Positions 1-64,000 of a DNA stretch of 64,000 nucleotides are shown here, one piece after another. Origin of the DNA: Poronia punctata (taxonomy: Eukaryota; Ascomycota; Sordariomycetes; Xylariales; Xylariaceae). Location of the stretch: positions 1 through 64,000 of the forward strand of contig MU401456.1 of assembly GCA_022579005.1 (NCBI GenBank), written 5' to 3'. Position 1 is the stretch's first letter; every line of letters begins with the position of its first letter. Under the pieces are notes generated by a model that saw only the letters and a program-made list of their open reading frames with translations, searched no databases and was not told the DNA's origin. The position numbers and the translations under genes were made by a program.

Positions 1-3000
1 TTTATATATTAAAATTAACAACTTGCTTTTAAAAAATATAGTAATAATACTTTTTTTATTTTTTATATTGCTTAAAATAAAAAGTATGCTTTGCTGCTTT
101 TAACTATTTTTTTTAATATTTTTATTTAATGTTTTAAAATATATGTTTTTATTTTATTTTTTATATAAATTAACGCAATGCCCGGTTTTTTTAAATATTT
201 TTCTTATTTTTTTGCTTTTTTTTTTTTATTTTATATATAGTTACTAAAATCTCTTTTTTAAGCTTTATTTAGTAAACTGTTTACATATTAACTATATAAG
301 CTTTTTTAATAACAATATAAATATTAGCTTATATGCTTTAAGGTTTATAATAAATATAAAGCTTTTAGTTAAATTAAATGCTATAAGTTGTTATATTTTA
401 AAAAGCAAATTAACTACGTTATAATAAGTGCAAAATGCGTTTTAGACTATAAACGCGCAGTTATTATAAAAACTACTTTAAAGTTTTAAATTAAAAATAT
501 ATTTAAAAAATAGCTATATACTTAAGCAAATGTTTATATTTAATTTAATAAAACGCTTTTTATAGCGTATATAAAAAACAATATTTAAGCAACTTATTTA
601 TTAAATTAAAAAAGCTTTATACTAATGTTAATTTTATAATAAACGTATAAAATATTTACTTTATAGTTTGCTATTTTTATTTTTAATATAAACAAGCTTT
701 AAGTTAAAGTTTTCTTTTTTTGCTAAGGCTTTTATAAGCTTAATAATATATTTTAAAGCGCTGCTAGCAATATAAAAAAATAAGTAGACTAGCTAGCAAA
801 CATAATAACTTTAAGCAATATTACTAACAATTTTAATTTTTAAAGCTTTAAATATTTTTAATATGTTAGCACTTGCTTAAGCAATAAAAAATTAATATAA
901 TATTTTTACTTTTTGCTATTTAGGCTTAAAAACAGTTTTTTTATTTTCTTTTATAACTAGCTAAGCTTTGCTTATTTTTTTAACTAAGCTTAGCAACTAT
1001 TTTTTATAAGCAATATTAATGCTAAGATTTTTGCTAATTACGTAGTTTATATTAGTATTGCTTTTGCTTATTTTTATAAGCTTTAAAGTATTTATAATAA
1101 AGTATAGCGTTAATTTTAAAATAATAAAGCAGTAAAAAATATTTAAAAACTTAAAAAAAAAGTAAAAAAGCAAAAGAAAAGAAAAATAGTTTTTTAATAC
1201 TTAGCTTACCGCTTTTTTAGTAAAGACTTACGTTAGCTTAATAAAGTATAAATAATATATAACTTTAAGTTATTATTAGCAAGCTAGCTTTATAAAAATT
1301 GTTTAATTTAGTAAGTAAATACTTAAAAGTTATAAGTACGTTATAGTAATTTATACTTATAGCTTTAAGTACTTAATAAAGTAAATTTTATTAAGTTTTT
1401 TTATTTTAATTTATTATAAAAAAAACTTAGAAAAAATATTTACTATAATTTTATTTGCTAGTTTATATGCTATATTTATAAAAAACAGCTTGCAAACTTA
1501 CTTTTGTTTTTTTAGTTTATACTTATACTTATACTTTTTTTTTTTTTTAAAAAACTTTTATTTTTATTTTTTTATTTTTAGTTTGCTTAGTATTACAGTT
1601 TAACTTTATATATTTAATTTATTGCTTTATATAATATAGCAAATTAAATCTTAGTACTTAAAAAAGACGCGCTATAAAGAATTATAGCTTTTATTTACTT
1701 TTAAAAACTTTTATTTACGCTTATAAGTATTTAGCAAAATTACTTTAAGCGTATTAACTTATTGCTAAACTATATAAAACTATAAAAATCTTTAAGTAGT
1801 AAAGATATTAGCAATAATAAAATTAACTATTTGCTTTATAATAAAAAATGCTTAGATTTTATTTTTTAAAAAATATAGCAAAAAAAAACGTTTAGTTTTT
1901 AGCTTAGCATACTAATTAAGCACTACTATTATAGCTAGCTTTTAAAAAGTAAAATTATAGCAAATATTTGTTTAATTTTAAAAAACTAGCTTTATATTTT
2001 AATTAAAAATATATTTAGCTAAGCTATAAGTACGTTTTAAAACTTTTTGTTTAAAACTTTTAGCAGCTACTTAAAAAAATAGTTATAATAATAGTTTAAA
2101 AAAAATATAATTAGTATAAAGCTTTTTATTTTAAAAAAATATATTAGCAGTAGTTATTAAATTTTTATTATAGTTAATCTTTACTTATAAAAAGCTTATA
2201 TGTTTAACTTAATAAACTAAGTTTTTATTTTTAAACATATGCAAGCACTAAAGCTTTTAATAAGCATTTAGCTATAAAAAATATATAAAGTTTTTATTTA
2301 AATTAAATTTCTTTTTTTTTATAGTTAAAATAATAGCTAGTTATATAAATACTTTTGCTTAGCAACTTTAATTACCTTTATTAAGCTTTTAAATAATATA
2401 ATTAACTTAATGCTTAATTAAGTACTAAAAGTAAACTTATTAGTGTTTATTATATTAGTAATATAGTTAGCAACTTAATATAAAGTTTTGTTAAAATAAA
2501 AAGGTTTTATATTTAAGCTAGCTATACCTTAGCAACTTTTACTAACTATGCTATTTATACTTAATATTGTTATCTTAAATACTTTTGCTATGCTTACTTA
2601 AAACCTAGATTTTAAAAATTTGCTTATAAAGATATACTTTAAACAGCTATATAAAAGCGCGCTTACTTTTTTATAAACTAGGCATATTTTTAATTTAAAC
2701 TTAAATATTTTATACCTTTTAAAACTAAATACTAATAGCTTTTATAGCTTTATAAACTTATATAATAAAAATAGCAACACGTTATAGTACTAGTATAAGC
2801 TAAAATATTTAATTAATATAGCGCTTTAAGTTTGCTGCTAAAAATAGCTTTTTAATAAAGAGGTAGTAGTTATTTTAAAGCATTTTATAAAAACTTATTA
2901 TTTTAGTTTTTGCTTTAAGTATTTATTTATAGTTATTAAGCTTATATAAAGATTTTATTTTATAAAGACTTAGGCTTAAAACAAAGCTACTTATAATTTA

Positions 3001-4950
3001 TAATAAAAAAAAGCTACTTATAACTAAATATTAATATATTTTGTTTTAAAGTTTTATAAAAAAGCTTATTAGTATACTATAGTAGTTAATTATTTTTAAA
3101 TAGTAGCTTTTATTATTAATAGCTTAAAAATACTAAAACAAAGCATTATATAAATTAAAAAAAAGTTGTAACAAGTTTATAAGATTATATTTTATACGTT
3201 GCTTATACTGTAATACGTTATAGTTATGCTTTTGCTAATATAGTAAAAAGGTTAAAAATATAAAATACTTTATATTATTTACGTTGTTTACTTATTTAAA
3301 GTTTTAAACTAGCTAACACTTTTAACTACTAGTATTTTTAGTAAATATAAGCTTTAAAATATTATTACTATTTTAATAGCGCTTAAAAAAATAGCTAAAA
3401 TCTGCTTTATAGAAAAAAAAACTACTTTAAAAAAATAAAATTAATACAAAGCTACTTATTTTTAAACTTTTAAAACTACTATAACTAAGTTTACTAGTTT
3501 AAATATTTATAGCACTTTAAAAGCACTTTTATGTTTATTATTTAGTATAGCTTTATTTACTTTTTTATAAAAAAATTATAAGTTAATAAGTACTTTGTTT
3601 AAATTATTAACAATATGCTTATTTAAAAAAAAGCTTTTTATTAATAGCTGCTATAGCTTAAAACTAAAAGATTTACTAGTTAAAAAGTTTTAAAAAGAAG
3701 TGCAATAGTATTTAACTTATTATAAACTTTATAGTTTTTTTATAAAAGTAAAAAAATATACACTTAAATTTACTATTAAAAATATTATATTATAGCATTG
3801 TTAGCAAAGTATGCTAAAGTAATTTGCTATTAGTATAAGTATAGGCTTAGCTACTGCTTTATACTATAAGGTTAATAAGACTTTTTTTTAGTATATAACT
3901 TGCTTTTAGCTTATTTATTTTTGCAAGTAAAAAAGTTAAGCATAGTACTGCGTAAATATAAAAGCTTTTAATATTATAATAGCTAAAACAAAGTTATAGC
4001 AATTAAAGCAAGCTACTACTAAAGGTAGCAATAAGCAATTTTAATAAACAAGACCTTTAATAGCTTTAAATAGCTATAAAAGGCTTGTTAAATAATAAAA
4101 CAACAAGGGCATTATATTAATTTTACTAAAAAAGAAAGTTTTTATAATGCGTTAACTTATTTTAGCTTTAAAAGTGCTAAGGACAGCAACCTTTTTAGCT
4201 AAAGAAAATTACAACGTAATTAGTATATATGCTAGTTACGCCTTATGTTATAAAGTAGCTATAAGACTAAAAGGAGATAGCTTAATTTTTGTTTTTATAT
4301 ATATAGCCTTTATTTTTGCGTTGCTTTTTAGACCTAAATATCTAGCTATTTATTATATACTTAATATACTAAGTTATGCTTTTTAAGATACCTTTATAAA
4401 GCTGTAATTAATATAAAGCCTTTAAAACCTAGTTAATATGTTTACTTTAGCTAGACCTCTTTTAGTATAAAGTTAAAGTGATCTTTAGAAATTTTTAATT
4501 TTTATTGCAGCACTTAACTTAAGCTACTTTATTAAATATAAAATAAAGTTTTTTTTTTAATATATTATGCTTATAAAAGTAACTACTTTAGCATATGCTA
4601 AGTTTTTTAGCTTAATAAGCTTAAAGTTAAGATATTTTATAGCAAAAAAGTAATATAACTAATAGCTTTATAATATAGTATAGTTTTAAAAAAAAAAAAT
4701 ATAAAAATAAATTTAATAAAAAATTTTTAATAAGAAGTTATTATATTATTATAATACTTTTGCTAGCAGTCTTTTTTTATAAGTTAAAAAATAACTAAAA
4801 TGCTAAGCTATTTAATAAAATTAAGCTATTAATATAATTAAAAACCTAGCTACTAATTTATAGCAAAATGCTAGTATAAAACTAAAAATTCTTATATTGT
4901 ATTTATTTAAATAGTATAAAGAAAAGTAAAGAAAAGTCCCTATGCGGGGA
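1..4950. repeat. AT-rich, RIP-like degenerate block without genes
   Basis: This stretch is overwhelmingly A and T with TpA-rich text, frequent stops in all frames and no credible gene. The longest ATG-started reading frame (70 codons at 4174-4386) has low-complexity content and no domain. Such blocks in filamentous ascomycetes usually come from transposons mutated by repeat-induced point mutation. That origin is inferred from composition only, and I could not identify the ancestral element. The change to normal composition is sharp, at about 4935-4960 just after a short CCCTATGCGGGG hairpin. The block ends about 1 kb from the NRPS stop codon, so it forms the left border of the metabolite cluster. 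Confidence 0.75.
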
Positions 4951-5240
4951 TTTTTTAAAGGATATATTTTTATACTTAAGATACGCTATAGGTAGCCCTT
5001 GCCTTTCTTGTAGGTACTACCTACCCTGTAAGGTATGATAGGTATATATAATATACTCGTTTACCTGTACCCGTACCCGTACCCCACTAGGCTAGGTTTA
5101 TAGACTTAGCTAGAACAAACTTGCCGTTGCGGGAAAGATACATCCGTCATGTAGGTAAGAGGCGTTGTTGTTTGTAAATTGTACCGTAGGTAATTGATTG
5201 CATATGGTTGGCTCTGGCGAATAGATTTGTTCAAATCACG

Positions 5241-5329
5241 ACATACATACATACATACATACATACATACATACATACATACATACATACATGTAGCGGG
5301 CCCAAAAAAAAAAAAAAAAAAAAAAAAAA
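5241..5329. repeat. (ACAT)n microsatellite followed by A26 tract
   Basis: About thirteen ACAT units run from 5241 to 5293, followed after a short GC-rich spacer by 26 consecutive A at 5304-5329. The wider gene-free interval 4950-5946 also holds GATA-, GTCT- and TACCT-type simple repeats. I see no gene in it, so it serves as the 3' flank of the NRPS gene. Confidence 0.9.
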
Positions 5330-5946
5330 GTACAAAACAAAGTTGGCCGGCCGGTGTTGCAGATACGGATACGGACGGGGCCCTCTCTCTTGGAGGAGGC
5401 GGGAAAATAGGTAGGTACTATGTAGAATAGATACTAGGTTAGATAGATAGATATGCGTGGCTCGTGACGATTAGGTATTTTCTTTATTTATTTACTTACT
5501 TACCTGCCTTATCTAGTCCTAACATTATAGTTATATTGGCTGGTATTAGGTTAAGTAAGTACTTTAGGTAGGTAGGTATGTAGGTAGGTATCTTGTCTTG
5601 CGCGTGATATGTCCGTCTGTCTATCCGTCTGTCTGTCTATCTTGCATTATAATTTTTATTTGGTTTCTATTTCCAATTGACATCGTAATCGTCATCGCCA
5701 CCATACATTCTCATGGTCATATTTTTACTTAGATAGATAATAAATACGACAAAGAGCCGGCGTTGGTTAGTTACACGATGCGTGCACGTAGCTTAGTAGA
5801 TTAAGAACCTGTAAAATTTCATACCTACCTTACACTACCCTACTGTCTAAGAAACCGTAGTCTTCATCGGCTCATGAAATTGAATGTTTTATTTTATTTT
5901 ACATACATCTAGAATAACAAATACAGCAAAAATATCGTATACTACT

Positions 5947-8900
5947 TTATTGACTTACAAACCCCTCCAAAAGTCCTTCAAAGAAACCTACAAGACCGGC
6001 AATCCTCACGTCGCTGATAGCAGAGGCCCAGTAATCGACTTGAGCAGTGAGTTCTTCACCGTCGTCGTCGTCATCCACTCCGAGTAGGACATTATACTAG
6101 TGAAATATATATGTTAGCGGAGGAAGAGGAAGTATTCATTTGTAGACTTACCTCGAATGGATCCCTTGATCGCACATTATCCAAGACCAAATCACCCTCT
6201 TCTCTAGCCGCTCCGAAACGACGGTAATTGATGGCAGTGTTGAAGAGATTCTGATGTGGTGAGCGGCCGTTGTGGAGTCGCTGATAGTATTCCCAGTAAG
6301 AGAGGTGTTGATGGGGTAGACAGTCGACCCAGTCGTCGTTGCATTTCTTGATAACGTCCGAGAGGCCTTCGGATGTCGAGATCTGTAGACGGCGGGGAAG
6401 GATCCCGAGAATGGTGCCGATGACGTCGCCGAGACCTTCCGTCTCGCGGTTGGATACGACGTATCCCAGTATCACGTCGTCGTTGCGCGTGATGCGGTTC
6501 AACGTGAGAGCCCATGCGGATTGGATCAGGATGGGGAGAGTCACGCCGTACTTGACACATGCTGAGCGTAGACGAGAAGGAGAGGGGAGAGAGAGTTGTC
6601 TCGACCGGAAATCTTGGAGGGCCTCCGACTTGCTTTCAGATGGGAGTAGACAGGGCTGGGCGTTGTCGAGGTACTCGGACCAGAAACGCATCGCCTCCTC
6701 GGTCGGGCGAGTCTGCAGATATTGTTCAAAGTGATAGTATTGGGGAGGCTGTACCGTGATGGAAGTATCGGGGTCGTAATAGAAGCGCTTGACCCAGTTG
6801 AATAGCTCGTCGATACATCCGCCCTCGAGAAGAGCGTGGCTCATGTGTAGAGTGCAGGTAAGCTCCCTTTCGCTCTCTCGACGGATGAGCAATTGGTGTG
6901 GTGGGAGATGGTTCTGTTCCAATAGATCATCCTGTTGTTCGTAGATCGAACGAGCCCGCCCCGAGATATAATGGATCTCGGGCTGGTAAGATCCCATGAC
7001 GTACTGATACCAGGAAGGGTCTCCAGGCAGTGATACGAGCGCCGTCCGGAGGATCTCATGCTGGGCAACTGTCCTTTCCCACGCCTTCATGAGTCGACAT
7101 ACATCGATGCGAGACTTGGACTTGGCTGCGAAGCTCATGTGCGGTTGGAAGATCTCGACGTTGGATGATCGAGCGTCGAGCATACCTTGTTGAACTGGTG
7201 TGCATTTCGAGAGTCCAACACATTCAACACCGACCATTTGAGGGACATGTTTCATGACGCGGGCTAGAAGGTCTATATCGACCATCTCATCTCTGGGCTT
7301 GAAGAGAAGTGCCGGTTTCTCTCGTGGTAGGATCGAGTGCTCCTGCGTGCGCATGACCTTGGCAAGGTCTCGTAGCTGGGGATGACGGAAGACGTCGGCT
7401 ACAGAGATGGCCACCTTTTGTTCCCGCGCAGCCGACACAAGTGCGATTGCCCTTATAGAGTCGCCGCCGAGCCGGACAAAGGTGTCCTCGACCGAAATCG
7501 TCTTTTCATCCAAGTTCAGCGTAGAGGCCCAGAGCTGTCGTGCCAGTCTCTCCATAGGAGTCGTTGGCTCAACTACCCCTCTGGTTTCGGCATTATTATT
7601 ACCCAGAAGCTCGGCCGTCGACTTTTCACCACCTATGGCTCTCAACACCTTCCTGTCCGTCTTCTTCGAGGCCGATGCTGGGATCTTCTCTAGCGGGATA
7701 CAAGCAGAAGGAACCATGTAAGGAGGCAGGCGGCTCTCCATCTTCTGTAGTACCTCGGATGTGAGCTCCTCAAAGGCTGTCTCGAACGTGTCTTGCTCCA
7801 TGGCCGATCCGACAGCCAAGAAAGCAACGAGATATGTCTTTTCAGGGTCGTCTTTGGGTCGGACAACATCCACTGCCGTCTCGACAACTTGGAAGGAAGG
7901 GCTCATGGCTCCGAGCACCTTGTCTACATGATGCTCGACCTCCTGAAGTTCGATCCTCTGACCACGGATCTTGACTTGGCCATCTCGACGACCCATGATA
8001 TCCATGCTGCCGTCGGGATTGTATCGGACCAAGTCGCCCGTCTTGTATACGTGTCGAGTCCCGCTCGAAGGGTCATCCGAAAGCCAATCGGGCACTTGGA
8101 TAAATGCCTTTCTCGTCAGCTCGGGCTGGTGGAGGTACTCCCGAGCCACAGTAGGACCTTCGACGAGGAGCTCGCCAATGACGCCGATAGGAGCGAGTCT
8201 GGTCTCGTCTTCAATCTCGGCCACCCAGCTCAAGGCGTTGATCATATGACCGACATATGGAGGCATGTTCCCTCCAGGTGACAGTACGCCACTGGTACAG
8301 AGAGATACTTCTGCAGGGCCGGAGATGGTCAAGACTTGGGCGTACTTGGCGTATAGCTCAACGTCTTTCTTCGAGACGGGCTCGCCGCCTGTACGGAGTG
8401 TTCGTAGCCCGGTCATACGAGCTGGGTTAAGTTGCCTAGCAAACGAAGGGGTCAAGAAGGCTTCATTTGCGCCTAGACGCGTGAATGAACCTTCTACATC
8501 GTTGAGACGCTCCTCATCCGATGGAATGCATAATGCACCGCCGTGGACAAGCGTGGCCAATGTGTCGATGACGACCATGTCGAAAGTAAAGGCAGCAAAT
8601 TGGAATACACGCGAATCGGCTGCATCGAACATTAGTTTAGTATATCAGACAGACAAATAAACATAAAGACATGGGCCGAAGGGGGGAGTGCTACTTACAG
8701 CGAATCTTGATGCCTTGGCCCAAGGCATGGTAGCTAGAACTGAGGGAGCGATGTGTATGGACCATTCCTTTCGGTACACCTGTGGACCCACTGGTGTAGA
8801 TGAGAAAGGCGGCATCGTCTGGCGTGCTCTCGGATGCCAGTTGGGACACCACGTAGCTTTCCAGGCTGGGTTCGTAACCTTGGCCGACAACGAGCACGGC

Positions 8901-11900
8901 CGGGGTTAGAGTGATTGCCGTGTCTTGATGCAATGGGTCGGAAACAATGATTCCTGCCCCGACGGATTCGACAATGGTCCTCATTCGGGCGACTGGGTGA
9001 TTCACCGGATCCAGACAGACGCAAACACCTCCGGCCCTCAAGACTCCAAGCATGGCCACGACGGCCCATTTTGACTTATCAAAGAAGATGGGGACGACAT
9101 CGCCCCGCTTGACACCTTTGCCTTGTAGATTGCCCGCGATGCATTCCGTCCAGACCTTCATCTCTCGGTAGGTGAAGTCACCGTCCCAAGCACATATAGC
9201 CTGCGCTTCGGGCGTGTCATCACATTTGGCCAGGATCAAATCATGGATACACTTATCGATCGGGTCTAACGGGATGGAATTCCACGCCTTGATCTGGTCC
9301 ATATCCTCGGCGCTCAAGGTGCTGATGTCCTGGACGAGGCCGTCTTCTGGCGCGCATAGCTGCAACATGACGTGAGAGAACTGGGATAGCAGATGAGAAA
9401 CATGGAAGTCGGATATAACCGAAGAATCGAATCTAGCCTTCATGACCACCCCATCCGACGTAAGTTGGCATTCGAGATTCATCGGATATGTGTCGATGTC
9501 GGCCCGTTCGGCCGAAACATCCAGCAGTGTATGAGCCCGGTCCTGGTCGCTCTCTACCGGCTGGATGACGAACAAGGATTGGAACTGGCATGCCTCGTTC
9601 GTCTCGTCGGTGAACTTGCTTATGACACCAAGTCCCGCCTGTTCGAACGGGATCTGGTCGAGGGCCTCGGATTGCAACCTCTGAAGGAATGTAGACTTGG
9701 TGTCGTCTTCGTGTATACGAACTATCGCAGGCACTGTTGCAAAAGTCGGTCCGGTTACCGATTCTATCCCTGGCAGGTCGACTTTACGACCGGACACTGT
9801 TGTTCCCAGGCTGATGTCTCTGCTTTCGGTATGTCGCGACACCGTGATTGCCCACGCAGCCTGGACGAAATTGGTGATGCCGACGTTGGGAGCAAATTGT
9901 TGCTGAAACGTCACCGTCTTCTGCGCGGTCCGGTCGGGACGAGCCAGATAGGATGCCGAGGGAGGTTTAGGGAAATGAACAGGCGAGGACCCGGCGAGTC
10001 TATTGGTCCAGAAGTCCCTGACAGCATCGAGAGATAGGGATCTAGCATGCCGGATGAAGTGACTGTATGGAATGGTGGGCGTTGCTTCGCGGCCGGCGAA
10101 GAAATCATCCAACTGTCTCTGTAGTAAGGACATGGACCAGCCATCGTAGAGCGCATGATGAAGAGTCCAAGTCAAGAATCGCTTAGACTGGCTGTCTTGT
10201 GACAACTCAAAGCGGCAAAGGGGCTCACCAAGACCTAATGTCGTGGCCGACCCAGATGCCGTGGCGGCAGACGCGACATTCCAGTGGAAATCCTCCTTGA
10301 GGACGACTTGCAGAAAGCCCGACGTGGTGTGCACAATCCGAGTGCGCAGTATAGGGTTCCTTTCCACGACGGCCCTGCAAGCAGCCTCAAGAACGGGGCT
10401 TTCTATGTCGTCAGGAACGGCAAACACGTCGTCTACTATGTATGCGCCGGGGCTCTTGAGCGACAAGGCTATTAGACCTCCCTGAAGATGCGAGCAGGGG
10501 TAGATATCCTCGATCAGACTCTCGTCGACGTTGCACAGCTCAGTTGCAGACCTTAACAGCTGTTCAAGGTCAAGAGTCCCATCAAGTAGGCTGAATGGCT
10601 TGGGCATTTCCAGGTCGGAATTGTCTCCGTGGCTGATCTGCAGCGCCATCTGCTCTAGTGATGGATATCGAGTAATGGAGGCGACGGTCAGTGCCCAACC
10701 TTGTTTCCTGGCAGCTGCTGCAAGCCGCATAGCCTGGATCGAGTCACCGCCCAGTCTGAGAAACTCGTCGTCCAGGCCTATCAATCACGCCCTGTTAGTA
10801 CAACTCCAGCAAACAGGGAGGGAATCTACCAGGTACGTTTAGTACTTACCAATGTGGTCCGGGCTAATCTTCAACGTTTCTGCCCAGAGACCATGCAGGA
10901 ATATTTCGGTTTCAGTCTTGGGTGGTCGTTTTTCCAAAGTCATTCCCGTAGCAAGGAGATATTCCTCCTCGGATAAGTCTGCAATCATCTGCTTCAGCGC
11001 TCGTCGGTCTGTCTTGTCCGAACTCGTCAGAGGGATTTTGGGACACTCTATGTATAGTGCTGGTAACATGTACGATGGTATCCGAGTGGAAAGAGCCTGT
11101 CGTAGAGCGGCGATGCGAGCGTCGTTCGCAACGCATGAGGAGCCGTTCTGAAGGTTCTCAGACCCCTTCTCGAACACGACAAAAGCTGCGAGCAGCTGCT
11201 GACTGGAAGTAGTGTCGCGAGAGACTACATCGACGACACAATCCGCATAGTCGGCCAGATGTTCCTTGATATGGTATTCAATCTCGGACAGCTCGATACG
11301 TTGGCCGTATAGCTTGATCTGCTGGTCTTTCCGCCCAAAGTACTCCAACGTGCCGTTAGAGCAATAGCGAACAAGGTCTCCTGTCTTATACATTCTCCGA
11401 CGGTAGTGGATGACCCCATTCGACACCGGTGGAGTCTCGACGGCCGAGAGCCACGAGGGCGGGTCTATGAATGCTGCCTTGGTCTTCTCCTCGTCATGGA
11501 GATATCCTCGACCGACATTGGGGCCGTCGAGTATCAACTCTCCGATGCAGCCGACCGGCATTAAGCGCTCGTGGTCGGTAGGGTCGACAACCCACGTCCT
11601 GCAAGCCACTCCCCGTCCGATGTGGCCACCGTAAAGCTCGGGGGTAGATGAGACGCAGCCAGTGGGACAACACTCGCTTGGCCCGTAGGTATTGGTTAGC
11701 TTCAGACAGCTGCCATATGTTTCCACTATAGCATCCGTCATCTGCTCGCCGCCAATGTAAATATCCGTCATCGTCGTAAGCTCTCTGGGATTGACCAGCC
11801 GTGAAAGCGAGGGGGTGAATACGCCCCAATGCACGCCCATGCGGTTCATAGCGCCGGTGAGGTCGTTCGAAATCTCATGCTGAGAAGGCATACAAGTTGT

Positions 11901-14900
11901 GCCTCCAATCATGAGCGGCATCAGCATCTCTTCCAGGCTCGAGTCGAAACTGTATGCCGAGGATACGAGGCCCCTCCAAGAGGATTTGGCGCCTGTCATG
12001 CGAGCCAATGCCTCGATATAAGTGCTGAATGAGCGGTTCTCGACCATTATACCCTTGGGCGTGCCAGTGGTGCCGCTTGTAAAGACCACATACATCAGCC
12101 CGTCAGGGTTGTGTGAGCAAGACCTGTATGGCAGTGCCGGCGAGCCCACGCCGTTGGTGACTTGGGTCTTTGCCTTCGCTCCATGCATGACCAGATAATC
12201 CTCAACCAAGACAACAGTAGACGCCAGTTGTGTACAAAGCTCGTTGCACTCTCTAGAGCTTAATATCACGGGTGAATTTGTCTGCTCCACTATACTACGT
12301 AGCCTGTCCAAAGGCTGAGTAGGGTTCAGTAAAACGAATGCGGCGCCGGCTTTGTTGATAGCCAGCACCGAGACGGCAGCCCATTTGCTTCTTTCAAAAC
12401 AGACCGGCACGAGGATTTCCGGGCCGACACCCAGCTCTGTTAGATGTACGGCCAACGTATTGGATATACTGTCGAGCTCTTCGTACGTGAATTCGCCATC
12501 CCAGGAACATATAGCCTGCTTCGTAGGATTCTGCAGGCACTGTTCTTCTATCACTTCATGCACGCATCGGTCGATGGCGCGCGGGTACTCGGCATTCCAC
12601 TGCCATATAAGAGACAAGTCCTCCAGACCGGCAGGGTCGATGTCCTCGACGAGCTTCCCACTATCGGCTGCCAGCAGCTGTTGAATAATCTCGTCGAATT
12701 GCCCTAGCATCCTTTGGACCGTGAGCGCATCGAGCACGCTCGGGTCGAAGAAAGCCTCGATGAGAACCTCGCCGGCTCCAAGGCGGCAATCGATGGTCAA
12801 GGGATACTGTTCCGCATCTGTCGCTTCTTCCCAGACTGGCTTGACCTCCCCAAGCTCAAATGTGTCGTCTGAGGGCTGGATAATGAGCAAGCATTGGAAT
12901 TGACAAGCAACTTCCGCTTGTTTACCGAGTCGCTGGATGTTTTGCAGTCCAAAGGTCTCATGGGGAATCATGGCGATAGATTGGCTCTGCACTTGATCGA
13001 GGAAGTGCTTAACGCTTTGTTGACGTTGGACGGGGATGCGCAACGGCATGGTGGAAAAGGTCGGACCGACTACGGTGTCGATGCCGTCAACCTCTGCGTT
13101 GCGTCCCGACATGACTATTCCGTAGATTGCCTCATCCGTATAAGTGTATTTGGTATTGAGGATGGCGAGGGCAGAGCGCACAAAAGTAGACGCGGTCAAG
13201 GATTCGACAGGCCGTAGTTGGACAGCTCTCTTGACGCTTTGGATATCTTGTGTCGTTCTGGACGGGTCATGGCGCACTGGAAAGGATGGCATTTCGGACC
13301 CCGATAGCTCGTCGTTCCAATACGACGCCGAGACTTGGTCGTCGTTTTGTTGCAAGTGTTTGACGAAGACGTTGAATTTTGCGTGTTCAGTGGCTCCCCT
13401 GCCGGAAATAAATTGATTTACTTCTTGCATCACCAAGCTTTCCGACCAGCCGTCGTAAGTACAATGGTGCGCCGACCATAAAATGCTGGGAAGCTCCTGT
13501 GGGCCGTTATTGTGGATGACGGCGAATCTGTTTAGCTGCGTCCCAAGAGAAACAGGGCGAGATCGGTCGCGCTGCAAGTAGGCATCGATATCTTTGGGAA
13601 ATTCCCATGATATCTCTTCGTCAACTACCACTTGAAGGAGACCCTGGTCGCTATCGACAATCCGAGTACGGAGAATCTCGAACTGGCGATACACATGCGC
13701 CCAAGCTGCCATGAACGTGGCAAGGGGGACACCTTCCGGAACGTGAAATCTTTTGCGAGACATGTACGATCCTGGCTGGCTCATAGAGAGCGCAAGAAGA
13801 GCCTGCTGCAAGGCCGTACAAGGGTAGGCATCTTGCACCGAAGCCTCCGTCACGTTGCACTGTCTGGCAACCGCCGCGCGGACAGAGACAGCATCAGTAA
13901 CGAGGTCGAAGGGGCTAATCAGCGAACTTGCTCCCTCGGACTGACGGTGCTCCTTTACGACCTTGGCCATGTCACCTAGCCGCTGATTCTGGAAGACCTG
14001 TGCGACCGTAAGGTTATAGCCAAGCTTGCGGACTTTGCTGACAAGCCTCATGGCCAGTGCAGAGTCTGCTCCAAGGCGCACAAATTCGTGATCGACGCCG
14101 ATAAGACTTGCGTCTATCCCGAAAATGTCGGACCACACTGACGCGAGCATTCGTTCCTGTTCAGTAGATGGGCTGTCTCCTCCTGCCTGAGCAGAAGTAT
14201 AGTTCTCCTGGTACTCGCGAAGCCACTCTTTGGCTTGCTGCTGCAGCTGTAGGCGATCCAGTTTCCCCGAAACAGTCAGGGGCATCTCGCCGACAGGCAT
14301 ATATATAGTAGGTACGAGAAGCTCAGCAAGAAGCCCCAACATATCCTTTCGTAGCTGTTCCGTCATTCTGGTAAAAGGTGTGCTTGTGTCTCCGCCTTCC
14401 TCGCCTTCGAGCAACGACCACTCTTCCGACGTTTCTGCATCGTTGCGAATGACACCAATGAGGATCGACCTTGAACCAAGAGAATCCGGTATGACGAGAG
14501 CGGCGACTTGTGTATTTTCCGGCAAACACTGCTTCATCCGGTATTCGATCTCTCCAAGCTCCACTCTTTGTCCATTGAGCTTCACTTGGGTGTCCTTACG
14601 ACCCATAAAGTCTATGGCCCCATCACCTGTATACCGGGCAAGGTCGCCGGTCCGGTAGACCTTGTTGCCGGGTAGACGAACAGGGCTGAAATCGTGGAGC
14701 CATTGTGGAGGATGGATAAAGGCCTTGGCCGTCTTCTCGGGCTCGTTGAGATATTCTCTGGCAATGTTGGGACCTTCAATGAGTAGCTCACCAACAGCCC
14801 CTATCGGTAATAACTTGTTGGGGTCATCTACATCCACAATCCAGGCCCTTCCACAAGACGGTCTGCCAATACTCCTCGAGAACTCTTTGAGGGGCCCGGC

Positions 14901-15966
14901 AGTAAATGTCCAAACTAGACACTCGGTGATGCCGTAGACATTGATGAGATCGGCTTTATCGGCCCATCTGTCAACTAATGTTGCGGTCATAGCCTCGCCA
15001 CCGATAGCAAGAGCTTTGAGGGTTGGTACTTCGACTGGATCCAACTGTTGGGCCACCGTGGGAGTCAGGCAGGCATAATTCGCCTCCAGCCTCCTGATAC
15101 TGGCAGCCAGGTCATTCAGTCTTTCCCAGTCGGAACATACGCAAAGTATAGCGCCTTGCATAAAGGTACCGAATATATCGCCCATACTCGTGTCAAAAGT
15201 AAAGGCTGCGAACTGCAGTGTGCGCGAGTGCGGCCGGATGCCCATGGCATAACTGTGGTGACGGATGCTGAAGCACATGGGGCCGTGCTCTTGCACTATG
15301 CCCTTTGGCTTTCCCGTAGATCCGCTGGAGTACATGAGAAACGCGGCATCGTTTGGTGATACACGACGCGGTGGCGGCAGGGATTCTACACCCGGACCGA
15401 CCAACCCATCCACCATGAGGTCGGGCTTTGCCACGATTGACACGACGCCGGCATCCTGGACGACATGTGCCAACGTTGGGCTGGTGACGGCAAATCGTGC
15501 CTTTGTGTCATCGAGAACAGTACTCAGTCTCTTCTGAGCGTTGCTTGGGTCGAGCGGAACACATATCGCACCTTGATCCCACAAAGTTAGTACGAGTCAA
15601 GGTGTCAGTAGGACAGAAGTAGAAGTGCTCACCAGCTTTGAGGATAGCAGTGACTACAGCAGGTGCTAACCTGGATTTCTCGTGGAGGAATAAAACAAAG
15701 TCTTGATGTTGTATTCCAGCTTCGACGAGATGAGCTGCGAGTTGTGAGGAGATGCGGTCGAGTTCGCCGTATGTGAGACAACCATCCCATGCAGAGATGG
15801 CAAGATTATCTGGTGTTAACTGGGCTTGCCGTTCGACAACCTCGTGAAGACAGCAGTCCTCAAGGTCATCTTGGCTATTGTTCCACTGCGATATCAACTC
15901 CCGATCCACGGAGCTGATTCCATTGAACAACAGTGGGCTTCGCTGTGACGTGTCAAGGCTGCCCAT
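5947..15966 (-). CDS. trimodular non-ribosomal peptide synthetase, A-T-C-A-T-C-A-T-C
   Basis: The five-exon model on the minus strand is 15966-15633, 15571-10850, 10777-8699, 8619-6152 and 6096-5947. It gives 3,250 residues with consistent phase. Introns (61, 72, 79, 55 bp) have GTGAGC or GTAAGT donors, and two show TACTAAC branch points. Approximate domains: A1 28-555, T1 (Ser about 614), C1 665-1090 (HHCTYDG), A2 1110-1640, T2 (Ser about 1698), C2 1745-2170 (HHALYDG), A3 2190-2705, T3 (Ser about 2765), C3 2820-3240 (SHALLEG). All three A domains keep the P-loop (SGSTGKPKG, SGTTGTPKG, SGSTGVPKG), the TGD motif and the late catalytic Lys. There is no epimerase, methyltransferase, thioesterase or reductase domain, so C3 is the expected release domain. 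Splicing the last 50 codons restores a normal C-domain end. The ATG has A at -3 and G at +4. The product cannot be predicted with confidence. Confidence 0.95.
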
Positions 15967-18402
15967 GTTGCTTTGATGATGGGCTATCTGGCCCTTCGCA
16001 ACATACGCATGGAAGTATCCTTGGGGTGAGGGGAAATATCGAGAAGTGGTGAAAAGGATATGACTAGCAGGACGGCCTGTTATGGCATATGCCTCCTATC
16101 CAGTTTTTCCTCACATATATCCACCGCCTTAGCGTTCGAGTTAACCGACCGCTTCTCACCTTCAGGGGCTGACTTCAGCATATACTGAGCAAAGGTTCCG
16201 AGAGTCCGCTTAGGAAGGAATACGGTACGCGAATCTTGGACGTTACGCTTGAAACCAACGTAGTCGGACCAATGACCCGCCCCCCCAAGCTTTTTGCAAC
16301 GACGCATTGCAGATATACATTCCCGCTGGATGGGATCAACTCGTTTACACCTCGTATACACAGTGCTTGCTGCAAGCGCTCCGTCTCTCGACTTTCGAGA
16401 ACCCCCGGTCTTGATACATCATCCACCGAAAATCTGACGGGGTCGGCGATGAGTTATCGAACCGGTATCGTCCAGAACAACCTTGAACTGGGCGTTGACT
16501 ACGGCCACCCCTTCGTGTGTGGCCTCTAGGCTAGATCGTCACTCGACAAGACGGTGACGCCAGCCCTCTCCGCCACCGACCTCCCCTCCCTCCTCTTGCG
16601 ACGCTAGGCCCGGCAGGCCTTTTCCGGGAATAGCCGGCCATAGAGGCTACCTAGTAAGGCGATGTGAGGCGGCATTACGATATCGTTCGATGAAATCATG
16701 TGCTCGGCGCGTGACAAACTCTTCCAAGCAGCTGAGCTACCTACCTAAGACAGGCCAGCCATGTCTTGAAGCTGCACGCCTGACCCTGTACACCCTGTTT
16801 GTATATGCAGTCCTGCTCCGCTATGCTGCGGCCGCCATAAGCAAAACAATATGCCTCCGACGATATTTTCGGCGACCCATTGGACTAGAGGTAATGTTTT
16901 TCTTCTCCCCTTGGGCATTTGGGTAAGCTGCTCTAAAAGGCAATCATTGGTTGCGGAGACGCTAAGAAAATCCGGACTGGTTTAAGCAGGTCTTCTGGCA
17001 TTAGTCAAACTATACTGCTTACGTGCATCTGCATCTGTAAGGCGTGCAATCAACGGGAGTCTAGGCCACCCCATATACCCAATACTCGTACTTTAATTTT
17101 CCATGCTTTACCAGGGGGTAGGCAACCTCCTCCGGCATCAGTAAATGTAGGTGTGTAGTAATATAGGCTGCACATCTGTAACACGGCATATTATATATCA
17201 TATCGTCGGTAGTCTTATACACCAATCATCAGACTGTATCAGTCAGCTTTCCCTAGCATTACATAATAACGGATTAAACCTCCGTCCGGGAGGTTTCGTA
17301 GCATCATACGGTTTATACGTGTCTACCTACTTAAGGTTCTCGGCAAACAAAAATAAGTTCTTCCTCTTGGTAGTACCTACCTACCCAGATTAATAAAGCC
17401 TCTACTTGACTAGGGCGAGTAAGTTGTCTAGGCGAAAATCTATAACGGTTGCCATGTAACATTACACGGCACATATTACCAATTTAGGACCGTACCTACA
17501 TAATAGATCTTACTACCTGCCTTGGCGTCTAACTGCCCAGAAGATAATATTATCTAGAGATGTATCCCTTTCTTCACCCTAGACTACCTACCTAGGTTAG
17601 ATCGCGGAAAGGGAGGAAAAAATTAAAAGGGTTGGAGAAAGTACCGGGTTTCTAGAACATCAGGTCCAGTGATAAAAAAAAAAGACCCCTTCCCACGCGG
17701 CCGCGTCAGCGGAGTAGATGCTATATACAAACCCATCTGCATACACCTGCTTAATAAGGCTGCGGCTTGCAGAAAATACGGTTTTAAAGTTTTTCAGGGT
17801 CCAGACAAGGGCTATACAGGATCTGCGGCCGACATGGACATGCCCCTCGGATCCCCCCCCCCCCCCCCACGTTACCTACGAGTATTCCCCAAATTCCGTA
17901 TGTATTATGTACATGTACCACCTCGGCCCTTCCTCTCGTGGCCGGTTGAAACGAGACAGGGACGGACACCCCCCCCCCCCCCCCCCGGGGGGGTTCCCTG
18001 TAAATGATTCCAAGTACCTTTTGCACTGTGGACTACCTACCTAGGTTAGTCTAAAATACTTTTTTCTACGAGTACTGAACCTTCACCAAGCTGCATGTGT
18101 CATTACCGGGATCTGGCAGAACTTACCTAAGTTAAAAGTAGACTCAACCGAAATAAATTAAGTAATCCATCCAAGTAGATTTCACATACCTAGGTATGCA
18201 AGGTGAATTGCTTCTTTATACGTGGCATTTTGTGTAAACAGAATGTGAGCAAAGTAGTATACAATCCGTATACCGTAGTTTATTTTATATTCATCGCCAG
18301 ATAGAGAGAGATATCACAAACAGATGCAGTCGTCTATGTAACATATTTTTCGTAGAAATCAACATAATCTCATAGCCATTATCAACGCCGTAGTTTTTCG
18401 TT
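15967..18402. other. intergenic region: NRPS promoter side and ABC transporter 3' side
   Basis: No gene could be supported. Minus-strand frames of 83-93 codons at 16080-16426 overlap each other in different phases and match no family I know. The NRPS 5' leader just upstream of the ATG is pyrimidine-rich on the coding strand, as in many fungal promoters. A C16 run lies at 17853-17868, and a C18 run abuts a G7 run at 17969-17993. Many TACCTACC or CCTAGGT-type words occur. Confidence 0.6.
16084..16093. promoter_or_regulatory. perfect palindrome GGCATATGCC upstream of the NRPS
   Basis: A 10-base perfect palindrome lies about 120 bp upstream of the NRPS start codon. Palindromes of this size can be binding sites for dimeric transcription factors, but no other copy in the cluster was checked exhaustively. 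Its regulatory role is only a guess. Confidence 0.2.
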
Positions 18403-21400
18403 TTACCGTGATGATTTATACACAAGACGCTCAAGCTTTTCCTTCTCGCCGCTCTCGTTAAGCATCCGTCGGAACTCTCCATTAGGGTTCTCCAGTAGTT
18501 TTCTAGGCTCGTCAAACTCGACTACGTAGCCATTATCCAAGACAAGAATCTTGTCGAAATCGGCAATCGTACTCAGACGATGGGCGATGACAATCAAGGT
18601 GCTGCCACGGAACTGCTTCCGGATGCTGTCTTGGATCAGACTATCCGTGGCCATATCGACCGCCGAGGTGGCTTCGTCGAGAACCATGATCTTTGGCCTG
18701 GCTACTATGGCTCGAGCTAGGCAGACGAGCTGTCTCTGGCCTTGTGAGAGACTGAGTCCGCCTTCAGATACCGGTGACTCTAGGCTCTGGAATGTACTAC
18801 TGCCCTGATCCTCATTTGCGTTGCCCATCTCTGGCGTGTTGAGCAGATGGACATGTCTGAGACTATCGAGCAGGACACTATCTTCATACTGATTAAAGAC
18901 ATCGAGGTTCGTGCGGAGCGTGCCAGAAAATAACACAGGATCCTGCGGGATAATAGAGAGGCGACTTCGTAGAGCCTGAAGGCTAATCTTGGAAATATCC
19001 GTGCCATCGATCAAGATCCGGCCAGCTCTAGCCTCGATGAAACGGAATAGTGCAAGTGTGAAGGACGACTTGCCACTGCCTGTGCGTCCAACCACGCCAA
19101 TCCGCTGACCAGGTTCGATATCAAAGGTAATGCCGTGAAGCACCGAAGGCAGGTTCGGCGCATAGGCAGCTTCCAGTCCATCGACCTGAATCCGGCCCTG
19201 TGATGGCCAGTTAGGTGGCGGTTCGGCTCCAGAGCGGTCTTCAGTCGGCATATCGGTATACTCGACAATACGCTCGGTCGAGTTCATGTCTAGTTCCATA
19301 GCCGAGTACCTGCGGATCATTTCCACCACTGCCTCGGAGTACTGCAGCGAAAAGCTCAGGGCAAAGCCAGCCAGAGCGGCGTTGATGTTTTGATTGGCAG
19401 CCACCACAGTTGCCACGGCAAAAGCGAAGGCGCCGCCGATTATACCCATGCGGAAGGACATCCATCGCTGCGTCAACCAGAGATTCCAGGTTGAACGACC
19501 ATACTCGTCGAGCTTGTCGTGCATGCTTTTTTGATAATCGCTGGCCTTCTGAAAGCAGCGGATCGTAATCAGGCCAGTCAATGTCGAGCCGTAGTGTTCG
19601 AAGACGGGAGACTGTGCGGTTGCTTCCAGACGTTTGACCTCTCTCGCGCCCGGCAGATATTGTGACGTGTAGTACACACAGATGATGCCCAGGATGACCG
19701 AAGGAAGCAACATGTAGACGGAAACAAACATTCCGGCAATGACAATTCCTAGGAAGGCCAATCCGCTCTCCCAGAAATGGCTCACATCGCGAGCGAGTTT
19801 CGAATCGACAGAGTTAAAGTCGGCCGCGAAGCGGTTCAGGATTCGGCCGTTAGGTACTGTATCCAACCATCGTAGAGGAGCCCGCAGCACGGTATCGGTG
19901 AAGGAGACGAACAAACTTCGCGAAGCTTCAATAGACCCACGGCAAAAGAAGACGAACTTGACGCCGGCGAGAACTGTGGCTATGAGGGAGACTAGAAGAT
20001 ATCCGCCCAGATAGTAGTACAAGTCGTTCGTCGCCTCGGTGGTGCTTGCGGTATCCGCTTGGCGGAGGGCCACGGCAGCGTGGGCCGAGCTTGGTTGATT
20101 GTGATCTTGTTCCGTCCACACCTTGACTAGCCATGCTCGGCCAAGAAGAGCCCCTTGGGCGAGGACGAAAACGCCGAGGGCAGTACTCCAAAATGGAACG
20201 CCACCTGCCGCTATCATGTAGGCTGCATACACCTGCCGTTTGATGTGTCCCCGCTCACGCACCTCATCTTCTACGAACTTGGCTGCCTTACCTCTCAGTA
20301 CTTGGTCCTCTTCTTCATCTTCAAAAGAATCCGAAGTCTGAGACGAACTCAAAGAACTCCTTGTCTCTTGGGGCATTTTCTTGGGGATTTGGGTTCTCGT
20401 TGTAGCATAGCTACAGGTATTGCTCGGCGTCAGTCGGACGATATATGAGCTGGCGGGAAGGACTAGTTCCTCGTGGTGCGTGGCTAGAATCCGAGTACGA
20501 CCGGCTGCCAAACTTCCCAAAAGACCATTTGTTAACAGATGTCGACCAACGTGTGCGTCGACGGCGCTGAAGATATCGTCCAAGACGAGTGTCCCCGCTC
20601 TGGAGTACAGCGCGCGGGCGAATGTGATACGCCACCGCTGGCCACCGCTGAGGTTGATGCCGTTGGCACCGACTTCGGTGAACTCTCCATCCGGCATGAT
20701 GGCGATATCAGGCTCCAGTGCGCATGCCCATATCACTTGCTTATAACGAGCCTTGATAAACGGCAGGCCGAAGAGGATGTTGTCTCTGATACTGGCGTTC
20801 TCCGTCCAGGGAATCTGGGCGACATACGCTACCGCAGCAGGGTCAATCCAGTCGTCATTCGAGACAGCTTGGCCTGCCGGTGTTGTGATGTTTCCTTCAA
20901 GCACATCGGACTCTCCTAGGATGGAAGAAAGAAGTAGACTTTTGCCGCAGCCCGTTTTACCGAAAATGACACTGTAAGCTTCGGTGTTAGTAAATGATGG
21001 CAGCAAATATTAGTTAGTCCGGAGATTAGGTTTGGAGACATACCTCAGTTCTCCCTTGGGGAAACGCAGATCAAGCTCTCGCAGTGTGAAAGAGCTGTTG
21101 TAATCGTCGTCATAGGATTCAGAAGGCCATCTCGCAGTCACACGATCAAATACCACCTGTTCACCCACGGCTCGAGGCGGTATTCTCTCCTGGCGCTCAA
21201 GATGTTTCTGGATTCTTTGAACACTGACATTGGCATCGATAGCTTCCGTGATCAGGTTAGGCACCACACTCAAGGCGTACTCCAAAGTCGCGAAAATAGC
21301 CAACGAGGTAAATGCGGTAGCCGGCGAAATTCCTCCCTGCTGCCACGCATGCACTGCGAGAGAGACGGTACTGAAGAGAAGTGGAGCAGCCATCCAGATG

Positions 21401-23291
21401 CAGAGTAGACAACTGACTAGGATGTATACCCACCATTGTTGCTTCAGCTCTCGCTGTCTAATGGCGACGATCATCGACTGCCACTGCTCTTCGACGGCGG
21501 AGAACTTGATCTGTCGGATTCCGCGCAGAGCCTCCCCGACCAAGGCCATTCTCTGGTCGCGGATGGTCATGACCGAGTCTTGGGCATCCGAGTACTTCCT
21601 AGTGGCCCACAGATTTAGTGGTGTAAGGGCGATCGGGACCACGAGCCCAGCGCAAACTCCTTGCCACCCGAGTAGGTTGAAAAGGATACTGAGCGCTAGT
21701 ATGAGGTTGACAACCGTGCTCAGGAACAGATTGTTCTCGGCAGCAAAGTTGGAAATGCGGACAGTGTCGACACCGACGAGATTGATGATACCCTGCTGCA
21801 ACCCTTGCGAAGGGTCCTCTTCTTCGTCGCCATCGGCAGGGCTCCCACTCGGCTTCCCGTCGTCTGTAGCCAGCATCCCCTGCCCTTCTTCGCCATCCGG
21901 GCCAAGATCGAGATCGGCGTCGCTCTCTGTCTCCTTCTCCTTCTCCGCCGATTCTGCTCCCTTGATGTCTTTGGTACGCAAAGACTTTTGGAAGATCATG
22001 GCAGCCAACTGTGAGCGAACAGGCACGGATAACATGGCCCAGTTAATCCACTCTAACCAAGACTCGATGACGACCTGAACCACCTTGCTTACTCCCAATG
22101 CAGCTACCCAGAACCAAAGGCTGGCGACTGTGAAGCCGGGCGCGTGGCGCTGCTCGAGGAGTCGCAATATATTCAACATGCATATCTGAGGCGCATAGAG
22201 CGCAAAGCTCGACGCGACGGTCAAGGTCCATTGTTGGAAGAAGAGGCCTTTGTGAGCCAAGAAAACTTTGAGCCAGAGCGACTGCCATCGTGTATGGCTA
22301 AAGAGGGTGAGGAACCGGCTCAGAAGGGGTTCCGTCCGCGCCTCGTAATGTAGACTGGGGAGATCATCGTATTCGAGCCTTTCCTCCACCTTGGCTTTCG
22401 TCAAAATCTGTGCGGCCCAGGCGAAGGAGTACCGTTCCCAAGCAGACACGGTGTACTGCCCGTCGACGATGCGATCTTCATGGTGTACATTGGGCCTACG
22501 TGGTATGCAGAGTGTGGATGCTGCCCCGAGGAGTAGAAGTATCACATCCCCCGCAGCGAAGAGGCCGACTCGGTTGTCTGTCTCTGCGGCGGATCTATAA
22601 ATTCGATAGGCCCTGGTAATAACACCGGCGCCGCATGACCCGGCGATACAGCCGCCGATTATGAATCGTCGCGTCGGGTTGGTAACCACGAAGAGAGTCA
22701 CGGTTTGTAACACCGTCAAGATCTGCCATTCAACAGATTAGCAGGGGTTAGGCATGATGCATGATAGGAATGGGGAGAGGGGGGGATGTAAACGGCCAAC
22801 GAAAGGAATTATGAACGTGGAAAATGAGAGGTAACGTACACGAGCAAGCAAGTCTAGAAACTCTATCTTGGGCTGGGTATTTCCTAGCAGCCCCAGTGTG
22901 CAAATGGCTACATCTATGGCGACAAACAGAAAGGCTAGTAACTTTGGTAGGCGATCACTAAACTTGGCCAGCGCCTCGTCACCCGCTTCGCCGTCCTCGT
23001 CTACATAGCCGCGCGAGGGTAAATGACTATATCTAAAACCATATCGGCGGCTCGTGATGCTCGCAAGGACCGCGGACGGTGATATTGTACATAGTATATA
23101 TGCAGTCGTCGAGGCGGCCACGACCAGCGCCACTACAGCATTCGGCGTTAGCGTTTGCGACAGCAGTCAGAAAGCTCAGACGAGTCTGAGTTTGAGTCTG
23201 AGTCGACTCCAGGCCGTCTTGGAGACAATCGGGGCAGGAAGGGAGAGATGGAGATTTTGGACGTTTACTCACACACACTCTCAACAGTCAT
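18403..23291 (-). CDS. ABCC-type (MRP-like) ABC transporter
   Basis: Proposed exons on the minus strand are 23291-23273, 23132-22840, 22722-21044 and 20971-18403, giving 1,519 residues with consistent phase. The first tiny exon is the least certain part. The protein has hydrophobic N-terminal segments, a first transmembrane domain interrupted by a long acidic cytoplasmic loop, and then NBD1: Walker A GKTGCGKS near 670, LSGGQ near 769, Walker B LVLDDIFSAVD. A second transmembrane domain and NBD2 follow: Walker A GRTGSGKS near 1294, LSQGQRQ near 1406, Walker B IMVLDEATSAVD. NBD1 has Asp where NBD2 has the catalytic Glu, the asymmetric pattern typical of ABCC pumps. It lies between the NRPS and the P450, which suggests export of the peptide product or self-protection. 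The substrate is unknown. Confidence 0.9.
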
Positions 23292-25022
23292 GGGCACAGC
23301 TGCTTTCGCACGCGTATGTCTTCTCGTCTGTCTTGGTGAAGCGTAAATGCTTGCTCACTTTCCATCAGAGAAAAGATGAAGAGAAGCGTATGCGCCAGGT
23401 TTGACATCGGTATTGATTGCTGAATACAGGATTACCATCTACCATGCCACTTAACTGACTGTGCCCTACGTTACGGTACACATCGCACTGTCCAACTTGT
23501 CTCGGAACGGAAAAGGCGAGGGATGGCGGTACCTGCCGAATATGATTGGCCTTGGCAACTTGGAGAAAAAGTTTTCTTTGTTCATCACAGGGTTCTATGG
23601 CGTACAACTAATTCCCTGCATGTGGGAGGTAAGCCCGTAAGCCAACACTCGGCAAAGTCATCTAAAGTCCTCTCACTTGGCAAATCCAATATTTTCCTTC
23701 ATATCGTAGCAACTACACGTGAAGTCACATACATATTCTGAGACATTGTGCCGTTGCCCAGCATCTAGCGGACATTCGTACGAGTCCCAAGAACGAAGTT
23801 TTGTGGTAAGCATCGTCCTACTCGTATGTTGGTGTTAGACCCTGATTCCTTGTAGGGCAGTGGATCGACCTTCTGGCCTAAAATTCGGCGTCGTGATTGT
23901 GGGGTAGGACATATCCCAGATATTCGATTGATTGGGTCGAATACCCAATTCCTGAATCCACTTAATAACCTTGAGGCTGAGTGATGGAAACCTCCTACCT
24001 TATATGTGTAAGCGTATCTGGAATTTTACCAGGATTCTCCAACCGAATGCTTAAACGGCGGCCGCTTGCCTAAAACTTCAGCGGTGGAGGTAGGTACTGG
24101 TACGAGGTGAACCGGACGTGGTTATATATACTGTGCAGCAAAAAGAAACATTCGAGATTGTATACCCCCTTACCTTAGGGAGTAGGGTGTCGTTAGCCGG
24201 ATCTTGATCAGACGGTAAGATCCGCTAGGCCATGACGACCTGCCAATAGGGTGTTTCCTGACGATCCGCAGTACGTACCGCGGAGGCTAAGGATTTAAGG
24301 TAAGCATGCCTGTGCCTTGTCGTTTTCTTCAAAGATGTACGCGCCCCACTTGTTCACGCCTTCGACGTACCTACTCGTACCTACTGTATCCAGTCGGTCT
24401 TGTCGGTCTTGTCAGTCTTGGAGTCTTGCTCAGCAAGCCATCGTCAGAATTCTAGATCCCTCTTACACCATCAAGTACCCTCAATAGTGCTTATGCATAC
24501 CCCAGTTTCTGCCCGAGAGTCACCAGAGCCCGTAAAAGTGGCCAAACACCGGTGTATCGTACCAAGTGGCAAGTATACCGGTGGTCATGAGCTAGAGTCT
24601 TGTTCGTTGCAACGTCGCTGGTGGGAACGCGGCCGTTGTCTCCGGGTTCGACTCTCATTGGATTTCCTTCCTTGCTGGTGCCAGCCTACCATGGTACTGT
24701 TCCCATGTGGGCCACTTAATGAGATGGCCGGCCGCACAGAGAAGTCGGTTTAAAACGGTTTGGGGGGATACCGTTTGTCTCAGAAGGCAGAGGACCTAAG
24801 GGGGTAGGTAGAGAAGCGATGTTGTGATCAAGGCACTGCATGAAAGTGCACCGAGTTCTGGTAAAGTAGTATATGAGATGGAGCTAAGTGTTGGAATATA
24901 ATGGAAGTTTGCATGACTACGCTCTCATGTGCCTTGACTGAAGTGTGACGGGGGCCCTGTATACTCTTTTTGCTGTTTATACACTCACATATCTCATATA
25001 TCTCGAGTATCAAGCTAGGAAG
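23292..25022. other. divergent intergenic region between ABC transporter and P450
   Basis: These 1.7 kb separate the start codons of two divergently transcribed cluster genes, so both promoters should lie here. The region has no supportable gene. It contains a strong inverted repeat (24198-24224), a run of TCGGTCTTG-like direct repeats near 24393-24425 and scattered GTACC words. A B-box-like GGTTCGACTCT at about 24644 is not accompanied by a foldable tRNA. Confidence 0.6.
24194..24227. promoter_or_regulatory. inverted repeat CGGATCTT / AAGATCCG in the divergent promoter
   Basis: Arms at 24198-24205 and 24217-24224 are perfectly complementary over 8 bp with an 11-base spacer. Skipping one base (C24197), three further pairs form outside them (24194-24196 with 24225-24227). 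The CGG-ending half-sites in inverted orientation resemble the CGG-N(x)-CCG sites bound by fungal Zn2Cys6 dimers. The position between the two divergent cluster genes fits a shared operator, but binding is not shown. A cruciform or terminator hairpin is the alternative reading. Confidence 0.35.
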
Positions 25023-26751
25023 ATGGAACTCTTGGTGCATGCACCTTTTCTGGCGATTTGTGCTGTGCTTTTCTTGGTTGTATACTTCGTTCGCGTTGTT
25101 TTCTTATCCCCTCTCTCCAAGATTCCCAGTGCCCATTGGTCTTCCAGCTTCTCTTCCGCTTGGATATTATGGCAAAGATGGCAAGGTTGCGAGCTCCCGA
25201 GTGCAGTAGAAGCACACCGAAAACTCGGCCCCATCGTCAAGTTGGGACCCAAGGATCTCAGCGTCACTTGTTACGATGAAGGCATCAGAAAAGTCTACGG
25301 CGGAGGCTTCGACAAGCCCGTTTACTATGACTTTTTCGGCTATTATGGGTAAGGAAAGGAGTTCATACTATTCTTTTTCTTCAACCGAGGAAAGACACAC
25401 GACGGCTAACACGGGGCACACAGGACTTCGAATTCTTTCTGCAGTAGGACAAGACAACAACATGCCATGCATCGGCGGCGTATGTCGACACCGTATACAA
25501 AGTCGTCGCTTTTCAACTCTGTCGAGTTGACGGCCATGACAAGAAGAACGTTATATGAGCGGTTACTCCCCCGTCTGCAGCACGAATCCAAGGTTGTAGC
25601 TCCAACGGAAATGTTGGAGCTGAGTTACGCTCTCTGCCTCGACCTAGTCACCCAGTTCATCTTCGGATTCTCGAATGCCTCCAACTTTCTTCAGGCCCCC
25701 CAAGCCGAGACGATCGAATGGCTCGACCATTATGAGAGGCGCTACTGCAAAGAGTCGTTCTGGTCCCAGGAGATGCCGCTGGTACACAAGATGCTCACGT
25801 CTCTTGGTGTAGACTTGATGCCGGCGGGCCATGTTGAGTCAACCGAGTGGCTCGAGAGCTGGATGATGGAGATGTGTGATGGCGCAGAGAGGACACTCCA
25901 CAACAAGTCTCACCAGCCCGAGGATGCCCCCCTCGTCTTTGAGCCCGTATATTCTGCATCCAAGAAGGAGTATACACCCTCAGATCTTGAAAGTCGTCGC
26001 AAGGCCATAGCGAGCGAGCTGTTCGACCACATGTCCGGTGCCCGGGAGGTCTTGGGGTTAGTACTCGCTTACACCATATTCTACATTGCCCGCCACCCTA
26101 CAGCGCAGCAGACACTCCGAGAGGAGCTCGTGGCGGCCCAGCTAGACATGAGGTGGCACGGAGAAGAAGTTACGGATAGCAGCGGAGGTAAGATGCCTTC
26201 GCCGCAAGCAATGGACAAGCTACCATACATGTCGGCCGTGTTGAAGGAAAGTCTCCGCATGCGCCCCAACAGCACCCCCTTACCGAGAGTCACGCCCAAA
26301 GATCGCAGCGTCACCCTAGCCGGCTACGATAACATACCGCCGGAGACGAGAGTCAACTCGTTCCAATGGTTTGTTCACCGAGATCCCACCAAGTGGGATG
26401 CCGCCGATGAATGGCGGCCAGAGCGATGGCTGGAGGATCATCCTTCCTGTGAGTCCAGCGAGGCCATCGATTCGGGCGAAGCCAGACTATGGGCCTTTGG
26501 TAGCGGACCAAGGATATGCGTCGGTCTGCATCTGACACATTATTGTAAGTTGTTAGCCCCCTGGGCCTCAACCGACGTCGGACTTGTTAATATCGATGCT
26601 AACATGCATGAATCAAGTGATGCGCTATATCTTGGCGGCTATTTTTGGAAATTTCCAAGTCACGGTTGCCGATTATGAGTCGTTTGGGAAACATACGCCA
26701 GGTTCGCTCGAGGACAAGTTATGGTTGAAGTTTGAGCCGTTGAAGGTGTAA
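25023..26751 (+). CDS. cytochrome P450 monooxygenase
   Basis: Exons 25023-25348, 25424-26544 and 26618-26751 give 526 residues. Both introns (75 and 73 bp) have canonical ends and CTAAC branch points. The chosen ATG opens a hydrophobic N-terminal anchor of about 25 residues and has A at -3 and G at +4, so the protein should sit in the ER membrane. The K-helix motif ESLR lies near 383 and the haem-binding motif FGSGPRICVG near residue 473, with the Cys thiolate ligand. The expected I-helix (near 310-325) reads GAREVLGLVLAYT and lacks the usual acidic-Thr pair. The CYP family cannot be assigned by eye. It probably oxidises the NRPS product or an amine precursor. It is divergent from the ABC gene and runs toward the decarboxylase. 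Confidence 0.93.
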
Positions 26752-27555
26752 AGTTTCGGTATTGGTTGTCAGTTGCAGGTAGCAGTGTATCTTAATGTGG
26801 CACTGCTGTTGGACCCAAAAGCAGATGTGTAGACTATCATAACCGGGCAGAGTGCCGAAAAGTTTCAATTTTCCATTCCTGAAAGAAGAGGAAGAAGAAG
26901 AAGAAAAAACCATGTCCAAATTATGCCCTCCGATGGCCGCGAACAAAGACAATGTCGGACATGTCATCGGTAGGGCTAGGACCTATTTAGGGGTAGATGC
27001 CTCCTTACCAGGTAACTTACGTGGGACTTGGGCTGCAATAGATAAGTAGCAAACAATCTTAACGTTGTGTCAGATTTCTCATGTCATGGAACCGAAAAAC
27101 ATACCTACTCAATCCCGTCGGAAGAGATATATAGAACATATATTACCGTGGCAATAGAAAAAAGAACTACGACGTCAGTTCTATGATCTGTGAAAGCCGT
27201 ACATGTAGATAAGGTACTCGACGTAAGGGAGTTGGTTCCTCGGCTCCAATTGTTCCGCGCAATCCCCACGTGTGCCCACTGCCCGCTAATCCTGGGCTAG
27301 AACGGATGGACTCTTTCAAGGGATCTTAACGCCGAACATCGGCAAGTCATTCCATCAGAATTTCATGCAAGGTACGGCAAAGACCGACCGAACCTCTGAC
27401 CGTGATAAAGTTCGGAGCCGAGTAAACGAAAACGTTTTTTGCCCAATCGCTTCTTGTTCCAAGCTGCATATTGTTGCAGCAGATCATCAAACATACATAC
27501 AGCGCTGTTCTGACCCGGGTTATACCTAGAACTCAAAATCGACGACTAGTGAAAG
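26752..27555. other. intergenic region, P450 3' side and decarboxylase promoter
   Basis: Eight hundred bases without a supportable gene lie between two genes on the same strand. A GAA-rich stretch lies at 26880-26908. I see no RNA gene, repeat array or strong palindrome. Confidence 0.6.
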
Positions 27556-29326
27556 ATGGATGCTCAACAATTCCGAGAAGCGGCCATCTCTTCCATTGAC
27601 GAGAGTGAGTCCTTTTACTTGAGCTTTCTGGGTGTCCGAATGCGCCCATTAAATCCAAATACCCAAAAGAAATACATCTAGCCTGGAAAAGAAAGAGTAT
27701 TTAATACTGGTTTTTTTTGTTGGTATAAAGTTGTCAAGTATTATGACACGATCGAAGAACGCCCCGTTTTGCCCAGTGTAGAACCGGGATATCTGAGAAA
27801 GCTGCTACCGCAAGAAGCACCGCAGGATGGCGAGGCGTGGGCCGATATCCAGAAAGACATCGAGTCTAAAGTTCTGCCGGGCATCACACATTGGTACGCG
27901 ATAAACGAATCTCTCGTCGGCCTAGACCTAGACCATTCCCTTTCCGCGGACCGCAGCCAACAAACGGAAGCGGCGAAGCGCTAACCACAGTGAATGAGCG
28001 AGTAGGCAATCTCCCAATTTCTTAGCATGGTTCCCTTCTTCCAGCAGCTTCCCCGCAATGCTAGGCGAGATGTACTCGGCAGCCTTTACAGGCGCTGCCT
28101 TCAACTGGATCTGCTCGCCCGTGGTGACGGAGCTAGAAACCATCGTGCTAGACTGGCTGGCGCGGGCCTTTGCGCTGCCGTCCTCCTACCTATCGACCGG
28201 ACCGACGCGCGGCGGCGGCGTCATCCACGGGACAGCGTCCGAGGCCATCGCGACCGTCATGGTCGCCGCGCGAGACAAGTACCTGCGGGAGGCGACGGCG
28301 CACATCACGGACGAGGAGGAGCGCGAGGAGGCGATCGCGCAGCGGCGCACCCGGCTCGTAGCGCTCGGCAGCACGGCGACGCACTCGGCCACCAAGAAGG
28401 CGGCGCAGATCGCGGGCGTGCGGTTCCGCGCCGTGCCCGTGTACGCGCGCGACGGGTACAAGATGACGGGGGCGGAGCTGCGCAAGATGATCGATGCGCT
28501 GCACGCCAAGGGGCTCGAGGTCTTCTACCTCACCGCGACGCTCGGCACGACCGACACGTGCGCCATCGACGACCTCGAAAGTATCGCCGACGTGCTCGCC
28601 GAGGTGGCGCCCGAGACTCTGTCGCCCGAGCAGAAACGCGACGGGCAGGGCGAGATCTGGGTCCATGTCGATGCGGCCTATGCCGGCGCAGCGCTCGTCT
28701 GTCCCGAATACCATCACCTGACACCCGTGCTGGCACGTTTCCACAGCTTCAACACGAATCTGCACAAGTGGCTGCTCGTCAACTTCGACTGCAGTCTGCT
28801 GTACGTGCGTAATCGCACGTGGTTGACCGACGCGCTGAGCGTCAGCCTCGCTATCCTGAAGAACGCACACACCGACAGCGGTCTCGTGACCGACTACCGG
28901 GACTGGCAGATTCCCTTCGGCCGTCGGTTCCGAAGCCTCAAGGTATGGTTCGTCATCCGCACGTACGGCATTCGCGGGCTACAGGCACACATTCGCAAAC
29001 ACGTCAAGTTTGCCGAGGACTTTGGTGGGATGCTACAGACGCGTCCCGACCTATTCGAGGTCGTCACCGGCCCTCGGTTTGCGCTTACCGTGTTTAGGGT
29101 GAAGGCCAAGACGGAGGCGGCGACAGTAGAAGAGATCAATGCTCTAACTCAGAAGACGTACGATGGCGTGATTGCCGACGGCCAGATATTCTTGTCCAGC
29201 ACGGTCGTAGGGGGGCTTTTCGCTATACGCCACTGCCCTGCTACGCCTTTTGTACAGGAACACCATATCAAAAAGCATTTCGACATCTTGGTTGCTGCGG
29301 CTGAAAAGACGCTGAGCGGAGTATGA
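27556..29326 (+). CDS. PLP-dependent aromatic-L-amino-acid decarboxylase family protein (group II)
   Basis: Exons 27556-27604, 27731-27893 and 28006-29326 give 510 residues in frame. The second acceptor was chosen because it restores the expected HWQSPNF segment before the FPSSSSFPAMLGEMY stretch; the nearby TTAG acceptor would break the frame. Family marks are the N-terminus MDAQQFREAA, the HVDAAYAGAAL motif with the Asp that contacts the PLP ring nitrogen (near 290), and NLHKWLLVNFDC with the PLP-binding Lys (near 325). Relatives decarboxylate Tyr, Phe, Trp, DOPA or 5-hydroxytryptophan to the amine; the substrate here cannot be read off. The length is typical of the family. The central part (about 28200-28700) is much richer in G and C than its neighbours. 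Its position beside an NRPS suggests supply of an aromatic amine. Confidence 0.93.
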
Positions 29327-29644
29327 ACTGCGCAACCGGGATGAAAAAGACGAGTTAAAGAGATATAAGGTGTACATGAACGTTTTCATTATCCCTAGCT
29401 AGACACTTGGTATATATATATATAACTTATAGACATGCAAATAGAAAATTATTCGCACGCCACAATATGCGTGTCTGACCTTATTTTCTTTTCATGAGCC
29501 TTGTTTCCTTATGCTTTATTACAATGTTTCATGTGCCTTGATACCCGTGAGGTCAAATAGTGGTACATTCTTTTTCTTCATGACCTTCATATCGCATCGA
29601 CGTCATAAAATAGTGTTGGCCTCAAATATGTTATACAGAAAACA
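29327..29644. other. convergent 3' intergenic region
   Basis: This is a short gap between the plus-strand decarboxylase and a minus-strand gene. It is AT-rich with a TATATATA run near 29414, typical of overlapping fungal 3' untranslated regions. No gene is seen. Confidence 0.6.
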
Positions 29645-30259
29645 TCACCAGGAGTCACGGCGACTCCTGCCACGTTCTGCCCGATCTAGATCTCGCGAAA
29701 CGTTGTATTGGCCATCGTAGGCATCATATCGCCGAGAAGCAGGGCCTTTATACCGTCGCCCATCATCATCATCATCGTAACGGTCATCGTATCGAGTACT
29801 AGCGTGATGATCCACGGACTGGCGCCGTCGGGGGTCGCTAGTGTACTTTCCAGACGAGCTATTGTCCCGTGTTTGAGTGTCGCGCCGAGGATTTGAAGAA
29901 GATGGCCCCGACTGGCCTCGGCCTCGCCCTCGCCCGCGCCCGCGTCTCTCCCTCCGTCTTTGCTGCTCAGCTTCCTCTTTATCCTTTCGTTCCTCCCGCT
30001 TGCGCACCTGCTTGTCCATGTCCCAGGCTAGCGTTAGTCCGATTAAACCCAGCACCGCTACCTCCTTGAGGCCGAAGGCGTGTTCTTTCTCTAGCTCTTT
30101 CCGGTGCTTCCGACTCTCCGGGTCGGCGCGTGAGGGGAAGAAATCCCGCGGATCGGGTGGTGATAACCGCATGGTAATATGTTTGACAACAAGGGCGATA
30201 TCTTGGGGAAACGATTTAGTAGCCGTTTCTAAGACAGGCTTGTAATCGCGAGAGGTCAA
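29645..30259 (-). CDS. small Arg/Gly-rich membrane protein, 5' end unresolved
   Basis: An open frame of about 200 codons ends at 29645. It begins with a soluble segment containing SPPDPRDFFPSR. One strongly hydrophobic segment follows (LKEVAVLGLIGLTLAWDM), then a charged RKREERKDKEEAEQQ helix, an RGRGRGRG tract and a Ser/Asp/Tyr/Arg-rich tail. The first in-frame ATG in this exon is at 30172, but coding-like sequence continues upstream to an AATTAG acceptor near 30288, so an upstream exon probably exists that I cannot place. The layout suggests a tail-exposed membrane protein. I do not recognise a characterised family and assign no function. It is convergent with the decarboxylase and is more likely the first gene of the housekeeping block than a cluster member. 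Confidence 0.6.
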   Translation of the reverse strand: MTSRDYKPVLETATKSFPQDIALVVKHITMRLSPPDPRDFFPSRADPESRKHRKELEKEHAFGLKEVAVLGLIGLTLAWDMDKQVRKREERKDKEEAEQQRRRERRGRGRGRGRGQSGPSSSNPRRDTQTRDNSSSGKYTSDPRRRQSVDHHASTRYDDRYDDDDDGRRYKGPASRRYDAYDGQYNVSRDLDRAERGRSRRDSW

Positions 30260-30289
30260 AGCTTGGATTATGAAGCAACAATGCTAATT

Positions 30290-31328
30290 GTTTAACTGCC
30301 GACAGGGGAAATATAGAATTCAGATCTGGCCTTCTTTTTTGCACTGGCTTGAATGATATTGGAAGCTCAGATTTTGACTTTGGAAGCCGAGACACACTAT
30401 GATCGAACACCCATGCGGGGGACCCCGCCCCTTATGAAAAGAGGGAATATGTACGATCATCATCATCGTAGAATCTGCCCCGGCAGATCTGGGGGTCCCG
30501 AAGAAAGGGGAAAAATACAGAGGAGAATGCCATCATCAAAAGACTGAACACCGCTTGCGATTCGACCACAGGCATTGTAATACTAGTAATACCGGAGACA
30601 ATAGGTGAATCTCCGAAGCCACATGATGTCATTCCTCAGGGAGGAAAACTCGTCGCCTCATTGGACGATTGACCGGGGGAACAAGGGTGTCGTGGGTCTC
30701 AGATCTAAAACCATTTTACCCCTTACCGCATACAGGCCGCCGGTCGCACTTGTTCCTTGGTGAGAAACATGCGTGTCGTCACTCAAACTGACCAACATTG
30801 CTTCGCTTGGAATTTTCTAGCTACATTCGGGCCGCACCGAGGGCTTCACCGCCTGGCTGAGACTATAAGCGACCACCAGATGAAAGGGAATTGAAGCATT
30901 GACCCTACGGCGGGGTGTGTTCAGCATATCGTGCCTTCCCAACAGTCTCACTAAAAACACAAGATAGCTCAAGATAGCTCAAGATAGCTCACTAGTGTGA
31001 GTTGTAAGGGCCTATTCTTGTGCCGGTCATTGACTGACTCCTTAGCCCTGTAGGGTCGGGGCATCAGGCCATCGATTAGAATCCTTTGCCTATTTCTGGA
31101 GGAAGCATGACCGCGAGGAGACGAAAATGAACCTTACAAGTACACCTCCCGAAGCGTAGATACTTGCCATCTTCGGGTAGCAAGTGCATACTAAAGGTGA
31201 CAGTCCATGGACAGCGTAGGGGAATGCATATTATCGTATCAACAGACACAAAACTAGGCTATGGCTAATGCGCTACATAAGTGAACAAAGTATTACCAGC
31301 TCAGAAGGACCTTGAATTCTCATCGTGC
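30290..31328. other. intergenic region with 3 x 10-bp tandem repeat
   Basis: No supportable gene. Three perfect copies of AAGATAGCTC lie in tandem at 30961-30990. The rest is unremarkable and includes the 3' side of NTE1. Confidence 0.6.
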
Positions 31329-34300
31329 TCAAATACTCGCTCTTCGAGGGGCCATCGTGCGACGTAGCGCTTTCTTAGCTTCTATCTCTTGAACAAGTGG
31401 GAGCACACCGTCTACTTTTAGACGAGCAAGGAAGTCCTGCCCAAATTTGTAGCTCCTTTCGTAAATCTCATCAAATTTGCCAAAGTCCAGCGTTCCGTAG
31501 TCGTCGATGGGAGGACGCATGTAGATGCACCCTGGTAGGTTCTTGGCTCGTTCGAGAGCATCTACACTCGAAACATAGGCTAGCCTTGCCTGTATCTCTG
31601 CCAATGTTGGTGGATTTGGCGTCGACGACAAGGGGTTCCACCTGTTGAAGAATGCCCAGACACCCGACAGCGTGTCTCCATAGGTCTGAGGGACGTCATT
31701 GTCGAGAGCTCCGACGTCAACAGCAAAGATCACGTCCACACCGAGTGATTTCATGTGCGAGACTGTCAAGTTATCGACATAGCCACCGTCTAGCAGCATG
31801 CTGCCCTCGTCACATAACGGTGGTATTAAGCCGGCCAAGGACATAGATGCTCGGACATACCGCCAAGCATATCCGCTGGTGTGTATTTCCGCTCTGCTCT
31901 TGCTAATATTCGTCGTATTGCAGTAGAAGTCCAACCAGAAGTCTTCGATTTGGTGCTTCCCAAAGGTCTTAAAGATCCCTCGGTTGAATTCGTGACCCGT
32001 GGTGTACGCAGCCGAGGGGTATGTAAGATCGAGGGCGAATCGCCATATACTTGACATTCTCCCAGCAAACTTCTTGGCCAAGCCGTACATGGGCACAATG
32101 TCGGCATGGCGGGCATAAAGCCCACCCATGAAGGCGCCTATTGAAGTGCCACCGACAATGTCGATAGGGATACCTGCTTCTTCAATGGCTTTGATGACTC
32201 CGATATGAGCGATGCCCCGTGCGCCTCCGCCACCGAGCACCAGGCCTATAGATTTCCCGCAGAGCCGCCTCGCCAGTCTCTGAAAATCACCCTTGAACGG
32301 GCTGTCAGCCGTGTAGTATGGGCGTTGGCGGATCTTTCGGGTCGTGTATTTTTGTATCTCTGCTTGTAGAGTCTGCACGCGTTCTTTTAGTGTTGGGCCA
32401 CCTCGTTTCACTGATCCCGGCGGGTGAACCGGCACGGCGGTGGTGGCAAAGTCCATCTGGATGTGATAATGTCCACCGTTGATCCAAACACGATTTTTTA
32501 GCCATGACCTGGTTAGGCCAGGTGCTGAATATTGCTCTGCATGCAGCAGGACAAGAGTCTTTCGAGCGGTCGATTTCGTGCTAAGTAGGAATCTCTCGTA
32601 CTCGCCAATATCGGGAGAGCTATCTGCTAACCCAACAAGCAAGATGCAATCGGCCTGGCTGATGCATGTTTGGGTCCAAGGAGTGTTGACGCTGGTATCT
32701 GGCGCAAAATGTGCATTAGCTCGGATACAAGCCGAAGATAGGAAAGGTTGGCAAGTGAGTGATTTTATCAGGAAAAAATTAGAGTATGTTTTATGCCTTC
32801 ACCGCGGCGCTCTGGAAAAAGTTTGCTCATCATAAAAAATAGAAGGGGTGCGATTGGTCGTGAAAGACTTACCGGCGACGTAGACGACAAGCCCATATTT
32901 TTCTTCCAGATCGGCCAGGTACTGGGACAGCTTCAACTTCCCCATCTTATTAAAAGCGTATTTGCCAAGGTGACCTAGAATGGCAGACTGGTTGAGGGAT
33001 GTTGCACCATTCAAAGTACCGACTTGCTGAAGAGCAGTCATCAGGCGGTGCCCAAACTCCACGACCGGCACACCTGCTCGAATTGGTAGTATTGCCACGG
33101 TCCGGATATTAAGGGTCGATGAGCTTTTGTTGATGGATGTTCCAGCACCGGCCTCTCTGCTGGTATACGTACTTGGATCGTCAATCAACCGCCGCATCCT
33201 GGACGCAATGATCTTGGAAATCTTTATTGTAATGTTGGGATGCTCTTGTGCCAGACTGTTAAAGAGCGTCCGGGGGAATTTGACCAGCTCCGTGTCACGA
33301 ATCGCATGAAGAGTTCCCGTGCGAGTAGACTCAGTCATGACTTCGAGCTCACCCACACTATCTCCTTGTCCAAATTCGGCCCGGACACTCATTCCTCCAT
33401 CTTGCTTGCCCTCTATCTGACGTAGACGGCCATTGAGTACCAAATATATAGCCTCGCTCTCATCGTCCTTGTTGAAAATGATTTGCCCAGCGTCAACTTG
33501 AACCCACTCAAGAGCAAAGTCTATGTGAAGCAGAAGGCGTGGAAGCAAGTCTGTAAGCCTCTTCGCCATCGTCAAGAGAACGATAGGATACTTTTCCACG
33601 ATCTTCTCCAGAGTGGCTCGGGGTATAAATCCAACGTAAACATCAGTCTTAGCCACGACGTCGATGAACGATCGGTACGATGATATTGTGCTGATGTAGC
33701 CAGCGATACCACCAGGTTTGACCAATCCAACACGGCGGCGATGCACTGGTGCGTTGCGTTTCCCGTCTTTCAGGGGTGTCGAATGATTCGGATCATTGGG
33801 CATTGCGAATCCAGGCGTATTGAGGCGTGCCGCTTCGTTGGAATCTGCACGGTTCATTGCATCAACAGATGTTCTGCTTGATGAGCTCAATATTTCACTA
33901 CCCGGGTCGTCGGATGGAACACATATGTCCAGAAACCCGTCGATAACGTAGTACAAGCCAGGGCTCCGTTCCCCTTGCTCTACAAGGACCGATCCTTGAG
34001 GGAAAAAAACAATTTCAACCTCTTGTTTCATCTCGGCGGCAAGCAGGTGTGGGTTAGGACTTGCACTCATGGAGAGGCCACCAGACGTCATGGATTCGGC
34101 GTCCCAATCCGCAGAGCCATCAAAAGAAGGCATGAATCCAAAAGCATTGTTGCCTAGCATTGGTTTCGGCTTCCTCCCATCAAATGACACAATGCGCGGT
34201 GAACCCTCAGTCGATTCGGGGCCTCTCGAAGCAGTTCCGGTGGAACCCATGCCCAGAGTTTTGAAAACGCATTCGAGCACTGAAAGACGAAAGAGATTAT

Positions 34301-36153
34301 CTTCGTCAACGGACTCTCGCGGGTCAATGCTTAGACGAGCCCTCGACTGAGCAGCGAATGGATTAAAACTCCGCTGGGCCAAGGGACTGGTATCCTCTCG
34401 GCCGGGAACATCCGCTCCTTGCCAAGGCTGCGTTATGGGAGCCTCCACTGTACCGGATCGATGAACCCCACCACTGCGAGCCAACTGAACGTTAGCTAAA
34501 AGGTCGCCGGGGCTCGACATATGGATTGACTGTCGTTCCTTTGGAGGCACTATCGTTGAAGCTACCACCGACTGAGGCCGGGATCTGGACATTGCTTGCA
34601 GTACAGCTTCTTTTCGTAAACCAGTCGAGGACCTGCGCCGACGACTGGTTGTGGAGGCGTTGTGTAAGGCTATGCCCTTTCCTGCCTCGCCCTCCCTGGC
34701 GCTGTCTCTCTCTTGACTAAATTTCTGCTTCAAGCGTTCCAAGGCATTGCCTCGAAGCAGATTCGGCAATTGCCACGTTGTGTACTTCATCATGTTCTTT
34801 TCGGTCTGGAGGACTTCGTTCGTCAACCCGAGATAGTTGTAGGCGGTAGCCAGTGTAACACGCTGAAACCTGGATAGAATCACGTGTACTATATGTGCTG
34901 TCGCTTTAGGGTAAACCTTGATTAATCGTCGAAATGCACTAGCGGGAATGATTGCAATAGTGGTATCCGTTGTTGCTCTTGCAATAATATCAGGGTGAAC
35001 AGATGTTGCGGTCCTCTTCATTGAAGGGCGCGTTGGACGCCGCGGCATTGGGGAGTCATCCAGTGAAATTGGTGGAATAGTAGGAAGGGGGCTGGTTTCT
35101 CCCTGTCCGGAGTGCTCCTTGGACTCGTGTTCACTGAAAGAAGTGTCCGCCTGTCGAGGCCTGGATGGTGTACTTGGCCGATTGAGGAATACAGGTGTAT
35201 TTGGGCGAATGACGCTGGTGCTAGACAGCAATTTGGGGGTGACAGTCTCACTGTCCAAGCTAGTGTCTGTTTGATCGTCCGATGGAGATAGTAGCTGCAC
35301 ATCTTCGGTGAATAGTGACATGATGGAGAAGAGGGAAGACATGGGATTTCCATTCCGGACTTCGGTGAGAAGCTGATATCGCTGGTGATCGGGGAGAGGA
35401 CTTTCTACCTCGTTGAACGAGGACTCGAAAGAAGAGCTCCCCTCCATTCCAGACCCCCTCTTTTGACTTTGCTGTGACTTGACGAAGATCTCGACCAGAC
35501 CATCCACAACAAAACAAAACCCTTTTTCATCTTCGAGGTTTAGGGTCTCCCCGGCGATAAGCTTCCGAGTTTGCATGCTACGCGTCAATTCATGGAAAAC
35601 TGGACGTTCCAAGTAGCCGAATATTTTCATGGCACTCAAAAATTCGTCCAAGTAGTTCGATAACCCCGGTTTCACCCCTTCTTCGTCGTTGGCAAACAGA
35701 TCCAATTCGGGCTCTTTACGCTGCGGTTCGGGAGGGAGCCTCGAATACATATTCAAATATCGGTAACGAACAACCCAGGTGACGCCTGAGAACATGAGCA
35801 GTAGGATCAGAGCGCTAAATGAGTTAGTGGATGGCAATGATAAGCTTGGAACGGGACACATACAGGGTGGTCGCATTCATTGTCACCGTCAGACTGGTTG
35901 AAAACAGTGTGAAAAGCAATGTCGGGACCGAAATTGTCGTTAGCTTGAGACTCCAGTAGATGATACTGGAGACCATGTGCAGGACAAAGAGAAGCATGCT
36001 ACCAGCGAAGCCAAACCAGGACGTACTCCCAGGATGTACGCCTCGTTCTGCCGGTACCAATGCCGACGCGACCGTCGCTGTGGATGTTGCCATCATGGTC
36101 GAGACGGTGTCTGAAAGGGTAATTGCCCCCTCAGAAGCCCCAGAGAAAGACAT
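31329..36153 (-). CDS. NTE1: NTE1-type lysophospholipase (patatin-like, cNMP-binding)
   Basis: Exons on the minus strand are 36153-35864, 35814-32873 and 32698-31329, giving 1,533 residues with consistent phase, the usual length for fungal NTE1. The introns are 49 and 174 bp. The second splice restores the family-typical [16 protein letters not shown] sequence. N-terminal hydrophobic segments place it in the ER membrane. Cyclic-nucleotide-binding-like modules follow (for example around the segments [13 protein letters not shown] and [12 protein letters not shown]). The C-terminal patatin domain carries the oxyanion sequence GGGGARG, the nucleophile motif GTSIG near 1260 and the catalytic Asp in DGG near 1381. 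The enzyme deacylates phosphatidylcholine and lysophosphatidylcholine. This is a housekeeping gene with no visible link to the NRPS cluster. Confidence 0.97.
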
Positions 36154-37402
36154 TTTTCTTGTATGGAGTGTAACCCGTGGATGTGTGGACAGTGTGCTCT
36201 CTTATTTCATCCTGCAACACACCTAGTCGACCTAGGCTTGGGATCACAGAGCTGCTTAGTTAAGAATTCTGACGTGCTATAGCTTCTCGATCCAGACTTT
36301 ATGGGACCGGCGCTACCTTTCCACCAATTCTGAAGTGAGACGGACATTTGGGGCTGACGGAGGGGAGTTCGTCAAATGTAGAGCGAAATAAGGATGTTAG
36401 CGACACGCGAGGAAAGAAAAAGCACTGAGAGAAGCTTGCTGCCAAAGCTGGTTTTCAAAAACAATTCCTCGTGACCTGTGGTGGGGCTTCCTTTCTATCA
36501 TTGGCTGACTTTGGTGGGTTTGGCCGGTGTAGGTTATTCCATTCGCCGGTTTAACCTCACCACTGCTTAACTGCATGTGGGTAAGTACCTGCCTGGATCC
36601 ATGATTCATGAGGACGTGGATAGGACCTCTGCGGTACATATGAGTATATAGATATAACCAACAAATACAACATGAAGACTAAAATTCAACTGATAATGAG
36701 TCAATGACTGATGGATATTTCTTCTTGTAATTCAACGACCAACAGACAAATTTGAAAGCAATAACCAACGAGTCTGATGTAATGGCGAGCGGCTTTGTAC
36801 CTGTACGAGTACCAGTACCTAGTAGATTTTGGAGGTTAGTCCAGCCCAAATGGTGCTAAGTACATGTATGTAGGTATTCTTACGTGTGTTTCAAGCCACG
36901 GGCACCAGCCTCATTCATATATACTTACAGTTGAGCCTCCATATACGTGGTGCAGATGCAGGTCTACTCACAGTGGCATGTACCTGGCTACTCCACCTAG
37001 GGTACTTAAGTACGTGTGTATCTGTCCTACCTACTCGTACCACTTCAATACCTGTAGATTTGTGGCTTAGGTACGTAAGGTACCTACAAACATAACCGCG
37101 CAGTCCATTTTGGCGGGGTTGTCACCCCACGTAAAGATTTCGAAATGGACGAGTTGCCTTCAAATTTCACTGTGTGATTCCTCCACCTGCAGTAGCGTTT
37201 CGTTGCCCGATCTCGAAGCAAAATATACTTTGCCGCATCCAGAGGTTATAAATCAACACAACTTGGGATACCATACGACATCTAAACCTGGGATTTTCTT
37301 TTGAAAGTCATTTTCAGAATTGTCAACATCTAGGCCAGCATAGGCCGCCTCCGTCGCACCCCATTCCCACCTTCCAACACCCCTCCATACCTGTCGCCCA
37401 AC
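36154..37402. other. divergent intergenic region between NTE1 and eIF2-alpha
   Basis: These 1.25 kb contain both promoters and no supportable gene. It is rich in GTAC and ACCTAC words, notably 36790-37085, where GTACCTG, GTACGAG and TAGGTAC repeat imperfectly. Such words recur in other gaps of the window, so they look like a genome-wide dispersed simple repeat rather than a promoter-specific signal. Confidence 0.6.
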
Positions 37403-38500
37403 ATGTCGTTGACAAACTGCCGGTTCTATGAGGAACCTTATCCGGAGATCGATAGCTTTGTCATGGTAAATGTGAAGCAGGTTAGTGACATATTGGATTG
37501 CAACACCTAGCTGGCCAGGCTAACTCTGTGAAGATCGCCGATATGGGTGCCTATGTCAAACTTCTCGAATACGACAATATTGACGGCATGATTCTACTTT
37601 CCGAGTTGTCGAGACGTCGTATTCGAAGTATCCAGAAACTCATTCGAGTGGGCCGCAATGAAGTAGTTGTGGTTCTAAGAGTAGACAAGGAAAAAGGTAA
37701 ACACAAAATACAGGCGAGATGATTTGTTGTCCGAAATATACTGACTTGAATCAGGCTATATCGATCTTTCAAAGCGACGTGTGGGCCCCGAGGATATCGT
37801 CAAGTGCGAAGAGCGCTACAACAAGAGTAAAATGGTACATTCCATTATGCGACACGTCGCCGAAAAGACACAGACTCCAATCCAGACCCTCTATGAAAGC
37901 ATAGCTTGGCCCCTAATGAAGAAATACGGACATTCCATCGATGCATTCAAGTTCTCAATAACGTAAGATACAGCGGTACTATATATATACCAAGGCCCTC
38001 GCTGAAAATCTCCTAGAAACCCCGACGTATGGAACGACATCACCTTCCCTAGCGATGCTGTTGCCGAGGAACTGAAGTCCTATATCGGCAAGAGATTGAC
38101 TCCTCAACCAACGAAAGTCCGAGCGGATATCGAGGTTACTTGCTTCGAATATGAAGGCATCGATGCTGTGAAGACGGCCCTTCGAACCGCCGAAGCGCGT
38201 AACACGGAAGAAAACCAAGTGAAAGTCAGACTCGTTTCTCCGCCTTTGTATGTCTTGACTAGCATGTGCCTTGACAAGAACGTTGGTATCGCTCGGTTGG
38301 AAGAGGCTATTGTGGAAATTCGCAACAGCATCACGAGTGCGGGAGGCCAACTTGTTGTCAAGATGGAGCCCAAAGCTGTCACAGACTCCGATGATGCTGA
38401 ACTACAAGCGCTTATGGAGAAGCGCGAACGGGAGAACGCCGAAGTTAGCGGAGACGAAAGTGTCAGTGAGAGCGATGACAATATCCCCGAGAATGTGTAA
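37403..38500 (+). CDS. SUI2: eukaryotic translation initiation factor 2 subunit alpha
   Basis: Exons 37403-37480, 37534-37696, 37755-37962 and 38017-38500 give 310 residues in frame. Introns are 53, 58 and 54 bp. The S1-type OB fold contains the segment [14 protein letters not shown]. Its regulatory Ser is residue 52 counting Met1, corresponding to canonical Ser51, the target of GCN2-type kinases. The [11 protein letters not shown] stretch spans the second splice site. A helical domain and an alpha-beta domain follow, and the acidic Ser/Glu/Asp-rich tail is typical. The protein carries initiator tRNA to the 40S subunit together with the beta and gamma subunits. Confidence 0.97.
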
Positions 38501-39199
38501 AGAGAAGGAGCTTTCCGCAAGGCTCTCGAATACACTAATTAGAGGTCTGACAATGGTTTTCCTTTTATGTTACGGTATGGTATGGCATACTGGCTAGATC
38601 TTTCGGAAGTCAAAAGTTTGTAGCATGCAGATATCCATGGACGCAACAATATGGGCTTGGCTTCCATGTCGCTCGGCCGTCAGCATGGACGCATATGTAT
38701 TTACCATGAGCACCTGAAGTAGCAGCATTACTTTAAGGTGCCTACCCAGATAGTATGAAGCGTCGTCATCAATGTGATTGAGTCACTCCCAGTAGGAGTG
38801 CTAGTGCCCATACATCGAGGATTTGAGGACTCGGTCCTATGTGCGGCTAGGTACAAATCTATATGTATATAGTATGTATTTGAGACTCATCGAATGCATG
38901 AGCAGATTACAAAACTGACGAGTGTGAAAGATACGATAAAGTACTATCGCTAATCTACCCAACAGTGTTTCATTGTTTAATGCCGAGCGTAGTGAGGAGG
39001 AATGTCGCAGCCTCGCAGGTACTCGTAAGTAAATAAAAATTACGTAGTGGGGCGTTTGGAGCCTTCCTTGCAATAAGCTCTACCGGCTCTCCGTACTCAT
39101 CTAATATTTATAATTTCGGCCAAAATCTCGATCCTGTACAACAATTGTCGCCTTTGACGCCTTCGCGGCGGTTACTGTATAGGGAAATCGGACGCTGCC
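38501..39199. other. intergenic region, eIF2-alpha 3' side and IMP2 promoter
   Basis: Seven hundred bases between two same-strand genes, with no supportable gene, RNA or repeat. Confidence 0.6.
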
Positions 39200-39812
39200 A
39201 TGCCGCTTAGATCAATATGGACAAGTTTCAATCGACAACGTCCGAGAATTGGGCGGTTTGGTTACTACATGTTTATGTTTGCGGCTACGGTCCCAATAGT
39301 AGTGTCGTTTAATACATTCGTTCTAGAATTGGCGTGGATTCGTGGCGCATCCATGTATCCGTTCCTCAACTCAGAAAAGGACCATACTACAAGAGAGGAT
39401 GTTGTTGTCAACCTCAAGTACAATGCACAATACGCCCTGCAGCGCGGCATGATTGTCACGTTTTGGTATGATTGCACGACTCCCGCCGTTGTATATAAAG
39501 ACGCCTTGGGCTAACAGTACGCATAGGAATCCTTTAAGACCGGAAGCTATGACAGTCAAGAGGATTATCGGGCTACCGGGCGACGTCATCAAGACTCGAA
39601 GCCCCTATCCTGTCCCAACTGTCCTCGTCCCCCCCGGGCATGTTTGGGTGGAAGGGGACGGTGGGGAGCGTGAAAGCTTGGATAGCAATGTCTATGGACC
39701 CATTGCTATCGGTTTGATTATTGGAAAAGTCACACACTTGGTATGGCCGCTTCACAGAGCTGGTCGTGTACGATGGTGGGAGTACGCGGAGAAGATACGG
39801 AGTCATTCCTGA
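39200..39812 (+). CDS. IMP2: mitochondrial inner membrane protease, subunit 2 type
   Basis: Exons 39200-39465 and 39527-39812 give 183 residues. The 61-bp intron has a GCTAACAG branch point. It is a small S26-family signal peptidase with one N-terminal transmembrane segment (about 21-41) and the nucleophile motif RGASMYP with Ser51. The general-base motif VKRIIGLPGD contains Lys100. A VPPGHVWVEGDG segment follows. In mitochondria this peptidase cleaves sorting signals of proteins delivered to the intermembrane space, as a heterodimer with IMP1. Length and hydrophobic anchor fit IMP2 better than IMP1, but the assignment between the two subunits is by family feel. Confidence 0.87.
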
Positions 39813-40603
39813 ACACAAATTGTCTAAATGCACCCCTTCCCGTATGGTTCTCATTTGTTGCCACGCTTGTATTGTGCCCTTTCAGAGGGCCTGTATTTGT
39901 ATAATTACACGTATCTACCTAATTCGATGACGTTGTGACCATCTGTCTGTTAGTTGCAAACAGCTTCGTTGCTATTGGGTTTCTTGCAACATCTGAAATC
40001 ATTAAAAGAGAATTTCGACTCATTTCAGAGCGAACTTAATTCTGTAAGAAAGCGGTACTCATATTGTATTGTGTCGTTATACTCGTACCTACGAGTAGGT
40101 CGGAAAGTTCAATGTCCAACCGGAAGGTATCGGTACCTACATGATCTATGTACACGTACCTGGCCTAGCTTCGTTCGGCAGTTAAACATACATGTATCAA
40201 TGGCCTGTCGGTATAACTAAAATGACCGTGGGTTTATGAGATAAGCGTGCACGTGCCATCCATCTGGGTGTAGTCGCGCTAATGTCATAAAAATGTCGGC
40301 CGCGCTAGTATTTTTTATTCCAGGAAATCCATTTCTTGCCCCAGGACCCTATGTGAGGGTCTCTCGTCGACCGGCGAGAACGCATGTTTAGTGGAAGTAG
40401 CTCTATTTACCTGACGTTTGTCTGTTAATTCTAGAATCTTTTGCACTTTTCTGCGCAAGAGCCGCCTGTCTGCTGGAGCGCCCGCTTAATCATCGAATCC
40501 CACCGTCGCCAGTCTTGTCCATGATGGACTTGCAGAGCAAACAGTCATTGCATCGCTTTCTGATTTGTAAAGACTGTTAAATATCATTTTCGCCAGTCGC
40601 AAA
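39813..40603. other. intergenic region, IMP2 3' side and carrier promoter
   Basis: Eight hundred bases with no supportable gene. GTACCTAC-like words occur at 40090-40160. Confidence 0.6.
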
Positions 40604-41826
40604 ATGACTGCAGGCAATGATGAGACGGAAGGGCGGCCTCCTATCTTTCACGTCAGTTTCGCGATTTCCGCGCATGACTTTGCGCCTAGCTAATGGTAAT
40701 ATTTAGTCCATGATTGCCGGAGGACTAGGAGGGACCACTGGTGACATGTTAATGCATTCACTCGATACCGTCAAGACACGACAGCAAGGCGATCCACATT
40801 TCCCTCCCAAATATTCGACATTCGGATCATCTTATTACACAATATGGCGACAGGAGGGCATAAGGCGGGGGTTATATGGCGGTTGGCTTCCGGCAATGAT
40901 GGGTTCTTTCCCAGGCACGGTCTTGTTCTTCGGCACTTACGAATGGAGCAAGCGGCATATGTTGGACTATGGAGTTCAGGCGCATATATCTTATTTGACT
41001 GCCGGTTTGTCTAGCCCTCCTGGCCTTGCCCGAAACTGATCGATGCTGATACTTCTGTGAAGGCTTCCTTGGCGACTTTGCTGCATCGATCGTCTACGTG
41101 CCTTCGGAGGTCTTGAAAACTCGCCTTCAGCTACAAGGACGATTTAACAACCCCCATTTCAAATCCGGCTACAATTACCGGAGCACATTCGACGCGGCGA
41201 GAACCATCGTTCGAAAAGAAGGGATAACCGAGTTATTCTCAGGGTACAAAGCGACTCTATATCGAGATCTACCATTCTCCGCCCTACAATTTATGTTTTA
41301 TGAACAATTTCAGAGCTGGGCCAGAGAATGGAAAGATAGTCGAGATCTCGGTGTCCGTCTTGAGCTGTTGACCGGGGCCGCGGGCGGTGGACTGGCAGGC
41401 GTCTTGACTTGTCCTCTTGACGTTGTAAAGACTCGACTCCAGACCCAAATTGACCCGGTGCCGGTGCCGGTGTTAAGCAAACCAAAAGACCGCGCCACGA
41501 CAAACACCCAATCAGGTATCAAAGAATCGACCGCGAAACAGACTATGTCCACGACCACGTCAAGCTCCCAGATACGCCCTATTTCAACCTCATCTCCCTC
41601 GACCTCGCTACCGCGCCCGGGCGCTATCCCTTTGGACGAAGACTCCATTATCAAAGGCCTAAGAGTCATATACAAGACGGAAGGCATTGGCGGATGGTTC
41701 AGGGGTGTTGGGCCACGATTTGTATGGACCAGCGTTCAAAGTGGTTGCATGTTATTCTTGTACCAGACGATTTTACGGCAACTTGAAACTTGGGTCCCGG
41801 GGGAAAGAAAAGAAATGGCGAATTAG
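40604..41826 (+). CDS. mitochondrial carrier family (SLC25) protein
   Basis: Exons 40604-40651, 40707-41004 and 41063-41826 give 369 residues. The first exon encodes only 16 residues ([16 protein letters not shown]) and is supported by an in-frame splice to the ATTTAG acceptor. Three carrier repeats show signature-like motifs [16 protein letters not shown] and PLDVVKTR, with the usual glycines of the second signature part. A polar Ser/Thr-rich insertion lies between helices of the third repeat. It is an inner-membrane solute transporter. The overall sequence recalls fungal relatives of yeast YMR166C (MME1, a proposed magnesium exporter), but I would not fix the substrate from this. Confidence 0.93.
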
Positions 41827-42426
41827 GCGGTATTGTACATTTGGCGAGCTACCGATTTTCTGTCCCTACTTTGTGTGTATACAGTTGAGCATTTACAAGG
41901 CGTTAGGGTATCATAGAACAAAGATTCGGATGGATGACTAGAGGTCATGTACTATAGTAGATAGCTGAGACCAAACCACTTGTATAATACAGATTATAAA
42001 ATCCCAATCAATTAAATTAACCTAAGCAAGGCATTCGTAAGCAGTCACGGCAGTTTTAGTAGCAATTCGTTTTCAAGCAAGCCGGTCGAAAATACACGTA
42101 GGAAGCTGTAATTAACGTGTGATGGTATTTGAGTACGGTACATTTAAGAAGGCAGATATCGTGTACCCGGCTTAGGTAGAAGGTACATGGATAACAAATG
42201 TCCACCGTTACATGCATTAATAAGTGGGCCGATAAATACAGAGTTTCACCTTTGTGTTTGTTGGTTCCACCTCAACTGGTCATTCCCGTCAGTTGTAGGT
42301 AATACCTCTTGGGGCACGAAGCTCTAGGTTAGACTAACCGCAGTCTGAGCGTTTAAACCTCTGATCGATGCCATTCGCTTTGTTGGCTGATTCTCCGCCG
42401 GCTATGGCTATACGCAACGACAGAAC
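41827..42426. other. intergenic region
   Basis: Six hundred bases between same-strand genes, with no supportable gene or repeat. Confidence 0.6.
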
Positions 42427-45354
42427 ATGTCACCGCCCTTGCCCGTCCCTTCAAAGGCGGCCATCCGTGCTTTGCGCGGAATTGCTTTAGGGACCTCATG
42501 TGCTGCGCTCGGCGTAATTGTCGAAGACCGAAGGCGGCGAATAAACACGTTAAGAACCGCTGTCGCCAACAAGGAAAGGCTCAAAGCGTCCAAGCATTAT
42601 CATCAAAGCAGCCTAGAACAACTAGCTTGTAAATTAGATGAGGCCGTCGCCCTAGCACCAGGGATTCAATGGCAACAAGCAGATGCTAGCTTGAGAAAGA
42701 GCATCAACGAAATCTCTGCGGACGATGCGGCTTCGAAGTCTACCACGACACTAAATGGCGAATCCTCTGACTTATTCGAGAAGCAAGAAACTCCGATACC
42801 CTCGCCGCTGCCACAACCAACAACATCAGAGCATATCACATTGCAAAATGTCTCCTCTATCAGCCGACGTCGAATACGGGTCCCGATATTGCCAAAGCCT
42901 GCGAGCGGAGGCCGGCAAACGACCGAGGAACACGCCCCGGTAGCCCCTAATGGTTTAAAGCGCGATACAGAACATGACATAGCCGATGTCGAAAGGTTGC
43001 TTGCGAGAAGGACCCAGAAGGCGTTAACGGAGGCTGTGACACTATTTATGTCACGTTTACCTCCCTTTGCGGCTGAACACGTGCCCGACAAGTGGCTACA
43101 GCTATCGGCATCCCTATGCAAGGAGTGCCAGTCGAGCGATAGATGGGACGACGCCAGTAGAATATTAGCCGCCGTCATCGCTTTGGGTCGCTTGGAGGAA
43201 TCTCTTTACTTTGCACATGATCCGGTCGCCATCGTAGAGTCCCATATCCGCCGAAGAGAGCTTGATAGACCCTGCTCCATCAGTACCCTCAAGAGCGCCG
43301 CCCGGCTATATCTAGCCAAACTCAACAAGGAGCCTCAGTTGCACGGGGCAGATATGGAAAATATCGGAAAGGATCTGATATTTGAAGCTTTTGCGAATAA
43401 ACAATATAACCTTGCGCATACGATTCATCGTAGAGCGCTGAGGTCCGCCGAGGACCCCGAAGCCCTGGCACGCTGGTCTATCGAAGCATTCTTCGAGAAA
43501 AGAGACTACAAACACGTCATCAAGATTTTCTTGCTCCAGTACTCCCATATGCGTCCTTCAGCCCAGTATTTCTACGAGACGCTGGACCGGGTTGTGGAAT
43601 CCGTCAACGCTTTGAACGGACTAAGTGCGACCCCAGTTCTAGCAGCTTTAGCACGAATTGAGTGCCCCAAGGGGATGAAGTTACAGAAGCGATGGATCAT
43701 AAAGATTCTCCAGGCCTATCATGATCGTCATATTGATTTGGCGAAAACGATAGGACTTTTTGAAATGATCGAGTCTGTTGGGATCCTGGACAAAGTCAGG
43801 CAGCCACAGGATATCCACTGCAAGTTAATCGATATCGCAATTCGGGCAGGCAATGAGCACGTTGCAGGCACATACGCAGATGAGGTCATGCGCGTTTACC
43901 CAACTGCTAAGGGTCCTATCTCTGTCAAGCTCGCTATATTCAAGGCCCGGACGGGAGACTGGGAGGGTGTTTTCCAATCTTTTCTGGAGGCACGTGCTGG
44001 GGGGGTGAGCTCAAGAAGCTTACTTGGCCACGTGCTCCCTATATTGCGAGAGTTTGCACAATCTCGCACAGCTGCGGAAATCCACCAATTCGCTATGCGC
44101 TTCGCCACCGAACTCGACCTCGGATTTCACCCTCACATGGTCAACCTTGTGGCGAAAAAGTATGGTGAATCTCGTGATATGCAAGGATTCATGGGGTGGG
44201 TGGAACAATGCGCCCGTGCAGGGTTTGCGTTAGAGCCTAGCTTCTGCAACACGGTCCTATACAACTGCTGGGCGATATGGAAAGTTTCTTACCCGGAGCT
44301 CAAAAAGCTGCACTCAAAGTTCAGGGCACTTAGTCCAAACTGCTCCGATGCGGTGACCCAGAGGATACTCAGCCAAGCAGCACATCGTCAACGCAGGGTC
44401 TCCACGCAGCAATTTCGAACCCGGGCCAGGGGAATCAGGGTGGACAAGATGGCCTATCGAGGAAGATCTACGAACACAAGGGATGTATTCGAAACTATGA
44501 ATCAGGAGATCATGATTGGTCGGCCTTATTCGGCTATTGCAATCTACAAGCGCTCAAGGCGATTTGGAATGCCGTTTTGCAGCCATTGTCATCGCCTGGC
44601 TGTTTTGGCAGCTTGTCGACATAAGGGTACAGATGCCGAACCAGCACTGGCTTTGATACACGAAGCGCAGCGCGAAGGCCACGACGTCAACCACGCCGTT
44701 TCAGTCTTCCTCAAGTTCCAAATTGATCAGTTGAGAGGCAGCCCCGACGATGTAATGATACATATGCGAAACCTTATACACCGCTTCGAATCGACGCAGG
44801 TTATCATTTCGCCAGCCGTATTGACGCACATGGCGATGACGTGTGCGAAAGTTGGACGGCATAGTAATGCCATTGGCCTATGCAACTTAGCTCGCGACAG
44901 GGCTGGTTCACGTCACTTTTGCTTCTCGAAGCAATGTATCAAGGCCCTCGCTACTGCCTACGCGGGTCGTCTTGATTATACCTCGATGGAATCGCTTATC
45001 GATGACTTGTCGGACAGCCGGTTCTTGACGGACAAAACGCTGCTATTACACCTCAAGTCGATTCGCAGACTGGTAGGAAGACTGATGTTTAGCGACGAAC
45101 AACCGTTGTTTTTAGAAACGCTTAAACGCGGCATCGGACTCATAACCGAGGCACGGTTGGCAGCTCGCACGCAAGGGAAACGTATATCAGAAGCCACTCT
45201 ACGGATTGTTGGCGAGGCACTTGCAGACCTACAAAGGGATAATGGAAGCAAGGGAAGCAAGGAGGTGGCGCGACTAGGTGCCGTCACTCATTCCTCCATA
45301 CACAATGTCCTTCCGGAGACCGAACTGTTGGAGAGGCTTGTATCTGTAGGATGA
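42427..45354 (+). CDS. probable mitochondrial helical-repeat (PPR-like) protein, 975 aa
   Basis: This is a single uninterrupted frame of 975 codons. The N-terminus is Arg- and Ala-rich with few acids before residue 34, as expected for a mitochondrial targeting region. The rest is mostly predicted helix with recurring degenerate helical pairs of about 35 residues, for example around the segments IEMIESVGILDKV and FQSFLEARAGGV, which resemble fungal pentatricopeptide proteins acting on mitochondrial RNA. No enzymatic motif is visible. The PPR reading is based on composition and helix spacing, not on a clear consensus, so other alpha-solenoid families remain possible. The start codon is the first ATG and lacks an alternative nearby. 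Confidence 0.85.
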   Translation: MSPPLPVPSKAAIRALRGIALGTSCAALGVIVEDRRRRINTLRTAVANKERLKASKHYHQSSLEQLACKLDEAVALAPGIQWQQADASLRKSINEISADDAASKSTTTLNGESSDLFEKQETPIPSPLPQPTTSEHITLQNVSSISRRRIRVPILPKPASGGRQTTEEHAPVAPNGLKRDTEHDIADVERLLARRTQKALTEAVTLFMSRLPPFAAEHVPDKWLQLSASLCKECQSSDRWDDASRILAAVIALGRLEESLYFAHDPVAIVESHIRRRELDRPCSISTLKSAARLYLAKLNKEPQLHGADMENIGKDLIFEAFANKQYNLAHTIHRRALRSAEDPEALARWSIEAFFEKRDYKHVIKIFLLQYSHMRPSAQYFYETLDRVVESVNALNGLSATPVLAALARIECPKGMKLQKRWIIKILQAYHDRHIDLAKTIGLFEMIESVGILDKVRQPQDIHCKLIDIAIRAGNEHVAGTYADEVMRVYPTAKGPISVKLAIFKARTGDWEGVFQSFLEARAGGVSSRSLLGHVLPILREFAQSRTAAEIHQFAMRFATELDLGFHPHMVNLVAKKYGESRDMQGFMGWVEQCARAGFALEPSFCNTVLYNCWAIWKVSYPELKKLHSKFRALSPNCSDAVTQRILSQAAHRQRRVSTQQFRTRARGIRVDKMAYRGRSTNTRDVFETMNQEIMIGRPYSAIAIYKRSRRFGMPFCSHCHRLAVLAACRHKGTDAEPALALIHEAQREGHDVNHAVSVFLKFQIDQLRGSPDDVMIHMRNLIHRFESTQVIISPAVLTHMAMTCAKVGRHSNAIGLCNLARDRAGSRHFCFSKQCIKALATAYAGRLDYTSMESLIDDLSDSRFLTDKTLLLHLKSIRRLVGRLMFSDEQPLFLETLKRGIGLITEARLAARTQGKRISEATLRIVGEALADLQRDNGSKGSKEVARLGAVTHSSIHNVLPETELLERLVSVG

Positions 45355-46393
45355 GGTCATACATAATGAGCTTGTACATTTAAAAATTCAATATGTAGCT
45401 TTATAAAGATACATGTCTGCCTCTTATCTCATGTAAAATGTCGTGTCTTCCGGACCTCATAACCATCAGACTTTGTGCCTTGAAGAAATGTTTACATCAG
45501 ATTTGGGCTGGTCCCTGGCCGCCCCCGGATATTACACGTGTATGCAGCATTCCATTTCTAATCTAGGTACATATTATCCCGCTCTTGTTCCTTTGTCCCT
45601 CCAAAGGTTTCGGTTTCGGTTTTGAGCATTGATCCGGTGGCTTTTATCGAAGACCTGCATGCCTAGACCCCGGACATTGGTCGCAAGTTAGAATTCAAGA
45701 ATTGCACGGATGATCTTGAGCGAAGAGAGTCTGGTGCAGGGGGGCGAAAAGGGGCAAGTGTTTACCTAATGCTTCTGGTGCTCCTATTCGGATCTCTTAT
45801 TCGTATTACTCGACGTTTGATTGGCTACCAAGCCAGACGTTGTGGCTTGGCACCAACTAGACCCACCACCTACTGCACGCGCTAAGGATTGAACAATTGA
45901 AGTGATGATGGGAATTTTTTTGTTGGTCTTGGTGAGATTCCCGAAGGGGGCCTACGGACAGCCGATTCAGGGACCATTCCGCAGTGGCCCATATCGAAAG
46001 TTTAGTGTTGGCGCTTGAAAGCTTCGCTGACCGTGCGGCTTGTGGTTCGACAGATCATCCTATCATGACCTGACGAGTCACGACTGGTCTGGAGTAAATT
46101 AGTTACTTGTCCTTGCTTGTTCGTTTACCGCCATCCTTGCTACCGTACTAAGTTTCCGTCTATCTACAACGTAATAACCTAATAATTTACATGTACTGTC
46201 GGGACATTCCGCTTCCCTTTTAACAAAGACTTTGAGAAGCGCCAAGTTGAAGACTTACGAGTATAACCCTACAAAGTGGCCTCTACCGACACCAACGCTT
46301 CGAATTTGCCAGAAATCGCAACAGTGTACCAGCCGCCCACTTCGTAACAACGACATCTCGACGATTCCTCCAACCCCCAAAAGATAAATTCCT
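45355..46393. other. intergenic region with the squalene epoxidase promoter
   Basis: One kilobase with no supportable gene. I looked for a clear sterol-regulatory motif and did not find one I would assert. Confidence 0.6.
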
Positions 46394-47959
46394 ATGAGTC
46401 AAATAACGACCTCGACCCTTCAAGAGGACCTCTTGGTCCGGAGGACAAAATACCATGAGGCGGACGTGGTTGTAGTGGGCGCGGGCGTCTTTGGATGCGC
46501 CGTAGCCAATACACTAGCAAACCAGGGGCGGAGCGTCATTCTGCTGGAGAGATGGATGAAGGAGCCGAATCGCATCGTAGGCGAACTATTACAACCGGGA
46601 GGCTATGAATCGCTGCAAAAGCTAGGCCTGGGCCATTGCGTCGAGGATATCGATTCGATAGTAAACAGCGGGATGGATGTGGTATGGTTCGGCCAGGATA
46701 TGTGCATGAAGTATCCCTATCCTAAAGAAGGCAGACGTCCGGCAGTTCGAACATTAAGACAGGGCCTCATGAACGGGTCAGCGAACGGCAAGACGAACGG
46801 CAAGGCGAATGGCGCAGCGAACGGCCACTCGACGCACGAAGACGAGCCCAAGAGACCACAGGGGCGGAGCTTTCATCACGGCCGCTTCATCATGCAATTG
46901 CGGAGGACGTGTATGAAGAACCCCAACATTAGCATCTTCGAGACCGAAGCCGTCTCTACCATCAAGGGCGAGACTTCAGCCGAAATTCTAGGCGTGGAGA
47001 CCCGTACCGTGAATCCTGCCACCGGGAAAAAGGAACCCGACTGTTTTTTCGGCCAGTTGACTATTATCGCGGACGGCTACGCCTCCAAATTCCGCAAAGA
47101 GTACATCGCTCGCGCCCCCATAGTTCGCAGCAAATTCTACGCGCTAGAGTTGATCGACTGCGTCCTACCACATGCGGGTTACGGTCACGTCGTAATCGGC
47201 AGTAAGACTCTATGTCTTCTTTACCAGATCGGCACGCACGAGACACGCGCCCTCGTCAACGTCCCCGAAAAACTACCCGAGGCAGCCCCAGCAGCAGGCG
47301 GTGTCCGCGGCTATCTGACTAACATCGTACTGCCGCAACTGCCCCCTTCTATCCAGCCGTCGTTCCGCGCGGCGTTGGAGAAAGACGACCGGATCCCACC
47401 CAGCATGCCAAACAGCTGGCTTCCACCTACAAAACAGGGATCGCACCCCGGCTTAGTCATTCTGGGCGATGCCATGAATATGAGACACCCGCTAACCGGG
47501 GGCGGCATGACGGTCGCCCTGAACGACGCCATCATATTATCAGAGGAACTCTCGCCTGAGAAGGTGCCGGACCTAGGCGATCACGCGGCCGTGAGACGAG
47601 CCATGTCCACGCTCCACTCGCGGCGGAAGCACCTCACCTCCATCATCAACGTCCTGGCCCAGGCCCTATACAGTCTGTTCTCGGCCGAGAGCACCAACCT
47701 CGCCAAACTGCAGCGCGGCTGCTTCGCGTATTTCGAGATGGGCTGGTCCGCCGATCCCATGGGTTTCCTCGGCGGCGTCATCCAACGGCCCTTGCTCCTC
47801 GCCTACCACTTTTTTACTGTGGCCTTTGTCGCCATTTGGCTCGACTGGAAAGATACCGGGCTCTGGAAGGTGCCCTTACTGCTCTGGCACGCCTTCAGTA
47901 TCCTGTGGACTGCTACGGTCGTCTTCTTGCCCGTCCTACTTAGAGAGCTTGTGTTTTAG
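46394..47959 (+). CDS. ERG1: squalene epoxidase (squalene monooxygenase)
   Basis: An intronless frame of 521 residues. It epoxidises squalene in ergosterol synthesis and is the allylamine antifungal target. The N-terminal FAD-binding fold reads VVVGAGVFGCAVAN with GxGxxG, ending in LLER. The second FAD signature is LGDAMNMRHPLTGGGM. Two hydrophobic segments near the C-terminus anchor it to ER or lipid-droplet membranes. Unusual here is an insertion of about 25 residues near 130-155, made of repeating Asn-Gly-Ala/Lys units, just before the conserved PQGRSFHHGRF segment. The housekeeping context and full catalytic motifs suggest a functional enzyme. Confidence 0.96.
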   Translation: MSQITTSTLQEDLLVRRTKYHEADVVVVGAGVFGCAVANTLANQGRSVILLERWMKEPNRIVGELLQPGGYESLQKLGLGHCVEDIDSIVNSGMDVVWFGQDMCMKYPYPKEGRRPAVRTLRQGLMNGSANGKTNGKANGAANGHSTHEDEPKRPQGRSFHHGRFIMQLRRTCMKNPNISIFETEAVSTIKGETSAEILGVETRTVNPATGKKEPDCFFGQLTIIADGYASKFRKEYIARAPIVRSKFYALELIDCVLPHAGYGHVVIGSKTLCLLYQIGTHETRALVNVPEKLPEAAPAAGGVRGYLTNIVLPQLPPSIQPSFRAALEKDDRIPPSMPNSWLPPTKQGSHPGLVILGDAMNMRHPLTGGGMTVALNDAIILSEELSPEKVPDLGDHAAVRRAMSTLHSRRKHLTSIINVLAQALYSLFSAESTNLAKLQRGCFAYFEMGWSADPMGFLGGVIQRPLLLAYHFFTVAFVAIWLDWKDTGLWKVPLLLWHAFSILWTATVVFLPVLLRELVF

Positions 47960-48323
47960 TTACTTAGTTTAGTAACGGGTGTGATAATCATCGGGTGGAA
48001 AAAAAAAAAATCCGGCGTAATGGAAACAAGCAAGCACGTTGATTAATGTAGTATATAGTATATATGAAAAAGTAATCTAGAATACCGACAAAATTAATGC
48101 GAGCCCATGTCGTCGTTCACCACCCATGTTAGGTAAATAGTATCGTCACGCTGCATACTTACTTACGTTCCATTCGAAGTCCACGACATTGTCCCTGCAT
48201 CTAGATCTAGATGCAACTGTTCCTTTGTACATGTTGCATGAAGAAAGGTGTAGTACCTAGCACAGGGGGTACTCGACTAAGTTTGTACGTGCGTCACTTG
48301 CTCTTATTTCATCATGTCTGTAC

Positions 48324-48359
<36 letters not shown>

Positions 48360-48911
48360 AGCGCGTGAGATATTCTCGTCTCTATTTTGTCTTTGTTCAT
48401 AGCTTTGAGGTGTTTTTCTTTTGTCTCGACTTGTGTAAAATCGGGATGAAATACCTACCACATGTCTCTCTAATCGTAAACTTGGCAAAGCGGTAATCTG
48501 ATCTGATCTAGGTATTTGACATAGTTAGAATATAGTAAATGGCCATGACATTGAGGGTCTTCAACTGTCATGGTCGGTTTGCGGAGTAGGTTGGTTGAGG
48601 ATTCGACCTTGACAAGGTATTACTAGGTTAATAATGCCATGTAGTCATATGGCCTTGATCGAAAAGTAAAACCAATAATCCAGATCAAAAACTTGGCAGA
48701 TGGAATACACGCCACCTTGGTATCTCAAGACAACGCGTTTTATTGAGGGGGTATATACATAACGCAACACAACTCGACAGCTGCTTGCTCCACCCTTTTA
48801 CCAGGAACAAGCCTAAACCCGTGAAACAACAAATACCATGAGAGTAACAAAGAACTCCTCTAATCCCGGCCATTCTAAACCATACGCCTACGCCGTGGTT
48901 GAAATCGCGCT
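47960..48911. other. convergent intergenic region with a T31 tract
   Basis: This is the gap between the squalene epoxidase and ALG5 3' ends. Thirty-one consecutive T lie at 48328-48358. No gene is supported; plus-strand frames near 48838-49632 are shadows of ALG5. Confidence 0.7.
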
Positions 48912-50213
48912 CTATGTCAGGCGTCTCCTATACACACCCATCATCCAACTAGCGCGAAGCACGGCGAGACCCACGGCCATCTTGACACTGTCTTGTATGA
49001 CGTTGAGCTTACTACCGCCCACCTCGTGCCAGTCAATGGGGACCTCTGCGACCTTGATGCCGGGGGAGCTGCCAATAACAGCACCGTCAAACCCGAGCAC
49101 GGGAACAGCTGGCGCGGACTCGGCCAACATGAGCATTTCAATGTCAAAGATCCAGCCCTCCGCATGCATGTATGGGATGATATGGGGGAGGGCGGCACGG
49201 GAGAATAGCTTGAAACCGCACTGCGTATCCCGGATGCGGCTTGTCGCTGGCGGAGTTAAGATGGTGAGAATAAGGTGGAATGATCTCATGAGAAAGTTAC
49301 GCAGTGCTGATCGCTTCACTACGGCCTCGCTGCCGACAAGGTGGCCACGGCTACCGATGGCGACACCTCGGTACGCGCCGTCTACAACTTCTTCGCAGCC
49401 CTCAATGAGCTTGGCTAGGTCGCTGAACCTCGAGGCCCCGTCAGCATCGGCGAAAAGCGCGTATGCGCCACGCACGTGTCGCAGTCCATGTGTCACACTG
49501 CCACCCTTTCCACGGTTCTTCTCCAGCGTCACGACACGTAGTATATCATGCAACCCTTGCTCTCTCGCAAACTGTAGGGCCACATCCACAGTCCGATCGC
49601 TACTCCCATCATTGACAATGATGATCTCGTAGCCAGAAAGATCCTCGCGCGGGGCATTCTCTGGCTGGACATGACGACGTGGGGTAGGTGGACGAGACCT
49701 GGGTCTCTTGGCACTGTTGTCTGGTTTCAAATATGTGTTTCGGCCATACGTCTCGTCTAGGTACTCAACTGCCTCTTTGAGTGTAGGCAAGATGCGGTCT
49801 TCTTCGTTATAGGCAGGGAATACCACGCTCACCAATACCTCAGCTGGCTCAATGGAACCGGTGTCGGGTATAAAGGTCGCAAGGTCGCGATTCAGCTCTC
49901 GATGTTCGCTCTGGCGGCGCTCGGCCAGCCAGCGATCATGCCAGCATGGTAGTTGCCGACGCACATATTCTTTACTGTTGGGCTGCGTAGTAATGTAGGT
50001 TCGTTCGGAAGGTAGTACGGCGCGGGGTTTGGGTGCGACGAGGTGCAGGAGAACGAAAAGCTAAGTAGAGAGTTAGCAAGCCCGGCTCATGCCTTCCTGG
50101 TCATTGAATCAAGATTTCCATACACTGTAGAATGCTAATGCTAGCAGTAAGACCATTCCCAGGAATAGATGGTGAGGCGGACTCTCCGCAACAAGCGCAA
50201 GGATGGCGTTCAT
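48912..50213 (-). CDS. ALG5: dolichyl-phosphate beta-glucosyltransferase
   Basis: Exons on the minus strand are 50213-50124 and 50060-48912, giving 412 residues. The 63-bp intron has a TTGCTAAC branch point, and both junctions are in phase. The first exon supplies the N-terminal membrane anchor (FLGMVLLLALAFYS). The GT2 glycosyltransferase domain begins at SVVFPAYNEEDRI and contains IIIVNDGSSDRT, the GKGGSV loop and the FADADG metal-binding motif. The enzyme transfers glucose from UDP-glucose to dolichyl phosphate at the ER, making the glucose donor for N-glycan precursor assembly. An Arg/Pro-rich insertion lies between the first and second motifs near residue 115. Confidence 0.95.
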
Positions 50214-51660
50214 GGTCCGCGCTTTCAGATGATAGACGGATTCACCATGGGATTAAGAATATTGCACCAGGTACAATATTAAGGAGGAAAGAAATTGCCC
50301 CCAGCGATATCCTCGCTGAGAGCGACAGGGAATAAATAGTACCGCAATGTAGGATTGCTGTTCATGAATTTTGAAGAAAGTCGCTTAAAGGTTAATGCAA
50401 TGTGTTAAAGAGTGAGCGCGGCTTCCTTGGTTACAGCCTACAGAGCTCTGGAAAAGCCACGTTTAAGGCTGACGAATTGTTCAGCTCCAACAGGACTCCT
50501 GCAGGGCATGCTTTAGCTTGTCATTAGTGCCCTGCCAATCCCCTGCCCGCCAGCTAGCCGAAAACTAGCCCTACTTTTAGTGCGGGGTTGGCCTGAGATC
50601 CTTGACAATATCAGAGATTCACTGTCTTTTTGCCCCACAGTATCTTGAGGCTGAAGTTTGCAACCCAAATTGTCCGACTTCAAAATGTACGTCTATGTCC
50701 GATGTGGTCAACCAAAGCTGATTGACCTATGGTTTATGGATCTTCGTTCCACGGTCCACCAGCTTAACATTTTGTCACTCTGTCTTAAACCAATATTTTC
50801 TTACATACCAGCTTGTAAAAGCATACCATAATGAGATGTCCTGCTTAATACCAAACCTAGGATGTTGTTCATCATCTTCATCACCATCACAAGACGATAG
50901 TCACCAATTTATAACAGGGCTAGAGCCTATAAACTTGAGTTATAGTCCTCTTCGAGTTCATTGATTCAAATCAAGCCGTTTAGACATGACTGCTATAGAT
51001 ACATCTGTTTGTGTTATCCTGAAATCATTGTTGCCACCAAAGCGTCTATAACCTGAATTTCTCACCACCTCATTCCCCATAGATAAGAAGCAATACAATG
51101 TTTGAGTACTGCCCTGAATCCACCAACCAGACACCAACCACCCTCGTATTCCAGGCCGGCAATCAAACCCAGGCGGTAGGATTAATCCACGCTGGCTCTT
51201 CATGAACACAGTTATCGCCGAGAACAATGTTTGGGTACCGTCCTACTCATTGGTCCAACACTGAGCCGATCCAGGTCCAGTTTTTGCCCGGCTACCCACG
51301 ACCTGGGACCTAAGCACGATAAAGCGTACTCGACTCCAGTGGTTTGTTAGGAGATACCTATTCCGCCGTCCAGGTAGGCTGCGAGAGCGTCGTATTTCGG
51401 TTAGAGGCGATCAAGTTGGATACGCGGTCGTAAATGATATTGAGGCATATCAGGAAAGGAATCGTTGTAAAACGAACAAAGTGCAGTCTAATCTTCTCTG
51501 AGATGCAGTCGTCTTGATAGAAGCGTTGTCGAAAGGCGAAAGGCTGTTCCTCGAGATATAACTCCCATGGTGTGTTTGTTGAGAGAGGTGTTTGCCATCA
51601 GAATAGGAAATGTCGCAGAGAAGATGCTAGTACCATGCCCTGGGTAAAAGTGATTTTGGG
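50214..51660. other. intergenic region, no gene seen
   Basis: One and a half kilobases of ordinary composition without a supportable coding region, tRNA or repeat. Short frames here lack any motif. Confidence 0.55.
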
Positions 51661-51674
51661 GTGCGCAGAAGCGA

Positions 51675-51811
51675 AAGCGGAAGCGGAAGCGGAAGCGGAA
51701 GCGGAAGCGGAAGCGGAAGCGGAAGCGGAAGCGGAAGCGGAAGCGGAAGCGGATGCGGATGCGGTTCACGATTTCCGGACTTCCATGGATTTTCAAAATC
51801 CGGCTCCGACG

Positions 51812-51853
<42 letters not shown>

Positions 51854-51867
51854 GGGGGGGGGGGGGG
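51675..51867. repeat. (GGAAGC)n tract, then C40 abutting G16
   Basis: About twelve GGAAGC units run from about 51675 to 51750 and decay into GGATGC units. A 45-base linker follows, then 40 consecutive C (51812-51851) directly joined to 16 consecutive G (51852-51867). Translated frames give Glu-Ala and Pro/Gly runs, not a credible protein. Long homopolymers next to the assembly gap may be partly artefactual. Confidence 0.85.
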
Positions 51868-51903
51868 CGGGGGAACAAACATACACAACCCGGCACACGA
51901 GGG

Positions 51904-51913
51904 NNNNNNNNNN
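51904..51913. other. assembly gap (10 N)
   Basis: Ten undetermined bases. The true distance between the two sides is therefore unknown, and the low-complexity sequence on both sides explains the break. Confidence 1.
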
Positions 51914-52034
51914 GGGGTCCGGGCCGGGGTTCCGGTCGGGGCTGCGGCCGGGGTTGGGGTTGGGGTTCCCCCTTTCCGGCGTCCCATGTTTTTTCAAAAA
52001 CCGGGCCCGCCCCCCCCCCCCCCCCCCCCCCCCC
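51914..52034. repeat. G-run tract, TTGGGG-like units, then C25
   Basis: Eight runs of at least three G occur in 51914-51966, ending with TTGGGGTTGGGGTT. This could fold as a G-quadruplex on the plus strand. A linker resembling the one at 51764-51811 and 25 consecutive C (52010-52034) follow. The order hexamer tract, linker, C tract is thus repeated on both sides of the gap. Confidence 0.75.
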
Positions 52035-52865
52035 AACAAGCGCAGCCAGTCTTGGGCTTTTTCTCTTCCAGGAACAACTGTCAACCAACGTGTCGCGCTG
52101 GTGCTGGTGGACGGGGGAGGGCGCAGGCCGTCGGCGCTCTGCTTCGTCTTGAAAGCACTTGGACATCCCGGCCGAGGACACAACCCGCCTTTGTGTCGGG
52201 GTGTTGTCTTGAAGTGGTCGCAGAATTCTTCATCAGAACCAGCATCACCGCAAGTTGGGCGCCCTTCTTTCCTCCGATGATCGATCCACGCTTCCGGCTA
52301 TTGGCGAGCGTGTCGTTCGGCGCTCTGCTTTCTTCTTGATAGAAAGCTTCATTGCACCTAGGCCAAGCCGCGATTGGCCGCAGTTCTTGCAGGTGTTTAA
52401 CACAAGTATTAAAGGTGGACAGATCTTCCGCAGTCCGGGCCTCAGTGCTGGACATGCGCGTGCCGAGGTGGGGGCAGGCGGCAAACATGTGCTGTTGCTG
52501 GAAACATGTTCGTGCCTGAGATCTTCAGATGTTGTGGTGAGGATCTGTGCGAATCTTATCGACTGTCATCGGTGTTGAGATGACATGTGCCCGTCACCCG
52601 TGCCTCGGAGCGCATCGGGTTTTCGTGTAGATCGCGTTTGTGCAGGACAACGGGCAGAGACCGACCCAGTCGTAGGACAGATGATGCCCGGTTAAACACC
52701 TGTGGTGTGTTGGTTACCCACAAGGTGACGTCCCAGAATTGGGTTGGATTCTGGAAGGCCACGCCAAAAAAGGCTGGCCACAACAAGACCTTCTTTCATG
52801 AGACCTGTCATGGAATCTCCAATGGTTCACCACTACAACACCCCCTTCGCCAGCCAGCCCAGCAA

Positions 52866-52913
52866 AACATAGCAGTGGTCTTCTCCAAGCAGGTCGAAGA
52901 CCACCGCTATGTT
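52866..52913. repeat. AAGCA-loop hairpin 1, 19 bp
   Basis: From the loop outward, CC pairs with GG, then after a small internal loop 9 bp (GTGGTCTTC with GAAGACCAC), an A-C mismatch, then 8 bp (AACATAGC with GCTATGTT). The loop AAGCA is at 52887-52891. Confidence 0.85.
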
Positions 52914-52931
52914 CTGATGGAATGATCCGTT

Positions 52932-52963
52932 GGGCAGAGTCCTCAAGCAGAGGACATCTGCCC
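52932..52963. repeat. AAGCA-loop hairpin 2, 13 bp
   Basis: GGGCAGA and GTCCTC pair with GAGGAC and TCTGCCC, with one bulged A (52956). The loop AAGCA is at 52945-52949. It lies 18 bases after hairpin 1 but has an unrelated stem sequence. It is the one member closed by TC/GA rather than CC/GG. Confidence 0.85.
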
Positions 52964-53514
52964 TTGACCATACTGATTGGCACCACGTTGCGACTGTGTT
53001 CTGCCCATGTCTGACGGTGTTGTTGCTCCCTCCCCAGGGTCATCAGAGACTCCGTTCCCCTTTCATCGATCCAGTCAAATAGAGGGTGTCTTCTTGTGGA
53101 CCACCCAGCACCTGCATTCATCTTGACTTGGGTCTCACCAAGAAGGATGAACTGGGAGGCGGAGGTAGCAGGATCTCTGTTGCCCTTTACCTTTATAGCC
53201 TGTCTCTGATAGACGATGGATACCTCGACCAATGGCGACCAGGGTAGCTTATTGAATTCCGGCCTGCTCCTCCATCACACTTGGATTGTGTGTTCTTGAT
53301 ATCAGCGGATCATGCAATCTATGCCGTTGGGGGTATAAACAATGGCGGTATCCAAGTCTCTCATGGACAATGACGGATTTGTCAAATGTCCGTTGGTAGA
53401 CATCCACGGTTACTGTGGATGTTTAGGTGCTCTCCTCCCAGACAACGACTCGAGTCTTCTTCTTCTTCAGCCAAGACGTCTTTCCACGGGGCCATCGCTG
53501 CATGGTATCGTGCT

Positions 53515-53573
53515 GAAGACGATTGCTGACACTGGAGCCCCCAAGCAGGAGGCCCCAGGCCAGCGATGTCTTC
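53515..53573. repeat. AAGCA-loop hairpin 3, about 22 bp
   Basis: This is the longest member. The outer arm GAAGAC pairs with GTCTTC. The middle arm ATTGCTG pairs with CAGCGAT including one G-T pair, and the inner CTGG and GCC segments pair with CCAG and GGC. The loop AAGCA is at 53543-53547. Several single mismatches interrupt the stem. Confidence 0.8.
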
Positions 53574-53640
53574 GTCGCATGGGTAATTGCCCCAGGGTAG
53601 CGTGCTGAAGACATTGCGAGGCCCTGTGGGATGGATTGAT

Positions 53641-53681
53641 CACCGACTTTGGAGTCCCAAGCAGGAGACACCAGGCCGGTG
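53641..53681. repeat. AAGCA-loop hairpin 4, about 14 bp
   Basis: CACCG pairs with CGGTG at the base, with TTGG, GTC and CC paired further in to CCAG, GAC and GG. Small mismatches separate the blocks. The loop AAGCA is at 53659-53663. Confidence 0.75.
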
Positions 53682-54260
53682 AAGTCGTCGAGTTGAGGGA
53701 TCCAGAAGGGGCGGGAAATGTACAAGAGCTGTTTTGACTCCTGGACGCCGAGTGTTTCCTCTGCTTTATCGAGGTCGAGACCTATCTTTGGAGAGTATGG
53801 TTGACACCCACACCAGGTTTTTTCTGATGTGATGGAAGGATGGGCCACAATCATGTGATAGTGGGAGGCGGCGGCTAAAGGGGACCATCGGTTTCACAGA
53901 TGAATCTCCAATTGACCTTTTGAAGTGCTCCTTTAATTCCCACGCGCTTGCGGAAGGTGGAGATACGCAAAGGAAAGAAGAAGGCCAAAATGCTCTATAT
54001 CGGGATGGAATCAGAGGTACGCCTTGCATTTGCTTGACAAGAGCTTGTGTCAAAGTTCTTGCCCTCGGGGACTACCTTGGCAGCTTTGAACTGGTCCAAC
54101 GACACAGACAAGTAATCCGATACCATGTGCTGATGGAGGGTGAAAATGACATCTGGAGTTAGTCTCCAACCCCCCACAGCCAGGTCAACTTCAGCCTTCT
54201 TGGCCGGCTTCCTTCTTCTGGAAGCCCCCAGCGAAAAGGACACGGATGAAGAGGTTGCTG

Positions 54261-54292
54261 CTGTGGGACTCCAAGCAGGAGTCTCCAAACAG
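54261..54292. repeat. AAGCA-loop hairpin 5, about 12 bp
   Basis: GACTCC pairs perfectly with GGAGTC around the AAGCA loop (54273-54277). Past a bulged T, GG pairs with CC and CTGT pairs with ACAG, with two bulged A. Confidence 0.8.
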
Positions 54293-54666
54293 ACAGTGAG
54301 CGGACCTGGAAATAAATACTTGTGGACTGACAAATATTTGCATTGTTGGACGAAGAGTCATTGACCGTTCTCTGTCGTCAAGATCCATCAAGGCCGGATC
54401 AATGAGATGATCCGGCGTGTCTTCGTAGCCCGCAATGGGTTATTGTTGCGCGCGCGGGGCATCGTCGTGGGCTTCTTCCTCTTCTTCATCGGGCACTTGG
54501 CCCCAACCGTACTCATCGCCCAGGAAAGGGGACTCTTGGAAGCTCTTCTTCGTATCCCTTATTCGTCTTGGTCTTCGTCTTCTGTGGTGTCATACAGAAG
54601 AAGTCACCGCCAAGCCAACCAACCCGAAGACGTATCTTTGAACAGTCTCCATTTCGGCCGAGACAT

Positions 54667-54701
54667 CAGCTCGTCGCGATCCAAGCAGGATGCGAAGGCT
54701 G
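54667..54701. repeat. AAGCA-loop hairpin 6, about 12 bp
   Basis: TCGC and ATCC (one bulged G) pair with GGAT and GCGA around the loop at 54683-54687. An outer CAGC pairs with GCTG. Confidence 0.8.
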
Positions 54702-54949
54702 TCTGTCTGTCTTCCAGTGGAAGTGAAGCACTCTCCCTTCAGCGGTTGTAGACTGAAAAAATTACTTGCGGCTGTTCTTGAGGTTGGTGATGGTCCCCCA
54801 ACGGTGGTGGGTATCCCGTTATCTCCCGGGTTTCCCCCTCATTGCTTCCTTGATATTTTCAACCAAGGGGCAAAGCCAAGACCAAAACATGTGTTGTGCT
54901 GGTATCTTCTTTGTGATATCGAAATACGCTCGGCGGGAGCCCCTATATT

Positions 54950-56650
54950 CTTGTGTAAGTGGCAGATTCATCAGACCAGAACAGAAGAATACAAAATGGG
55001 CAAACTTACATAACGAAGAAAGCTGAAGAGCCGAGAGACGAGGGTAATGGAAAGTGTTGTTGGGTGTATAGACAACACTTTAGAAACAAAGACAGTTGAG
55101 TTTGTTGCTCCTGTGAGTTAACACTTGTTAGTATAGGAACCGGTAGAAGTGAGGGAGAATTTTGTTCAATAACAGAGATGACTTACAATGTCGTACACAC
55201 GCACAAAGCAGTTCGTGATAGAACGACATTTTGGTTGCTTGTGTTCTATAACTTGTTAGTTTAGTTCCCGGTGTAAATGAAGCAAATGTATAAAGAGACG
55301 GATTTCATAAAGGAGATGACGATGACTTACTCTCGCAACCAACAGCGTTTGGCTGCAAGTGGCTTTGCTACAGTGTTGAGCCATAGACAAAAACCCCAAT
55401 CGCCGGACCAACAGTCTTGTTCTTGGTTCATCTTTCCCGAACACAACAAACCACACACGCATCTGGTAAACTGTTCCAGATGCGACACACCTTTTTTTCT
55501 GGCTCTTTCTGGCCAGACCACACACCCATCGGGCGCCTTTCGCTTACGCCCCACACGGTTTTTGTGAGAGGCGTAGATATGCGGACAAGACCTAGTAAAA
55601 AATCAGAATCAGCAGGGAGCAAAGAATAAATAAAAAGGTATTGCGCGGCGCCATGAGTGAAGAACTGGAAAACTAACTGGGATCATTTTGTCTCCTGGGA
55701 GCCAGCCAGCCCTGCATGACGAGCAGGTTTTCTGCAAGCCATCTCCCTGCCGATGATGTCGCGTCCTCGACAGTGTCAACTCACAAGGCAAGCCAAGCAG
55801 GCAGGCCGAGTGAATCAGACCGAGTAAACTGTGCACCCAGTCTATCCACACGAGGCGCTTTCTTCCGACATGCACACCGACAAAGGACGACAGTAAATTT
55901 GGCCTTGAGGCCAGGCGTGTCGGGCAGGGGAGAACCACCAGTTATCTGGGCATATGACCTCGGGTCTAACATATAGGGTTTGTTAGCAAGGGGGTGTGGT
56001 GGTGAAATGAAAGACGGGACGAAATTATCAAAGGACGTGTAGGCAAGACAGGATGGAATATACGAACCGACAACAGAAGCAGACCAGCGAGGGTATGTCA
56101 CTGGCCGCCTTTCTGGATTCTTTCCCATCCAGAATCTTTTCTTGCCAGAAAGCAGACAAAACGATGTTGGACGTTTTGTCGGCGATACCATTTGAGGTTT
56201 TTGCTCGAGGTGTTCTTGTGCACTTTGATTGTTAGGTTTGCCTTAGACGGAAGAGTTTCCAAAGTATTAAGAGAAAGGACGGGAGGATAGAGAGAGAAAA
56301 GAAAGTGTGGATACAGAGAAAGAGGAAAATAGGTACTAACCAACAGCAGACAACAACAACAGCAACAACAATCACGTTGTAGCTGGTCCTCTTCCCACCA
56401 GCCAGAGACTTTCTCACTCTTTGGCGTTTGGCCTTTGGGATATCAAGTCAGACTAGGGTTGTCGGCGAATGCATTGTCCAGACATGTTGCATCAGGTTTC
56501 ATAACAACAACAACAACAAAGGGAAGAAAGAAAAAAGAAAGAAAGAAAGAGAGACTTACATATATCGTTATGTATATGCCAACAAACCTGCACGCAGGCT
56601 TGGAGCTCCGTTAAAGCCCGACATGGTTGTGACTAAACACAACCAACAGT
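54950..56650 (-). ncRNA. possible spliced minus-strand transcription unit, coding status unknown
   Basis: A long CT-rich tract on the minus strand (about 56,880 to 56,650) resembles a fungal promoter. Downstream are plausible introns: 56063-55966 (GTATAT donor, GCTAAC branch), 55784-55592 (GTGAGT ... ACTAG), 55330-55238 (GTAAGT ... ACTAAC ... CAAG), 55186-55111 (GTAAGT, perfect TACTAAC, CACAG) and 55009-54950 (GTAAGT ... CAAG). The 55186-55111 intron is the most convincing. Joining exons keeps a frame open for a stretch with Cys-rich segments such as CRCACRKK and RCVCGLLC, but then meets a stop. I recognise no domain. It may be a structured long RNA or a degraded gene, and it could continue toward 52.1 kb. 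Confidence 0.35.
55781..55813. repeat. AAGCA-loop hairpin 7, about 10 bp
   Basis: GCC pairs with GGC at the loop (55795-55799), then GGC with GCC and TCAC with GTGA, separated by short purine internal loops. It is the weakest member. Confidence 0.6.
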
Positions 56651-58229
56651 GCTCCATGGGAATACCTGGAGAGAAGGGCGGAGAGAGAGAGAAAGAAAGA
56701 TCAACTGCTATGATAGAAGCAGGCAAAGATGAAGGCGAAGGTGAAGGGAAAAGAGCAGAGGAAAGGGAGAAAGAGAGAAAGAAAGAGAGAGGTGTAGAAG
56801 GGATTAAGGGTTTGGAGAAAAGAAAAATATGTGTGAAGAAGAGAAAGAGAGAAGAGGGAGGAAGAGTTGCAAGAATAGTTACAGATATTTATAGACCATG
56901 TGTGTGTGGGAACAGGAATAGAAAATTTTCACTTGTCCCTTCTACAAGTAGGTAAACAAGCGAGAATGGCCTATTGTACCAGTCCCAGTCCCATTGACAT
57001 CGCTCTATTCAGAAAGCCTGAATGTTATGGTTCACGGCGACAATGTACCTACATCATCAAGCGGTTTACCTACTGTTTACAATGCGGATCAAACCACGCT
57101 AGCAGACATTCACAATGCAGGATAGCCACGCTAACGGGCATTGTCAATGGCGGGCGACAATAACACATACACGTACATACTGACCTGAAGTAAACACCGC
57201 CTTTTGTATTGTTTGTATTGTGATATGGAATACCGCCGGCAGAATGGTGGAAGTGCAGACACCGCCTTCAAGGCAAGGTACCTTACCTATGTTCACCAGT
57301 ATTTAGACCACAGCCCTCATGTGAGTCGAGTGTTTTTTCCTTCTTAAGAACACTTTGAAGAAAAGTAGATAAGTAGGGAGGGAGTGGCAGAATCATATCA
57401 CATCAAGTTCATCATCTTCAATTACCACTTGACCGACTGACTGACTAACTAACTGTAGAGTTACGATACAGACACAATAACCATCTAAGTATAAATATAA
57501 ATAATCACCTTTATTCCCGTAGAAACATCCTTTCCCCTTCCCTTTATTATCAGGTGTAGTCTGGCTTTGGTTAAAAAACATTGCCCGCTTTCCCTTTCCC
57601 TATTGTGCTATAAGCTAGGATCTGTCCTGGGATCACGCGTAATTTCTGATTTATAGCTGTAAAAATAGAAACCTTTGTTTCTTTGTAATCTCTTGCCTCG
57701 TGCTTAAGATCCAAGAAAGCTTTTCAAAATATTTTCAATATAAAACCCAGGGTTTGTCTCAATTAACCTAGGTGTTGCTGATATATAGCAGTTACTTCTC
57801 TTCAACTTCAAAAACACGTTTTTGGATTTGGCCATTTGCAGATTATCGAGATTGTAGTCTTTTTGGAAACAGTGGTATACACCGTAAGATAGAAATATGT
57901 GACATATGTTTCCAATTTCAGTTGATAGTCATAGTTGCCCATGGTTTCCGGGGTGCCAAGCATGTGTCAACTCTTGCTATACTTTCTTAAAAGTTCTCCA
58001 TCTTATAGCCGTTGATACAGCTCAGTGAACTTGAGATAGATACATCATGCGATAGCTTCCATTTGAGAACCCTGCAACACACCCCGAGGATTAAACTCAT
58101 GTTACTCACGCTTCTCCTCTCCATAGCTTCTCTCGGCTATCCCACTGATAATCTTTCTCGCCCAAAATCTTGTGCTGTAGGTGCTTCGTTTCCATAAGCT
58201 AACCGAAATCCATGTCAAACATAGCCCAA
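56651..58229. other. GA-rich tract and intergenic region
   Basis: 56660-56880 is purine-rich on the plus strand (GAAA, GAGA units), the complement of a pyrimidine-rich promoter. A 175-codon plus-strand frame across it is low-complexity and unlikely to be a gene. 57000-58229 has ordinary composition and no supportable gene. Confidence 0.5.
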
Positions 58230-60073
58230 CTAGTGCACACTGTTGCGAGCAGTTGCCCTGGTTTTCACAGGCTCAGTAGCTACCTGATCCCCAATATCAT
58301 GTATCTTCTCAACAAGCTGTCGGGTGGAAGGGGACAAATCCCTTCTTGCTGCTAGACTTGCAGCGCTTTCAAGAGTCTCAGATGACTGGCTGTTGAGGTT
58401 AAGCTGCCGCTTCTCGGGGACTACATCTCCTGCACTGACGCCCACATCGGTGGCATCGTGGCCGACAGACTGGCGGCTCCTCGCCGTACGTTGCTCAGCT
58501 CCTCCCAAACTTGTGCCGGCATCAGACCGAACAGGGGCCGGAACAGGGACCGAGGATCGACTGCTCCTAGCTGTGCGATTGTCGGATCCCGAACTTACGG
58601 CTACGCCAGCATAAGAAGGAACAGGGACATCAGACCCGCTACTCTTGGCGGTCCGAATGTTGGTTTCCGTATTTATGCCGGTATCAGAGGGAACACGGAA
58701 GACTGGCTCGCTGCTCTCCGCGGCCCAGTTGTTCGATTCCGCACTAATGTCAGCATTAGAGGGCGCATGGGCAAAAGTCTTATTCTTCAAGGCGGCCCAC
58801 TCTTCGCCCTTGGCGTTTACGTCAACGTCAGAAGACACGCCAACGTCGGAAGACCCCGACCCATGGACAGCAGAGCGGCGGCGGCTCTTTGATGACCAAT
58901 TGTCAGAGGCCTCATGCGCCTTGTGCGTGATATTGTCGGCAGTCGACTTGGTCTTGGCCGACACATTTCCTGGGATGTTTCCGACGCTGCGTGTTGCCCT
59001 GGACGACAGGTCGGCTGCCTTGGATTTGCTGTTGCTTGCCATTACTCTGGCATTGTCGGCCGTTGCCTGAGCAACACTCTCAGCCGTCTGGCGAGCATCC
59101 TGGGCGAGCTCACGTCCACGTGGGGTGATAGCGAGAGTCCCGAGATAGAGTGTGCTTAACGCCAGCAGAAGCAGGCTAAAAGGTGATACCACCTTGATCA
59201 GCCAGAAAAGGGCAGTAGCACTGAGGAATGCCTGTGTCATGGTGTCAGCAGCGCTCCAGAATGTTATGAAACTATTTCGCTGTTACGCACACCAAATGTA
59301 CTTCGCAGGTCCTCGCCATATACGACTTTCTGTAGCTTAAGGGCAAGAAATTGAATAAAGTCGTGGACATCGCGGAGCGTAGCGTTGAGCGTGTCCTCGG
59401 GTATCTTCCTATATCGGGGTCTAGAACGGGCGATAATGTCGTTCTTGCTGGAGCGGCTGACGAACGAGACGAGCGATACAGCTGGGGAAGTCGCGTATTA
59501 GTATTCAAGTGAGATCATTCGGATAAGGAGGGCCATATACCTCCCAGGCCGGTAGCACTGAGTTTTAAAAGTAGCTGCGTCCAGTGGAAATGATGGAATG
59601 CGAGCAGCAGACCCACTAGACCGACATATGATTTCACCGTACAGATCGGGTCGTCCCACTTGAAGAGGGAGGTCAGTACTTTTAATCTTCTAGACAGATG
59701 AGGTGGTAGACTTACAGAGATGTACTTGTAGAGGCTGTCCTGATTTCCTATAGCAAAGGGATTGGATCCATCAGTAACGTATTCCTATCATCATATCTGC
59801 TTTGGTATATATCGTACCAATGGCTTTTTTAAGGGGCCCTGGCTTCGACCCCAGTTCTGGCTCTGGTTCGGACACTCGGAGGATATACTCTCCTGGGCGT
59901 AGACCACTCGGAGCAGTGTCTTCATTGACAGCAAGGACTAGGGACACAAATATCAGAAACGAATAGCAGAGGGGTTTCAAGCGTTGGGTAACTTGCGTTC
60001 CTCATGCTCGGCCTCTAATGGAACTTCACCCGCTCCAGCAGATGGCATGGATACAAAAGGATTGTTGCTCATT
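58230..60073 (-). CDS. reticulon-like ER membrane-shaping protein
   Basis: Exons on the minus strand are 60073-59998, 59937-59818, 59747-59716, 59658-59541, 59481 to about 59294, and 59231-58230, giving about 511 residues. The reticulon homology domain starts at NQDSLYKYISWDDP and has two long hydrophobic hairpins: one around GLVGLLLAFHHFHW, the other around ALFWLIKVVSPFSLLLLAL. Between them is the conserved IPEDTLNATLRDVHDF stretch. Reticulons bend ER tubules. Intron 1 appears to use a GC-AG pair (donor GCAAGT), the only choice that keeps phase. At the last intron the canonical GT-AG choice leaves one base too many, so that junction is unresolved. The C-terminal third is Ser/Ala/Asp-rich with degenerate repeats of about 28 residues containing VPVPS-like cores. 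Confidence 0.85.
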
Positions 60074-61044
60074 GTGTTTCTCTTGTTGGAAAAGAAAAAG
60101 ATTCAAGGTTTTGGAAGAAGCTATCTTGAACCGGTGGTTTTTTCTCTCTCTCGAGATAATAGGACATCTAGTAGAAAGAAACTATTGAACTTTGACGTTA
60201 TTCATATGCTCTCTATATATGGGTGCACAAGCTCCATAAATTCGGTGCCGTCATCGATGGACGGATATTAACGTCATGACTGGAAACTTATGACATGAGA
60301 CGATAGGTACTTCCCAGCATCAAGCCTAACACAAGCTATCACGTAGTGCCGACTCCCGAGGCGGTAGTCGCAAGTCTGACCATTTTGTGCGCCTCCCAAG
60401 TTACTTTGGTTCACAGCATAGACGGAAGTTGGCAGGCAAAAGGATATTTGCTTGAAGATATAAATATGACTTTTACTGGCTGACTTCGCTTTTGGGCCTC
60501 AAACCTAAGGTTAGCTTTGTAGGACAAAGGTAGAGCTTGGAAGTGCTCGGTCAGCTGTAGGGTCCGTCTGTACTCAGGGGCAGCTTAAGTATAGATGTCA
60601 GCCAGGTGGTAGCAGCTGCGGTATAGTATTATTATGACCTGCCCCTCCTGCTTCCCCTCCAGCACTGCCAGTCCACCACAGCCCCCACCTTTACAAGCCG
60701 GCTCCATCTGGCCTAAACCTATCAAGCTCTATCAAAATTACCCGATGTGGCAATATGCACAGCTTCATTTTAGCCCAGTTTAGTCTTTCCACAATTAATA
60801 AATGCTCAAGCCACCTATATGATGCTTTCTCTATTAAAAATGATACACCTATAATAACAGTGTATTCTATTAATAGATTTACGCTCGAGGAACTACGTAG
60901 AATTTATAGTGCCTCAATTAGCCAAATCTCTGGGATGAGATCTATAGAGAGGTAGGTATTCCTTGTATACCTATATATTCTGGTGGGTGCCTTTATCTCT
61001 ATCACTTGGTCACACCTGCATAACTATGGACGCAGCAGATTAGG
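60074..61044. other. intergenic region, no gene seen
   Basis: Nearly 1 kb upstream of the reticulon gene with no supportable coding region. A 66-codon frame at 60755-60955 has no recognisable content. Confidence 0.55.
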
Positions 61045-62555
61045 TACCGTACCAAAACCAAGTGGATCCAATAAACTTTATACAAATAATTTAATTTTAT
61101 AAACAGTTTATTTTCTGTTAAATAATTTAAAATATTTAAAAATTAAAATATTAGGTTTTTTAAATATAAAAATAAAACTTAATTATATAAAAACTTAAAC
61201 ATTTAATAAAATTTAAATATTTAAAAAAGTAAAACACTTATATTTTATTTTTAATATTTTAAAAGCTTTAGTTACTTAATAAATAACTAAAATCTAGTTT
61301 AATATTTTTAATATATTATATTTATTATTTTATATAATTAAAATATATTTAAATACTTTAAAATAAAATAATTATTTTAAATGCGTTTTTTAAACGTTTA
61401 AAAGAGATAAACGTTGAAAATTGCATAATATTAAAATATTTAAACGTTTAATTTAGCTAAATATTAAAATTAAAAAATATAAAAAGTATTTAATATTTTA
61501 ATAGAAAAGAAAATATAAACAAGGTAAAAAAAGTAAAAATAAACGTAAATATAACTATAATTAATCATTTTTAAAATTAAAAAAAAAAGAAAAAAAAATA
61601 AAAAAATAAAAAAAATAAATAAAAAACTGCTAAAAACAATAAAAAAAGAAATAAAAAAAAGAAATAAAAAACTGCTAAAAACAATAAAAAGAATTAAAGA
61701 AAAAAGGGAAAAAATAAAAATAAAATAAAAAGAAAAGAAAAAAAAGAAAAGAAAAAAAAGAAAAGAAATAAAAAAAGAAAAAAAAAGAAAAAAAAGAAAA
61801 AAAAAGAAAAAAAAAGAAAAAAAGAATAAAAAAAATTATTGTTTTATTTTTAATTTACTTTATTATTTTTGTTTTTTTATTTTCTTTTATTATTATTTTT
61901 AGTTTTTTTAATATATTTTGCTTTGCATACTATATAGTTTAAAATAATTTCTAGGAATTTTATTCTTTATAGTTTAGTGTATTTAGAAAACGTTTAGCTT
62001 TTAATATATTAATTCCAGTTCGATTCCTATACTTGTTTATAAAAATAGTGATTTTTTAAAATAAAAAAAACCAGTAAAAAAATGTAAAAAATGTAAAGAT
62101 AAAAAAGAAAAGTAAAGAACAAAGTAAAAAAAAGAAAAAAAAAGAAAAAAGAATAAAAAGAGAGAAAAAAAAGAAAAAAGAAAAAAAAAATAAAAAAAAA
62201 CATTTTTTAAATTTCTTTTTTTTAAAAAACAAAATAATTTTTTTATATAATTTAAATATTAAATTACTATTTTTATTAAACTTATATTATTTAATAAATA
62301 TTTTATTTATATATAATTTTTTTAAATACTTTATAATTATATATTAAATTTAAATATTTAACTTTTATTTAAATAAAATTTTAATATTTTCTATTTTATA
62401 TATTGAATTAATTTTCAATATTTATTTTTACTTAAAATGTTTAAAATTTTCAACTTTCTTTTACGTCTTTATTTTTTCAAACGTTGAAAAGTGCATGAAC
62501 CGTTGAAAATCTATCAATTTACAGTTTATTGAACCTAGCAAGTCTTGGTACGGTA
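61045..62555. mobile_element. TIR element 1, AT-mutated, TA-flanked
   Basis: Inverted termini lie at 61047 (reading CCGTACCAA inward) and 62553 (reading CCGTACCAA on the minus strand). They match for 9 bases and again at CAATAAAC after a diverged stretch. Both ends are flanked by TA, which would fit a TA target-site duplication as in Tc1/mariner-type elements. The 1.5 kb interior is almost pure A and T with long A- or T-biased runs and no frame, as expected after RIP. The superfamily is inferred only from the TA flanks. Confidence 0.6.
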
Positions 62556-63004
62556 ACATCTCGAATGTTATCTATCCATATCCCTATTTGTGTCATGGTG
62601 TCGTGATTGAGGATCGCTCCCTGCCCCATACATTATTGTCGATCGAATATCGGCCCGTACCGAACTGCAACCATCTGTTCTGCCTTTGGCATACAGAGGT
62701 AGGTAGGTACCGTACCAGGACCTGCTAGATCTTTTAAACTGTAAATCTATTGTAAATGAATAGTTGAGAATTGAAAACGCTTTAGGCAAAGATAACCTTG
62801 GAACGACGGTTTGCTGCAAATAACGTTTAGGAGCAATTAAGCGCTTAAAAAAAAATTTACGCTTAATATTAAAAACGCTTAAGATTTGAAAACGTTTTTA
62901 AAGCTTGAAAACGCTTAACAAGTACTTTTGCATACTAAAAAGTAAGGCTAGGTACTTTAGGTACTTAAATACTTAAGTCTAAAGGTTAGGTGCTTTAATT
63001 GTTG

Positions 63005-63030
63005 TTTTTTTTTTTTTTTTTTTTTTTTTT
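63005..63030. repeat. T26 tract inside TIR element 2
   Basis: Twenty-six consecutive T. Read on the minus strand, this is an A tail immediately after a tRNA-like segment (63031-63105). Confidence 0.9.
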
Positions 63031-63206
63031 AGCACACATGAGAATTGAACTGCAATACTTTATTATAACTATATACATCTATCTAATTACACTATGTAGG
63101 AGGTATCCTTATTTGTAGCTTCTATTACAATTGATATGGTCATGTAAGGCCGTCGCAACTTCCGCTTGGTGTTTCTGGGGGGGGGGGGGGTGAAAAGGGG
63201 TCACGG

Positions 63207-63450
63207 ACCTTTGGAATGGGCTGCCTGCCATGGCCCATGGACCTTCAGAAATGACTGCTATGGTTCAAGGACCTTCAGAAATGACTGCTATGGCTCATGG
63301 ACCTTCGAAATTGACTGCCATGGCCCATGGACCTTCAGAAATGACTGCTATGGTTCAAGGACCTTCAGAAATGACTGCTATGGTTCAAGGACCTTCAGAA
63401 ATGACTGCTATGGCTCATAGACCTTCAGAAATGACTGCTATAGCTTATGG
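63207..63450 (+). repeat. 30-bp minisatellite, seven units plus a degenerate first unit
   Basis: Units start at 63241, 63271, 63301, 63331, 63361, 63391 and 63421, each of the form ACCTTCAGAAATGACT followed by GCTATGG and a variable end. A degenerate unit lies at 63207-63240. Because 30 is divisible by three, one frame encodes a repeated decapeptide GPSEMTAMVQ over 76 codons (63230-63460). There are no spacers between units. I read it as a minisatellite rather than a gene, since it lies inside a non-coding element and lacks any other coding feature. Confidence 0.9.
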
Positions 63451-63637
63451 CAAGCAATAAAGCGTTAAAAAAAAGTTAAGCGTTTTCGGCTGTTAAGCGT
63501 TTTAAAAAGTAAAAACGTTTTAACATGCAAACGCTCTTTCTATATAACGTTTACCACGTTTAAACTAATAATTTACAATTGACCTATACAAACTATTTTA
63601 TAACGGTTTAAAGAAATGGGCAGGTCCTGGTACGGTA

Positions 63638-64000
63638 GCTTTCTACCATGATGTGGGGAGTGTAACTGTCTCGTCACACATAGGGTTCTTCATCTGGTAC
63701 GTACGTACACATCTGGTACAAGTTCGCCGGGACTACATGTGCAACCCACGGATAACTTGTGTCCAAGGGCTTGGTCGTAGGCTCCCGACATGATGATTCA
63801 TTCTTATGACAATCCTAATGATTATTGTTCTCGTAAGACATGATGAAATGGGCTGTTCCTAGATACCAGAGAAATGCGGCATCCCAATAGTGTGACTATG
63901 TACGTCATGTCAGTGGGCGACATGTGTATAGCAGATAATGTAATGTATTACGACTTCGGGACATCTTGGACTCGTTTGGCCCAAATTACGATGTAAATAT
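63638..64000. other. window end, no gene seen
   Basis: The last 360 bases return to normal composition and contain no supportable feature. Confidence 0.5.

What the first reader, a model, noticed from the sequence alone, without database searches (positions are those of the whole stretch)
52866..55813. Family of seven hairpins with a constant AAGCA loop and unrelated stems
Within 3 kb, seven hairpins (52866, 52932, 53515, 53641, 54261, 54667, 55781) place the same five bases AAGCA (TGCTT on the other strand) exactly at the apex, six of them closed by CC/GG. The paired arms differ completely between members but are complementary within each, over 10 to 22 bp. Conserved loop plus covarying stem is what selection for an RNA or DNA structure with a loop-binding partner would leave. 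In the minus strand the loop word falls in different codon frames, so a protein motif does not explain it. I know of no described fungal element with this form, but could not search.
Basis: seen in the sequence. Interest (0 to 1): 0.88.

Follow-up and report, generated by a model that had tools for sequence, protein, structure and literature searches.

The report
Fungal RNA genes with loop-tagged hairpins
A fungus seems to carry several long, spliced, non-coding genes stitched together from pieces of ordinary genes and studded with RNA hairpins whose tips are the same few letters while the stems differ, which may mark them for an RNA-cutting or RNA-silencing enzyme.

Summary
In detail: 7 AAGCA hairpins (6 at stricter scores), while the best of all pentaloops reaches at most 3 in 200 shuffles. 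They are not peculiar to this locus: five loci of this unnamed Xylariales-like genome (window, C69, C41, C32, C20) hold 25 such hairpins on one strand and 0 on the other, with stem covariation and two more recurrent loop classes on the same strand. (1) The RNA is more likely the MINUS strand, with loop UGCUU: strict intron signatures 14 against 1, better folding. (2) The loci are patchworks with short pieces of ten other ORFs (among them helix-loop-helix, C-5 DNA methylase, F-box-like and metallopeptidase genes), all in the sense of that strand. Best reading: chimeric, spliced, non-coding transcripts whose exonic hairpins are kept paired and loop-tagged, probably for an RNase III-type enzyme, perhaps feeding small RNAs. 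Hairpins, loop classes and patchwork are shown by sequence, the strand is well supported, and transcription, enzyme and function are inferred. Relatives and RNA data could not be tested.

The parts
52859..52920 (-). Hairpin 1; loop UGCUU on minus (AAGCA at 52887-52891 on plus)
   Evidence: Arms of 25 nt, 88% complementary (I1); fold
52932..52963 (-). Hairpin 2; loop at 52945-52949, closed by TC/GA
53515..53573 (-). Hairpin 3; loop at 53543-53547
   Evidence: diverged copy of hairpin 4 (D8)
53640..53682 (-). Hairpin 4; loop at 53659-53663
54261..54289 (-). Hairpin 5; loop at 54273-54277, 8 unbroken pairs
54667..54701 (-). Hairpin 6; loop at 54683-54687; lies inside the piece that matches the C61 DNA-methylase ORF
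55781..55813 (-). Hairpin 7; loop at 55795-55799; weakest of the seven
   Evidence: passes score 12 but not 14
52564..52585 (-). Hairpin of the octaloop class (GGTGTTGA on plus, UCAACACC on minus)
52733..52754 (-). Octaloop hairpin (TGGGTTGG on plus)
56155..56180 (-). Octaloop hairpin (ATGTTGGA on plus), 9 unbroken pairs
55246..55330 (-). Predicted intron (GTAAGT, 85 nt)
   Evidence: intron ends and the downstream ATG are shared with the C49 gene
55111..55186 (-). Predicted intron (GTAAGT, 76 nt)
55212..55249 (-). Piece like the start-codon region of the C49 ORF (MSFYHE), 89%
55003..55060 (-). Piece like C67:71490-71547, 81%, with similarity running on into a shared intron
54629..54703 (-). 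Sense piece like the C61 2072-aa ORF (PF00145 DNA methylase), 79%
54374..54500 (-). Sense piece like the C49 ORF, 74%; the adjoining 54478-54531 also matches C350 twice (88-90%)
53476..53520 (-). Sense piece like the C73 ORF (weak F-box-like), 89%; part repeated at 53597-53621
52550..52648 (-). Sense piece like the C62 ORF (PF12044 metallopeptidase), 78%

Best explanation
The seven hairpins belong to one of at least five related loci. Each locus most likely makes a long, spliced, non-coding RNA from the strand that reads UGCUU at the loop. The RNA is a patchwork that holds short sense pieces of other protein-coding genes. Stretches outside the predicted introns form imperfect hairpins that are kept paired and carry one of three loop tags: UGCUU, an octaloop around CAACA, or AGUUC/AGGUC. 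Most likely mechanism (inferred): the tag is read by a loop-dependent double-strand RNA enzyme of the RNase III kind, Rnt1-like or Dicer-like, which cuts the transcript into hairpins that are then degraded or loaded as small RNAs. Because an arm can be built on a gene piece, as in the C20 hairpin on the helix-loop-helix piece, such RNAs could act on parent genes. Shown by sequence: hairpins, loop classes, stem covariation, recurrence, sense orientation of the pieces. Well supported: minus strand, splicing. Inferred: transcription itself, the enzyme, small RNAs and targets. I would put about 0.75 on the descriptive part alone; the figure below is for the whole statement with the RNase III step.
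For: Far above chance. 25 AAGCA-loop hairpins on one strand and 0 on the other in six loci examined (0 of the 25 in C350). Covariation between and within loci. Three recurrent loop classes, reverse complements 0. Strict introns 14 minus, 1 plus, shuffled minus strands mean 2.2, maximum 7; minus strand folds better, paired difference 0.27, s.e. 0.08, n=281, controls -0.13, s.e. 0.07, n=287. All 18 alignments to 10 ORFs are sense to minus. Shared splice sites and start codon with the C49 gene. RNase III lead: yeast Rnt1p prefers NGNN-capped stems and also cleaves pentaloops, where loop sequence and structure both matter (PMC4334505, passages); UGCUU and AGNUC have G at loop position 2. Three Piwi-domain places in the genome. 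Drosophila hpRNA transcripts are likewise chimeras with gene fragments and inverted repeats (PMC10317233, passages).
Against: No RNA data. The octaloop class lacks the G at position 2, and Rnt1p cleaved hexaloops poorly or not at all, so one enzyme would hardly read all three classes. Within gene pieces the copies are mostly not more folded than randomly mutated genes: on minus 2 of 14 pieces fall below 5% of simulations and 5 of 14 below 10%, on plus 1 of 14 below 5%. Only one clear case ties a hairpin arm to a parent gene (C20). The folding bias to minus is strong in C41 alone (0.77, s.e. 0.23) and nil in C20 (0.04, s.e. 0.20); the G-T against A-C test is weak. The strict intron pattern was chosen after the looser one. 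Dicer and Rnt1 genes were not searched.
Confidence: 0.4

Rival explanations
1. Same chimeric spliced transcripts, but the tips are docking sites for an RNA-binding protein (export, localisation, translation, decoy) and are not cut.
For: A constant loop on unrelated stems is what loop-binding alone would leave; three loop classes could mean several proteins; sense pieces cannot pair with the parent mRNAs.
Against: No partner is known here; the long imperfect stems (22 pairs in C69) go beyond what a docking hairpin needs.
Confidence: 0.25
2. Remains of gene-fragment-capturing transposons (Helitron or Pack type) or of other patchwork duplication; transcripts and hairpins have no role of their own.
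For: Pieces of ten ORFs in one orientation; the copies do not code (145 of 244 differences non-synonymous, with gaps); the window shares introns with C49 and C67, so at least part was copied as DNA.
Against: Does not explain a loop word kept on one strand over unrelated stems or covariation among tandem copies. Element ends and transposase genes were not searched. A fungal Helitron study reports little capture of host gene fragments (PMC4289320, passages).
Confidence: 0.14
3. A DNA process: template switching at quasi-palindromes makes hairpins, without any RNA role.
For: In the C20 hairpin on the helix-loop-helix piece one arm is intact gene and the other has changed to match it; mismatch types are nearly symmetric.
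Against: Would not favour AAGCA, TGTTG and GAACT over their reverse complements (0 cases); seven C69 copies keep the same bulges instead of becoming perfect.
Confidence: 0.1
4. The plus strand (AAGCA) is the RNA: an antisense RNA to many genes, working in trans.
For: Every alignable gene piece is antisense to the AAGCA strand.
Against: Introns 14 to 1 and folding favour minus; splice sites and a start codon are shared with C49 on minus.
Confidence: 0.07
5. Chance hairpins in a hairpin-rich region.
For: The region has more hairpins of all kinds than Markov controls (21 against 5.2).
Against: 0/200 shuffles reach the count for any pentaloop; recurrence at other loci on one strand.
Confidence: 0.01

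Closest known systems
Drosophila hpRNA loci, for example hp-ODox of D. simulans (PMC10317233, passages read)
   Same: Chimeric non-coding transcripts with fragments of protein genes and inverted repeats; arms can derive from the gene.
   Different: Here many short imperfect hairpins with constant loops, not long near-perfect inverted repeats; no small RNAs shown; a fungus.
Fungal milRNA (miRNA-like) hairpin loci (PMC9757828, passages read)
   Same: Imperfect hairpins in fungal transcripts; Piwi-domain genes present.
   Different: The passages that I saw describe no loop-sequence class shared by unrelated stems; here several hairpins per locus; no reads available.
Yeast Rnt1p (RNase III) substrates (PMC4334505, passages read)
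   Same: Short stems recognised through the terminal loop, G at position 2; pentaloops also cleaved.
   Different: Classical caps are NGNN tetraloops; here pentaloops of fixed sequence and an octaloop; many per transcript, in patchwork loci.
Helitrons and Pack-type elements that capture gene fragments (PMC4289320, passages read; plant and animal cases from the listing)
   Same: Fragments of several genes in one locus.
   Different: No ends or transposase identified (not searched); many hairpins with constant loops, whereas a Helitron has one subterminal hairpin.

Membership tests
Fungal milRNA loci | Transcript folds into an imperfect hairpin | tested here: met
   (prediction only)
Fungal milRNA loci | Defined 20-24-nt reads from an arm, dependent on Dicer or another RNase III | not testable with these tools
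   No RNA data; Piwi-domain genes present, Dicer not searched
hpRNA loci (Drosophila type) | Chimeric transcript with pieces of protein genes | tested here: met
   18 alignments to 10 ORFs, all in one sense
hpRNA loci (Drosophila type) | Inverted repeat whose arms are extensively complementary to a target gene | tested here: inconclusive
   Clear for one hairpin only (C20); the other pieces found lie mostly beside the hairpins
Rnt1p substrates | Stem capped by an NGNN tetraloop | tested here: not met
   Loops are pentaloops UGCUU and AGNUC (G at position 2) and an octaloop
Rnt1p substrates | Loop-dependent cleavage | not testable with these tools
   Needs an assay
Helitron or Pack-type element | Captured fragments of host genes | tested here: met
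Helitron or Pack-type element | Element ends (terminal inverted repeats, or hairpin plus CTRR) and own transposition proteins | not tested
   Locus borders are unknown; neither ends nor proteins were searched
Any Rfam family | Match to a covariance model | tested here: not met
   0 matches in window 44000-64000 at E up to 1 and 0 in nine stretches of other loci at E up to 0.1; C350 not included

The most novel reading that the evidence does not exclude
A new class of fungal RNA gene: chimeric transcripts that collect sense pieces of host genes and turn some of them into hairpins carrying a standard apical tag, the tag being the address for an RNase III or Argonaute pathway, so that one locus can act on many genes through a loop code that ignores the stem sequence.
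Probability: 0.22. Interest if true: 0.93.

Novelty: categorically new. Interest (0 to 1): 0.78.

Why it matters
If true, fungi have multi-hairpin RNA genes recognised by loop letters and not by stem sequence, with raw material drawn from host genes. That would open a direct test of how hairpin RNAs are born from protein genes and would give natural ligands for finding the protein that reads the loops. Even without a silencing role, a loop word kept on one strand over unrelated stems in several loci is an unexplained constraint that RNA-seq and a pull-down could settle.

Tried and rejected
Plus-strand antisense RNA was my working idea; it was set back when introns and folding pointed to minus. 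Intact protein gene on minus: the window copy of the C49 start (MSFYHE) runs into a stop soon after if the 55186-55111 intron is removed (read by eye), and the gene pieces show gaps and 145 of 244 differences non-synonymous. RIP-type decay: 134 transitions and 111 transversions between copies and genes, not RIP-like. Stronger folding inside the gene pieces: not supported overall. Dispersal of the hairpin all over the genome: little support. Of 10 CCAAGCAGG sites outside the clusters, 2 fold with AAGCA at the tip; of 19 outside the clusters (all with a complementary third pair), 5 do. The G-T against A-C test was weak: 113 against 146 in the loci and 287 against 264 in the control at score 16. 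Model R1 over 52 held sources gave 38 matches up to E 1. The 12 best are among its 14 training hairpins, the other two training hairpins rank 17th and 28th, and the best new match is the AAACA copy in C69 (22.0 bits). Below about 19 bits it does not separate members from chance words. Papers: the entries listed (a capped part of the papers that held the terms) include none that, from title and start of abstract, describes this form; four papers were seen as passages only. Not used: structure prediction and fold search (the finding is RNA), viral, phage, plasmid and E. coli collections, the prokaryote genome scan.
Full report
WHAT WAS CLAIMED AND WHAT IS THERE. The window is the first 64 kb of contig C3 of an unnamed 45-Mb genome. 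Its 975-aa protein at 42427-45351 has its best named match, 51% identity, in Xylariaceae sp. AK1471, so the organism is a fungus of or near Xylariales. In 52701-55900 there are 7 AAGCA-loop hairpins at score 12 and 6 at scores 14 to 18; in 200 dinucleotide shuffles the best pentamer of any kind never exceeds 3, 2, 1 and 1 at the four scores. Hairpins 3 and 4 are diverged copies, so there are about six independent stems.

MORE LOCI. A search with the region found matching pieces on other contigs. C69 holds seven more CCAAGCAGG hairpins between 86416 and 89318 on one strand. Pattern searches (one search lists only the first places) showed further same-strand clusters on C41, C32, C20 and C350. 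By one criterion (closing pair plus stem score of at least 14), AAGCA-loop hairpins number 6 in the window region, 7 in C69, 7 in C41, 2 in C32, 3 in C20 and 0 in C350: 25 in all, and 0 on the opposite strand of any of the six; AAGCA words number 70 on that strand and 18 on the other. C350 repeats the word on weak 4-bp stems and belongs, if at all, by its octaloops and its pieces. C307 is weak: 1 of 2 sites folds with the loop. C1:204877-207885 (L004) has one hairpin of each of the three loop classes, all on one strand. The loci were chosen because they hold the word or match the window, so the counts describe these loci and do not sample the genome.

PAIRING IS KEPT. Fourteen hairpins of the window and C69, 13 distinct, give 72.1% paired cells against 53.2% in shuffles and covariation 0.404 against 0.143, 0/500 for both; the number of pairs changed on both sides (6) is reached by 108/500 shuffles. 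Seven tandem copies in C69, six with AAGCA and one with AAACA, keep a 22-pair imperfect helix: 88.9% paired (0/500), covariation 0.182 (1/500), 6 pairs changed on both sides (42/500 shuffles; at most 3 with slid partners). Read on minus, 5 of 20 predicted pairs show such changes. Three C41 copies have the AAGCA hairpin beside a second small hairpin. The C69 copies share their bulges, which speaks against mere perfection of quasi-palindromes.

THREE LOOP CLASSES. A tally of strict hairpins in six loci (21, 13, 17, 15, 24 and 17, together 107, against 5.2 to 7.9 each in Markov controls) finds TGTTG in 15 loops of 5 loci, AAGCA in 4 loops of 4 loci, GAACT in 5 loops of 3 loci and GACCT in 3 loops of 3 loci; the reverse complements of these words occur 0 times. 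On minus they read UGCUU, an octaloop around CAACA, and AGUUC/AGGUC. One search lists examples from all held stretches; isolated matches also occur in control stretches and in the rest of the window.

WHICH STRAND. Strict intron signatures (GTAAGT, GTATGT, GTGAGT or GTAAGA, branch CTRAY, then YAG) number 14 on minus and 1 on plus, with 2 or 3 on minus in each of the six loci; shuffled minus strands give a mean of 2.2 and a maximum of 7 in 100. The pattern was tightened after a looser one had given 23 and 8. Windows of 120 nt fold better on minus (mean z -0.98 against -0.71; paired difference 0.27, s.e. 0.08, n=281), control stretches lean the other way (-0.13, s.e. 0.07, n=287); single loci differ, from 0.77 (s.e. 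0.23) in C41 to 0.04 (s.e. 0.20) in C20. In a tally pooled over both strands with G-U scored as neutral, 32 hairpins are read as UGCUU and 25 as AAGCA. The window shares intron ends and the start codon with the C49 gene, and exon plus intron with C67. The mismatch asymmetry leans the same way, weakly. I take minus as the RNA. The strict introns of the window, C69 and C20 do not overlap the AAGCA hairpins listed for them (positions, compared by eye; little overlap would be expected anyway).

PATCHWORK. Islands in the loci match other ORFs. In the window: C62 (PF12044 metallopeptidase), C73 (F-box-like, below Pfam's cut-off), C49 and C61 (PF00145 DNA methylase). In C20: C1 (PF00010 helix-loop-helix, 91% over 174 nt), an ORF on C8 in two collinear pieces, an ORF on C103 in several pieces, and a second C8 ORF (PF20150 2EXR). 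In C41: C39 (zinc-finger-like by eye; Pfam matches below cut-off), C369 and C49. In C69: C49 and C67. All 18 alignments of at least 30 columns tested for orientation, to 10 ORFs, are antisense to the AAGCA strand, that is sense to the inferred RNA. C350 and the 5' piece of C67 were not tested for orientation because no ORF was clear there. Gene strand was taken from the longest ORF, as no annotation was available. C49 and C67 may be true relatives of the window locus, since they share its 5' end; without C49, 9 of 9 ORFs agree. The copies do not look coding: 145 non-synonymous and 99 synonymous differences, with gaps. Within the pieces the copies are mostly not more folded than randomly mutated genes (below 5% of simulations for 1 of 14 pieces on plus and 2 of 14 on minus), so most hairpins lie between pieces or at their edges. 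The clearest exception is C20 at about 288-330: the arm downstream of AAGCA is nearly intact gene sequence and the other arm has changed so that it pairs. In the window, hairpin 6 lies inside the methylase piece, whose parent shows a weaker hairpin with another loop (by eye).

MECHANISM. Shown by sequence: the family, the loop classes, the kept pairing and the patchwork. Well supported: strand and splicing. Inferred: a non-coding RNA whose hairpins are addressed by their loops. UGCUU and AGNUC share G at loop position 2; the octaloop does not, and larger loops were poor Rnt1p substrates there. Cut hairpins could be discarded or loaded; the genome has three Piwi-domain places. The nearest precedent for the architecture is the hpRNA loci of Drosophila simulans (PMC10317233, passages). 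A binding protein without cutting is not much less likely.

KNOWN OR NEW. There is no Rfam match in window 44000-64000 or in nine stretches of other loci. The entries listed by the literature searches show nothing of this form. I rate the element kind as categorically new, because I know of no family defined by constant loops on unrelated stems in chimeric spliced loci; the enzyme behind it may prove to be a familiar one, which would make it a variant of a known pathway.

Noticed in passing
L064 (C20:68600-73400), about 2590-3220: At least five copies (counted by eye) of a unit CTCTGCC...GCGTCATTGAGGA with a varying centre, possibly a further hairpin class.
   Followed up: no
C41:216800-217100 (L040, L041, L042): Three tandem units with the AAGCA hairpin beside a second small hairpin (arms TTGAC/GTCAA or AGGC/GCC) and an outer GGAG..CTCC stem, like a three-way junction.
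   Followed up: partly
window 51653-52034: Tandem GGAAGC repeats and two long C/G runs around an unreadable stretch of about 12 bases (X in the translations), perhaps an assembly gap just downstream of the locus on minus.
   Followed up: no
C61:16394-22609 (-): A 2072-aa open frame with a C-5 DNA methylase domain (PF00145, 35 bits; 869 aa of it scanned); a piece of it is copied in the window locus.
   Followed up: partly
C49:12266-13444 (-): A 393-aa open frame with repeats and a finger-like end (by eye), which shares its 5' intron and start codon with the window locus and pieces with C69, C41 and C350.
   Followed up: partly
window 6095-8632 (-), 25467-26675 (+), 46394-47956 (+): Condensation/AMP-binding/carrier domains of a peptide synthetase, a cytochrome P450 and a squalene epoxidase in the same window.
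   Followed up: no
window 61470-61835: Stretch that looks very AT-rich, judged from its phenylalanine-rich translation; composition not measured.
   Followed up: no
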